A stretch of 42,992 nt of DNA from a virus (IMGVR_UViG_3300010430_000134:1-42992); one strand, 5' to 3'; shown: positions 1 to 42,992, numbered from the stretch's first letter. The notes: generated by a model not told the origin, from the sequence alone. A program made the numbers and translations.

Positions 1-5
1 AGCGC

Positions 6-689
6 GTGATAGGCCGGGCCATGGGGGAGCGGCTCCAGGCGGAGGTCGCAGCTCGGATCCCAGCACGCACCGGCTGGTTCTACATCTACAAGAGGTCGAT
101 CGAGTTCTGGGAGACCGAGGACGCCTCTGAGTGGGCGGTCCAGGGCTACACCACCCACCCGCTGGAGGGACTCCCCTTCGCCACCACCCTGCTGAGCTTC
201 CTCCCAGGTGACGACGCCAGCGAGGTCGTGGCCCGCTACAACCCGTGGGCGATCGACGCCATTCCCCCAATCGGGCGAGGCTACGGGGCCAACGTCATCA
301 CCCGTGTCGCCGACGAGGAGGAGGTAGCCGAGCAGCGAGAGCGGCTCCACGGCCTGCTCCCCATCATTCGAGGCGAGCTGAAGGCGACCGGGCGGTCCTT
401 GGGCACCACCCCATCGCCCGCGATCATCAACGGTGAGGTCTACCTGGACATGGTTTTCCTGGCCCGCCGCCTGGAGCTGGGCCTTGGTGGCTTCCCTCGC
501 CAGCCCCACTGGCTCCCCGCCGCCATCCGCGCCCGGGAGGAGGCCAGGGACGTGGCCAAGAGCAAACCGGTTCAGAAGGCCGTTGACAGCGCATTGTTAG
601 GTGACGATCCCCGTGGGCCAGCCCCTCGTTTGCTCACAAAGGCCCGAGCCAAACGGTTTGCAGAACTTCGTGTGCTGACTTGGGCGTAG
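6..689 (+). CDS. Hypothetical phage protein, possibly 5'-truncated
   Basis: At least 227 residues, ending in TAG at 687-689. The frame is open to the left edge, so the GTG at 6 or the ATG at 21 may be internal and the true start may lie outside the window. The N-terminal half is rich in aromatic residues (GWFYIYKRS, EFWETEDASEW); the C-terminal third is basic with Ala/Arg/Lys helices. I do not recognise the family. Lying before a tail-completion-like gene and the sheath, it is probably a head-tail connector or neck component, which is inference from position only. A 45 bp gap holding a promoter separates it from the next gene. Confidence 0.6.
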   Translation: MIGRAMGERLQAEVAARIPARTGWFYIYKRSIEFWETEDASEWAVQGYTTHPLEGLPFATTLLSFLPGDDASEVVARYNPWAIDAIPPIGRGYGANVITRVADEEEVAEQRERLHGLLPIIRGELKATGRSLGTTPSPAIINGEVYLDMVFLARRLELGLGGFPRQPHWLPAAIRAREEARDVAKSKPVQKAVDSALLGDDPRGPAPRLLTKARAKRFAELRVLTWA

Positions 690-693
690 CTTC

Positions 694-722
694 TTGAGAC
701 AGCTAGGTTTGTCTCGTACAAT
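694..722 (+). promoter_or_regulatory. Sigma70-like promoter for the gene at 735
   Basis: TTGAGA (694-699), a 17 bp spacer, then TACAAT (717-722); each hexamer matches the consensus at five of six positions. The spacer holds a 6 bp perfect dyad, GAGACA (696-701) and TGTCTC (710-715), that could be an operator. Predicted transcription start is near 729, about 6 nt before the ATG at 735, so the transcript would be nearly leaderless. No Shine-Dalgarno sequence precedes that ATG. Confidence 0.55.
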
Positions 723-734
723 CGCTAGACGACT

Positions 735-1532
735 ATGGCCGGACCTTTCACACAATTCGGAGAGCGCACCGGATCCCTGGATTTCATGGACTGGGATCTT
801 GCTGTGGTGCAGGGTCTTGGCGGCGTCCACGACGACGTGGAGAACCAGTGGTATCTGCCGCTCGATGTCTACATCGACGACCCCTTCTCGCCCTCCGCGG
901 TCGAGAAGGCATTGATGGTGAACAAGCGTCCCGAGCCGACCCAGGTCGAAATGGACGTGCCCGAAATCGCGATCTTCTGCGACGACCGGGCCCCGGACGC
1001 GAGCCGCCTACTCGGCTCCGGCACGACGCAGTATCGGCTCCCCGCCGAGGGCTCGACGCCCGTCTCGGTCTACGGCCAGATCGGCTACAACTACTACGAG
1101 ACGAAGGAGCAGGAGCGCCCCTACGACCTCGTCTACTCGGTGGAGACGTGGGCCCGCTACCGGCCTGTGGCGCTCATGCTGCTTCAGCATGTGCTTGCCA
1201 GGTTCCCGCTGCGGGGCACGATCAACATAGTGGACGGACGCGGCGTCGAGCGGACCTACCTGGTCACCCAGGAAGCGGTCGCAGACCTCACCGAAGTTCG
1301 CAGTATGGTAGATCGTCTCGTCGGCTTCTCTGTTACCCTTCGGATCGAGGCCGAGGTGACGCTCGATCGTGAGCCGGTGTGCGTGCCTGGGTTTACTGGA
1401 CCAACGACGCCGGACCCCGGCGACCTCCCGCCTTGGAACCCGGACTTCCCGGGTGGGAACCCTGGTCTCCCAGGCGACGGTCTCTACGGGAGCGGCCTCG
1501 CTGACATTCGCGCGACGTTGTTGGAGGACTAG
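735..1532 (+). CDS. Putative neck / tail-completion protein
   Basis: 265 residues. The middle (about residues 135-225) alternates helix and strand, including RGTINIVDGRG and VTLRIEAEVTLD, which resembles virion proteins found just before the sheath in myoviruses. The C-terminus (about 220-250) is a Pro/Gly/Asp linker (PGDLPPWNPDFPGGNPGLPG), probably disordered. The ATG at 735 is chosen because a good promoter ends 12 nt upstream and there is no alternative start in the gap. The stop is 3 nt before the next start. Tail terminator or neck function is inferred from position; the family was not recognised with certainty. Confidence 0.6.
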   Translation: MAGPFTQFGERTGSLDFMDWDLAVVQGLGGVHDDVENQWYLPLDVYIDDPFSPSAVEKALMVNKRPEPTQVEMDVPEIAIFCDDRAPDASRLLGSGTTQYRLPAEGSTPVSVYGQIGYNYYETKEQERPYDLVYSVETWARYRPVALMLLQHVLARFPLRGTINIVDGRGVERTYLVTQEAVADLTEVRSMVDRLVGFSVTLRIEAEVTLDREPVCVPGFTGPTTPDPGDLPPWNPDFPGGNPGLPGDGLYGSGLADIRATLLED

Positions 1533-1535
1533 GGT

Positions 1536-1916
1536 ATGAAGAAGCAAGGCTACCAGGTCATTGGGCGTCAGCCCGTTTGCATCGACTTCGCGGACGGCCG
1601 GACGGTCTCCTTCCGCCCCGGCAAGCGCTTCGAGGCGCACCCGACCAACAAGTCCGTGGTCCGCGCCATGCGGGGCAACAGCCTCCGGCAGCTCGCCGCC
1701 AACGAACGTGGGACCGAACCGGTGACCCTGGGAATGGACCCCCACCGGGCGTCCACCATCGGCTACCGGAATCAGTTGGCCCAGAACAAGGTGGCGGCTG
1801 CGGCAAAGGCGAAGGAGGGCGTGCATCGCGCAACCCCCAAGCCTGCGCCCAAGAAGTCCAAGCCGTCCGTCAACCCCGACAGCTTCGGCGGCCCCAAGCC
1901 GACTGACAACGACTAG
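1536..1916 (+). CDS. Small basic hypothetical virion-region protein
   Basis: 126 residues. The first ~55 residues look compact (VCIDFADGRTVSFRPGKRFEA, then FEAHPTNKSVVRAMR), and the rest is a Lys/Ala/Pro-rich tail (KAAAAKAKEG, PKPAPKKSKPS) likely to be flexible. GGAGG at 1523-1527, inside the end of the previous gene, is spaced 8 nt from the ATG and supports the start. It is tightly coupled to the genes on both sides. Such small proteins between the tail-completion gene and the sheath are common in large myoviruses. I cannot assign a function. Confidence 0.6.
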   Translation: MKKQGYQVIGRQPVCIDFADGRTVSFRPGKRFEAHPTNKSVVRAMRGNSLRQLAANERGTEPVTLGMDPHRASTIGYRNQLAQNKVAAAAKAKEGVHRATPKPAPKKSKPSVNPDSFGGPKPTDND

Positions 1917-1927
1917 GGAGGCCCCGC

Positions 1928-4723
1928 GTGCCCACGATCGAATACAACAGCCCTGGTGTTTACGGGATCGAAGTCGCGCCCGGTCGCGCCAACGAGGGCA
2001 TCTCGCCCGCCAAGATGGGGGTCGCTGGCTGGACCGAGCAGGGTCCGAGCAACGAACCCGTCGAGGTGCGCTCCGTCAAGGAGTTCACCCGGATCTTCGG
2101 CGGCATGTCCCAGATGGGGCTCACGCCGATCTCCATGCGTGCCTTCTTCGGCACGGGTGGCCAGCGCGCGTGGGTCGTTCGTGTCGTCCCCGCCGACGCT
2201 GTGGCGGCCCTCGTGGACGTGGACGCCGGTCCCGTCAAGTGGACCTTCACCTCCTTCGGTGAGGGCGTCTGGGGCAACGACACCGTCATTCGGATCGAGG
2301 GCAACCGGAACTTCCGCGACCTCACCTCGTCGCCCCCGGCCTACACCAAGTTCGACGTGAAGGTGCTGCGCCCCGCGTCCTTCGACCCGGCCTTCCAGGT
2401 CGCGGAGGAGGTCTTCGAGGCGGTCCAGTTCACCGACCCCCTGGCGTCCGACTACCTCACCGCCGCCATGACGGACCCCCGTCGGCCCAGCCGACTGGTG
2501 GTCCTGACCGAAGGCGCTGGTGGCACCCCCTCCGGGCTGATCGGCGCGGACTTCACGGACGAGCCGGTTGGCGTCGGGGCTCCGCCCCAGACCCAGTACG
2601 TCTACACCCTGCTGAACCTCCCCGTCGTGGACGGCTCCGTCACCCTTGTGGCGGGCGGCGTTGACATCGACGACGAGGCCCAGACGGTCGTCCCCGTCCC
2701 CGACGCCATCGCCACCGGGTTCACCGGAACGCTGGCCAGCGCACCCGCGCTCGACGGCACCTTGCGCATGTTCTACGCCAAGTCCCCGGCAGTGCTCAAC
2801 GAGGCGGCCCCCTTCGTCGGGCTCGTCAACGGCGCGAACCCCGACTACACCCTCGCCGCTGGCGCGCTGTCGGATTCGATCCACCGCGAAGGCACCGTGT
2901 TCCGGGTCCGCATTCCGAACCTGGACGCTGCCTCCGGCGGCGCTGGCAACCGGGGCACCACCACGGGTGGCGGCACCTTCGACCTGAGCGCGGGAACCTT
3001 CCCCGTCACGGCGCTGGGCCAACCGGTTCACCCTGGCACGATCCTGGTCACCTTCGTCGGCACCGGTGACACGGTTGTGGACGACGGAGCTGGCGGTGTG
3101 ACCGGCACCGGTGGCCTGGCTGCGCTGGTCGGGTTCATCGACTACTCGACCGGGCTCATGTGGGCCGACGCGGCCTTCACCGTCCCCCTCGTGGCGACGG
3201 CGCAGACGCCCACCACGGCCGTCACCGCGACCTTCGACGTTTCGACCTTCATCACCAAGACGGCGGGCACCGACAACCTGGAGCTGGGCGTTGTGCTCAC
3301 GACCCCGGGCGCGTTCGGCGCGGTCCTCGACGGTGCGGGCACCAACCCCAACACGGTCGATCTGGTGGACAGCGTCACCACCCCCACCGGTGCGGGCGCT
3401 ATCCTGATCTCGGTCACGGTCGCCCCCGCCACCTACGGCCCAGGTGTCCTGCTGGTGGACTTCGTCGCCTCCGGGATCATCGAGTCCGACGTGGCTGGCA
3501 ACCTGACCGGCGACGTGGGGATCGGCACCAACACCGTAGACTTCGTCACCGGCGACTTCGACGTGGAGCTGGCGGTCGCTGCGCTGACCGGTGAGACGGT
3601 GGACGCGGACTACCAGACCGGGCAGCTCGTCTTCGACGACGGCCTTGGCAACCTCACGGGTGACGTGGACGCGGCCGGGAACAACACGATCAACTACACC
3701 ACGGGTGCGATCGACGTGACCTTCGCGGCAGCCCCGCCCCTGGCGTCGGCTGTGCTGGCCAACTACAGCCAGCTCCCGACCTTTATCGAGTACCCCCTCG
3801 CGGGCGGGCTCGACGGCACGGCGGTCACCCGGAACGACATCTCCAACGCGGCACTTCTGGAGGACGACCAGCTCGGTCTGTTCGCTCTGGACCGCGTCGA
3901 AGACCCCCTGAACGTGATCCTGCCCGACTTCGAGGGCTCGTCGAACGTCCAGAACGACCTGGTGGACTACTGCGAGGATCGGGACACCCGGTTCGCCATT
4001 CTGGGCTTCGCCAACGGCACCACCTACCAGGAGGCGATCCAGTACAACCTGGTCACCCAGGCGTGGGACACGAAGGTGGCGGCGATCTACTGGCCGAACA
4101 TCTACTTCGTGAACGAGGAGACCGATCGGCCCGAGCTGATCCCGGTGACCCCGTTCATCGCGGGCGTCTACGCCAAGACCGCGCGCAACAAGAACGTGGG
4201 CAAGGCCCCCGGCGGTATCGAGGACGGTCTCCTCGACGCCAACGGGACCGTCGCCCCCGAGTTCGAGCGCCAGGTCAACGACGTGCGGGTGCGCGACAAC
4301 CTCTACCAGTCCCGGATCAATCCGCTGTTCAACTCGAACGCGACCGGGTTCGTGGTCTGGGGTGTCCGCTCCCTCTCGAACGAGCCCCGCTGGCGCTACG
4401 TGCAGGCGCGCCTGCTCCACAACTTCCTGTTCGACGCGGTCCGCCGCCAGCTCCTGTGGGCGGTCTTCGAGAACAACGGCCCCGCGCTGTGGTCGAAGGT
4501 CGAGAACGTCCTCACAGCCTACTTCCAGACGCTCTACGAGGCCGGGTTCTTCGCGGGCACCGTGGAGGCGCAGGCTTACTTCGTCACTTGCAACGTCACC
4601 AACAACAACCAGGCGACGGTGGACGCGGGCCAGCTCATCATCGACATCGGGTTCTCGCCCTTCAAGCCCGCTGAGTTCGTGATCTTCACGCTCCAGCAGC
4701 CCGCCAGCACGACCACGGTCTAG
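1928..4723 (+). CDS. Tail sheath protein (contractile), with a large inserted region
   Basis: 931 residues; GTG start 6 nt after GGGAGG. It forms the contractile outer sheath around the tail tube. The N-terminus has sheath hallmarks: SPGVYGIEVAPG, then GVAGWTEQGP and EFTRIFGG, then RAWVVRV. The conserved C-terminal sheath domain (about 640-931) includes WRYVQARLLHNFLFDAVRR, WSKVENVLTAYFQ and an Asn-rich VTNNNQATVDAG. T4 gp18 is 659 residues, so about 270 extra residues sit in the middle. That part (about 190-640) is Gly/Thr/Asp-rich and carries imperfect repeats of the form GNLTGDV...YTTGAIDV (about 521-546 and 571-597, with weaker relatives FDLSAGTFPV near 348 and FIDYSTGLMW near 402). These are probably beta-sandwich decorations on the outer surface. 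Confident as sheath; the insertion's role is unknown. Confidence 0.95.
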   Translation: MPTIEYNSPGVYGIEVAPGRANEGISPAKMGVAGWTEQGPSNEPVEVRSVKEFTRIFGGMSQMGLTPISMRAFFGTGGQRAWVVRVVPADAVAALVDVDAGPVKWTFTSFGEGVWGNDTVIRIEGNRNFRDLTSSPPAYTKFDVKVLRPASFDPAFQVAEEVFEAVQFTDPLASDYLTAAMTDPRRPSRLVVLTEGAGGTPSGLIGADFTDEPVGVGAPPQTQYVYTLLNLPVVDGSVTLVAGGVDIDDEAQTVVPVPDAIATGFTGTLASAPALDGTLRMFYAKSPAVLNEAAPFVGLVNGANPDYTLAAGALSDSIHREGTVFRVRIPNLDAASGGAGNRGTTTGGGTFDLSAGTFPVTALGQPVHPGTILVTFVGTGDTVVDDGAGGVTGTGGLAALVGFIDYSTGLMWADAAFTVPLVATAQTPTTAVTATFDVSTFITKTAGTDNLELGVVLTTPGAFGAVLDGAGTNPNTVDLVDSVTTPTGAGAILISVTVAPATYGPGVLLVDFVASGIIESDVAGNLTGDVGIGTNTVDFVTGDFDVELAVAALTGETVDADYQTGQLVFDDGLGNLTGDVDAAGNNTINYTTGAIDVTFAAAPPLASAVLANYSQLPTFIEYPLAGGLDGTAVTRNDISNAALLEDDQLGLFALDRVEDPLNVILPDFEGSSNVQNDLVDYCEDRDTRFAILGFANGTTYQEAIQYNLVTQAWDTKVAAIYWPNIYFVNEETDRPELIPVTPFIAGVYAKTARNKNVGKAPGGIEDGLLDANGTVAPEFERQVNDVRVRDNLYQSRINPLFNSNATGFVVWGVRSLSNEPRWRYVQARLLHNFLFDAVRRQLLWAVFENNGPALWSKVENVLTAYFQTLYEAGFFAGTVEAQAYFVTCNVTNNNQATVDAGQLIIDIGFSPFKPAEFVIFTLQQPASTTTV

Positions 4724-4731
4724 GTCGTGTT
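4706..4731 (+). other. Stem-loop spanning the sheath stop codon
   Basis: CACGACC (4708-4714) pairs perfectly with GGTCGTG (4723-4729) around an 8-nt loop; one G-U and one A-U pair extend it to 9 bp. The sheath stop TAG (4721-4723) lies at the loop/right-arm junction. No T-run follows, so it is not a standard intrinsic terminator. It may be an mRNA processing or stability element between sheath and tube, two genes usually needed in different amounts. Confidence 0.45.
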
Positions 4732-4768
4732 CGTGGACTACGATGTGAAGAACCGCCGGAGGTAACCC

Positions 4769-5254
4769 ATGGCCCGCGCAATCGAAACCGATCCCTACCA
4801 CAACTTCCGGTTCCAGCTCGTGGACCCGAACGGCGGCAACCTCGACCCTGTCGCCGGGTTCACCATGGTGTCCATGCCGGACCACACCCAGACGATCGCC
4901 GAGTATCGCGAGGGGACCGACAAGTACACCAAGAAGTTCCCGGGGGTCAACTCGGTCAGCGACATCACCTTCGAGAAGGGGATCTTCCGGCGCGACTCCG
5001 ACCTCTACGATTGGTTCCTCAAGACCGTCAACGGTGGCGAGGAGTATCGGACCGACCTGATCCTCAACGAGTTCCACATCGCGGACGAGTTCGGGATCAA
5101 CGGCAGCCCCAGCCGGGTCACCCGCCTCGAAGAGGTCTTGCCCAGCTCGGTCAAGCCGACCGCCGACAAGGACGCCACCAGCTCCGAGGTCGCCATCGCG
5201 TCCATGACGTGCGCGGTCGAGCGCTTCTTCCCGGTGCTCCTGCCCAACGCCTAG
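4769..5254 (+). CDS. Tail tube protein (T4 gp19-like)
   Basis: 161 residues, close to T4 gp19 (163). It polymerises into the inner tube through which DNA passes. The sequence follows the gp19 family pattern: an N-terminal DPYHNFRFQLV strand, a loop, IAEYREGTDKYTKKFPG (the conserved E-x-REG...K-x-PG element), SDITFEKGIFRRDSDLYDWF (strand and helix), and a C-terminal strand region. A GGAGG 6 nt before the ATG supports strong initiation. It directly follows the sheath, the usual order. A paralogue-like gene lies at 5657. Confidence 0.9.
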   Translation: MARAIETDPYHNFRFQLVDPNGGNLDPVAGFTMVSMPDHTQTIAEYREGTDKYTKKFPGVNSVSDITFEKGIFRRDSDLYDWFLKTVNGGEEYRTDLILNEFHIADEFGINGSPSRVTRLEEVLPSSVKPTADKDATSSEVAIASMTCAVERFFPVLLPNA

Positions 5255-5286
5255 CGATAAATCTCGGTCGCCTGCCTCGTCTAGCG
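5254..5286 (+). promoter_or_regulatory. Bipartite element GCGATAAA-N13-CCTCGTCTA-GCG before gene 5291
   Basis: GCGATAAA at 5254-5261, 13 bases, CCTCGTCTA at 5275-5283, then GCG. The same two blocks with the same 13-base spacing occur on the - strand at 33845-33812 upstream of the only - strand gene. Both lie in non-coding gaps, immediately 5' of small genes of unknown function. A phage-specific promoter or operator is the likely role (inference). Confidence 0.5.
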
Positions 5287-5290
5287 AGAC

Positions 5291-5632
5291 ATGACGACCA
5301 CGACCGAGATCAGAACCGCCCCCAAGAGCTTCGACGTGACGACCCACATGGGTCTCCACAACGCCTGGGATCTCTACTACGAGATGGAGCGCGAGTGCCC
5401 GCTCTGCGACGACGATCACGACGGCTACTCCAGCTCCATGTTCGACCTGTTCGACAAGCTGGGGAAGGCCCTCCTCCGCATGCAGACGGAGGACGGCCCG
5501 GAGTATTGCCTGTTCAAGCTCCACCAGGCTCGTCAGCCCTACCACCAGGAGGAGCTGCGCCGCGAGCAAGAGGAGTCGGACTACTGGTTCAACTACGGGT
5601 GGGATGCGGCCAAAGAGGGCCGCGCGATCTAG
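5291..5632 (+). CDS. Small acidic hypothetical protein with CPLC motif
   Basis: 113 residues. After a Thr-rich start it has LHNAWDLYYEMERECPLCDDDHDGYSS, where the CxxC pair may bind metal or be redox-active, then LFDKLGKALLRMQTEDG and a charged helical C-terminus ending WNFNYGWDAA-like aromatic residues (YWFNYGWDAAKEG). There is no convincing Shine-Dalgarno sequence; the ATG follows the bipartite element by a few bases, so a very short leader is possible. It interrupts the two tube-type genes and has its own upstream element, which suggests separate regulation from the structural operon. Function unknown. Confidence 0.65.
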   Translation: MTTTTEIRTAPKSFDVTTHMGLHNAWDLYYEMERECPLCDDDHDGYSSSMFDLFDKLGKALLRMQTEDGPEYCLFKLHQARQPYHQEELRREQEESDYWFNYGWDAAKEGRAI

Positions 5633-5644
5633 CGCGCCAAACGC

Positions 5645-5650
5645 TAGGAT
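5645..5650 (+). promoter_or_regulatory. Possible -10 element (TAGGAT) before gene 5657
   Basis: TAGGAT ends 6 nt before the ATG at 5657, so a transcript would start at or next to the start codon. The same hexamer is the -10 of the better promoter at 6190-6218. No recognisable -35 element is present at the expected spacing, so this is weak. Confidence 0.25.
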
Positions 5651-5656
5651 AGGGCC

Positions 5657-6193
5657 ATGGCCCGCTCCTACCTTGTAGACCCGCTCCTCGCCTGCAACTT
5701 CGCGTTGATCGACGTGCCCGCAGTCGGGCTCGCCCCCCTCGCCTTCCCCTTCAAGCTGGCCAAGACCGCGCTCGCCAACGGCTCCTTCGTCGGCATGCAG
5801 TCGATCTCGGTTCCCGAGATGTCCGCCGAGACCAGGCAGATCAAAGAGGGGACTGCCGACTTCGTCCACACGGTCTACACCGGCTTCACGACCGGCGGCA
5901 CCGCGACCCTCACTCAAGCCGTCCTGGCCTCCAGCTTGGATATGTACCTCTGGTTCCTTCAGGGGATTCGCGGGCGCTTCGTGCCGCGCCGACACTTCAT
6001 CGTGGCTCACCTACGCCAGGACAAGTCGCTCCCCAGGCGGCTGGTGTTCCTCCAGAACTGCATCCCGATCTCCTGGAAGCCAGCCTCCGACTTCGACGCC
6101 ACCGCTGCCCAGGTCTCGCTGGAGTCGATCACGATGCAAGTGACCCACATCACCCCGATCCCGACCCAGTTCGACGATCTCTCGAAGGCTTGA
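5657..6193 (+). CDS. Second tail-tube-like protein (gp19-related)
   Basis: 178 residues. It shares the layout of the tube protein at 4769: an N-terminal LVDPLLACNFALI strand, then GMQSISVPEMSAETRQIKEGTADFVHTV (the E-x-R-x-x-x-EG tube motif), then a DMYLWFLQGI helix and C-terminal strands ending in VTHITPI. Identity with the first copy is low by eye. In phages with two such genes, one builds the tube shaft and the other is often an initiator or adaptor at the baseplate; which applies here is inference. The ATG is directly preceded by a possible -10 element and only a weak AGGG-like ribosome site. Confidence 0.75.
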   Translation: MARSYLVDPLLACNFALIDVPAVGLAPLAFPFKLAKTALANGSFVGMQSISVPEMSAETRQIKEGTADFVHTVYTGFTTGGTATLTQAVLASSLDMYLWFLQGIRGRFVPRRHFIVAHLRQDKSLPRRLVFLQNCIPISWKPASDFDATAAQVSLESITMQVTHITPIPTQFDDLSKA

Positions 6194-6218
6194 CCCGCCC
6201 CGCAGGCTCGTGTAGGAT
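6190..6218 (+). promoter_or_regulatory. Sigma70-like promoter for the ribbon-helix-helix gene
   Basis: TTGACC (6190-6195), spacer of exactly 17 bp, TAGGAT (6213-6218). The -35 begins on the last base before the stop of the previous gene. Predicted start is near 6225, giving a leader of about 21 nt that contains GGGAG (6233-6237) before the ATG at 6246. Confidence 0.6.
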
Positions 6219-6245
6219 TCCCTCACCAACGTGGGAGTCTTACAC
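6210..6245 (+). other. 13-bp dyad overlapping the -10 box and the ribosome binding site
   Basis: GTGTAGGATTCCC (6210-6222) and GGGAGTCTTACAC (6233-6245) are inverted copies matching at 11 of 13 positions; in RNA both mismatches become G-U pairs, so all 13 pairs can form around a 10-nt loop. The left arm contains the -10 hexamer, the right arm contains the Shine-Dalgarno sequence and ends at the base before the ATG. Read-through mRNA would have a hidden ribosome site; mRNA started at about 6225 would lack the left arm. Confidence 0.6.
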
Positions 6246-6698
6246 ATGGCGGACAAGCTCCGACTGAACTACACCCTCTCGGAACGCGCCTACGAGCTGC
6301 TGAACACCTATCGGGACCAGACGGGGCGCAAGCCCACCGAGGTCGTTCGCCAACTTCTCGTGGAATACGTCCAAGGGTTCCTGGAGCCGATCAACAAGCC
6401 CGGTCCGCACCCGGACGGCCCCCGCCAGGACGTCTACCTCATGCCCGGCACGGTCGAGATGGCCGAGGCCCGCGCCACCAACGACGGCTACCCGTCGCTG
6501 TCAGCCCTGATCGACCGGCTGACCCAGGAGTTCGTCACAGGGCGCATTCGCAGCCCCCAGGAGCTGGTCACCGTCAAGCTACAGATCCCGCTCAACTTCT
6601 ACGCCGAGCTGGCCCGTGAGGGCGCTGTGGAGGACGTGATCCTCCGGCGGCTGGAGGAGAGCCGAGCGCAACAACAACCTGTTGAGGAGGCAGCCTAG
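6246..6698 (+). CDS. Protein with three tandem ribbon-helix-helix-like units
   Basis: 150 residues. Three segments repeat a strand-helix-turn-helix pattern: residues 5-42 (LRLNYTLSERAYELLNTY, TGRKPTEVVRQLLVEYV), 63-97 (VYLMPGTVEMAEARATNDG, PSLSALIDRLTQEFV) and 108-138 (VTVKLQIPLNFYAELAREG, VEDVILRRLEE). Each looks like an Arc/CopG-type DNA-binding unit, normally a ~45-residue dimer. The ATG at 6246 is preferred over the GTG at 6231, which would overlap the ribosome site. Its own promoter and dyad suggest autoregulation. It overlaps the next start by 1 base. An alternative is a tail assembly chaperone, expected at this position; the fold is read by eye only. Confidence 0.65.
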   Translation: MADKLRLNYTLSERAYELLNTYRDQTGRKPTEVVRQLLVEYVQGFLEPINKPGPHPDGPRQDVYLMPGTVEMAEARATNDGYPSLSALIDRLTQEFVTGRIRSPQELVTVKLQIPLNFYAELAREGAVEDVILRRLEESRAQQQPVEEAA

Positions 6699-7534
6699 TG
6701 CCAGCGATCAAGGACATTCCGGGGGTCAAGGTCCACGGAAAGGGGAAGAAGGAGTTTGTCCTTCCGGTGGGCTACGTCGATGCGGCGGGCACGGTCCACA
6801 ACCACATGGTGCTCCGCGAGATGAAGGGCACCGAAGACGACATCATGGGCGACGACGAGTTGCCCTTCGGTGAGCGAGTCACGGCGATCCTCGCCAACTG
6901 CTGCGAGCGGCTGGGGGACATCACCGACAAGGAGATCATCAAGAAGGCGCTCGCCGACGAGCTGGAGACCGGTCTCCCGCTGACCGAGCAGGACCGCACG
7001 GCTGCCATGATCTTCCTGCGCCGGGTCACGGTCGGGGACAACTACAAGTTCTCTCGCACCTGTATCCGCTGCGGGCAGCGCGCTCGCAACCGGTCGATCA
7101 ACCTCTCGACGCTCCAGATCGAGAAGACGGTGGACGCCAAGCAGCGCAAGGTCAAGATCCAGCTCCCCCGCTCCGGCACCGAGGCTATTCTCTCGGTCCT
7201 GACCGCCAAGGCGGCGGCTGAGGTCGGGAAGCTGAAGCCCACCGGCCGCGACGCCAAGAGCCTCGCGATCATGACGCGCCTGGAGTCCCTTGGTGGGGAG
7301 CCGCTGGGGAACGACGGGTCGGCGCTCCAGAAGGTCAAGGATCTTCCCCAGGCCGACCGAAACGTCCTTCGGCAGACCTGGGTGGCCATGGAGGCCAAGG
7401 TCGATACCGACGTCGAGGTGACCTGCACCAACCCCATTTGCGGAACGACTTGGTCCTTCCCACTGGACGTTGGCCAGGCTTTTTTCTTGGACCTGGAGGG
7501 TACGGTCGAACCTACGGAACTGACCTGGTTGTAG
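6698..7534 (+). CDS. Tail assembly chaperone-like zinc-ribbon protein (zero frame)
   Basis: 278 residues; GTG start overlapping the previous stop, with GAGGAGG 7 nt upstream. It begins with a beta segment (VHGKGKKEFVLPVGYVD) followed by VLREMKGTEDDIM, the pattern of tail chaperone / T4 gp26-like baseplate assembly proteins. Two Cys pairs, CIRCG (about residue 123) and CTNPICG (about 245-251), probably form a zinc ribbon. Position just before the tape measure fits the gpG role: binding tape measure protein during tail assembly. A slippery site near its end (7480-7486) would let ribosomes enter the -1 frame and make a longer form. Confidence 0.7.
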   Translation: MPAIKDIPGVKVHGKGKKEFVLPVGYVDAAGTVHNHMVLREMKGTEDDIMGDDELPFGERVTAILANCCERLGDITDKEIIKKALADELETGLPLTEQDRTAAMIFLRRVTVGDNYKFSRTCIRCGQRARNRSINLSTLQIEKTVDAKQRKVKIQLPRSGTEAILSVLTAKAAAEVGKLKPTGRDAKSLAIMTRLESLGGEPLGNDGSALQKVKDLPQADRNVLRQTWVAMEAKVDTDVEVTCTNPICGTTWSFPLDVGQAFFLDLEGTVEPTELTWL

Positions 7535-7812
7535 GTGTCAGGTTCTCGGCCTTCTGGCCGGTAGGTATTCGAGCTGTCCTCCAGGCGCATTGGCTGACTT
7601 TGGCGCAAGCCTGGCACTACACCTACGATGATGTCCTCGAACTCCCGTGCTCCTGGAGAGAGATCGCCGTAAGATTCTTAGAGGACAAGAGTAACCGTCG
7701 GGCTGCTGGTGCGGCTGGAAGGCAAATGGGGATCCCCTCGTCTGCACCCCAGCCTGGTGTTTCAGACCGCATGACTCCTGCTTCCTATGTCTCAGGACTG
7801 ACGACTAGGTAG
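6698..7812 (+). CDS. Predicted -1 frameshift fusion (long tail chaperone)
   Basis: If ribosomes slip at 7480-7486, the first 263 residues of the zero-frame protein are joined to 108 residues from the -1 frame (7486-7809), giving 371. The added part contains HWLTLAQAWHYTYDDVLELP and a basic helix REIAVRFLEDKSN, like the extension parts of frameshifted chaperones in other phages. The only in-frame initiator upstream in that frame is a TTG at 7438 with no ribosome site, so independent translation is unlikely. The -1 frame ends 7 bases before the tape measure ATG, which is the expected layout of the G/GT pair. Confidence 0.65.
7480..7486 (+). promoter_or_regulatory. Slippery heptamer T_TTT_TTC for -1 frameshifting
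   Basis: In the zero frame the codons read GCT TTT TTC TTG, so 7480-7486 is X_XXY_YYZ with both tRNAs able to re-pair after a one-base backward slip. The -1 frame entered is exactly the open frame that runs to 7812. A hairpin GAACTGAC (7517-7524) / GTCAGGTTC (7537-7545, one bulged base) spans the zero-frame stop, though it is 30 bases downstream, farther than is typical for a stimulator. Confidence 0.7.
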
Positions 7813-7818
7813 GGCTTC

Positions 7819-10800
7819 ATGGCACAGGTCTTCAACTTCGGGATCGGACTCCAGGCCGTCGATGAGGCTACGCCGGTAGTCCACGGGCTCATGGAGTCCC
7901 TGGAGAAGTTGGAGCAGCAGTCCACCCGTCTGGGGCAGGGCGGGGTCAACCCATTCCAGGGCTTCCAGGCCGGGGCGGGCAACGCCGTGGCCGCCACTCA
8001 GGATCTGTCCAACTCGCTCTCCGAGACCGCGACGATCAACCAAGACCTCTGGGGCTCCATGGCGGAGACCATGTCTCGCATGGTCCAGGCGGTGGTCGAG
8101 GGTGAGTCCGACATCCAGGCCGCGCAGGCCGAGACGGTGCAGCAGGCCGAGCGCCAGCGCAGCACGACGGAGAAGGCCCTCGACGCGCTTCGAGAGCGGA
8201 AGCGAGACGACCGCGAGGAAGAGGCGAGGTTCGAGCTGGAGCGTCTTTCGGCGCTCGACAAGATCGAGGAGAAGCACAAGGAGGAGATCAAGCTCCGCAA
8301 GCAGGTCAAGAACACGCTCGACACCAGGAGTGAAGTCAAGATCCTGAAGATGCAGCTTAGCCAGCGTGGTCGGCTCATCGAGTCGCTCGAAGATTCCACC
8401 AGGCGTGTTCGAGCGGAGACCGCTGCCTACGGCGATCTCGCCCAAGCGGTCCGGGATCGGTGGGAGGCGGAGAAGGCCGGGTCCGGTGCTATTGGTGTGG
8501 CGACACGGGCCACCTCTGGGCTGATCGACGTTGGCAAGGGCCTGGTCGGCGGCGCAACCACGGCCATGCAGTTTCTTGGGCGGAACATCGGCGACACCGG
8601 GTTCCAACTCGACCGCACCCTGGGGCGTCTGAACGCCCAGGTGGGCGGAACCGAGGAGTCCCTCACGGCGATGGGCGACGCGCTGTTCAAGGGTGTGATC
8701 GAACCCGCTGCTGGGTCGGAGGCTTCGCTCGAAGGGCTCCAGGAGATCCTGACGTCGGTCACGAGCCCCGAGGAGCTGAAGACCGCCCTTGAGGGGTTCC
8801 GGGGGACGTTCGACTTCAGGAAGGTCATCGACATCAAGACCGTCACCGAGCTGACCGAGGAGTTCGGTCGGCTCAACATGACCTTGATGGACTCCAACGG
8901 GGAGCTGGTCGCCGCCGATCCGCTGCTCAACCGCCTCGTCGATACCTTTGGTCTGGGCGCTGAGTCCGTCGCCCAGCTCCACAACGACCTGGGCCTCATG
9001 TCCGGCGACGAACCCGGGTCGTTAGCGGCCTTGACCGACGAAGCCGCCAGGCTCCAGAAGGAGTTTGGGGTCCGCGACCTGATGCAGGGGGCCACAGAGG
9101 CTGTCCAGACGGCGCGCCAAGCTCAGATCAGCTACGCGACCACCGTCGATAAATCCGGGACGGAAATCTCGCGCGACATCCTGCGCATGGCAGCCGTCTA
9201 CGAGAAGTCCTTGGGCGTGGACGCGGTGAAGGCTGCCCAACTGGCGAGCGGCAGCTTCAACTTCTTCCAGGACCAGCTCCTTGACTCGCGCAAGGTCTTC
9301 TTGGGGCTCTCCAGCGACTTCAGCCCGATGCAGCGCGCCTTCTTCGAGGTCGGCGTCAACTTCCAGGAGTCACAGCGGCTCCTGCGCATGGGCGCGACGG
9401 ATACACGCGGATTCGCGGAGGAGATCCAGGGGATCTACTCAAACCTCCAAGACCGTGGACCTGGTGGCCAGCAGCTCGCCGAGCGCTTCTTGGTCCAGAT
9501 GCTGGAAATGGCTCCCGAGGGGGTGAAGGAGCTGATCGCGTTCGAGGAGGCCACGGGTCGGCTCGCGGTGCGGACCGAAGAGGAGCTGGCGGCTATCCGC
9601 GACGAGGAAGATCCGTTTGCTCAGCTCACAGACGCCATGCGCAGCAACGCCTTGTCGGCCCAAGAAGCTGAGCAGGCCATGCACAACTTCTTCCAGTCGA
9701 TGGTCGGATTCGACGCCGCCGATGCGGCCGAGGAGACCTTCGCCACCCTCGCCGCTGGTGTCGCTGGTGTCGTCACCGAGCTGCACACCGCCCGCGCCGA
9801 ATCGCAGGGGTGGTACGAGGACATGACGAAGCTCGCGGGCATCAGCCTTGCCGTCGGCGAATCCCCCACCGTCAAGCTGCTCCAGGACGTGTTCGAGACC
9901 GCCAAAGAGATCGCCGACCAGATGGGAAGCGTACTGACTGGGCTCGGGGGTCTTGCCGCAGCGCTCGGCGGCAAGCGCGCCGTGGCAAAGTTCCGCGAGG
10001 CGCGAGCCCGTAGAGCGCAAGAGCGGGGCCCCGCACGCGAGGCTGCACGCGAAGGTGCGCGTGAGTCAGCGCGCGAGACGGCGCGTGAGACAACCCGTAG
10101 GGGGCGTGGTGCTCGTGAGGCGGCTGGTCGAGGACGTGGCAGTCGAGGACGCGGAGCTGGAGGCGTGGCTCTCGCCGCCGGGCTCGTCTCCTGGATGCGG
10201 GCAAGCCCCGAGGCACGCGAGGCGATCAACCAGGCACGGATTGCAGAGGGCCTAGAGCCTTACAGCGCTGCGGGCCAAGCTGCCGTGTCCGCCGGGACCG
10301 CCGTCGAGCTGATGGGCGGCGGCAGCTTCCTCGAAGACTTCGGCGTGCGTTCCAGCGACCCAAACCTCTCGGCGATGCAGCAGCTCATGGCGGGGGGCGT
10401 TCCAAGTTTCAAGCCGGGCGAGGACTCGTTCGCAGCGCGTTACGAGCGCGCCAAGTTCCGTGGCGGTCGTCCAGAAGATGTTGGTGGCGTCGAGGCGGGG
10501 GCCGCCGCTGTGTCCACAACACTGCTGGGGCTTCCCCAGGGCGTTCTTCAAGGGATCTTCGACGCGGCTGTCGTTGACGCCCCCCAGCTTCTCGGGTTCG
10601 AGGGCGGCTCGTCGGCAGCCGAGTTGGGCATGCCCATGCTGCACGAAGAGGCTTTGCTGGCGCTCGCCGCGTCGCGGGGCGGTCCTATGGGCGCGGCGCA
10701 CACACGCCCGATGGGTGCTATCCCGACCATGCTCAAGGACCGCGAGACCTGGGAGTCTGTCACGGCTCGCGCAGAAGACGAGGAGCGGCAGATGCGGCGG

Positions 10801-11259
10801 ATGGGGGCTCCGCTCGGTTCGCGCCTGTCGGCGACCTCAGCGGAGCTGGCCGATCTCGCGTTTTCGCCCGGGGCCCTGGGCGCATCCGAGGATTTCTTCG
10901 GGACGGAGATGCGCGGGGCGCTGACAAGGGGCGACTACGGCTCCTTGACGGGGGCGGGGGCCTACCTTGCCAACGTGGAAGACACCTTCGGGGCTACGTT
11001 GCCCGAGCAGCAGCAGCAGATCATGTCTGCCTTCCAGCAGGCGATGGACATACAGCGCAACATCGCCGAGGGAATGTCGCCAGCCCAAGAGAGCGCGGCG
11101 CAGGCCGAGCTGGCCGGGATCGTCCGCGCGTTGGAAGTCTTGGCAGACACGATGCGGCGTGAGCGCCGCTTCGAGTTGCGGTGGGGTAGTGGTGCGTCCG
11201 ACGACGCCACCGCCTGGATGCGGAACGTCGAAGCTCGATCAGTGGAGGGCACCCGATGA
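7819..11259 (+). CDS. Tape measure protein
   Basis: 1146 residues, the longest gene here, immediately after the chaperone pair. It sets tail length and exits at DNA ejection; a fully helical ruler at 1.5 angstroms per residue would give about 170 nm (estimate). Residues ~95-190 are a strongly charged coiled coil (AERQRSTTEKALDALRERKR, EEARFELERLSALDKIEE). The middle is helical with conserved-looking Gly turns. A hydrophobic stretch (MGSVLTGLGGLAAALGG, about 700-716) precedes an Arg/Ala/Gly/Glu low-complexity block (about 735-785), and VALAAGLVSWM follows. ATG supported by TAGGG upstream. No peptidase or lysozyme motif was seen. Confidence 0.85.
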   Translation: MAQVFNFGIGLQAVDEATPVVHGLMESLEKLEQQSTRLGQGGVNPFQGFQAGAGNAVAATQDLSNSLSETATINQDLWGSMAETMSRMVQAVVEGESDIQAAQAETVQQAERQRSTTEKALDALRERKRDDREEEARFELERLSALDKIEEKHKEEIKLRKQVKNTLDTRSEVKILKMQLSQRGRLIESLEDSTRRVRAETAAYGDLAQAVRDRWEAEKAGSGAIGVATRATSGLIDVGKGLVGGATTAMQFLGRNIGDTGFQLDRTLGRLNAQVGGTEESLTAMGDALFKGVIEPAAGSEASLEGLQEILTSVTSPEELKTALEGFRGTFDFRKVIDIKTVTELTEEFGRLNMTLMDSNGELVAADPLLNRLVDTFGLGAESVAQLHNDLGLMSGDEPGSLAALTDEAARLQKEFGVRDLMQGATEAVQTARQAQISYATTVDKSGTEISRDILRMAAVYEKSLGVDAVKAAQLASGSFNFFQDQLLDSRKVFLGLSSDFSPMQRAFFEVGVNFQESQRLLRMGATDTRGFAEEIQGIYSNLQDRGPGGQQLAERFLVQMLEMAPEGVKELIAFEEATGRLAVRTEEELAAIRDEEDPFAQLTDAMRSNALSAQEAEQAMHNFFQSMVGFDAADAAEETFATLAAGVAGVVTELHTARAESQGWYEDMTKLAGISLAVGESPTVKLLQDVFETAKEIADQMGSVLTGLGGLAAALGGKRAVAKFREARARRAQERGPAREAAREGARESARETARETTRRGRGAREAAGRGRGSRGRGAGGVALAAGLVSWMRASPEAREAINQARIAEGLEPYSAAGQAAVSAGTAVELMGGGSFLEDFGVRSSDPNLSAMQQLMAGGVPSFKPGEDSFAARYERAKFRGGRPEDVGGVEAGAAAVSTTLLGLPQGVLQGIFDAAVVDAPQLLGFEGGSSAAELGMPMLHEEALLALAASRGGPMGAAHTRPMGAIPTMLKDRETWESVTARAEDEERQMRRMGAPLGSRLSATSAELADLAFSPGALGASEDFFGTEMRGALTRGDYGSLTGAGAYLANVEDTFGATLPEQQQQIMSAFQQAMDIQRNIAEGMSPAQESAAQAELAGIVRALEVLADTMRRERRFELRWGSGASDDATAWMRNVEARSVEGTR

Positions 11260-11558
11260 GCGTTCGCAAGCGACCGCAAGGCCCACTCAAGCACGCCCAG
11301 CTCGTGCAGGTTGATGGCGTCCAGTTCTACGACAAGACTCGGCCTCCGGCCGTAGAGGACCGCTCCACCGACAAGCCCATCCGCCCGCGTAGCCTGGAGC
11401 GCCAAGACGGACTCTCGTTCAAGCACCAGAAGGACTCGCGGCTGTGGTGGACGATCGCGCTGCGGCAGGATCTGCGCCTGTGGCCAAACGACTGGGTGCC
11501 CGGCACGGAGATCAAGGTTCCCAATGAGGACGGGCTGCGGGCACGGGGGGTCTTGTAG
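11256..11558 (+). CDS. LysM / T4 gp53-like baseplate protein
   Basis: 100 residues; the ATG overlaps the tape measure stop (ATGA). The C-terminal half contains DSRLWWTIALRQDLRLWPNDW followed by PGTEIKVP, the LysM-like pattern seen in tail protein X of P2-type phages and in the T4 gp53 wedge family. In contractile tails such proteins clamp the hub and wedge around the tube. The N-terminus is basic and proline-rich. It lies between the tape measure and the gpD-like hub, the same place as gpX-type genes. The exact family (gpX or gp53) cannot be settled by eye. Confidence 0.7.
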   Translation: MSVRKRPQGPLKHAQLVQVDGVQFYDKTRPPAVEDRSTDKPIRPRSLERQDGLSFKHQKDSRLWWTIALRQDLRLWPNDWVPGTEIKVPNEDGLRARGVL

Positions 11559-13021
11559 TGGCGCTAGGCGTTCGCAAGCCTGTCGGGGACTTCTTCAATC
11601 CCTTCTTCACGGCGACCTTCTACCGGCTCGTCAAGGAAGCCCCTCTCGACGAGGACGGCGAGGCGGTCGTCACTACGGGGGCCCCGGCGACCATCTCGTC
11701 TGCCCAGGGGGACGCTGTGTTCCTTGCTGAGGACGCCGACCTGAAGGACGCCCGGAGTTTGAGCGCCTCGCTCACCATCGAAGGGGCGATGCAGGGTGCC
11801 TTCACCGCTACGTTGATCCTCACCCCACCTTGGGAGCTGGCGCTTGAGCTGGCCGACGCCGAGGCGATCCAGTTCGGCGGAATCATGAAGGTCCGGTTCG
11901 GATATGCCGGACGGGCCGCAGGCGGCAGCCAGTTCATCAGCGACAACTACTTGTTCCACATCTCCCAGCCGTCCATTTCGTGGGGCGAGCAGGTAACCAT
12001 CACCGTCATTGGTCAGGATCTCTTCTCCGCTGGGGCCTTCACCATCGCTGCCTCGCGAGGCTTTCCACCAGCCTTGTTCAAGGACCACTACGCGATCCTG
12101 GAACACATCGTCCAGCCCATGGGGCTGACGCTTAATCCCGGGCGCGACCTCCTCGACAGCAGGGGGCTGAGCGACCTCACAGCGCCCACTATCTTTGGCT
12201 GGGAGCAGCAGGAGTCCAACTGGACGTTCTTCAATCAGATTTGCGAGGCGAACGACGCGGGGTTCGTCGTTCTCGGCACCGAGGTGCTCCTCTACAACAA
12301 CAACGCCCAAGCGCTGGCGGAGCCCTACTACCGACTCCTCTGGTGGCGACAGCCGGAGACGGACCACGACATTCCCCTCTCGACGTTCGCAGCCAATCCG
12401 GTGCTTTCCTTCTTCGCGGGCGGCGCGTCCCCGGGCACTCGCAATCAGAAGTTTGCCAAGCCCGACCTCGATAACGGGACTTCGATCGTCACGGAGCGGT
12501 CTGCGGACGAACTGCCTGACAGGGCGAGCGTAGTCGCAGACAACAAGAAGACCCTTGCGGGGCCCTCGACCTTCCTCACCGACGTCATCGACGTTGATGG
12601 TGAGTCGTTCCCGCTGTGGGCAGCGCTGCGCGACGATGAAGAAGGGGAGGCGGGCGATTTCATGGTCGTGCCGCCTCAGCACCCAGGTGGCGACGAGCAC
12701 GAGAAGCAAGTCACCAGAACCCTGGACCGGTTCGCCAACATGGAGGCGAAGGCGACTATTCCCGGGTGCCCGGTGCTCCTCCCCCAGGACTCGGTCTGCG
12801 TGCTCGGCGTCGGCTCTAAGTTCGAGGGCAACTATCGGATCATGCGTGTGCGACACGAGATTGGTGACGGCTACACCACCGACCTCGAACTCTTCCGTGA
12901 GGCCCCGCCAAGTGTCGGCACCGACCAGGAGATCACCACTGCTCAAGGGCGGTCCAACGTCCCTTGCGATCCTGAGACAACCGGCGATCTCGACGAGCCG
13001 ATTGCCGGGGAGGACGCATGA
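11558..13021 (+). CDS. Baseplate hub protein (gpD / gp27-like)
   Basis: 487 residues; GTG start sharing one base with the previous stop. Expected to form the trimeric hub joining tube and spike. Features: paired beta domains near the N-terminus, a central GFPPALFKDHYAILEHIVQPMG segment of the type that follows the first hub domain, an EQQESNWTFFNQICEANDAGF helix, and a C-terminal VCVLGVGSKFEGNYRIMRVRH...GYTTDLELFR region typical of late-control protein D (the G-x-x-x-x-x-G-Y-R-I...H pattern). The tail after 460 is acidic and probably disordered. It overlaps the spike gene by 4 bases. Confidence 0.8.
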   Translation: MALGVRKPVGDFFNPFFTATFYRLVKEAPLDEDGEAVVTTGAPATISSAQGDAVFLAEDADLKDARSLSASLTIEGAMQGAFTATLILTPPWELALELADAEAIQFGGIMKVRFGYAGRAAGGSQFISDNYLFHISQPSISWGEQVTITVIGQDLFSAGAFTIAASRGFPPALFKDHYAILEHIVQPMGLTLNPGRDLLDSRGLSDLTAPTIFGWEQQESNWTFFNQICEANDAGFVVLGTEVLLYNNNAQALAEPYYRLLWWRQPETDHDIPLSTFAANPVLSFFAGGASPGTRNQKFAKPDLDNGTSIVTERSADELPDRASVVADNKKTLAGPSTFLTDVIDVDGESFPLWAALRDDEEGEAGDFMVVPPQHPGGDEHEKQVTRTLDRFANMEAKATIPGCPVLLPQDSVCVLGVGSKFEGNYRIMRVRHEIGDGYTTDLELFREAPPSVGTDQEITTAQGRSNVPCDPETTGDLDEPIAGEDA

Positions 13022-14277
13022 GCAAGCGCCTCAGCGACGGACTCCCCGGTTGGTTCTTCGGACTCACGCGCTACGGCCTGGAGAATGTGGCCCGACGCTT
13101 CTACTCCAAATACTCGGCTGCTGTGGACGACGACGCCGACCCGCAGAACCAAGGCCGGGTCAAGGTGGTCGTGGATGGGCTCGGGCGAACCAAGGCGCAC
13201 GAGCAGTGGGCCTATCCCAGCTCCCCTTATGCCGGTAACAACTACGGGTTCTTCTTTCCACCTCACAAGGGCGACAGGGTCTGGACCTGGTTCCACCTGG
13301 GGGACAAGACCCAGCCCGCTATCTCCGGGGGGTGGTGGTGCAATCCAGCCATCGACAAGAAGCCCGGCACCAGCCACGTCCCCGAGGAGTTCAAGAGCAA
13401 CGGCGGTTCGCCCACCGCCCGAGGGATCAAGACGCAGGGCGGCTCGGGGCTCAAGTTCGAGGACGCCCCCGCGACCAAGCACGTCGAGCTGTGGGCGGGC
13501 TCCTTCAACGAGGGGGCCGAGGCTACCAAGCAGCACCGACTGCGCATGGACAAGACCCCCGGCCAAGAGGGGGTGATCCTGGAGACCGAGGGCAAGCACT
13601 CCTCGACCTGGCAGGACGTGGCAGGCCAGGTCTACCAGGAGCACAAGACCCCGGGCGGTCACCGGGTGTTCCTCTCGGATACCCCGACCAACGAGGTGAT
13701 CGTCGAGCACGCGACGGGGCACTTCCTCCGCATGGACCTGGGCCAGGTGCGGCTCACCACGGCGGGCGGCCAGCTCCTCAACCTCAGCGATCTCGCCCCC
13801 AACCTGGGCACGCTGATCCAGACGGTCACCGGCCAGTTCATTCAGCAGCTCCCAACGGGCACCACGATCTCGGACCCCGGGCTCATGAACCTGACCGCTG
13901 GCGGAGCCATGACGCTGGCGTCTCAGGGAATCGCGATCCAGTCCACGTCCGGGGCGGCCAGCTCCATGGTCACAGGCGGGGTCATGGACTCGACGTTCGC
14001 CGGGCTCAAGACCGAGAAGCTCCAAGGCGGGCTGACCCAGACAGTGACTGGGCTGTGGAACATGGGTGCGACCATCGCCAAGATCCTGTCTGGGGACGTG
14101 GAGATCGGAGCTGCGGGCGACCCTAAGTTCTTCATCGTGACCGAGGAGTTCCTGACCCGGTTCCTGCTCCACACGCACACGTCGGCCCTCCCTGGGCTTG
14201 GGTCTAGCGTGGTTGACCAGCCGCTCGCCTTCTTTCAGACCGGCAACTCGCTGTCCCAGCATGTGAAGGTGAGCTGA
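13018..14277 (+). CDS. Baseplate central spike protein (gp5 / gpV OB-fold, no lysozyme)
   Basis: 419 residues, start within ATGA. It is the needle under the hub that pierces the outer envelope. Residues ~30-110 form the OB-fold: YSAAVDDDADPQNQGRVKVV, then WAYPSSPYAGNNYG, GDRVWTWFHLGD and PAISGGWW, the usual gp5/VgrG pattern. Residues ~170-350 are strand repeats consistent with a triple beta-helix. Near the C-terminus, H385-T-H387 matches the HxH that binds iron at the tip of P2-type spikes. Unlike T4 gp5 there is no inserted lysozyme domain. It overlaps the gp25 gene by 1 base. Confidence 0.85.
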   Translation: MSKRLSDGLPGWFFGLTRYGLENVARRFYSKYSAAVDDDADPQNQGRVKVVVDGLGRTKAHEQWAYPSSPYAGNNYGFFFPPHKGDRVWTWFHLGDKTQPAISGGWWCNPAIDKKPGTSHVPEEFKSNGGSPTARGIKTQGGSGLKFEDAPATKHVELWAGSFNEGAEATKQHRLRMDKTPGQEGVILETEGKHSSTWQDVAGQVYQEHKTPGGHRVFLSDTPTNEVIVEHATGHFLRMDLGQVRLTTAGGQLLNLSDLAPNLGTLIQTVTGQFIQQLPTGTTISDPGLMNLTAGGAMTLASQGIAIQSTSGAASSMVTGGVMDSTFAGLKTEKLQGGLTQTVTGLWNMGATIAKILSGDVEIGAAGDPKFFIVTEEFLTRFLLHTHTSALPGLGSSVVDQPLAFFQTGNSLSQHVKVS

Positions 14278-14651
14278 TGGCTTCCAACATCCAGCCGGTT
14301 GATCTGGCGATTCCATTTCAGATCACGAACACCCAGACACCTCGCTTCTCCGAGGGACTGGAGACGCTGGGCGCGTCGATCTACGCGATCCTCTCCACGA
14401 CCCCGGGCGAGCGTCCTTACCGCCCCTTCTTCGGGTCGTGGCTTCGGCGCTACGTGTTCATGAACCTCGACACGGCTAACTCCCTTCGAGCGCGCTCGGA
14501 GATCCGTCGCGCAGTGCGGCAGTGGGAGCCACGAGTCGAGGTGCTCAACGTATCCTTTGCGATCCAGGAAAGCTCTTTGGCCCTGACGGTGCGGTGGCGG
14601 CCAAACGGTGCGGACCAAGACTCAACGACGCTCATCGCGTTCGATCAGTAG
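14277..14651 (+). CDS. Baseplate wedge protein gp25-like (GPW/gp25 family)
   Basis: 124 residues. It nucleates sheath assembly at the baseplate. The sequence has the family signature: ILSTTPGERPYRPFFGSWLRRYVF (T-x-P-G-E-R-P...P-x-F-G), a helix ending EIRRAVRQWEPRVEV (the conserved WEPR), and alternating strands. Length is normal for the family. The start ATG sits in TGATG with the spike stop, and the next gene follows after 9 bases, an arrangement typical of spike-gp25-gpJ cassettes. Confidence 0.9.
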   Translation: MASNIQPVDLAIPFQITNTQTPRFSEGLETLGASIYAILSTTPGERPYRPFFGSWLRRYVFMNLDTANSLRARSEIRRAVRQWEPRVEVLNVSFAIQESSLALTVRWRPNGADQDSTTLIAFDQ

Positions 14652-14660
14652 GAAGTCCCC

Positions 14661-16487
14661 GTGCCAGTCAGCCTGAACGAAGAAGCCAAGAACCTCGTCC
14701 GATCCACCCTGTTCGGTAAGGACTTCGACACCTACGTCACCGAGATCATCGCCACGATGAAGCTGATCTTCGGGGAGGAGATCACCGCCAACTGGACGGC
14801 TCCTTCCAGCCCGGGGCGCACGCTGATCGAGGCCACCGCCTTCGCCCTGTCCACGGCAGCCTGGTATGGCGACCGACAGGCGGACGACACGAACCTGCGG
14901 GACGTTCGCATCCGCACGGCCGCAGTCACCATCGCCCGCCAGCTCGGCTACAAGCCGTCGGCCGCTGTGCCCCCGGCGGTCTCTATCACGATGACGCTCG
15001 ACAACGCGCCCACCGTGACCCGGCTCACTCTCGAAGCGGGGCGCGTGCTGGTCGGCCCCAACGGACTGACCTACCTCATGTCCGAGGAGGTGATCTTCGA
15101 CGTGGGCGAGGTGGGGCCCAAGACCTTCACGGCGATCGAGGGCACGTCGGTCGAAGAAATCTTCACCGGGACCGGCCTGCCCAACCAGTTCTATCTCCTG
15201 GAGACGATCCCGGCGGGCCAGTCGATCGCGCAGGACACGCCACGCGCCTACGTCAACAGCTTCGAGTGGGTCGAGAACGCGCTCCTCGCCTACGAGCAAA
15301 CCAACCAGTTCGAGATCGGCTACGGCTTCAATCCGCCCCGACTCCAGTTCGGTGATGGGATCGCGGGCAACATCCCGTCGGAAGACGCCGAGATCCGCGT
15401 CAGCTACATCACAACGTCCGGCCCCGCTGGCGTGGTCCAGGCCAACACAGTCGTCGCGTTCCAGTCTCCACTCGTTGCTGGACCGGAGACCCTGACCGCC
15501 GTCCTGGTCCACGACGAGCCCAGCACCCCGGGCGGTCCCCGCGAATCCATCGACTCGATCAAGGTCAACGCGCCCCAGGTGTTCCAGACGGCCGGTCGAG
15601 CTGTGACCCAGGCGGACTACGACGCGCTCATCAACGCCTTCGTCGATCCGATCTACGGAGCGGTTGCCATCGGCCGCGCCACGGTGCCTCGCTCGGTGGA
15701 CCAGGACGCCGAAGCGCTGACCATCATCGCGGAGATCGAGGAAGGGTGCCCGCTCGCCCTAGCCCTGACCACGATCCTCGACGGGCCCTTCGTGGTCGGC
15801 GAGGTAGTCACAGGGGCGACCTCCGGGGCGACCGCGCTCGTGATCGGAGTGGTCGGGTCCAGCCTCTCGGTGATTCGCCAATCTGGAGATTTGGTCGTCG
15901 GGGAGTCGATCTCCGGCGTAACCTCTTTGGCCACAGGGACTATCGCCACGATCTCCCTCAGCAGCACCGCCGAGCGCCTCCGGTCCTACTGGGACAAGGT
16001 CTTGGCGTCGAACTGCCAGGCCAACGTGGTGATCGCCCAGGTGCTGGCTGCGGACGCCGTGGGTCGCTACGTGGCGGCCCCCCAGGGGCTCGCTGAGGCC
16101 CTGGAGACCTATCTCGACGCCCTGGCCGAGTCCACCGTCAAGGTGCGCGTCACGGACGGCTCAGTGAACCTCCTGGCCGTGGACCTGACGGTCTCGATCC
16201 AGCTCGACCCGGCGATCACGACCGAGGCGGGGCAGCAGACCGTAGTGACGGACGTTCGAGCCGCCCTGGAGACCGAGCTGCTGGGGCGCGCCTATGGAGA
16301 CTCGCTGCGGATCAGCGACCTCTACACGATCGCGGACGCGATCTCCGGGGTCGTCTACTCGAACATCGCGGTGACCGCGATCAACGGAGCCACGCCTACG
16401 CGCCTCAACTCCTTCGGAGACCTAGTGATTGAGTCCTTCGAGGTTCTTACACTAGGGGCCCAGGTGGCGGTCTCGATCGTTGCGTAA
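14661..16487 (+). CDS. Baseplate wedge protein J (gp6-like)
   Basis: 608 residues; GTG start. Forms the inner baseplate ring with the gp25- and gpI-type proteins. Family features: an N-terminal helix, SPGRTLIEATAFALSTAAWYGDRQ, strand-rich LTLEAGRVLVGPNGLTY, and the classic LQFGDGIAGNIPSEDAEIRVSY followed by GPAGVV. A domain of about 70 residues (roughly 367-435) seems to be inserted: FVVGEVVTGATSGATALV and LVVGESISGVTSLATGTI are two copies of a GE-x-x-x-G-x-T-S-x-A-T repeat also known as a module in other phage structural proteins. The last third returns to the gpJ pattern. Confidence 0.85.
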   Translation: MPVSLNEEAKNLVRSTLFGKDFDTYVTEIIATMKLIFGEEITANWTAPSSPGRTLIEATAFALSTAAWYGDRQADDTNLRDVRIRTAAVTIARQLGYKPSAAVPPAVSITMTLDNAPTVTRLTLEAGRVLVGPNGLTYLMSEEVIFDVGEVGPKTFTAIEGTSVEEIFTGTGLPNQFYLLETIPAGQSIAQDTPRAYVNSFEWVENALLAYEQTNQFEIGYGFNPPRLQFGDGIAGNIPSEDAEIRVSYITTSGPAGVVQANTVVAFQSPLVAGPETLTAVLVHDEPSTPGGPRESIDSIKVNAPQVFQTAGRAVTQADYDALINAFVDPIYGAVAIGRATVPRSVDQDAEALTIIAEIEEGCPLALALTTILDGPFVVGEVVTGATSGATALVIGVVGSSLSVIRQSGDLVVGESISGVTSLATGTIATISLSSTAERLRSYWDKVLASNCQANVVIAQVLAADAVGRYVAAPQGLAEALETYLDALAESTVKVRVTDGSVNLLAVDLTVSIQLDPAITTEAGQQTVVTDVRAALETELLGRAYGDSLRISDLYTIADAISGVVYSNIAVTAINGATPTRLNSFGDLVIESFEVLTLGAQVAVSIVA

Positions 16488-16496
16488 GGAAGCACC

Positions 16497-17486
16497 ATGA
16501 CTGAGCTGACGCCACGTAACTTGTTCCCCTACCCTACGGAACGGGAGGAGCCGTTCAACGACTCCTTCAAGGGTGGGGTGCTGGCCGAGGACAGCAGTCA
16601 CTGGGCGGTGGCGGAGAACGGGAACCTCACCTTCGTGGACGGAGGCTCTTTCACCTTCGATGCGGCCAACGACCTCGTCTACTGGACCGCCCAGATCGAC
16701 ATTTCCGGGTTCTCGACCGGCTACGCGGCCTTCATTCCAGGCCCCCGGTCCCTGGAGATCAAGGACCAGGAGGTGGTGTTTTTCAAGATGCCCCGCCTGA
16801 TCCAGAACCAGAACGTCGAAGCGGAGCTGTTCCGCTCGAACCGGATCTTCCTGGAGGGGGTCCGGCTCCACGATCTGCGCCTGTTCGTCTACCGGCGGGG
16901 CGACACGCTCTACTTCCCGAACGGGGTCTCGCTGCGCGACGGGGAGACGGGTGTTCTGTTCGGGTCCGGGCTCGGAGTCATCACCGGCACCGTCCCCCAC
17001 AGTCACGCGACCGCTGTCCTCCTGGTCCCGCCCGCAGCCACGACGGCGCTCAACCCGCTCCCGCCCTACATCGCCCCCGAGCTGAAGCGGGTGGACGTGT
17101 TCAAGAACGGGCTGCTCCTGATCGAAGGCGGCGGCGAAGACTACACGGTGGACTACGGCACCGGCACGATCAACCTGACGGTCGCGGCGGGCGGAGCCGA
17201 CAAGTATGTGGTCTGGCGTGAGCTGCAAGAGTTCACAGCGCTCACCACGAGCCACGAGCACGCCGTCAAGCTGGTCATCACCCCGGGAATCCCCGGGACC
17301 ACCCTGCTCAACGTCCTGGCGACCTCGCCCGCGCTTGAGCGGGTCGATGTGTTCCGCAACGGCCAGCTCCTGGTCGAGGGCGGGGGCGAGGACTACACCG
17401 TTGACCTCACGACCGGCCTGGTGACCTTGGCGGTCGGCTCACTCGGCGGCGACAAGTTCGAGATCATGAGGGAAATCAACATCTAG
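16497..17486 (+). CDS. Baseplate-associated protein with HxH and NG-repeat duplication
   Basis: 329 residues, located between the gpJ- and gpI-like genes. The first ~165 residues contain FNDSFKGGVLAEDSSHWAVA and a beta-rich fold. The rest is a duplication with an 85-residue period: H168-S-H170 then ELKRVDVFKNGLLLIEGGG-EDYTVD, and H253-E-H255 then ALERVDVFRNGQLLVEGGG-EDYTVD. The VFxNG...EDYT unit is a common phage adhesin module; the two HxH sites may bind metal. Position points to a baseplate or fibre-anchor role. Family not recognised. Confidence 0.65.
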   Translation: MTELTPRNLFPYPTEREEPFNDSFKGGVLAEDSSHWAVAENGNLTFVDGGSFTFDAANDLVYWTAQIDISGFSTGYAAFIPGPRSLEIKDQEVVFFKMPRLIQNQNVEAELFRSNRIFLEGVRLHDLRLFVYRRGDTLYFPNGVSLRDGETGVLFGSGLGVITGTVPHSHATAVLLVPPAATTALNPLPPYIAPELKRVDVFKNGLLLIEGGGEDYTVDYGTGTINLTVAAGGADKYVVWRELQEFTALTTSHEHAVKLVITPGIPGTTLLNVLATSPALERVDVFRNGQLLVEGGGEDYTVDLTTGLVTLAVGSLGGDKFEIMREINI

Positions 17487-18385
17487 TGCCTGGCAAGCCT
17501 TCTACGATCGGGTTCGGGTTCCAGCCCTTCGGACAATACCCCTGGGGTTCGTCCGATTGGGCCGAGGAAGTCCTGTGGCGAATCCTCCCGATCTGGATGC
17601 GCGACAGCGACGCCCAAGCGCCTGGCCTCGTGGACATGCCGCTGCGGAGCTGGATCGACACGATCAAGCCCTACTTCGAGGAGATCCGCTTCAAGTGGTC
17701 GATCTTCCCGGATCTCATGGACGCCCAGTTCTGCCCGCTGAGCAACCTCCCCCAGCTCGCCTACACGTTCGGACTGCCTGAGCAGGACGAGGAGAAGTCC
17801 GAGGCGCTGCGACGGTCCGAGATCCTCAACGCCACGACGCTCTACCGGAACAAGGGAACCGACCTGGGCTACGAGATCATGGCTGGGTTCGAGGGGCTCG
17901 TCGTCGAGATCACGCCGATCTGGGCAGAGACCAAGCTCCCCGGTGCGGCGTTGATCGAGGGGGACGACTATCCGTCTGGCACCGAGTTCGTCGCCGACTT
18001 CGACGACTTCCCCGCTGACGCGCTTCCGGCGGATGCGACCTTCGACGATCCGTTCGCGAGGTGGCCCGCCTTCTTGGACATCGACGGGATCTGTCGCACT
18101 CACCGCCTCCGGCTGTTCTTCACCACGGTGGACGACACAGAGATCAAGGACTTCACCGGAACCTCGCAGCGTGTGCTCCAGGCGATCGAGCGTGTGCGCC
18201 CAATCCACGTCATCATCGACGCAGCTACCTTCGACGGCACCCGTGGCGTCGGAGGCGGCTGGTCCATTTCGGTCCAGGCGGAGAACTCTGCTGTTGGGGG
18301 TGGGTGGTCCATTCCGGTAGCTTCACAGCCCTCAGCCGTGGCCGGGGGCTGGAGCATTCCAGTCGTCGCAACGCCAGTCCCGTAG
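17486..18385 (+). CDS. Tail protein I-like baseplate protein
   Basis: 299 residues; GTG start sharing one base with the previous stop. The N-terminal two thirds match the gpI pattern: WRILPIWMRDSD, IKPYFEEIRFKWSIFPDLMDAQ, LPQLAYTFGL, then ALRRSEILNATTLYRNKGTD (the R-x-x-x-x-x-A...YR-x-KGT motif). gpI connects the J-type ring to fibres. The C-terminus carries three ~17-residue copies of GGGWSIxV (about residues 255-293), an unusual aromatic repeat that may dock a fibre. It is the last recognisable baseplate gene before the adhesin cluster. Confidence 0.8.
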   Translation: MPGKPSTIGFGFQPFGQYPWGSSDWAEEVLWRILPIWMRDSDAQAPGLVDMPLRSWIDTIKPYFEEIRFKWSIFPDLMDAQFCPLSNLPQLAYTFGLPEQDEEKSEALRRSEILNATTLYRNKGTDLGYEIMAGFEGLVVEITPIWAETKLPGAALIEGDDYPSGTEFVADFDDFPADALPADATFDDPFARWPAFLDIDGICRTHRLRLFFTTVDDTEIKDFTGTSQRVLQAIERVRPIHVIIDAATFDGTRGVGGGWSISVQAENSAVGGGWSIPVASQPSAVAGGWSIPVVATPVP

Positions 18386-18395
18386 GAACCAACCA

Positions 18396-19832
18396 ATGGC
18401 GCAGCTCCTAGCCTATGACCGTCCCAACCAGCAGCCGACCCTGTTGGACACGATCAACGTGGCCACCGCTACGCTTGGCGGGACGGTCGCGGCTGCCGAG
18501 ACCACCAACGCTTTCCCCAACCGGACGAAGAACATCGTCTCGACCTACCTGGGCGACGCCTACCTGCTCTACTTGCAGGCGGGCGGCGACGTCGAGCTGG
18601 CGGGCTACAACGGAGCGACTTGGCCCGACGTGGCCGGGTTCTTCACCGTCTCCCCGACCACCGGTGGGGTGGTCCCGGGCGCGCTCCACGTTCACGAGGA
18701 CCGGCTGTTCGCCTTCGTCCTCGACGACGGGGCAGCGAACGAGCGGATCTTCGCGGTCCGGTCCGACCCGAACGACGGCACCACTTGGGCCTTCGCTTCC
18801 ACCTTCGTCTTTGGGGTGGCGGTCACAGCCCCGCTGGGCCATTCGATCCGGTGGCGCAACGCGATCTGGTTCGCGACCTCGAACGGGCTCGTCTACTACA
18901 TCCCCAGCACGAACACCTGGGGCACGATCGACACCGGCGACGACACCCTCCTCACCGGCGACAAGGTCTGCCAGGGCATGTTCGCCAGCGAGGGCGGCAA
19001 CCTCTACTTCATCATGCCGAACGACACCCTGGTGACGACGCCGCAGCTCTACCAGCTCGACCCAGCCTGGGATCTCACAGCTCCTCCAGCCTCTCCGGCC
19101 TGGTCCAACGCAGGCGTCCTCTTCCCGACGGCGGGGGCAATCACCCCGGGCCCCGACAACGGGACTTACGCCCTGTTCCGCAACAAGGTCGGCGTCCTCA
19201 CGGCGTGGTATTCCGGCAACGTGGCCACCAAGGTCGTGCAGATCCAGGATCTGGGCTCGGGTCTCCAGGCCACCGACGTGTCCACCACGGTCTTGCCGTC
19301 CGGGTTCTCCAGCCAGCTCGACACCGGCTGGTCGGTGTTCGTGGACGACCGGCGGCGGACCAACGAGCAGTTCACGATCCTGGGGCGCGATGTCACGGCG
19401 ATCCCCAACTCGATCGTGGTCTTCTCCTGGGACGGCTCCAGCCAGGCCACCCTGCTCGGGCGTCTCGACGCCGGGGGCGGTGGGCTCGATCTCCTGCTCC
19501 CCGACGAGGAGCGCGGCGACTTCCGGCTTTGGACCGATGTTCAGCCGACGTGCCACATTCGCTCGACGGCCCCCGAGTTCCCTGGGCGCACCCGGATCAA
19601 CTACACGATCCGCGATCAGCTCTCGCGCCCCATCGACATCTCCGGGGAATACTCTGTGGATTCGCAGACCTGGTTCCCCATGAGCCAAGGTGACGGGGAC
19701 GATGGCAGCTCACAGCTCGCCAGCACCTCCGGCGGCAACGACTACTTCTTCTTTTGGGACAGCTACAACGATCTTGCGGGCGACCTCGACCGAGTGGACA
19801 TCCGCATGATCGCGCGTCTTGCTGGTGTATAG
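18396..19832 (+). CDS. Beta-propeller-like virion protein 1
   Basis: 478 residues. Repeating blade-like stretches such as LHVHEDRLFAFVLDDG, IRWRNAIWFATSNGLVYY and GNLYFIMPND indicate a propeller. The last ~90 residues (TRINYTIRDQLSRPIDISGEY, SVDSQTWFPM, FFWDSYNDLAG) resemble an Ig-like module seen at the ends of many secreted and viral beta proteins. It shares this architecture with the proteins at 19849 and 21947. Likely a receptor-binding or baseplate-rim component; that is inference. A TAGGA precedes the ATG. Confidence 0.65.
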   Translation: MAQLLAYDRPNQQPTLLDTINVATATLGGTVAAAETTNAFPNRTKNIVSTYLGDAYLLYLQAGGDVELAGYNGATWPDVAGFFTVSPTTGGVVPGALHVHEDRLFAFVLDDGAANERIFAVRSDPNDGTTWAFASTFVFGVAVTAPLGHSIRWRNAIWFATSNGLVYYIPSTNTWGTIDTGDDTLLTGDKVCQGMFASEGGNLYFIMPNDTLVTTPQLYQLDPAWDLTAPPASPAWSNAGVLFPTAGAITPGPDNGTYALFRNKVGVLTAWYSGNVATKVVQIQDLGSGLQATDVSTTVLPSGFSSQLDTGWSVFVDDRRRTNEQFTILGRDVTAIPNSIVVFSWDGSSQATLLGRLDAGGGGLDLLLPDEERGDFRLWTDVQPTCHIRSTAPEFPGRTRINYTIRDQLSRPIDISGEYSVDSQTWFPMSQGDGDDGSSQLASTSGGNDYFFFWDSYNDLAGDLDRVDIRMIARLAGV

Positions 19833-19848
19833 GAACGGGAGATAGCAC

Positions 19849-21390
19849 ATGGCGATCAGCACCTTGATGGCGTGGCGCGCTGGCTACAGTGGGGCTGTGC
19901 AGGCGCTGCGCGTGCTGAACGGCACCACGCTGGAGAGCACCCAGCTTGGCGCGGCCACTGGGTTCACAGCCTCTGGCTGGGACACCGGCCTTGATGGGCC
20001 GCCCCGTCACAGCCGGATCGTTGAGTTCCGGGGCGATCTCTACGTTTATCACAACGGGACGACGGGGATCTACAAGTTCGTCTTCGGAAGCAAGACCTGG
20101 TCCTTGGTCCACACGTTGTCTCCCGCGCCGAACACCGGCGACGACAACACCGTCAGCGGTTTCGAGGTGATCGAGGTCAACAACGAGGCGCGGCTCTACC
20201 TCTTCTATCGCCAGTCACTCAGCACGGCCAGCCATACCCGATGGAGCAACGACGGCTCGACGTGGAACAGCGGGGCGGGCCCAACCTCCTCCCTCGGCGT
20301 GTTCTTCCACCGCCTTCAGTCCTACCAAGGCTTGATCTACGCGACTACCGGGGACAACGCGGGCGACAGCGTGCGCGCCTACGATCCGAGCGGAGATACA
20401 TGGAGCAACGTGCCTGTAGTCGGTTCGGCGATCACCACCATCCCCCACGTCTGGATCAACTTCAAAGGCCGTCTCCTGTTGATTGGGCCGAACGCGAACT
20501 TCTCATTCCAAGGGCTGATGACGTTCAAGGAGCTTGTCGGCGGCGGGCTCAACGACGTCACCTACAGTGGCGGCTCCGACCCGGGCGACATGATTACGGC
20601 GCAGGCGTCGCCGAGGGGCTCGGTCTTTGCGTTCGAGGACAATGACCGTCTCTACGTGCTTTTCAACGAGAAGCTGGTCAACGGGGCGGGCAACACGGCG
20701 GGCCAGGTGCGCTGCACCGAGTTCATTCCGAACGGCACCGCGATCGGCTCCACCTGGCAAGAGAACGACATCAGCAGCACCGTGATCCCCGCCGCATGGC
20801 GTACGGGCGGTGCCTTCGCCAACTTGTTCCACGAAAACGCCGCCTTCATGGGCTACGTGGACGTCACCGTGCCGGGGACGCCCGAAATCTTCGCCTGGCG
20901 ATACCGCGACACCTCCACTATCGAGCAGTCCACCTTCTGGACCTGGAACGGCAACGGTTCGCCCATGACCGTCGTCAACAGCAACGTGACCGCAGAAGTT
21001 CAGGTGCCGAGTGGTCCGAACATGACCGGCGAGCACGTCTACACCGAAGGCGACTTCGACGTCACGCTGGAGAACCTCGTGGTGACCCCCGGGAAGATCA
21101 GCTTCGACTTCCAGGCGCACACCCCGCTCGACTCCAGCTCGCCCAGCACCAAGCAGGGCCGGTTGTTCTATACCCTTGGCGGCACCGACTGGATCCAGGC
21201 CACGCTCAGCACCGCTGGCGGGGACGCTCCCTCCGTTGTTTCGGGCGGTGACCCGGCCCCCACGATCAGCACGAACCTCCTTCAGGGAATCACAGTCGGC
21301 AGCTCGGTGTTCCGGGCGGTGTGGGACGCTGTAGCTGACGGTCTCGTTGGCGTGGGCGAGGATGTCAAGCTGGCGTTGGAGGTCTTCTAG
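19849..21390 (+). CDS. Beta-propeller-like virion protein 2
   Basis: 513 residues. GGGAG lies upstream of the ATG. Blades of the type RIVEFRGDLYVYHNGTTGIYK, RLQSYQGLIYATTGDN and WINFKGRLLLIGPNA repeat every ~50 residues. The C-terminal ~95 residues (KISFDFQAHTPL to FRAVWDAVADGLVG) are the same kind of module as in the flanking propeller proteins. The next gene starts on its last base (TAGTG). Probably an adhesin or a structural part of the tail tip; not assigned to a named family. Confidence 0.65.
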   Translation: MAISTLMAWRAGYSGAVQALRVLNGTTLESTQLGAATGFTASGWDTGLDGPPRHSRIVEFRGDLYVYHNGTTGIYKFVFGSKTWSLVHTLSPAPNTGDDNTVSGFEVIEVNNEARLYLFYRQSLSTASHTRWSNDGSTWNSGAGPTSSLGVFFHRLQSYQGLIYATTGDNAGDSVRAYDPSGDTWSNVPVVGSAITTIPHVWINFKGRLLLIGPNANFSFQGLMTFKELVGGGLNDVTYSGGSDPGDMITAQASPRGSVFAFEDNDRLYVLFNEKLVNGAGNTAGQVRCTEFIPNGTAIGSTWQENDISSTVIPAAWRTGGAFANLFHENAAFMGYVDVTVPGTPEIFAWRYRDTSTIEQSTFWTWNGNGSPMTVVNSNVTAEVQVPSGPNMTGEHVYTEGDFDVTLENLVVTPGKISFDFQAHTPLDSSSPSTKQGRLFYTLGGTDWIQATLSTAGGDAPSVVSGGDPAPTISTNLLQGITVGSSVFRAVWDAVADGLVGVGEDVKLALEVF

Positions 21391-21950
21391 TGGCGCGGAA
21401 CCTTCTAGTCTGTAACGACGGGGGCACGGAGCTGCTGACCACCATCGGTGCAGCCGATGACTCCATGGTGCTGACCAGCATGGGGCGCAAGCGCGCCGAC
21501 TCACTGGTCGCAGGCGTCCAGGCAGAAGTCACCCTTCCCGGGGTGGACTCCGACGGCGATGTGCTTGTGAAGTCCTACTTCGGCGGCGCGCAGTGGAACC
21601 AGGTTCAGGTCGCCTTCGAGACCGGCCCGACCGGGGTCAGCAACGAGGACTTGGATCTGCGCGTCGATGTTCAAGGAGCCGGGCCCGCCTGGGAGGTCTC
21701 CGTCCAGTTCGCCACCGACGGGAGCGGCAACTCCATCACCCCGACTGCCTCGGAGGTGGAGACGCTCCTGAACTCAGACCCGGCCGTGGCCACTATCCTC
21801 GAAGCATCGCTACCCGGTTCAGGCGCGTCCGATGTGGTGGCTGTTGCGCTGACCCCCCTTACCGGGGGCATCAGCTCGGGGAGCTGGGTCAAGTTCGAGG
21901 GCAAGCCCCCTGTTTGCTGTCAGATCCACCGTGTCGAGGTTTCCCCATGA
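21390..21950 (+). CDS. Hypothetical protein between propeller genes
   Basis: 186 residues; GTG start overlapping the previous stop by 1 base, and its own stop overlaps the next ATG. The central region (DLDLRVDVQGAGPAWEVSVQF, ITPTASEVETLLNSDPAVATI) has a pattern seen in phage structural proteins, where a helix with TAxEV...LN is followed by a strand. Cys-Cys near the end (VCCQIHRVE). Placement between two related propeller genes suggests it is part of the same sub-assembly. I do not recognise a family. Confidence 0.6.
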   Translation: MARNLLVCNDGGTELLTTIGAADDSMVLTSMGRKRADSLVAGVQAEVTLPGVDSDGDVLVKSYFGGAQWNQVQVAFETGPTGVSNEDLDLRVDVQGAGPAWEVSVQFATDGSGNSITPTASEVETLLNSDPAVATILEASLPGSGASDVVAVALTPLTGGISSGSWVKFEGKPPVCCQIHRVEVSP

Positions 21951-23410
21951 CCGCTTCCCTTCTCTTCTGCGACAGCCGTGGCGGGGCTGGTGTTTGCACC
22001 GCCTACCGCTACAACGGCGCGACCCCCGCCCAGATTGGCAACACCTTCGGTGTCAGGGGAACCGGCAACAACAACCAGGCAGCGCCTCGCCAGGGCCTGC
22101 GCTGGTTCAAAAGCAATCTCTACGCGGCGGCCCAGAACGGGATCTACGTCAAGGACGACCCGACCACCAACTCCGGGGGTTGGACGCAAGCCCACGCTTA
22201 CACGGGCTCGCGCGCAGACGGCCAAGGTCACGCTGGGCTGCACGTCGTCAACATCAGCGACGGGACGTGGCTTACGACCTTCTACTACACCACCTCCACG
22301 AATGTCTGGCGGTGGGTGAAGTTCGACGGGACGACGTGGACGACCGGCTCCACCGGAGTGGTCTCGGGCAGCAGTGTCACGGACTTCCAAGAGGTCACCG
22401 TCTATCGCAACGTCCTGCACGTCTTCTGTCGGCTCACCTCGACGGAGAAGACCCTCACCTACGATCCGGCAAGCGAGACGGTTGCGGTCGTCACCAACCC
22501 GTTCAACGCCAACCTGGTGTGGTCCGCCTGTGTCTTCAACGACGCCCTCTACTGCGTCTGGTGGAACACCGCCGGGACTACGGCGGGGCTCTACACCTTC
22601 TCGGGCGGTGCCTGGGTCCACGTTGCTGGATCCGACGTAGCGCACACCATCACCACTACGACCTCGTCGGAGCCCAAGTGGGGACTCTTCACCGACGGCA
22701 CCTATCTCTACGGCTTGGTCGCGGCTGCCGGGAACGGCTGGAAGTGCGTCCAGTGGGACAACACGCTCGGCACTCCGACAGACATCAGCACGCTCGTCCT
22801 TCCCAACTCGCTGCTCAGCGTCCTCGACGGTGGGGCCGGAACTGTGGACAACCGCTTCGGCAGGTTCATTCCGACCCTCGACCAGGACTCCGTGCCCACG
22901 ACCGCCGACATCTGGCTGTTCCAGGCCGCCAACTCGAACGCGGGCACGCCCTGGAACCTCTGGAAGTGGAACGGACCGGGGACGCTGATCGGCAACGCGG
23001 GCGTGGCCGACGATGTAGGCGGCGACGTGTATCACGCGATCCCCTCGGGACTGGTTCCCGGGGGCGAGGCCATCTGGTCCGCAGGGAAGTTCGACATCTG
23101 GATCACCGGAAAGACCCCGGTCCCCAACGCCCAGCGCACCACGTTCCGCTGCTCCGGCGACCCCGGGACGGCAGACAAGACCGTCACCTTCTACCGCGAC
23201 GCCGAGAACGAGCCCCCGCTCGCCATCGCTACGCTCACCGGTGTTGGGGTGATCTCCGGGTCGCCTGCTGGCTCCCCCTCGCTCGGCACCAACCAAGTTC
23301 TGAACGTCGATGCAGACCCCACCGTCGAGTACTACGCTGACTGGTCGCTGGTGACGGACGGGTTCGTAGATGGGGACCGCGCGCAGCTCAAGCCCGTCAT
23401 CGCAGTCTAG
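21947..23410 (+). CDS. Beta-propeller-like virion protein 3
   Basis: 487 residues when started at the ATG overlapping the previous stop (ATGA at 21947); the frame stays open upstream to 21593 but that stretch lies inside the previous gene. Propeller-like blades include LRWFKSNLYAAAQNGIY, VTVYRNVLHVFCRLTS and ACVFNDALYCVWWNTAG. The C-terminal module (TTFRCSGDPG... YYADWSLVTDGFVDGDRAQLK) parallels those at 18396 and 19849. With them it forms a three-member family whose members differ strongly in blade sequence, as expected for receptor-binding parts. Confidence 0.65.
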   Translation: MTASLLFCDSRGGAGVCTAYRYNGATPAQIGNTFGVRGTGNNNQAAPRQGLRWFKSNLYAAAQNGIYVKDDPTTNSGGWTQAHAYTGSRADGQGHAGLHVVNISDGTWLTTFYYTTSTNVWRWVKFDGTTWTTGSTGVVSGSSVTDFQEVTVYRNVLHVFCRLTSTEKTLTYDPASETVAVVTNPFNANLVWSACVFNDALYCVWWNTAGTTAGLYTFSGGAWVHVAGSDVAHTITTTTSSEPKWGLFTDGTYLYGLVAAAGNGWKCVQWDNTLGTPTDISTLVLPNSLLSVLDGGAGTVDNRFGRFIPTLDQDSVPTTADIWLFQAANSNAGTPWNLWKWNGPGTLIGNAGVADDVGGDVYHAIPSGLVPGGEAIWSAGKFDIWITGKTPVPNAQRTTFRCSGDPGTADKTVTFYRDAENEPPLAIATLTGVGVISGSPAGSPSLGTNQVLNVDADPTVEYYADWSLVTDGFVDGDRAQLKPVIAV

Positions 23411-23419
23411 GGGTAGCTC

Positions 23420-24124
23420 GTGGTCAGCAACAAAGCCGGAGCGTTCGCAACCGACTTTAGTGCTAGTACGTCCACTACGTCCTACAAGAGCGGGAAGGTC
23501 TACACCGGCCAGGTCGGGGGGATCAAGACGCTCAGTAACAAGGGCGGTCTTTCGGGCCTGGAGTTTCCGCCGGGCAGCACCTTCTCCGCGCCGATGTCGC
23601 ATGCGGTCGCAACCGCAGAAGGGCAGCAGAACAGCAGCTTCACGGAGCCCTTCGACCACCTCGTAGCTTCCATACCCGGCGGGAACTACTCGCAGCCCTT
23701 CGACCACGGGGTCAATGCGTTCCCCGACGGCTGGTCAGAGCCCTTCGACCACGAGGTTTCGACGAGTCCCGGCATCGCGGCCGGACCGGTCTTCGATCAC
23801 TTCGCCGAGATTGGGACTGGGCTTGCAGCCGGGCCCGTCTTCGATCACAACGCGCAAGCCTTCCCGGGTATCGCCGCTGGGCCCGTGTTCGACCACGACG
23901 CCGAGGCTATACTGCCGACCATCGGGACCGGGCAGTCGATCCCCGTGAGCTTCCTCGCCGATGGGATCCCTCCTCTCCTGATTCCCCTCGACCCTGACAC
24001 ACAGGTGGAGGAAGATGTCCGGGTTCCGCCGGTGAGGCAGTACGTCGATTTCCTGAGCCCCAACGTCTATCCAGTCGAGGGCGATCAACTAGGCCGTCCG
24101 GCTGGCGGCGGAAGGGGCTTCTAA
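23420..24124 (+). CDS. Protein with seven ~16-residue FDH repeats
   Basis: 234 residues; GTG start. Residues ~55-165 are tandem units centred on PFDH or VFDH (EPFDHLVAS, QPFDHGVNA, EPFDHEVST, GPVFDHFAE, GPVFDHNAQ, GPVFDHDAE), preceded by a degenerate APMSHAVA. The last four units are 16 residues apart. Each unit offers one Asp-His pair, so a metal-binding or repetitive beta-fibre rod is possible. The C-terminus is Pro/Asp-rich (IPLDPDTQVEEDVRVPP). No family recognised. It leads directly into another His/Asp repeat protein 3 bases downstream, so the two may form one fibre. Confidence 0.6.
   Translation: MVSNKAGAFATDFSASTSTTSYKSGKVYTGQVGGIKTLSNKGGLSGLEFPPGSTFSAPMSHAVATAEGQQNSSFTEPFDHLVASIPGGNYSQPFDHGVNAFPDGWSEPFDHEVSTSPGIAAGPVFDHFAEIGTGLAAGPVFDHNAQAFPGIAAGPVFDHDAEAILPTIGTGQSIPVSFLADGIPPLLIPLDPDTQVEEDVRVPPVRQYVDFLSPNVYPVEGDQLGRPAGGGRGF
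23594..23896 (+). repeat. In-gene tandem repeat, ~48-nt units (FDH)
   Basis: The Phe codon of each FDH falls at 23651, 23699, 23744, 23792, 23840 and 23888, i.e. steps of 48, 45, 48, 48 and 48 nt, plus a degenerate first unit at 23594. DNA identity is highest between the last three units. Confidence 0.75.
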
Positions 24125-24126
24125 CC

Positions 24127-25224
24127 ATGGCGCACGTCTACGCAGATCGCGTCCGCGAGCAGTCCGCGACGGTGGGGATGGGCACCCTCGCACTCGCAGG
24201 AGCTGTCGCTGGCCACCAGACCTTCCTGAACGGGGTCGGTAACGCCAACACGACCTACTACTCGATCCTGGACGACACCACCAGCGAGTGGGAAGTCGGG
24301 CTCGGGACCGTCGGGGTCGGCACCCTCTCCAGGGACGCTGTGCTGGCCAGCTCGAACGCGAACGCACTCGTGAACTTGCAGCCTGGCACCAAGACGGTTG
24401 ACGCTGTCGCGGCCAGTGCCTTCTTCACAGGCGCGCTGACGAACGCCCTCCACAACGCCACCGATCACACGGGCATCATGGGCGTGCTCTCCGTCGAAGA
24501 CTTCGACACGGCGGACCACGACGGCACCGACCACACCAACGCACCCTGGAACCTGCTGGATTCGCCGACGCACGACGGGATCGACCATACCGCGCCGCCC
24601 TTTAGCTTGGTCTCGCAGGCAGCCCACGACCTCGCGCTTCACACTGGGCTCGGGCTCTACGACGCGGTTGCGCATGACGCGGTCGATCACACGGCCGGAC
24701 CGTTCAATCTGCTCGACCAAACGGCGCACGACGCGCTCGATCACTCGAACGTGCCGGGAATCACGCGCACCACTATCCACCAGAGCAATCCGGCGCATGT
24801 GCTTGGCGGCGGAGGCCCGGTCCCCTACAACCTCCTCATTCCTGCTGGCACCCTGACCGTGGACGGGGACGAGCTGCGCATCACCTATGTCCTTGAGATC
24901 CCAGGTGGCGGTTCGCACGTCCACAACGTCTCGTTCGGCGGGGCTGGGCTCATCTACGCCGTCACCATAGTCGGGTCCACCGTGCTAATGGAAGTGACGA
25001 TGCGGTTCGTTCGGACCGCTGCGGGCACTTCGATCTTCTACGGCCGCGACTCGGGGGAGGTCGGGACGGGGACAACCCCGACCGGGCTCGTTCCTCGTGG
25101 TACCCACAACATAGCGCTCGCAACGGCCTGGGGCGGACCGCTCACCTACTCCATGAACTCAGGCAGCTTCACGACTGTGATCCTTCGTGCGATCCGGGCC
25201 GAGAAGTTTGAGCAGGTTCCCTAA
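24127..25224 (+). CDS. Tail fibre protein with DHT repeats
   Basis: 365 residues. The N-terminal ~105 residues are a known phage fibre head: YADRVREQSATVGMGTLALAG, VGNANTTYYSIL, WEVGLGTV, TLSRDAVLASSNANALVNLQ and PGTKTVDAVA. Residues ~109-210 hold six units with DHT or HDxxDH cores (TDHTGIMGV, DHDGTDHTNAP, HDGIDHTAPP, AHDAVDHTAGP, AHDALDHSNVP). The last ~130 residues look like a beta-rich tip domain (TLTVDGDELRITYVLEI). The head domain usually fixes a fibre to the baseplate. It sits between the FDH-repeat protein and the collagen fibres. Confidence 0.75.
   Translation: MAHVYADRVREQSATVGMGTLALAGAVAGHQTFLNGVGNANTTYYSILDDTTSEWEVGLGTVGVGTLSRDAVLASSNANALVNLQPGTKTVDAVAASAFFTGALTNALHNATDHTGIMGVLSVEDFDTADHDGTDHTNAPWNLLDSPTHDGIDHTAPPFSLVSQAAHDLALHTGLGLYDAVAHDAVDHTAGPFNLLDQTAHDALDHSNVPGITRTTIHQSNPAHVLGGGGPVPYNLLIPAGTLTVDGDELRITYVLEIPGGGSHVHNVSFGGAGLIYAVTIVGSTVLMEVTMRFVRTAAGTSIFYGRDSGEVGTGTTPTGLVPRGTHNIALATAWGGPLTYSMNSGSFTTVILRAIRAEKFEQVP
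24463..24756 (+). repeat. In-gene imperfect repeat, DHT/HDxxDH units
   Basis: Six imperfect units of about 17-18 codons, residues ~113-210 of the fibre protein, each with a DH pair and often a following (A/G)PxxL. Similar HDxxDHTG units occur in fibre proteins of other phages. Confidence 0.65.
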
Positions 25225-25226
25225 GC

Positions 25227-27245
25227 ATGGCGATTTCAGGAGCCCCAATCAGTGGAGCCCCTATTGGAGGCTCCAGCCCGGCCGGGGGTGGAGGCGGCGG
25301 GCCCGTGTCGCCCCCCGAGCTGGCCCCCCTCGCGGCCTTCAACGATCTGGAGATCAAGTATCGCTACGGCGAGAGCTACATCGGCGAGGCGACGAACACC
25401 GCCTTCCTCGGCACCCCGCGCGGCGTCTACTTAGGGTTCGTCCCCACCCTGGAGAACTTCGTCCTCACGCTCTCCCCGGACCCGGACTACGGGGTCTCAG
25501 CGCTGCGCGCTACGTCCCTCCTGGACCCCCTTCGATCGGCGGACATCTTTTTCAAGGAGGACATCGTCCTCGACTTCACCGGTCACGTCGGCGGGTTTCC
25601 GATTTACGTCTACGCGGAGATCGACCAGGTGCTGGGGGCGGCCCCGAACGTAGCGCGGATCCTCACGGCAGGCGGGCTCCCCTCCGGCCCCACCCAGATT
25701 CTCATTTGCACCCTCCCCGATGCGGTCACCGTGTCCTTCGACGACCCGACCAACCGGGCAACCCCTTACGCCCACGCCAGCGCTCCGCTCGGCTTCGGGT
25801 TTATGAAGGACTCGGCGCTCCCCCAGCTCCTGGAGGCCCTCGACCTTGTCCTGGAGGTCCAGGCAGCTCGGGAAGACCTCACCGGCACCATTCAGCCGGA
25901 TCTCAGCTCCCGCCTCGCGGCCGACGGAGCTGGTCAGGCCATGGCCGACCGCCTCGCCAAGTCGATCCGCACGGTCCAGAGCCTCGACTTCGTCACCACG
26001 GGTGGTACCTCCGAGAACGTGTCCGAGTCCTTCGGCAACCGGGCCCGGATCGTGAACACGCTCGACCCCCAGTTGACCATCGCCCCGTTCGGCGGCGAGG
26101 AGCTGGTCGGCGCGATCTGCGACGGCACTCTGCCGGACGTCGTCCCCGCTGGTGCAGTCTCCGACGGTGACCGCAACGTCTGCGTCCTGGTCGATTCGAC
26201 GACCGGCGCTCGGATCATGGACGGCGTTGACCCTGTGTTCGCCCGCCTGATCTGCGACGAGGTCGTGCTCCCTCTTGCCTGGGGGCTGGATTTCACGATC
26301 GCCTCGACGACCGTGAACGGCACCACGACGGACTTCACCGACGGCACGGTCGTGGTCGGTGACATCATCGAAGACAACCTCAGCAACTTCTACCGGGTGG
26401 ACTCGATCGGCGGCGCGCTCGTCCTCGATCTGGACGTTTCCACCCCCGCCGTGGCTACGTCGTCTGCGAACGAGAAGCTGCGACGCCGGTTCACCCTGGA
26501 GTTCTTCAAGTCGGACGGGGTCGGAGGGGAACAGGCTGTGTCCCTGGCCGCCGCCCTGAACGTCCGCTTCTACTTCCCCCAGTGGCAGGACGACGGTACT
26601 GGGTTCTACGACGCCTGGCCCACCCTGCACCAGCACGGCGAGTCGGAGCCGGTCCCGGTCGCTACGGCGGCGATCGAAGGCCGGGCCCGCCTGGCTATCG
26701 ACACTGCGCTGGGCGGGGCGCTCTACAACGCCCAGGACAACTTCAGCCCAGTCTCCACCACGCGCAACTGGCACACGATCGACTGGATGAACGCTGGTGC
26801 AGCTCTGTCTCCGTCGCCCGGTGTCCTCGACGTGAACCAGCGCGGGCCGGACGGCGACCCGGGCCCCACTGGCGGAGGCCCCGGCTCTCCCCCTGCTCCT
26901 GGTCTCCAAGGTGATCCGGGGGTTGGGATCACGGAGCGGCAACTCTTCCTCAAGAGCCCTGACGCGGATCACCTAGCGCTCGGGCCGGGAGCGACTTACT
27001 CCTGGCAGGGTGGCGGCGGCTTCGGCGGGTCGAACTTCCTCGGGTTCACGAACGAGGTCATATTCGCGACGGGAGGGCTCGCAGCCTCCGAGCACAACGC
27101 TCCCCTGGTGGACCCCAACGATCACTTCATCATCGAAGACATCTCCTTCCTGGGGATCGACCAGGTCGAAATGGACATGCGCGTCCCGTCGGGCGGGTCT
27201 CCGGTGGGAATCTTCGCCTTCTTCATCAACGCGGGAGGTTACTGA
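25227..27245 (+). CDS. Collagen-like fibre protein A
   Basis: 672 residues. After a Gly/Pro/Ser-rich N-terminus (residues 1-35), a ~500-residue region is shared with the two next proteins: PRGVYLGFVP, IVLDFTGHVGGFPIYVY, RNVCVLVDSTTGARIMDG, RRRFTLEFF and NWHTIDW. Residues 540-567 are an interrupted collagen-like stretch (GPDGDPGPT, then GLQGDPGVG), followed by a ~105-residue tip (FLKSPDADHLALGPG... FFINAGGY). The layout of anchor, collagen rod and knob is that of a trimeric fibre. It is the first of three tandem paralogues and overlaps the next by 1 base. Confidence 0.75.
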   Translation: MAISGAPISGAPIGGSSPAGGGGGGPVSPPELAPLAAFNDLEIKYRYGESYIGEATNTAFLGTPRGVYLGFVPTLENFVLTLSPDPDYGVSALRATSLLDPLRSADIFFKEDIVLDFTGHVGGFPIYVYAEIDQVLGAAPNVARILTAGGLPSGPTQILICTLPDAVTVSFDDPTNRATPYAHASAPLGFGFMKDSALPQLLEALDLVLEVQAAREDLTGTIQPDLSSRLAADGAGQAMADRLAKSIRTVQSLDFVTTGGTSENVSESFGNRARIVNTLDPQLTIAPFGGEELVGAICDGTLPDVVPAGAVSDGDRNVCVLVDSTTGARIMDGVDPVFARLICDEVVLPLAWGLDFTIASTTVNGTTTDFTDGTVVVGDIIEDNLSNFYRVDSIGGALVLDLDVSTPAVATSSANEKLRRRFTLEFFKSDGVGGEQAVSLAAALNVRFYFPQWQDDGTGFYDAWPTLHQHGESEPVPVATAAIEGRARLAIDTALGGALYNAQDNFSPVSTTRNWHTIDWMNAGAALSPSPGVLDVNQRGPDGDPGPTGGGPGSPPAPGLQGDPGVGITERQLFLKSPDADHLALGPGATYSWQGGGGFGGSNFLGFTNEVIFATGGLAASEHNAPLVDPNDHFIIEDISFLGIDQVEMDMRVPSGGSPVGIFAFFINAGGY

Positions 27246-29113
27246 TGGCCCAATTCCCCGTTGAGGTTTTCACCCACGACCAAGCACTCCTTGGCCACAA
27301 CGACCGCTACAAGAGCGCTCTGCTCAACCGCAAGAACGCAGTCTGGCCCAAGGGCGTCTACATCGGGTTCGACCCCGTCGTCGCCGACCCGCTTATCACA
27401 CTCGACCCGGACGCCACCGAATCCATCTCGGTCATTCACGTCCCGTCCTCGGACGATGTGGGCGCGCTCACTATCGCCGTGGACCGGACGCTCACCTTGG
27501 ACTTCACCGGGGTGCTTCCCGGGGACTTCCCTGTCCACGTCTTGGCCCGCGCCACCTACACGGACGCCCCTGACACCCCGACCACGGCAGAGGTGTTCAC
27601 CAGGTCGGCGGGGGTTGTAGCGGCCGACGAGGTGCTGATCTGCGTCGTGGACGGGCCCGTCGGGTCGCTGACCGTGGACGTTACGCCGAGCCTCGCCCGC
27701 CAGACGCCCCTTGCCTTCGCGGACACCAGCTACGGGTTCATGCCCACCGGTTCGATCGAGGATCTCCAAGCTGCTGCTGACGCTGTCAACGAGGTGATCG
27801 CCTCCCGTCTTGGTCTTGACGGGGTTACTTACCCTTCGCTCAAGGAGCGGCTTGACGCGGACTACGGTGCCACGAACATGGCCACCCGCCTCGCGCGTGT
27901 GTTGCGCGTGATCCGTGGCAACAGCTTCACGATCCCGGCTGCTACGACGACTACGACGCTGATCGGCGGGTCGCTCTCGGAAGCGAACCGTGACTACCTG
28001 CCCGCCCGGACCTTCGACGGCCTCGGGTCTGAGACGGCGGACGGAGCTGTGGCCGGGCCCAATGACGCGCAGCGCAACGTGCTCCTCCTCGTCAACGCGC
28101 TGACCGGCAACAAGGCGGTCACGAACGACACGGACCGCACGATCGTGTTTGCGCGGTTGACCGGTCCGGTCATGACCTTGCTGACAGGGACGGTTGCCTA
28201 CCAGAACGCCCAGGTGGCCGTTTCTGGCTCCGGCACCCAGTTCACCGCCGAGCTGGTGGAAGGCGACCTGATCGAGGGCGTGGACGGCCTGTTCTACGAG
28301 ATCCAGACGATCGCCGACGACGAGACCATGACCCTGCGCAACGGCTACATCGGTGCCACGGCGCAATCGGATGGGAGATCGTCCCGCCGCTGGCAACTCG
28401 AACTCTTCACACTCTCGGGCGGGGTGGAAGTCACTGCTTCCTTCGACGCCGACACGACCGTGATCCCCTATCTCCCGGTGTTCGTCGATCGCTCCGTCTC
28501 CGTTGCAGATTGGGCGCTCCCGCACCACACGCCTGCTGAGCGTCCTCCCCTTCCCAGCGCTACGACCACCGACGCCGGGCGGGCGTTGCTCGGGACCACG
28601 GGCGCTCGTGTGGGGGCGGTGTTTATCCAGCACCTCGGGGCCCCAGTCGCTGGCTCCCCGTTCCACACGATCAACTTCGTGGACGGCAACGGCCAAGTGA
28701 TCGAAGACCCGCTCAACGCGGGCGAGCTGGACGTGGGCGAGATCGGGATTGCTGGGGCCGATGGCGGGCCGGGGCCCCAAGGCGGGCCAGGGCCGCCCGG
28801 CGACCCCGGACCCGGGTTCACCGAGAAGACCGCCTTCATCGCAGGCTCACTCGTTACCGTGACTGGCGGTGCCGGGTCTGTGGCCATCTCCTACTCGGAA
28901 GCTATGGGCCACACGGTGCGCTACGCTTCAGGGGGGTTCGCCAACATCCAGGCGGCGGCTGGCTCTTTCGGCTGGGTGTTTTCGACCGACTACGCAGAGA
29001 TCACAGGTATCACGATAGCGGGCAACCTGGTTCAGATCAGCGGCAACGTCACCTCGGGCGGTGGCGGCAACGGCGTGTCGGCTCAGGTGTTCGCCAGCTC
29101 AGCGGGGGACTAA
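27245..29113 (+). CDS. Collagen-like fibre protein B
   Basis: 622 residues; GGGAGG precedes the ATG in TGATG. Same body as its neighbours: PKGVYIGFDP, LTLDFTGVLPGDFPVHVL, RNVLLLVNALTGN, RRWQLELF and FHTINF. Residues 504-524 are seven uninterrupted Gly-X-Y triplets: GAD, GGP, GPQ, GGP, GPP, GDP, GPG. Four have Pro in the Y position, the position hydroxylated in collagens. A 98-residue tip follows (TEKTAFIAGSLVTV, VRYASGGFANIQ). It is the cleanest collagen rod of the set, and a prolyl-hydroxylase-like gene lies 2.6 kb downstream of its end. Confidence 0.8.
   Translation: MAQFPVEVFTHDQALLGHNDRYKSALLNRKNAVWPKGVYIGFDPVVADPLITLDPDATESISVIHVPSSDDVGALTIAVDRTLTLDFTGVLPGDFPVHVLARATYTDAPDTPTTAEVFTRSAGVVAADEVLICVVDGPVGSLTVDVTPSLARQTPLAFADTSYGFMPTGSIEDLQAAADAVNEVIASRLGLDGVTYPSLKERLDADYGATNMATRLARVLRVIRGNSFTIPAATTTTTLIGGSLSEANRDYLPARTFDGLGSETADGAVAGPNDAQRNVLLLVNALTGNKAVTNDTDRTIVFARLTGPVMTLLTGTVAYQNAQVAVSGSGTQFTAELVEGDLIEGVDGLFYEIQTIADDETMTLRNGYIGATAQSDGRSSRRWQLELFTLSGGVEVTASFDADTTVIPYLPVFVDRSVSVADWALPHHTPAERPPLPSATTTDAGRALLGTTGARVGAVFIQHLGAPVAGSPFHTINFVDGNGQVIEDPLNAGELDVGEIGIAGADGGPGPQGGPGPPGDPGPGFTEKTAFIAGSLVTVTGGAGSVAISYSEAMGHTVRYASGGFANIQAAAGSFGWVFSTDYAEITGITIAGNLVQISGNVTSGGGGNGVSAQVFASSAGD
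28754..28816 (+). repeat. Collagen-like Gly-X-Y segment, seven perfect triplets
   Basis: Codons 504-524 of fibre B encode seven Gly-X-Y triplets with Pro at position Y in four. Shorter, interrupted versions occur in fibre A (26844-26927) and fibre C (30629-30700). Confidence 0.8.
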
Positions 29114-31012
29114 ATGGCTACCTTCCCCTCGGTCACCCTCGCCAAAGAGTTCGTCAAGGTCCGGTTCCTAGAGCCGAACGCGGCGGAGGGGATCAACCAG
29201 CGTCACCTCCTGATGCCGCGCGGCGTCCTCCTCGGGTTCACTCCCTTCGTGAACCCGGCGGACCTCGTCCTCCAGCTCCTGCCGGACGTGTTCCAGAACT
29301 TCAGCATGTTGAAGTGCGGCTCGACGAGCGAGCGCATGCACATCGACATCTTCTCGGCGGACCCGATCCTCCTCGACTTCACGGGGCACGCGCAGTACCC
29401 CGTCTACGTCCTCGCGACCGCCGACTACCAGGATGGCAAGGCGACCAACGGACGGATCTTCACCCGCACTACGCCCCCGACGGGCGTCAACGAGATCATG
29501 CTTTGCCGAGTTCGACGGACCGGCGACGACCTCGAAGTGGACGTCGATGTTCCGACCTACCGGCAACCGCCAGTCGCTTTTACCGGCCAGCCTTACGGAT
29601 TCATGCCGGGCGGATCCGTAAGCGACCTGGCCTCCGTGGCGACCACCGTGGCCGAGATCGCGGCTGCGCGCGTGGATCTGACCACCACGCTCCAGCCCAC
29701 ACTCCAGGATCGCCTGGCCGCCGACATGGACGGCGCGGCCATGGCCTCTCGACTGGGGCTGATTCCGTCCCAGCTCCTCTCGAACATCTACACGGTGGAC
29801 TCGGCCGCGTCCCAGGTCAACGTGTCCGGCTCCTTCGCGGGCACCAGCCGTGTGTTCGCCCCCAACCTCACGACGATCGACGCGGGCGGCAACGAGACAG
29901 CCCCAGGCGTGGTCACCACTCCACCCCGCAATCTCTGCTACGTGGTGGACGCCGACACCGGCTTACGCCTGGTGGACACCGAGTCCCCCTCCGTTGAGGA
30001 GCCCACGCTCGATCCGGTGTTTGGCCGACTCACCTACAGCACGGGCGCGGTCACGGGCACGATCATCTTCACGAACGCCCAGACGGAGGTCACGTCGCCC
30101 AACAACGCCTTCGCCTCGCTTCAGGAAGGGGACATCGTCCTATCACATGCCTCTGACATCGACCCGGCCACGGGCCAGGTGCGGTGGTATGAGGTGCGAA
30201 CGATCAACTCGCCCACCAGCGCGGAGCTGGCGACGGAGTTCGAGGGCGGCGGCACCGGCGGGGCGCTCAGCGTGGTCAACACGACGTGGCGGCGGTTCCT
30301 GCTTGACCTGTTCTCTCCCGCAGGGGCCTTCTCTGTTCCGTCGGACACCCAGGTCCAGTTCACTTGCCCGGTCTTCTACGCCACCGACCAGGCTGTCTGG
30401 GACGGGGCCATGTATCTCAAGCGGGTAGGGGAGGCACCCCCCGTTCCCGACGCTGAGGTGAACCTCGCGGGCAAGATCACGCTCGTGCAGATCGGCTCGC
30501 TCGCTGGAGCGCTGCGGAACGCCAAGTCGAATGGGTCTCCAGTGGGGACCAACTTCCACACGATCAACTTCACCCAGCCAGGCACCGTCGTGCAGTCCAG
30601 CCCAGGGGTGGTCGATGTCCAAATCCCCGGGGCGGTCGGGCCCACCGGAGCCCCCGACGGAGCAGGGCCACCCGGAGTGGGAGGCATCAACGGGCCCGCC
30701 TACAGTACGTGCAACCCGTTCTCAGACGACACGCTGAAGGGCGGCGTGGCCACCGGGAACGTGGCTATCTCCTTTCAAGAGGACTTCAGCCTCTTGAGCC
30801 CCGCGATCAACACGGCGGTGCAAATGGCGAGTGGCGGGTTCAGCTACATGAGCATGCTCGCCCAGTTTGGGGGTAGTAACTGTCGAGCTGAAATCAACAA
30901 CATCCAGATTCAGACCCCAAACCTCACGAGTGCCCAGCTCGACGCCTTCTTGTCCCAGAACGGCGGCGCGAACACTTACGAGGTCAAGGTATTCTTGGGG
31001 GCTGCGGAGTAG
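29114..31012 (+). CDS. Collagen-like fibre protein C
   Basis: 632 residues; starts directly after the previous stop (TAA ATG). Shared body: PRGVLLGFTP, ILLDFTGHAQYPVYVLA, RNLCYVVDADTGLRLVD, RRFLLDLF, FHTINF and SSPGVVDVQ. Residues 506-529 are collagen-like with one break: GAV GPT GAP, then DGA, then GPP GVG GIN GPA. The 103-residue tip (STCNPFSDDTLKGG... YEVKVFLGAAE) differs from those of A and B and has two Cys residues. The three genes probably give alternative or hetero-trimeric fibres with different binding tips. Confidence 0.75.
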   Translation: MATFPSVTLAKEFVKVRFLEPNAAEGINQRHLLMPRGVLLGFTPFVNPADLVLQLLPDVFQNFSMLKCGSTSERMHIDIFSADPILLDFTGHAQYPVYVLATADYQDGKATNGRIFTRTTPPTGVNEIMLCRVRRTGDDLEVDVDVPTYRQPPVAFTGQPYGFMPGGSVSDLASVATTVAEIAAARVDLTTTLQPTLQDRLAADMDGAAMASRLGLIPSQLLSNIYTVDSAASQVNVSGSFAGTSRVFAPNLTTIDAGGNETAPGVVTTPPRNLCYVVDADTGLRLVDTESPSVEEPTLDPVFGRLTYSTGAVTGTIIFTNAQTEVTSPNNAFASLQEGDIVLSHASDIDPATGQVRWYEVRTINSPTSAELATEFEGGGTGGALSVVNTTWRRFLLDLFSPAGAFSVPSDTQVQFTCPVFYATDQAVWDGAMYLKRVGEAPPVPDAEVNLAGKITLVQIGSLAGALRNAKSNGSPVGTNFHTINFTQPGTVVQSSPGVVDVQIPGAVGPTGAPDGAGPPGVGGINGPAYSTCNPFSDDTLKGGVATGNVAISFQEDFSLLSPAINTAVQMASGGFSYMSMLAQFGGSNCRAEINNIQIQTPNLTSAQLDAFLSQNGGANTYEVKVFLGAAE

Positions 31013-31015
31013 GGC

Positions 31016-31675
31016 ATGAAGAACTGGTACGGCTATCAAGCGGACGGGAAAGTCGTGTCCATCGAAATGCACGGCTACGGCTGGGCGGACGACGCCGACT
31101 GGAACAATCCGCTCTGCCCCGCTGGCGGGGAGGACTGCGGCAACGACGAGTGCAAGTTCTGCCAGGGGACTGGGGTGGACAAGCGAGTCGCCACCCCTGC
31201 GCGGGCCCGACGCCTAGCGGATGGGATCATCGGCTGGGCCGCCTTCGACTGCCCATGTCCCGGCGAGCAGCGTGTGTGCGAGTGCCACAACAGCAAGATC
31301 GCCTTCTGGCACGTCAACCCGGAGACCAAGGAGTGGGTGGAGAAGCCGCAGTCCAGGATCTGGATTAACGGGGCAGAGCAGCCCGACGTGCTGCGCCTTG
31401 AGGATCGCCAGCTCCGTAGCATCGACGTGCCCTACAGCTCCACGATCAAGTTCAAGATCGTAGGCCCGGACATCCCCGACGGCGGGAAGATCGAGGTGGG
31501 GACCAGTGGCCTTGACCAGCTCTACGAGGAGGTGAGCTGGGAGATGGAGGTCACCGGCGGGACGACCGCGGAGATCGACCTGACCGCTCCACAGATCGGG
31601 GCTGTGTCCATGCTCACGATCCACGGCAAGTGGGCTCGCCCGCAGGCCCTCGTCATTCGAGGCGTGCTCCCTTGA
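31016..31675 (+). CDS. Cys-rich protein with DnaJ-type CxxCxGxG motif
   Basis: 219 residues. Eight cysteines lie in two clusters: C34, C41, C46, C49 with CKFCQGTG (the CxxCxGxG zinc-finger motif of DnaJ), and C79, C81, C88, C90 (CPCPGEQRVCECH). The C-terminal ~110 residues are beta-rich (RIWINGAEQPD, TIKFKIVGPDIPDGG, EMEVTGG) and look like a structural or Ig-type domain. It lies between fibre C and the oxygenase, so a zinc-bound chaperone for fibre folding or a small virion part are both possible. The known DnaJ finger binds unfolded substrate; the J domain is absent here. Function is inferred. Confidence 0.65.
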   Translation: MKNWYGYQADGKVVSIEMHGYGWADDADWNNPLCPAGGEDCGNDECKFCQGTGVDKRVATPARARRLADGIIGWAAFDCPCPGEQRVCECHNSKIAFWHVNPETKEWVEKPQSRIWINGAEQPDVLRLEDRQLRSIDVPYSSTIKFKIVGPDIPDGGKIEVGTSGLDQLYEEVSWEMEVTGGTTAEIDLTAPQIGAVSMLTIHGKWARPQALVIRGVLP

Positions 31676-32289
31676 GCGAGGTGATCGTCCTTGGCGCGCT
31701 TCCGAGCCAGGTCGAGTGCGAGCAGTTCCACGACGACGTGTTCCTCTACCGGGCGGTTGTTCCCTGGGGCCAGGATCTAATCGACGAGGCGGAGCGGGCT
31801 CTGCTCTGGAACCGGTCCAGCCAGGTCAACGCCTACGGCAAGTCGTCGTTCAAGACCGAGAACCGCTCCTCGTGCAGCACCATGATCTCGAAGTCGGCGT
31901 GCTCCATCTGGTGGCCCTTCGAGCAGCAGCTCCTCACGGCCTTCCACTCCTGCATCAGAGACTACGTCGGCCGTAACTCCTTCCTCCAGGTCAACAAGAC
32001 GTCGCCCTTCGAGTTGCTGCGCTACAAGCCCGGCCAGCGCTTCGGGCACCACATCGACGCGGTCGCGGGCCGACATGAGGGTCTCCGCCAACTTTCCTGC
32101 CTGCTGTTCGTGAACGACGAATATGAGGGAGGAGAGCTTGACCTTCCTCGCCAATCCCTGAGAATCAAAGGCCGAGCTGGGGACATCCTTTTGTTCCCCA
32201 GCAACTTCTGCTTCCCGCACGCCAGCCTGCCTGTCTTGTCGGGGACCAAGTACGCGGTCGTCTCCTGGGCGGTCGCACTGGCGGGATAG
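31672..32289 (+). CDS. 2-oxoglutarate/Fe(II) oxygenase, prolyl-4-hydroxylase-like
   Basis: 205 residues from a TTG start in TTGA, coupled to the previous stop; GTG at 31681 is the alternative. The double-stranded beta-helix core shows LLRYKPGQRFGHHIDA, RQLSCLLFVNDEYEGGELDL, IKGRAGDILLFPS and GTKYAVVSW. The iron triad is H127-x-D129 and H183; K193, exactly ten residues after H183, would bind 2-oxoglutarate as in collagen prolyl-4-hydroxylases. The family uses O2 and 2-oxoglutarate to hydroxylate prolines. It follows three collagen-like fibres, which are natural candidate substrates. Other substrates (host protein, nucleic acid) are not excluded. Fold and active site are confident; substrate is inference. 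Confidence 0.9.
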   Translation: MSEVIVLGALPSQVECEQFHDDVFLYRAVVPWGQDLIDEAERALLWNRSSQVNAYGKSSFKTENRSSCSTMISKSACSIWWPFEQQLLTAFHSCIRDYVGRNSFLQVNKTSPFELLRYKPGQRFGHHIDAVAGRHEGLRQLSCLLFVNDEYEGGELDLPRQSLRIKGRAGDILLFPSNFCFPHASLPVLSGTKYAVVSWAVALAG

Positions 32290-32298
32290 GAGACCCAC

Positions 32299-32607
32299 AT
32301 GGTGAAGCGCATGTTCTGCGCAGTTTTGGTCGTGGCCCTCTCGGGCTGCTGCGTGGCGACGAACGAGGACTACCTCGACGAGGTCCACAAGCACCTCGTG
32401 GAGAACGTCCGGCCCAACTACGCGGAGGCGCTCCAAGAGGCGCGCACCCCCGACGGGAAGCCGCTCTACCTGGAGGTCTACAAAGACACCCAGCTCGGGG
32501 TCGTGGACCAAATGATCTTCGGGATCGACCGCGTCATGGAGCGGGAGCAGGCCGTGCTGGAGCCCGCGCCCTGGGCTCCTGCGACCCCCGCTGGCGGTGA
32601 CGAATGA
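32299..32607 (+). CDS. Predicted lipoprotein
   Basis: 102 residues. MVKRMFCAVLVVA is a short signal peptide and L14-S15-G16-C17 a lipobox, so the mature protein (86 residues) would be lipid-anchored at C17. The mature part is helical and acidic (NEDYLDEVHKHLVENV). GGAG precedes the ATG. Phage lipoproteins include outer spanins and superinfection-exclusion proteins; there is no typical inner spanin partner next to it, so neither is certain. It overlaps the next start by 4 bases. The lipobox favours an outer-membrane host, though Gram-positive lipoproteins also exist. Confidence 0.7.
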   Translation: MVKRMFCAVLVVALSGCCVATNEDYLDEVHKHLVENVRPNYAEALQEARTPDGKPLYLEVYKDTQLGVVDQMIFGIDRVMEREQAVLEPAPWAPATPAGGDE

Positions 32608-33083
32608 GCACCGACGAGATGCTCGCCAAGGCCAAGGAGATCGCGGAGCCGAAGCTGAAGGAGATCGCGGCCGACCTCCAGGCTCGCTTCAAGCAGCGGT
32701 TCACCGAGTTCCTCGACAAGACGAAGCTCGACCAGGTTGACGATCTGCTCAAGCAGGCCGGTGAGCTTCGGCTCAAGGCGGTCATGACGTCGGACGCTCA
32801 CGAGGCCATGCAGTACGCGCGCTCCTCGGACGCCGTGCTCCGTCAGCTCAGCCTGATGGCCAAGGCCGAAGAGGTCGTGGCGGCCCGTGCGATCGGCAAG
32901 ATGCTCAAGCAAGCGGCCACCGCGCTCTGGGACGGCTTCCAGACCGTGGCCACCGAGCTGCTGGGCGTTCTCGTCCAGGGGCTGATCTCAGGCGCTCTCG
33001 GGAGCCTGAGCGGTGGTGGAGGAGTCGGAGGTGCGCTCGCCGACGCAGCGGGCGGGTTTCTTGGCGGCGGCGACAACGACTGA
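32604..33083 (+). CDS. Small protein with amphipathic N-terminus and Gly-rich hydrophobic C-terminus
   Basis: 159 residues, ATGA overlap with the lipoprotein gene. Residues 1-60 are charged helices (MLAKAKEIAEPKLKEIAADL), the middle is helical, and residues ~115-155 are hydrophobic and Gly-rich (ATELLGVLVQGLISGALGSL, SGGGGVGGALADAAGGFLGGG), ending acidic. A membrane-active or holin-like role would fit the C-terminus and the neighbouring lipoprotein, but the sequence does not settle it. No family recognised. Confidence 0.6.
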   Translation: MSTDEMLAKAKEIAEPKLKEIAADLQARFKQRFTEFLDKTKLDQVDDLLKQAGELRLKAVMTSDAHEAMQYARSSDAVLRQLSLMAKAEEVVAARAIGKMLKQAATALWDGFQTVATELLGVLVQGLISGALGSLSGGGGVGGALADAAGGFLGGGDND

Positions 33084-33092
33084 ACCCCCACC

Positions 33093-33111
33093 CCACCCGG
33101 TAGACGGGTGG
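33093..33111 (+). other. Hairpin directly before the 33124 ribosome site
   Basis: CCACCCG (33093-33099) pairs with CGGGTGG (33105-33111) around a 5-nt loop; the AAAGGAG ribosome site follows at once. It may block read-through ribosomes or stabilise the downstream mRNA. Confidence 0.45.
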
Positions 33112-33123
33112 AAAGGAGAGATC

Positions 33124-33459
33124 ATGGCAGAGCTGAGCAAGGAACAGGTGACCGGCCACATCGACGACCTGAAGGCGATCTTCGCTGACGGGTTCCAGGT
33201 GGAAGACATCGGACGCCTCGTCAAGGAGGTCACCGAGATCGCCGAGACCTACAAGGGTCTCTCGGGAATGAGCGGGGCCGAGCGGAAGGAGGCTGCTGTC
33301 GCGATCATCAACCAGTTCATCGACGACACCAACACGCCGTGGCTCCCCGACCCACTCACCGATCCGATCTTCAAGCGGGTTGCCCCGGGGATCATCGACG
33401 CGGTCCTCGACGCAGCGAACGGCAAGTTCAAGCTGTCCTCGTTCACCGGCGACGAGTAG
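33124..33459 (+). CDS. Small acidic hypothetical protein
   Basis: 111 residues from the ATG at 33124, chosen because AAAGGAG sits 5-11 bases upstream; the open frame begins earlier at 33013 but that part lies inside the previous gene. The sequence is helical and acidic (HIDDLKAIFADGFQVEDI, ERKEAAVAIINQFIDD, then PWLPDPLTDPIFKRVAPGIIDAVLD). The last gene of the + strand block before a stem-loop and a convergent gene. Such proteins recur next to lipoprotein and lysis genes in large phages, but I cannot name the family. Confidence 0.65.
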   Translation: MAELSKEQVTGHIDDLKAIFADGFQVEDIGRLVKEVTEIAETYKGLSGMSGAERKEAAVAIINQFIDDTNTPWLPDPLTDPIFKRVAPGIIDAVLDAANGKFKLSSFTGDE

Positions 33460-33469
33460 AAGAACCACC

Positions 33470-33493
33470 AGGCCCTCGATTCGTCGGGGGCCT
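33470..33493. terminator. Stem-loop between convergent genes (TTCG tetraloop)
   Basis: AGGCCCTCGA (33470-33479), loop TTCG (33480-33483), TCGGGGGCCT (33484-33493): 10 pairs with one G-U wobble and a stable UUCG loop. It lies between the stops of converging genes (33459 and 33504). On the - strand it is followed by a T-rich GGTTCTTC, so termination in that direction is better supported. Confidence 0.6.
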
Positions 33494-33503
33494 CGGTGTG
33501 TAC

Positions 33504-33794
33504 CTACAGCCCGAGCCGATCGGCCCACCAGTCCCCGAAGGGCTTGGCGTTCTCCTCGGCCTCCGCAGCCTCCGCCTCCGCCTCAGCCTCTTCCGCGAGC
33601 TGACGGCTGACCTCGGCGGCCAGCGCGCCCAAGCGGGCGATTCTGGCCTCGCCGTCGAGCGCCAGGAAGGCGTCCACGCTGGACCCACGGGGGCGGAAGC
33701 CGAAGGCGTCCTTGTGCATGTCCGAGAAGGCGATGGTGTCCTTCTCCAGGTCGGTCATGCTGTCCCAAGCGGTCGTGGTCGCGGTGCTGGTCAT
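33504..33794 (-). CDS. Small hypothetical protein, the only - strand gene
   Basis: 96 residues. GAGAGGAG lies just before the ATG on the - strand. After a Thr-rich start comes DLEKDTIAFSDMHKDAFGFRP, a D-x-H-K-D-x-x-G-F-R-P motif met in small proteins of unknown function in other phages, then an Ala/Glu helix (about 60-85) and FGDWWADRLGL. Transcribed against the whole late region and preceded by the bipartite element seen at 5254, it is likely controlled separately, perhaps expressed early. The + strand reading of the same DNA is a low-quality shadow. Confidence 0.75.
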   Translation of the reverse strand: MTSTATTTAWDSMTDLEKDTIAFSDMHKDAFGFRPRGSSVDAFLALDGEARIARLGALAAEVSRQLAEEAEAEAEAAEAEENAKPFGDWWADRLGL

Positions 33795-33811
33795 GGGTGA
33801 CTCCTCTCAAC

Positions 33812-33845
33812 CGCTTAGACGAGGCGGGCTTCGGACCTTTATCGC
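33812..33845 (-). promoter_or_regulatory. Bipartite element GCGATAAA-N13-CCTCGTCTA-AGCG, - strand copy
   Basis: Reading down the - strand: GCGATAAA (33845-33838), 13 bases, CCTCGTCTA (33824-33816), AGCG (33815-33812), then 17 bases to the ATG at 33794. Identical blocks and spacing precede the + strand gene at 5291. The two genes are unrelated in sequence, so the similarity is regulatory rather than a copy of the gene. Confidence 0.5.
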
Positions 33846-33865
33846 CCAGTTCTCAAACTAGGTCG

Positions 33866-33895
33866 TTCGCAACTCCTTTAGCCCTATGACATAAT
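33866..33895 (+). promoter_or_regulatory. Sigma70-like promoter for the gene at 33902
   Basis: TTCGCA (33866-33871), 18 bp spacer, CATAAT (33890-33895). The predicted start coincides with the ATG at 33902 and there is no ribosome binding site, so the message would be leaderless. It restarts + strand transcription after the - strand gene. Confidence 0.5.
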
Positions 33896-33901
33896 GAGTC
33901 A

Positions 33902-34615
33902 ATGGCGCTTCTTCCTGATCTACTCGGCGCGGGCAGACCACAGATCGCGTTCATGTACCCAGAACCGGACCCAGGAATCCCACCCCTGGCCAACGACATC
34001 TTCGTCTTCCAGTTCTTCCCCGAGTCCGTCCAGATCGACTACCAGCCGCGCTACCGGGAAATCTCGATCCCCGGCGCGAGCCACCCGCTCTACCAGTGGT
34101 CGGGGGGCTCTGGGCGCTCAATCACCTTCCAGGCGACCTTCACGGCTGAGATCGACGTGGGCCTCGCAGCTCTGGCACCGGCCGGGCTCTCCGCGCCTGG
34201 ATTGGGCGGGGCGTTCACCCCCTCCGAGCGCTACACCGTGGACGTGCGGGCCGCCATGGCGCTGCTCCAGAGCTACATGATGGGCGACATTGAAGAGGAC
34301 GGCGTTGTCTTGGCCCCGCGTCGCCTGGAGCTGTATCTGCCCAACTCCGGTCTTGGCGGCGGCTCGGGGGATGAGAGCGACGACAACGCTCTGGTGATCT
34401 TGAGGTCCGCCCCCTACAACTACGAAGGGTTCTTCCCTAGCGGAACCCCTCGGATTGCTACTGTAAGTCTTCAGTTCAACGAGGTGGTGCAGCAGAACGT
34501 GGGCGAGGGCGGCTCCGGGATCAAGTACATTCCAGCGTCGCAGTTCCGCGAGTTCGGCAAGACTTACAGGTATCGCAACCAGATCGCGGCGACCATTCCG
34601 CCGCCTGGAGCGTAG
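33902..34615 (+). CDS. Tube/baseplate-associated protein (contractile injection type)
   Basis: 237 residues. The pattern FVFQFFPESVQIDYQPRYRE, SIPGASHPLYQWSGGSGRSI, TFQATF resembles the F-x-F-x-P-E...PG-x-S-x-P-x-x-x-x-SGG signature of contractile-injection tube-initiator proteins (Afp7/Pvc7 type), which sit where tube meets baseplate. A central DVRAAMALLQSYMMG helix and LELYLPNSG strand follow, then APYNYEGFFPSGTPRIATVSLQFNEV. It opens the second structural block. Assignment is by pattern, not by search, so moderate. Confidence 0.7.
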   Translation: MALLPDLLGAGRPQIAFMYPEPDPGIPPLANDIFVFQFFPESVQIDYQPRYREISIPGASHPLYQWSGGSGRSITFQATFTAEIDVGLAALAPAGLSAPGLGGAFTPSERYTVDVRAAMALLQSYMMGDIEEDGVVLAPRRLELYLPNSGLGGGSGDESDDNALVILRSAPYNYEGFFPSGTPRIATVSLQFNEVVQQNVGEGGSGIKYIPASQFREFGKTYRYRNQIAATIPPPGA

Positions 34616-34623
34616 GAGGAACC

Positions 34624-34932
34624 ATGGCAGGCCCCGGAGCCACTAGCATTCGCAGCTACAACTACTTCCTCGACACGTCGATCGCCAACACGGCCTACGT
34701 CGTGAACGCCCCCCACGAGTTCCTGGACGCCGAGCTGGTGACTCCGTTCACCAGCCACTCCATCATGATCTCGTCCGACGGCGGCGGCGACCTGTTCTTC
34801 TCCTTCGACGGAGTGAACGATCACGGTCGCGTGCGCACGGGCGAGGCGCTCCAGCAAGACTACCGGCGGGTCCGGCGGATCTGGTTCCGCAAGTCCGGCG
34901 CAGACGTTCCCACCCGCTTCTGGGCCTGGTAG
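34624..34932 (+). CDS. Small beta-rich structural protein
   Basis: 102 residues; a full AGGAGG precedes the ATG. After YNYFLDTSIANTAYVVN comes SHSIMISSDGGGDLFFSFDG and then GRVRTGEALQQDYRRVRRIWFRKSG. The FSFDG...R-x-x-x-GE...IWF pattern is common in small phage adaptor proteins that are one domain of beta strands. It is followed 15 bases later by another tiny gene. Specific role unknown. Confidence 0.65.
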   Translation: MAGPGATSIRSYNYFLDTSIANTAYVVNAPHEFLDAELVTPFTSHSIMISSDGGGDLFFSFDGVNDHGRVRTGEALQQDYRRVRRIWFRKSGADVPTRFWAW

Positions 34933-34947
34933 CCCGGGGAGGCAAGC

Positions 34948-35112
34948 GTGTCGGCACTCGTCAAACCACTGGTCCAATCTGGGACCACAGGGGCACGCCC
35001 CCTGGGGGTGGTTGACGGTACGTGCTACTTCGATGTGACCCTCGGCAAGCCCCTGTGGGCGCTCTCCAGTTCTTCGACTGGATGGGTTGATGCTGTTGGG
35101 ACAGACTCATGA
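34948..35112 (+). CDS. 54-residue protein, GTG start
   Basis: 54 residues: it starts MSALVKPLVQSGTT, continues RPLGVVDGTCYFD, TLGKPLWALSS and ends WVDAVGTDS. The RPxGxVxGxxYFDxxLGKPxWxxxxxWVDAxG pattern is a widespread very small module in phage structural regions. GGGAGG 6-11 bases before the GTG, and a 4-base ATGA overlap with the next gene, make it real despite its length. Probably a fibre or head-decoration accessory. Confidence 0.7.
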   Translation: MSALVKPLVQSGTTGARPLGVVDGTCYFDVTLGKPLWALSSSSTGWVDAVGTDS

Positions 35113-35696
35113 GCTTCCTCTTTAAGCCTGGAGCTGGCGGCGGTGGTGGGATCGCGGGGACGGCCGTAGACCCGGTCTCCCCCGGTGGCGTGCTGATCGA
35201 CCCCCTTACCGAGCTGACGCAGCCGGGCGGGCCGCTCCCTGCCGGGACGGCGATTATCGCCGACGGCCTCGGCGGCTACATCTTCGGCTCTCCGGCGGGC
35301 GCAGACGTTCGCTTCGCGGTCCAGTTCCACCACGACGCAGGCGTGCCTTCCTTCGGCACGCGCTACCTGCGCTACGGCGAGGGCGTTCACACCAGCCAGG
35401 CCGGTTTCCGCATGACGGCGGACGGCCAGCTCCGTGGAATCACCGTCCAGGTGAACACCACCAGCACGAACGACTACGACATCGAGATCCTCCGAGATCC
35501 CGCAGGCCGCGCGGGCGGGCCCTTCGTGCTTGGCACCTTGGCGCTCCCGGCTGGGTCGCTGTTCGCGGTTGATCGGTCCCTCGCGGTCGCGGTGACCACG
35601 GCCATGGAGATCGGTGCGCGCGTCGTGCGCTCCTCCGGCTCCGGCGTCTCCAGCTTCACCGCCCTTGTGGTCAAGACCGAGTGGTCGATCCCATGA
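35109..35696 (+). CDS. Fibre tip-like protein
   Basis: 195 residues, ATGA start. A Gly/Pro-rich N-terminus (KPGAGGGGGIAG) leads to PLPAGTAIIADGLGGYIFGSP, then a ~115-residue domain with RYLRYGEGVHTSQAGFRMT, LRGITVQVNTTSTNDYDIEIL and ALPAGSLFAVDRSLAV, resembling the beta-sandwich knobs at the end of phage fibres. It overlaps both neighbours by 4 bases. Likely a small head or tail fibre component; inference from fold pattern. Confidence 0.65.
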   Translation: MSFLFKPGAGGGGGIAGTAVDPVSPGGVLIDPLTELTQPGGPLPAGTAIIADGLGGYIFGSPAGADVRFAVQFHHDAGVPSFGTRYLRYGEGVHTSQAGFRMTADGQLRGITVQVNTTSTNDYDIEILRDPAGRAGGPFVLGTLALPAGSLFAVDRSLAVAVTTAMEIGARVVRSSGSGVSSFTALVVKTEWSIP

Positions 35697-36373
35697 GCCA
35701 CGCGACTCTTTCACTGACATCGAACTTGGGGACCGGCGCGGCGGTCCTCGTCGCCGATCTGGGCGTGTTGATTCCATCCGCTGGTGGATCCGAGACCTTC
35801 TCGCTGACCAACGACATCGAGGCGGTTCGGACCTCAGCGGACGTGCGCGCCCTGACCACAGACGGGGCCTACCCGGGTGCGCCCGATCCTTCGGCCCACA
35901 CCCTGATCCTCAAGGACGCGAACGGCAACATCGTCCCGCCCGACGAGATCGACTTCTTCCTCGCCCCGCCCAGCACGGCCGAGACTACCCTCGTGGTCAG
36001 GAGTTACGTCGGCGGCGTGACCGCCAACGACGTCGTCTACCAGACGAGCCCCGACACCGTAGACCGAGCTGACGCCTCGGCCGTCGCGACCAGCGCGGCT
36101 GTGATCGGCATGGTGGATACCCTCGACGAGCCGTCCGTCGGCAAGTGCCTGGTCCGGTTCAACGGCGACCTGGCCGGGTTCACCGGACTCGTCGCAGGCG
36201 AGATTTATCTCCTCTCGACCACTCCTGGGGGAATCGTTGGAGAGACGGATACTGGGAACGTAAACTACCCGGACACAACTCCTGGAAGTGGTGAGGTAAC
36301 GCGCGAGGTTGGTGTCGCTGTCAACTCCACAACCCTGTTCGTAGATACGCAACGGGATTTTGAACAGAACTAA
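35693..36373 (+). CDS. Structural protein with fibre/decoration C-terminal domain
   Basis: 226 residues from the ATG overlapping the previous stop; an earlier in-frame start at 35681 lies inside that gene. The N-terminal half is polar strands. The C-terminal ~115 residues (GMVDTLDEPSVGKCLVRFNG, FTGLVAGEIYLLSTTPGGIVG, REVGVAVNSTTLFVD) match a module repeated across phage fibre and decoration proteins, also present in looser form at the end of the next protein. Probably virion, perhaps attached to the fibre encoded next. Confidence 0.65.
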   Translation: MSHATLSLTSNLGTGAAVLVADLGVLIPSAGGSETFSLTNDIEAVRTSADVRALTTDGAYPGAPDPSAHTLILKDANGNIVPPDEIDFFLAPPSTAETTLVVRSYVGGVTANDVVYQTSPDTVDRADASAVATSAAVIGMVDTLDEPSVGKCLVRFNGDLAGFTGLVAGEIYLLSTTPGGIVGETDTGNVNYPDTTPGSGEVTREVGVAVNSTTLFVDTQRDFEQN

Positions 36374-36398
36374 GCAAGGGCGGGGAGGCACCTAACCC

Positions 36399-38549
36399 AT
36401 GGCCGCAGTCACAATGCTCAGGCGTGTCGCCGGTAAGGCGCACACCACTTCGTTCGTGGAGGGCACCGACGACGCAGTCGTCGATTCGCTCATCACGGTC
36501 GGAGTCACCACCGCTGACGTCTACAACGACGCCAACACACTCATCGTCAACGTCGGTGGATCCGCGCTCACCACGGCGAACATCGCCACCGGCGCGTCGG
36601 TCACCGGCGTCAACATCGGCACCGGCATGGGGTCGGGCGACACGATCAACGTCGGCGGCACGGGTTCGCAGACCGTAGTCGGCGGTGACCTGGTCGTGAA
36701 TGGCACGACCACCACCGTCCACTCCGAAGTTGTGAACATTCGCGACAACCACCTCTACCTGAACGCCGACTACACGACGGCGGTCGCCCAGACTGGCGGA
36801 CTGGTCGTCAACTACCTGCCGACGGCCACGGCCGACACCGAAGCTGCTGGTGGCTTCACGTCCACCACCACGGTCGCCACCACCGGCGCTGCGGTCTTCG
36901 CGGCGGGCGACTTCATTCAGGTTAGCGGGGCCGCCAACCAGGCGAACGACGGCATCTACGAGGTGCTCACCCACGCCGCGAACGTCCTGACGATCGACTC
37001 GACCCCGGTCCACTCGTTCTCGCAGACCGCCTTCACGGTGGACGCGACCGGGTCCACGGCGGCCTTCACCCAGGTCACGGTCTCCGCGATCCAGGCGGGC
37101 ACGGACGGGATCTGGGAGACGGGCGCTGGCTCGACCGCTGCTGGCCTGACCTTCACCGATCTCGCGACCGGTGGTGGTAACAGCCTCCAGGCGGCCTACG
37201 TCACGGGCAACGCGATCACCATGACCGACGCCGAAGGCGACTTCGACATCTCGGTCACCTCGGGCACCCCGGCGATCAGCCTGGATGCGGCGGGCGCGTC
37301 GAACTTCACGGTCGCGGGCGCTGGGCTGACCCTCAGCACGACGACCTCCGGCACCGTCCTGATCGACAGCGCGGGGCTCTTGGACATGAACGCCGCAGCG
37401 TCCATGGACATCGACGTGACCGGCACCTACGACATGCTCTCGACCGGGGCCTTCTCGATCGACGGCACCGGTGCCTCGAACGTCACCGCCACCTCCGGCA
37501 GCATGACGGTCTCGACGCTCACCACGGGTGACGTGATTCTTGACTCGGTGGACTCGGTCAGCATCGACGGCGCTGAGGCGGCGGCTGACGCGGTCTCGAT
37601 CCAGGCCAGCAACGCCGCTGGTGGTATCGACGTGGACGCTGGGACCGCCGGTATCGCGGTGGACACCACGGGTGGCCTGAGTCTGGACTCGGCGGCCGAC
37701 TCCAACTTGACCGCCGCCAACACAACTGCCTCGACCAATATCACGCAGACGATCACGGTCGATAACACTGGGGCGACTGCGGGCGACGCGACGCTGGACA
37801 TCAACGCCACGAGCACCAACGGCTCCGGCGTGATCGACATGGACGCCGACGACACGATCACCATTGACACTCTCGCCAGTGGAACGATCAGCGTCGGCGC
37901 GGACGCTGTGGACGGGTCGCTGAACTTTGGCACGGGGGCGGCCGTCAAGACGGTCACCGTCGGCTCGCTGACCACGACTTCGGCCACCACGGTTCAGTCT
38001 GGCGCGACTGGCGACATTACGCTCGACGCGCGTGGCATGACCACGCCGATCACCCTGAACCAGACGGGTGACCTGGACCTGGACGGCGGGTTCACCGCCA
38101 CCTCGATCATCGGCGCGCTCAACGAGCTGCTCTCGGCCACTTCGGCTGGTGCGGGCCAGGTTGTGGTGGATTCGATCACCACCGGCCTGACGGTTGGTGC
38201 TCCGGTCTACCTGACCACGACCGCCGACACCTACGCGCACTGCGACGCCGACGCGGCAGGCACGTCAGACTGGGTTGGCTTCGTCAAGACGGTCGGCGGG
38301 CTCGGCACCGGCGAAGTCGTCATGGCGGGCAAGACCGACGCGGCCTTCGAGGTTGGCCTCACGATCACCGTGGGCGACGCTCTGTTCCTCTCGACCGTGA
38401 CGGGTCGCGTCACCAACGTGGCCCCGTCTGGGGTCGGTGACACGGTCTACGAGCTTGGCTACTGCAACGAGGTGCAGGCCGGTGGCTCGACGACTGACGG
38501 TGAGGCCCTTGAGGTCGTGATCGCCCACAGCGCGCGGTCGGTCCTCTAG
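36399..38549 (+). CDS. Long beta-helical tail fibre protein
   Basis: 716 residues; GGGGAGG precedes the ATG. N-terminal VTMLRRVAGKAHTTS is shared with the protein at 39687 and is probably an attachment segment. Residues ~95-130 contain VVGGDLVVNGTTTTVHSEV and IRDNHLYLNAD, the GDLxVxGTTTTV block of T4-like long fibres. A Ser/Thr/Ala/Asp-rich region of short strands (about 260-570) looks like a repetitive beta-rod. The C-terminus has IIGALNELLSATSAG then VGAPVYLTTTADTY and VGDALFLSTVTGRV, two copies of a fibre module. A terminator-like hairpin follows. Confident as a fibre; its receptor is unknown. Confidence 0.8.
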   Translation: MAAVTMLRRVAGKAHTTSFVEGTDDAVVDSLITVGVTTADVYNDANTLIVNVGGSALTTANIATGASVTGVNIGTGMGSGDTINVGGTGSQTVVGGDLVVNGTTTTVHSEVVNIRDNHLYLNADYTTAVAQTGGLVVNYLPTATADTEAAGGFTSTTTVATTGAAVFAAGDFIQVSGAANQANDGIYEVLTHAANVLTIDSTPVHSFSQTAFTVDATGSTAAFTQVTVSAIQAGTDGIWETGAGSTAAGLTFTDLATGGGNSLQAAYVTGNAITMTDAEGDFDISVTSGTPAISLDAAGASNFTVAGAGLTLSTTTSGTVLIDSAGLLDMNAAASMDIDVTGTYDMLSTGAFSIDGTGASNVTATSGSMTVSTLTTGDVILDSVDSVSIDGAEAAADAVSIQASNAAGGIDVDAGTAGIAVDTTGGLSLDSAADSNLTAANTTASTNITQTITVDNTGATAGDATLDINATSTNGSGVIDMDADDTITIDTLASGTISVGADAVDGSLNFGTGAAVKTVTVGSLTTTSATTVQSGATGDITLDARGMTTPITLNQTGDLDLDGGFTATSIIGALNELLSATSAGAGQVVVDSITTGLTVGAPVYLTTTADTYAHCDADAAGTSDWVGFVKTVGGLGTGEVVMAGKTDAAFEVGLTITVGDALFLSTVTGRVTNVAPSGVGDTVYELGYCNEVQAGGSTTDGEALEVVIAHSARSVL

Positions 38550-38557
38550 TCGCACGG

Positions 38558-38590
38558 GTAGCAGGGGGGCTTTGACTCCCCTGCTACTCT
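38558..38590 (+). terminator. Hairpin after the long fibre gene
   Basis: GTAGCAGGGG (38558-38567) pairs perfectly with CCCCTGCTAC (38578-38587) around a 10-nt loop, followed by TCTTAGG. A strong stem with a short, imperfect T-tract, so a partial terminator or attenuator just before the gene at 38600. Confidence 0.6.
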
Positions 38591-38599
38591 TAGGTCTAT

Positions 38600-39196
38600 A
38601 TGGCGATCTCAGTCGAAGGTTTTGGTGCAGACTGGATCGTGACGCGAAAGCCTGGGGGAGTCCCCGAGCTGACGACGTTTCGATCTCCAGAGGAACTGCA
38701 AGCGCTGGTAAAGCGGTTGCTCGGGGAGGCAGACGAGCAGGAGATTCAGCGTGAGACCCCTCGTCCAACTCCCCCGCCAACCACTTCTCGCCTGGGGCGT
38801 CGCCTCCCACGGAAGACGGCGTCCCCAGTCGCAGCTCCAGCTCCTCCGCCCGCAGCTCCGGTCCCCGACCTCGACTGCACCCGCTGCGGAGCGTGCTGCG
38901 CTCCCCCCGATCCACAGGCCACGTTCCACGTCCGCATCGACGAAGACGACGTGCGGTCGCTCCCTCCTGCGCAGCAGCACCACCTGATCGTGAAGCACAA
39001 GGGATTGACTTACTTGGGGACCAAGAAGACCAGCCAGGGAACGACGGTATGCCGCGCCTACAAGGGGCAGATCGGTCACCAGGGCACTTGTATGATCTAC
39101 GACCACCGTCCCACGGTGTGCCGCGTATTCGAGCCGGGTGCCACGGAGTGCCTGTCTGCGCGGAAGAGGTTTGGGGCGGACGGAGGAGCCACGTAG
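38600..39196 (+). CDS. CxxCxxCC metal-cluster protein (YkgJ family)
   Basis: 198 residues; no clear ribosome site. Residues 53-89 are a Pro/Ala-rich linker. The C-terminal domain has C93-x2-C96-x2-C99-C100 (CTRCGACC), then VCRAYKG, CMIYDHRPTVCRVFE and ATECLSARKRFG, which is the YkgJ/UPF0153 pattern thought to chelate zinc or iron. FliB, the flagellin lysine methylase, belongs to a CxxCxxCC-containing group, so protein modification is one possibility (inference). The N-terminal ~50 residues are unrelated and acidic. Sited after a terminator, between fibre genes. Confidence 0.8.
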   Translation: MAISVEGFGADWIVTRKPGGVPELTTFRSPEELQALVKRLLGEADEQEIQRETPRPTPPPTTSRLGRRLPRKTASPVAAPAPPPAAPVPDLDCTRCGACCAPPDPQATFHVRIDEDDVRSLPPAQQHHLIVKHKGLTYLGTKKTSQGTTVCRAYKGQIGHQGTCMIYDHRPTVCRVFEPGATECLSARKRFGADGGAT

Positions 39197-39197
39197 G

Positions 39198-39680
39198 ATG
39201 TCCAACCGCAAGAGACGGCCAAAGCCGAACAACAGAGTCAAAGGCCACCTGCCCAAGGTGAACGGGGCGAGGACGAGCATGGAAAAGAAGCCCGGGACCA
39301 AGAAGGTGCCTGCCAGCGAGGCCGAGTATCTCGCTGTCTCGCTCCACGAGGCCCGCGCCAACTTGATCGAGGCCCGCGCCACCAGCTTCACGAAGGACAA
39401 GGCGCTCCTGGGCAAGGACGACGAGATCATGGTCTTGCGCCAGGAGCTGCTGAAGTCCCAGAAGGAGTGCCACAACCTTCGGATCAAGGTCGCCGCCATC
39501 AACGAGAAGGTGCTCCAAGAGAAGAACGCCGAACTCCGCGAAACCCACGGCCTGGCGGAGGGCCGCACTATCCACAAGGACGACGTCACCGGCGAGGTCT
39601 TCTGGCTGGAGCCGGTCGAAGTCGCCGATCCGTCCGAGGAGGAGTCCTCCACCACCCCAGAGAACGAGCCCCAGGAGTAG
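39198..39680 (+). CDS. Basic/coiled-coil hypothetical protein
   Basis: 160 residues from the ATG at 39198, supported by GGAGGAG 9-15 bases upstream; an earlier in-frame ATG at 39138 is inside the previous gene. The N-terminus is very basic (MSNRKRRPKPNNRVKG). Residues ~45-120 form a charged coiled coil (EAEYLAVSLHEARANLIEAR, IMVLRQELLKSQKECHNLRI). The C-terminus is acidic (PSEEESSTTPENEPQE). Possible scaffold or chaperone for fibre assembly; no family recognised. Confidence 0.65.
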   Translation: MSNRKRRPKPNNRVKGHLPKVNGARTSMEKKPGTKKVPASEAEYLAVSLHEARANLIEARATSFTKDKALLGKDDEIMVLRQELLKSQKECHNLRIKVAAINEKVLQEKNAELRETHGLAEGRTIHKDDVTGEVFWLEPVEVADPSEEESSTTPENEPQE

Positions 39681-39686
39681 CCTAGC

Positions 39687-40361
39687 GTGGCGACCGTCAC
39701 CATCCTCAAACGCGAAGCCAGCAAGGCGCATACGAAGTCGGTCGATCCGTCGGCCGATACGATTGCCGTTGCGGGAGTCGTGGGCAACGATGATGGTGCG
39801 GGGATCGTCGTAGGAGCCGCTGGCACAGGGGCTTCCACCGGTTCGGCGCTCGAAGCTGCCGCCTTCACCGCCACCGAGCTGGGCTATCTGACTCCCGCCA
39901 ACGGGATGATGGCCTACAACTCCACGGACGCCGAGATTCAGGGCTACTTCGGCGCGGCCTGGAACCCGTGGCTGCTCAACGAGGACGTGGACCTCGACGA
40001 GCAGACAGCTACCGGAACTTCCACGATCACTCGCACGCTGGCGACCTACGCGGTCGTCACGGGCATGACGATCACCCCGGGCGCGGGGACTTGGCTGGCG
40101 ATCTTTAGCACCGCCGCGAAGGTGAACAAGAACTCCCGCACTGCGCTGTTCTCCGTCTTCTCCAATGGGGTTCAGGTGCAGAGCAGCGAACGCGAAATTG
40201 GCGGTCAGGCCAACAACATGGGCAGCGTTTGCTCCACGGCCGTGGTGACCGTGACGGCGGGTCAGGCGATTGACGCACGCTGGCGGTTGGACGCAACGAC
40301 CTCGTCCCCCACGGTGACCGCGATGGAGCGGACGCTCATTCTCGTGAAGGTCGGCCCCTAA
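39687..40361 (+). CDS. Fibre protein sharing the N-terminal anchor of 36399
   Basis: 224 residues; GTG start. It begins VTILKREASKAHTKS, identical at 12 of 18 positions with the start of the long fibre at 36399. NGMMAYNSTDAEIQGYFGAAWNPW is a common fibre linker that precedes a tip domain. The C-terminal ~125 residues are beta-rich (TYAVVTGMTITPGAGTWLAI, RTALFSVFSNGVQVQSSERE) and resemble C1q/TNF-like knobs. A second, short fibre attached at the same place as the long one is the simplest reading. The next gene starts on its last base. Confidence 0.75.
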   Translation: MATVTILKREASKAHTKSVDPSADTIAVAGVVGNDDGAGIVVGAAGTGASTGSALEAAAFTATELGYLTPANGMMAYNSTDAEIQGYFGAAWNPWLLNEDVDLDEQTATGTSTITRTLATYAVVTGMTITPGAGTWLAIFSTAAKVNKNSRTALFSVFSNGVQVQSSEREIGGQANNMGSVCSTAVVTVTAGQAIDARWRLDATTSSPTVTAMERTLILVKVGP

Positions 40362-42550
40362 TGGCTCTCACGACCTACGACTACGACCTTGACGGGGTAG
40401 ACGAGACCAGGCTCTCGCAGGAGATCCTCGACAGCGCGATCTCTGTGGTGCCGGGTGAGTTCGAGGGCACCGAGAACACCTTTGAGGCGTCGCCGACCGC
40501 CAACTTCCACGTCACCTGGGCCAATGCTCTGTCGGGCGGGGACAAGACGCTTCTCGACGCTGTGATCGCGGCGCATCCGGCTGCGGCCCCCGCCGCCGCA
40601 GAGGGCGACTCCGTTGTCCTCGGCACCGGAGCTGTCGTCGATCCCGCGCTCCTGCCCGCTGCGACGGAGACGGCCCAGGGTGTCGCTGAGATCGCCACCC
40701 AGGCGGAAACCAACACGGGGACCGACGACGTCCGGTTTGTGACCCCAGCCAAGCTGGCCGGGTGGTCTGGCGGTCCTGCTGCGGGGCAGACGCTCTACGA
40801 TGCCATTGTTCCCACCGACTACGCTCTGCCGTCAGCGGCTTTCCTCGACGGGGCCGCGACCGTCTTCGTGCGCGACGGTGGGGGCGCTGGCCCCAACGGG
40901 GAATACATCGAGACGGCCGACATCGACGTCCCCGTAAACGGGCGGCTTGAGGGCGAGAGCCCAGACGGCGCGGTGATCGACCTGTCCGGCGGATACTCGG
41001 TTGGCGCGGACGGCTCGGGCACCGACTACGCCACCGGCACCGTGTCAATCACGAGCGGGACCGCCTCGATCACAGGCGTCGGAGTCGCCTGGCAGACGGC
41101 TGGCGTTGCGGTCGGCGACTTCATTCTGCTCGGGGTCGGCGACCAGTGCTGGTTTGCGATTGCGGCCATTCCGACCGAGACGACCATCACGCTTGAGCGC
41201 ACCTACAACGGCCAGACCATGGCGGCCGACACCTACGAGATCAAGAGCCTGCGTCCCGGCATCTCCATCCAGAACCTCACGCTCATAGGCAACACGGCGG
41301 GTGCTGGGTTGGATCTGACCAACTGCATGTCCGCGCACATCGAAGACCTCCACGTTATCGACTGTGGGCTGGCGGCGACTACTCCTGCCGTGTTGATCCA
41401 AGACACGGTGGACTCGTTCTTCAAGGGCGTCAGCATCGCCGGGGGCGCGCACCACGGCATGGAGATCAACGACTCCAACGCCAACACCTTCGTCGGCCTG
41501 GTCGTCGTGAACACTGCGGGCCACGGGATTCAGGTCACAGGGGGTAACCAGGACTGCCTGTTCTCGAACTACCACATCTGCTCGTGCGCCCTCAACGGCT
41601 TCAACATCACGGGCGGGGCCGACGAGACCCTCCTCAACGGCGGGGTGCTCTCCGAGAACACGGGCGGCGGCGTCTTCATGGACGCGGGGATTGGCGACTG
41701 CCACGTTCGCAACACGACGATCCGCAACAACGGCACCTTCGGGATCGACGCTGAAGCTGGGGGCTGGTCGGCTCAGAATTGTCAGATCAGCAGCCAGACT
41801 ACCGGCTACGCCGTGATCGCACGGTCTGGTGGTCAGATCAACGACTGCATGGTTCGCGGAAACGCTGGTGGCGGGCTCAACATCCTCGGCGACGACGTGC
41901 TGCTCGACGGCAACCGGATCTACTCCAACACGGGCGACGGTATCACGATCGCCGTCGGAGCTGACCGCACGACCCTCTCTGGGAACAAGGTCTTCGGCAA
42001 CTCGGTGCTCAACGTCAACGACCTGTCCACGACCTCGATCCACGTTGACGCCAAGAGGTGTCGCTTTTACGCCGACCAGTTCGATAGCCCGATCAACGCC
42101 GACTGGGTCGTCAACGCGCTGGCCCCCGCCGCGCCCGACTCCAACAACAATGCCCTCAAGGTGCGGCTCTTTGACGACACGACGGAGGAGGGGGTCGGGT
42201 TCAACCTGTTCATTCCCCCCGACACAGAGCACCTGGTCCTCACGTTCCAGAGCCGGGCCGAGACGGCCCCGGGCGGGACGGTGACCGCGATCCCCACGCT
42301 CTACTTCCGTGAGATCCCGGACAACGCAGCTCCGTCCGCGACCTGGGCGGGCACCAACGACGGCTCCCAGGCGCTCACCGCCATCTCCCTTCCGACGAAC
42401 GAGAACTTCCAGTCGGACCGGGAGGTGCTCAACCTCACGACCCTGGGGATCGTGGCAGGCTCCTACTACCAGTTTGAGTTGACCCTGAGCGGTGGCACGC
42501 TCGTGGGCGACTGGGCCCTCCGCGCGCTGGGCGTCGAGTTGAGGGTCTGA
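40361..42550 (+). CDS. Tailspike-like right-handed beta-helix protein
   Basis: 729 residues. The N-terminal ~125 residues carry the phage fibre block ATETAQGVAEIATQAET and TDDVRFVTPAKLAG. Residues ~225-290 hold a GTVSITSGTASITG, WQTAGVAVGDFILLG module. Residues ~290-570 are Asn/Gly/Thr-rich pectate-lyase-like coils (HIEDLHVIDCGLA, GMEINDSNANTFVGL, GGVLSENTGGGVFMDAG, DGNRIYSNTGDGIT). A C-terminal ~150-residue beta domain ends the protein. Spikes of this kind often depolymerise capsule or LPS, but catalytic residues cannot be assigned by eye. Confidence 0.8.
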   Translation: MALTTYDYDLDGVDETRLSQEILDSAISVVPGEFEGTENTFEASPTANFHVTWANALSGGDKTLLDAVIAAHPAAAPAAAEGDSVVLGTGAVVDPALLPAATETAQGVAEIATQAETNTGTDDVRFVTPAKLAGWSGGPAAGQTLYDAIVPTDYALPSAAFLDGAATVFVRDGGGAGPNGEYIETADIDVPVNGRLEGESPDGAVIDLSGGYSVGADGSGTDYATGTVSITSGTASITGVGVAWQTAGVAVGDFILLGVGDQCWFAIAAIPTETTITLERTYNGQTMAADTYEIKSLRPGISIQNLTLIGNTAGAGLDLTNCMSAHIEDLHVIDCGLAATTPAVLIQDTVDSFFKGVSIAGGAHHGMEINDSNANTFVGLVVVNTAGHGIQVTGGNQDCLFSNYHICSCALNGFNITGGADETLLNGGVLSENTGGGVFMDAGIGDCHVRNTTIRNNGTFGIDAEAGGWSAQNCQISSQTTGYAVIARSGGQINDCMVRGNAGGGLNILGDDVLLDGNRIYSNTGDGITIAVGADRTTLSGNKVFGNSVLNVNDLSTTSIHVDAKRCRFYADQFDSPINADWVVNALAPAAPDSNNNALKVRLFDDTTEEGVGFNLFIPPDTEHLVLTFQSRAETAPGGTVTAIPTLYFREIPDNAAPSATWAGTNDGSQALTAISLPTNENFQSDREVLNLTTLGIVAGSYYQFELTLSGGTLVGDWALRALGVELRV

Positions 42551-42992
42551 TGGGCGTCCTCCTTGACGGCAGCTCGTGGATCATGAGCACCATCGCCTAC
42601 AACCGGCTCTCGACCGACCACACGGTCATGTATTGGCTGCGCTTGGACGACAACACGGCTACACGACGCCCCTTCGGCCACACCGGGGCCTGGGAGGCGC
42701 GGACCGGGGCGGGTGGCAACGTCCTCACCTCCGACTACCTCCAGAGCGGCACACTCGGCACGGTGACCCTCACGGGTGGGTGGGATCACGTCGCTTTCGT
42801 GCAAGACGTGACCGGAACCCAACGCCTCGCCTACCTCAACGGCGTCCTCGTCGGCACCGTGGGGTCCGCCACCTTCGTAGGGGCCCAGAACGCGAACCTC
42901 AGTCTCGGAGTCACAGCGGGTGGTGCTGCGCAAGGCTGGCTCGGTGGGATGGATGACGTGCGTGTCTACGACCGCGTCGTGCCCGCCGACGA
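42550..42992 (+). CDS. LamG/concanavalin-like protein, cut by the right edge
   Basis: The ATG overlaps the previous stop (TGATG) and the frame is open to the end of the window (147 complete codons). The sequence shows LSTDHTVMYWLRLDD, WDHVAFVQDVTG, RLAYLNGVLVGTV, LSLGVTAGG and WLGGMDDVRVYDR, the jelly-roll pattern of LamG/concanavalin A-like lectin domains that bind sugars. It follows the tailspike directly and probably adds another receptor-binding activity. The C-terminus is outside the window. Confidence 0.75.
   Translation, partial: MGVLLDGSSWIMSTIAYNRLSTDHTVMYWLRLDDNTATRRPFGHTGAWEARTGAGGNVLTSDYLQSGTLGTVTLTGGWDHVAFVQDVTGTQRLAYLNGVLVGTVGSATFVGAQNANLSLGVTAGGAAQGWLGGMDDVRVYDRVVPAD

Follow-up and report, generated by a model that had tools for sequence, protein, structure and literature searches.

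We have found a phage gene cluster in which three tandem tail-fibre genes with Gly-X-Y stretches are followed by the gene for a prolyl-4-hydroxylase (P4H)-like 2-oxoglutarate (2OG)-Fe(II) oxygenase, and on balance we predict that this enzyme modifies the phage's own fibres. The cluster lies in a 42,992-base IMG/VR virus record (IMGVR_UViG_3300010430_000134; GC 65%), the whole of which is called the window here. The window carries genes of a contractile-tail phage, including those for a baseplate wedge, a T4-type baseplate protein, a base-V/OB spike protein, a P2-I tail protein and a contractile-system tube protein. As a gene association, the link between fibre and enzyme is well supported in phages generally, and it is conserved in the window lineage. 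We infer the fibres as the substrate, proline rather than lysine or another residue as the target, the choice between X and Y positions and a change in stability. Since the pairing recurs both in relatives of the window and in unrelated phages, some phages may modify their own fibres.

Table 1. Features of the fibre-oxygenase cluster, in window coordinates.
Feature	Coordinates	Strand	Evidence
Structural/fibre-like gene 5' of the fibres, carrying repeated H-D-x-x-D-H-T motifs	24127..25224	+	ORF; homologs in L577, L578, L579, L580
Fibre A, 672 aa	25227..27245	+	ORF; paralog of B and C; orthologs 40-42% identical in four related contigs
Fibre A collagen-like segment, interrupted, GPDGDPGPTGGGPGSPPAPGLQGDPGVG	26844..26927	+	Sequence; nine uninterrupted triplets in L577, L578, L580 orthologs
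Fibre B, 622 aa	27245..29113	+	Residues 314-378 match tail-fibre PHROGs (phrog_2712, 5e-11)
Fibre B collagen-like segment, nine perfect Gly-X-Y triplets	28736..28816	+	0/2000 shuffles; 8/8 register Gly invariant, five phages
Fibre C, 632 aa	29114..31012	+	ORF; paralog; orthologs in L577-L580
Fibre C collagen-like segment, interrupted, GAVGPTGAPDGAGPPGVGGINGPA	30629..30700	+	Sequence; last four Gly invariant, five phages
g31016, 219-aa Cys-containing protein between fibre C and oxygenase	31016..31675	+	Homologs E 1e-16 to 1e-18, same slot in L577-L580
2OG-Fe(II) oxygenase, 205 aa, prolyl-4-hydroxylase-like	31672..32289	+	PF13640 2e-15; phrog_61 6e-30
H127-x-D129 codons, Fe ligands	32050..32058	+	Translation; His and Asp invariant in 55/55 aligned sequences, likewise in A4
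H183 codon, distal Fe ligand	32218..32220	+	Invariant in 55/55 aligned sequences
K193 codon, expected 2OG C5-carboxylate ligand	32248..32250	+	Lys in 5/5 lineage phages; Arg in other 54 aligned marine relatives
Conserved downstream cluster gene	32604..33083	+	Homologs E 1e-31 to 1e-34, 3' of oxygenase in L577-L579

The three fibres are mutually paralogous (phmmer E 1e-42 to 1e-62), with fibres A and C 33-35% identical to fibre B. The tail-fibre assignment of fibre B comes from its phrog_2712 match together with the surrounding baseplate and tail genes, and it extends to fibres A and C through their paralogy. Fibre B holds nine perfect triplets, GEIGIAGADGGPGPQGGPGPPGDPGPG, at residues 498-524, with four prolines at Y and three at X, a run length reached in none of the 2000 shuffles. 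The initial annotation was right about the four Y-position prolines but undercounted the triplets, giving seven. It had also described three tandem fibre genes with Gly-X-Y stretches; the tandem paralogs and the perfect run in fibre B are borne out, but the segments in fibres A and C are short and interrupted. The longest perfect run in each of these two is four triplets, set within a longer interrupted collagen-like stretch, and runs of this length are near chance (shuffle P 0.13 for fibre A and 0.04 for fibre C). On their own they would not make a convincing collagen-like call, but the fibre A orthologs hold nine triplets in three of the four relatives described below. Within the window, uninterrupted glycine at every third residue, above chance and conserved, is found in fibre B only. 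The AlphaFold monomer model of fibre B has a mean pLDDT of 31.

Four related contigs (L577-L580) were found by searching viral_contigs with an alignment of fibres A, B and C. Fibre B alone had no match in viral_contigs, fibre C had none among phages, and the fibre alignment had none among GTDB genomes. The fibre B orthologs in the relatives are full length and 42-46% identical to that of the window. All four relatives show the order fibre A, fibre B, 24127-type protein, fibre C, g31016 protein and oxygenase, and the arrangement fibA-fibB-fibC-g31016-oxygenase is kept in 5/5 members of the lineage, with fibres 40-46% identical. One or two paralogs of the 24127-type protein lie inside the cluster of each relative, before fibre A in L577, L578 and L580 and between fibres B and C in all four. 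Exactly one PF13640 gene is present in the window and in each of the relatives. Searches of Pfam and PHROG with the g31016 protein gave no match.

Within this lineage, the fibre B stretch has eight triplets in each of the four orthologs. Across the five aligned phages, all eight glycines of the register are invariant, compared with 24/62 glycines elsewhere in the protein (P 0.001), while only 1/8 X and 2/8 Y positions are invariant. This combination of a fixed glycine register and varying X and Y residues indicates selection on the stretch as a collagen-like element. Near its C-terminal end, three consecutive X-Pro-Gly sites are kept in five, four and four of the five phages. The window stretches of fibres A and C are degraded forms of those of their lineage counterparts.

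The oxygenase gene begins 659 bp after fibre C, in agreement with the earlier estimate of less than 700 bases. Its start is a TTG at 31672, which overlaps the stop of the 31016-31675 gene (TTGA) and aligns with the GTG or ATG starts of the four relatives; numbered from this TTG, the residues H127-x-D129, H183 and K193 named in the initial annotation are correct. The protein scores 57.8 bits against PF13640, for which the curated cut-off is 27 (E 2e-15). Its AlphaFold model, built from 19 natural sequences, has a mean pLDDT of 86.6, and Foldseek ranks a Chlamydomonas P4H (2jig, 3e-11) first among PDB folds, with the PBCV-1 viral collagen prolyl hydroxylase (5c5t, 4e-11) next and PHD2 and Pseudomonas and Bacillus P4Hs after it. 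The best 50 Foldseek hits listed are all P4H or PHD enzymes, with E-values of 3e-11 to 2e-8. A profile of the window family searched against the PDB places Bacillus anthracis P4H first (2.6e-14), ahead of a PKHD enzyme, PHD2, prolyl 3-hydroxylase 1 and collagen lysyl hydroxylases. Assignment as a PKHD-type hydroxylase (PiuC/YbiX) was rejected, the best score being 50.2 bits against an NCBIfam equivalog cut-off of 143. Given the fold matches, the profile matches and the failed PKHD cut-offs, the enzyme looks like a P4H-type protein hydroxylase in its predicted fold, with intact ligands.

The iron triad is complete, with H127, D129 and H183 invariant and a predicted double-stranded beta-helix fold that matches P4H and PHD enzymes. 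The initial annotation had spoken of the exact spacing of prolyl-4-hydroxylases. The H-x-D motif and a lysine ten residues after the distal histidine (K193, at H183+10) are indeed present, but these features are not unique to P4Hs, as PHD-type and other families share the basic residue. K193 was rejected as a diagnostic P4H residue, and it does not decide function, since it is lysine in the five lineage phages and arginine in most other phage relatives.

Co-occurrence of collagen-like fibres and this oxygenase across phages had been put forward as a check on the link, and it was surveyed here from the side of the fibres. Tandem codon patterns (five repeats of Gly-X-Pro, Gly-Pro-X or Gly-X-Thr) served to select virus records and were checked as open frames; each selected record was then searched whole for PF13640. 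The domain was present in 13/89 Gly-X-Pro records and in 12/70 Gly-Pro-X records (<10% Y-Pro), a total of 25/159 Pro-rich records against 2/82 Gly-X-Thr records (P 0.001). It was found in 0/100 high-GC non-collagen records, although habitat confounds this comparison because this control, defined by Ala-X-Arg patterns, is GC-richer than the test set (median 60% vs 54%). The Gly-X-Thr control was added owing to this imperfect match in GC and is better matched in both GC and length. The Y-position proline, which the initial annotation had treated as the specific link, was dropped as such, since Gly-Pro-X fibres with almost no Y-Pro associate with the enzyme as strongly as Gly-X-Pro fibres. Among Gly-X-Pro fibres, the share of proline at Y, Y/(X+Y), did not differ between those with and those without an oxygenase (P 0.63).

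The association is also one of position. In 7/13 Gly-X-Pro records the oxygenase is the adjoining gene on the same strand, 4-76 bp from the fibre, and a combined test of oxygenase-to-fibre distance gave P 2e-5. Among enzymes encoded within two genes of collagen-like fibres, the oxygenase is the commonest (13 loci); next comes a glycosyltransferase of family 2, which is found preferentially with Thr-rich fibres. Gly-X-Pro fibres accompanied by an oxygenase are longer, with a median of 71 triplets compared with 13 in those without (P 2e-4). The layout of the window was seen again in an eighth of the 13 Gly-X-Pro records, G089, an unrelated circular phage genome of 38,090 bp that closes through a terminal repeat of 127 bp; here three tandem collagen-like fibres precede an oxygenase that overlaps the last of them, and this oxygenase spans the record end and is seen after joining across the repeat. 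Homologs of the other window proteins were not detected in G089, so the layout has arisen or been kept twice.

A profile made from the fibre-adjacent oxygenases retrieved 80 loci, 56 of which have a collagen-like gene nearby, always on the same strand, with a median gap of 408 bp and Pro-rich repeats in 54; as the set was chosen from fibre-adjacent founders, 56/80 is a measure of conserved linkage and not an independent rate. The oxygenase tree divides the collagen-adjacent members among at least three separate groups and resolves the window lineage as a clade of its own with full support. The fibres beside the best-populated oxygenase clade are of the Gly-Pro-Thr type, with 56% Pro at X and 59% Thr at Y. 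We regard it as an evenly balanced proposition that self-contained units for collagen maturation, each pairing collagen-like tail fibres with a dedicated prolyl-hydroxylase-type enzyme, arose repeatedly in tailed phages, in at least three oxygenase lineages, and that the window lineage is a conserved example whose triple-helical joints are short. Phage virions would then contain hydroxyproline produced by the phages' own enzymes.

A different picture is obtained when starting from the oxygenase. Of its 80 nearest database loci outside the lineage, only one has at least six consecutive Gly-X-Y triplets rich in Pro; the 80 belong mostly to AT-rich marine phages, and their conserved module is a 228-249-aa protein with two oxygenases. 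Among cyanophages, annotated relatives may be found between uvsX and gp41, in replication operons. The oxygenase family as a whole is thus not tied to collagen, and the initial annotation's own ground for refutation, the family being just as frequent in phages that lack Gly-X-Y fibres, largely applies family-wide, the nearest relatives being mostly without Gly-X-Y and the cyanophage members lying in replication operons. The opposite reading, that there is no link with collagen at all, was suggested by the first relatives (L002-L081) and was overturned by the reverse survey from collagen-like genes. What remains of the proposed fibre-oxygenase link is the Pro-rich excess, the same-strand adjacency, the several oxygenase lineages and the 5/5 arrangement, while Y-Pro specificity and exclusivity find no support. 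The Gly-X-Y segments of the window are short, at 9, 4 and 4 triplets, and two of them contain interruptions, compared with tens to hundreds of triplets in most co-occurring phages.

Conserved synteny alone is no proof of substrate, and several other explanations have to be weighed. The enzyme may act on another virion protein of the cluster, such as the g31016 protein, the H-D-x-x-D-H-T protein at 24127-25224 or fibre regions other than the collagen-like ones, with the Gly-X-Y segments as incidental trimerisation linkers. This explanation is unlikely but deserves serious weight: the g31016 gene always lies directly 5' of the oxygenase in the lineage and is overlapped by it, L051 and L052 have a relative of the 24127 protein close to an oxygenase and contain no Pro-rich Gly-X-Y, and many marine oxygenases follow fibre genes that lack collagen repeats. 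It leaves unexplained, however, the excess of PF13640 beside Pro-rich, and rarely Thr-rich, collagen-like genes in phages without detectable homologs of window proteins, such as G089. It is less probable again that the enzyme is directed at the host, for example at EF-Tu, or is an auxiliary 2OG-using metabolic enzyme that owes its place in the late cluster to chance or expression timing. P4H-fold enzymes can act on other proteins, and the Foldseek matches include structures of Pseudomonas and Bacillus P4Hs that bind EF-Tu or act on it (4iw3, 5v7y). PKHD-type profiles also match the oxygenase, and the many 2OG oxygenases of cyanophages lie in replication and metabolic settings; metabolic roles have been proposed for them (PMC3037559, PMC9602691). 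Such a role fits poorly with the fixed position after fibre C in 5/5 phages, the single copy per record and the recurrence elsewhere of direct adjacency to collagen-like fibres.

The substrate could also be collagen-like with a residue other than proline, such as lysine or threonine, being hydroxylated, perhaps as an anchor for glycosylation. A Mimivirus-type procollagen lysyl hydroxylase does match the family profile (6ax6, 5e-6), and in cyanophage S-PRM1 (MH629685; host Synechococcus WH7803) three tandem oxygenases lie one small gene beyond the gene for a collagen-like protein of 1824 aa with 59 triplets and 39% Lys at Y. Nevertheless, we consider this highly improbable, as there is almost no lysine in the Gly-X-Y segments of the window lineage, and Pro-poor, Thr-rich collagens rarely occur with the enzyme (2/82). 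The least credible explanation, and one that we disfavour, is that GC-rich, low-complexity linkers happen to lie beside an unrelated moron gene. The GC content of 65% and the near-chance runs of fibres A and C on composition alone would agree with it, but the five phages share an unchanged glycine register despite variation at X and Y, the linkage is kept at about 44% fibre identity, and the pairing recurs independently.

Under the explanation we prefer, a prolyl hydroxylase acting on the phage's own fibres, the three fibre subunits and the oxygenase would be co-produced, probably late in infection. The enzyme would most likely act ahead of chain trimerisation, hydroxylating prolines within or close to the short Gly-X-Y segments, at exposed X-Pro-Gly or Gly-Pro-X sites on unfolded chains. 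Trimerisation would follow, and the modified short triple-helical joint could then be strengthened or adjusted ahead of the C-terminal domains. It is reasonable for a bacterial-type P4H to act on either position, since B. anthracis P4H, as reported in PMC8968730, hydroxylates both X and Y prolines.

Collagen stabilised by hydroxyproline is a textbook feature of eukaryotic biology. The recurring fibre-oxygenase pairing offers a concrete and testable role for orphan viral P4HA genes, and S-PRM1 is a culturable phage with both a collagen-like gene and oxygenases. Additionally, small soluble phage enzymes might be used to hydroxylate recombinant collagen in bacteria.

Parts of this arrangement are familiar from other systems. 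The prophage fibres of E. coli O157 contain Gly-X-Y segments in tail-fibre proteins, as in the window, without an enzyme alongside, and bacteria and viruses were said in that study to lack the required prolyl hydroxylases (PMC3368898). A survey of Baltic Sea viruses found viral P4HA genes to be abundant and mentioned collagen in tail fibres, but their use "remains cryptic" (PMC9301287). The cyanophage 2OG-Fe(II) oxygenases (T4-GC 104/240/412/611; PMC3037559, PMC9602691) belong to the same PF13640/phrog_61 superfamily and are widespread in phages; they differ in having been read as metabolic or DNA-repair genes, in lying in several cases beside uvsX/gp41 without collagen, and in sharing <40% identity with the window enzyme. 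B. anthracis P4H (3itq, 5hv0) is the entry that the window-family profile ranks first in the PDB, and its activity on collagen-like peptides covers both proline positions, with a preference for Y over X (Schnicker and Dey 2016, as reported in PMC8968730); it is a cellular enzyme, however, is also linked to EF-Tu (5v7y) and lies outside any fibre operon.

Parallels also come from giant viruses. Mimivirus possesses both collagen-like proteins and a collagen-modifying 2OG oxygenase, a lysyl hydroxylase/glycosyltransferase (PMC9546862; 6ax6), but it is a giant virus of amoebae and its enzyme has two domains and a lysine target, unlike the single short domain of the window enzyme. PBCV-1 vCPH (5c5t; Eriksson et al. 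1999, cited in PMC9301287) is a viral 2OG oxygenase of the P4H fold and the second-best structural match of the window enzyme. It comes from a eukaryotic (Chlorella) virus and is ~19% identical, and no link between it and a row of tail-fibre genes in the late cluster of a phage has been described. Our search of the open literature found no paper joining phage tail fibres with a prolyl hydroxylase. Viral collagen hydroxylases are already known in giant viruses (PBCV-1, mimivirus), and it is the phage fibre-enzyme pairing that appears to be new.

The layout of the window, with fibre genes followed by an oxygenase, was also found in an unrelated phage with a circular genome (G089, from the Gly-X-Pro survey set), in which the oxygenase gene overlaps the third collagen-like gene by 4 bp. 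An enzyme of another kind also lies near collagen-like genes. A family-2 glycosyltransferase-like protein of ~407 aa lies at most two genes from 12 collagen-like fibres in the Gly-X-Thr and Gly-Pro-X virus loci, and these fibres are Thr-rich (7/12) or of the Gly-Pro-X type (5/12), with none of the 12 being Gly-X-Pro. This distribution suggests that the adjoining enzyme matches the residue on offer for putative modification. Additionally, two loci (L161 and L198) each carry tandem oxygenases of two different clades beside one collagen-like gene, which suggests a division of labour, for example between X and Y sites or between two residues.

Features identified in the window and in other virus loci
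Locus	Position	Feature	Support
G089 (L354+L355)	34952-38532, across record end	Three tandem collagen-like proteins, then oxygenase	PF13640
L161	6456-7663	Tandem oxygenase pair	
L198	3220-4400	Tandem oxygenase pair	
L012	8639-10370	Marine three-gene module (example)	
S-PRM1 (L661, MH629685)	3639-12480	1824-aa Gly-X-Y protein, one small gene and three tandem 2OG oxygenases	
Window	4769-5254 and 5657-6193	Two mutually paralogous genes near start of tail region	E 3e-13
Window	38600-39196	Protein with a CxxCxxCC domain, putatively zinc/iron-chelating	PF03692, E 7e-8
Window	40361-42550	Probable tail spike, a right-handed beta-helix protein of 729 aa	PF13229 and tail-fibre PHROG matches

Among the 80 database loci nearest to the window oxygenase (L002-L081), marine phages share a conserved module in which a 228-249-aa protein is accompanied by an oxygenase and by another 2OG-like protein; the module often closes a structural operon. 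An acidic C-terminal tail of ~60-80 residues is present in all four oxygenases of the related contigs L577-L580, whereas the window enzyme lacks it. In RefSeq cyanophage records (e.g. NC_048049, NC_070962 and NC_015287), several proteins matching the 2OG oxygenase bear the label "ferrochelatase", which phrog_3531 shares and which seems to be an annotation error that has spread.

A cultured cyanophage, Synechococcus virus S-PRM1, encodes a protein with 59 uninterrupted Gly-X-Y triplets, the Y position being occupied mainly by Lys (39%) and Thr (37%), and three tandem 2OG oxygenases lie downstream of it, separated by one small gene. Being cultured, S-PRM1 offers a ready system for experiments on a collagen-like protein and its neighbouring oxygenases.
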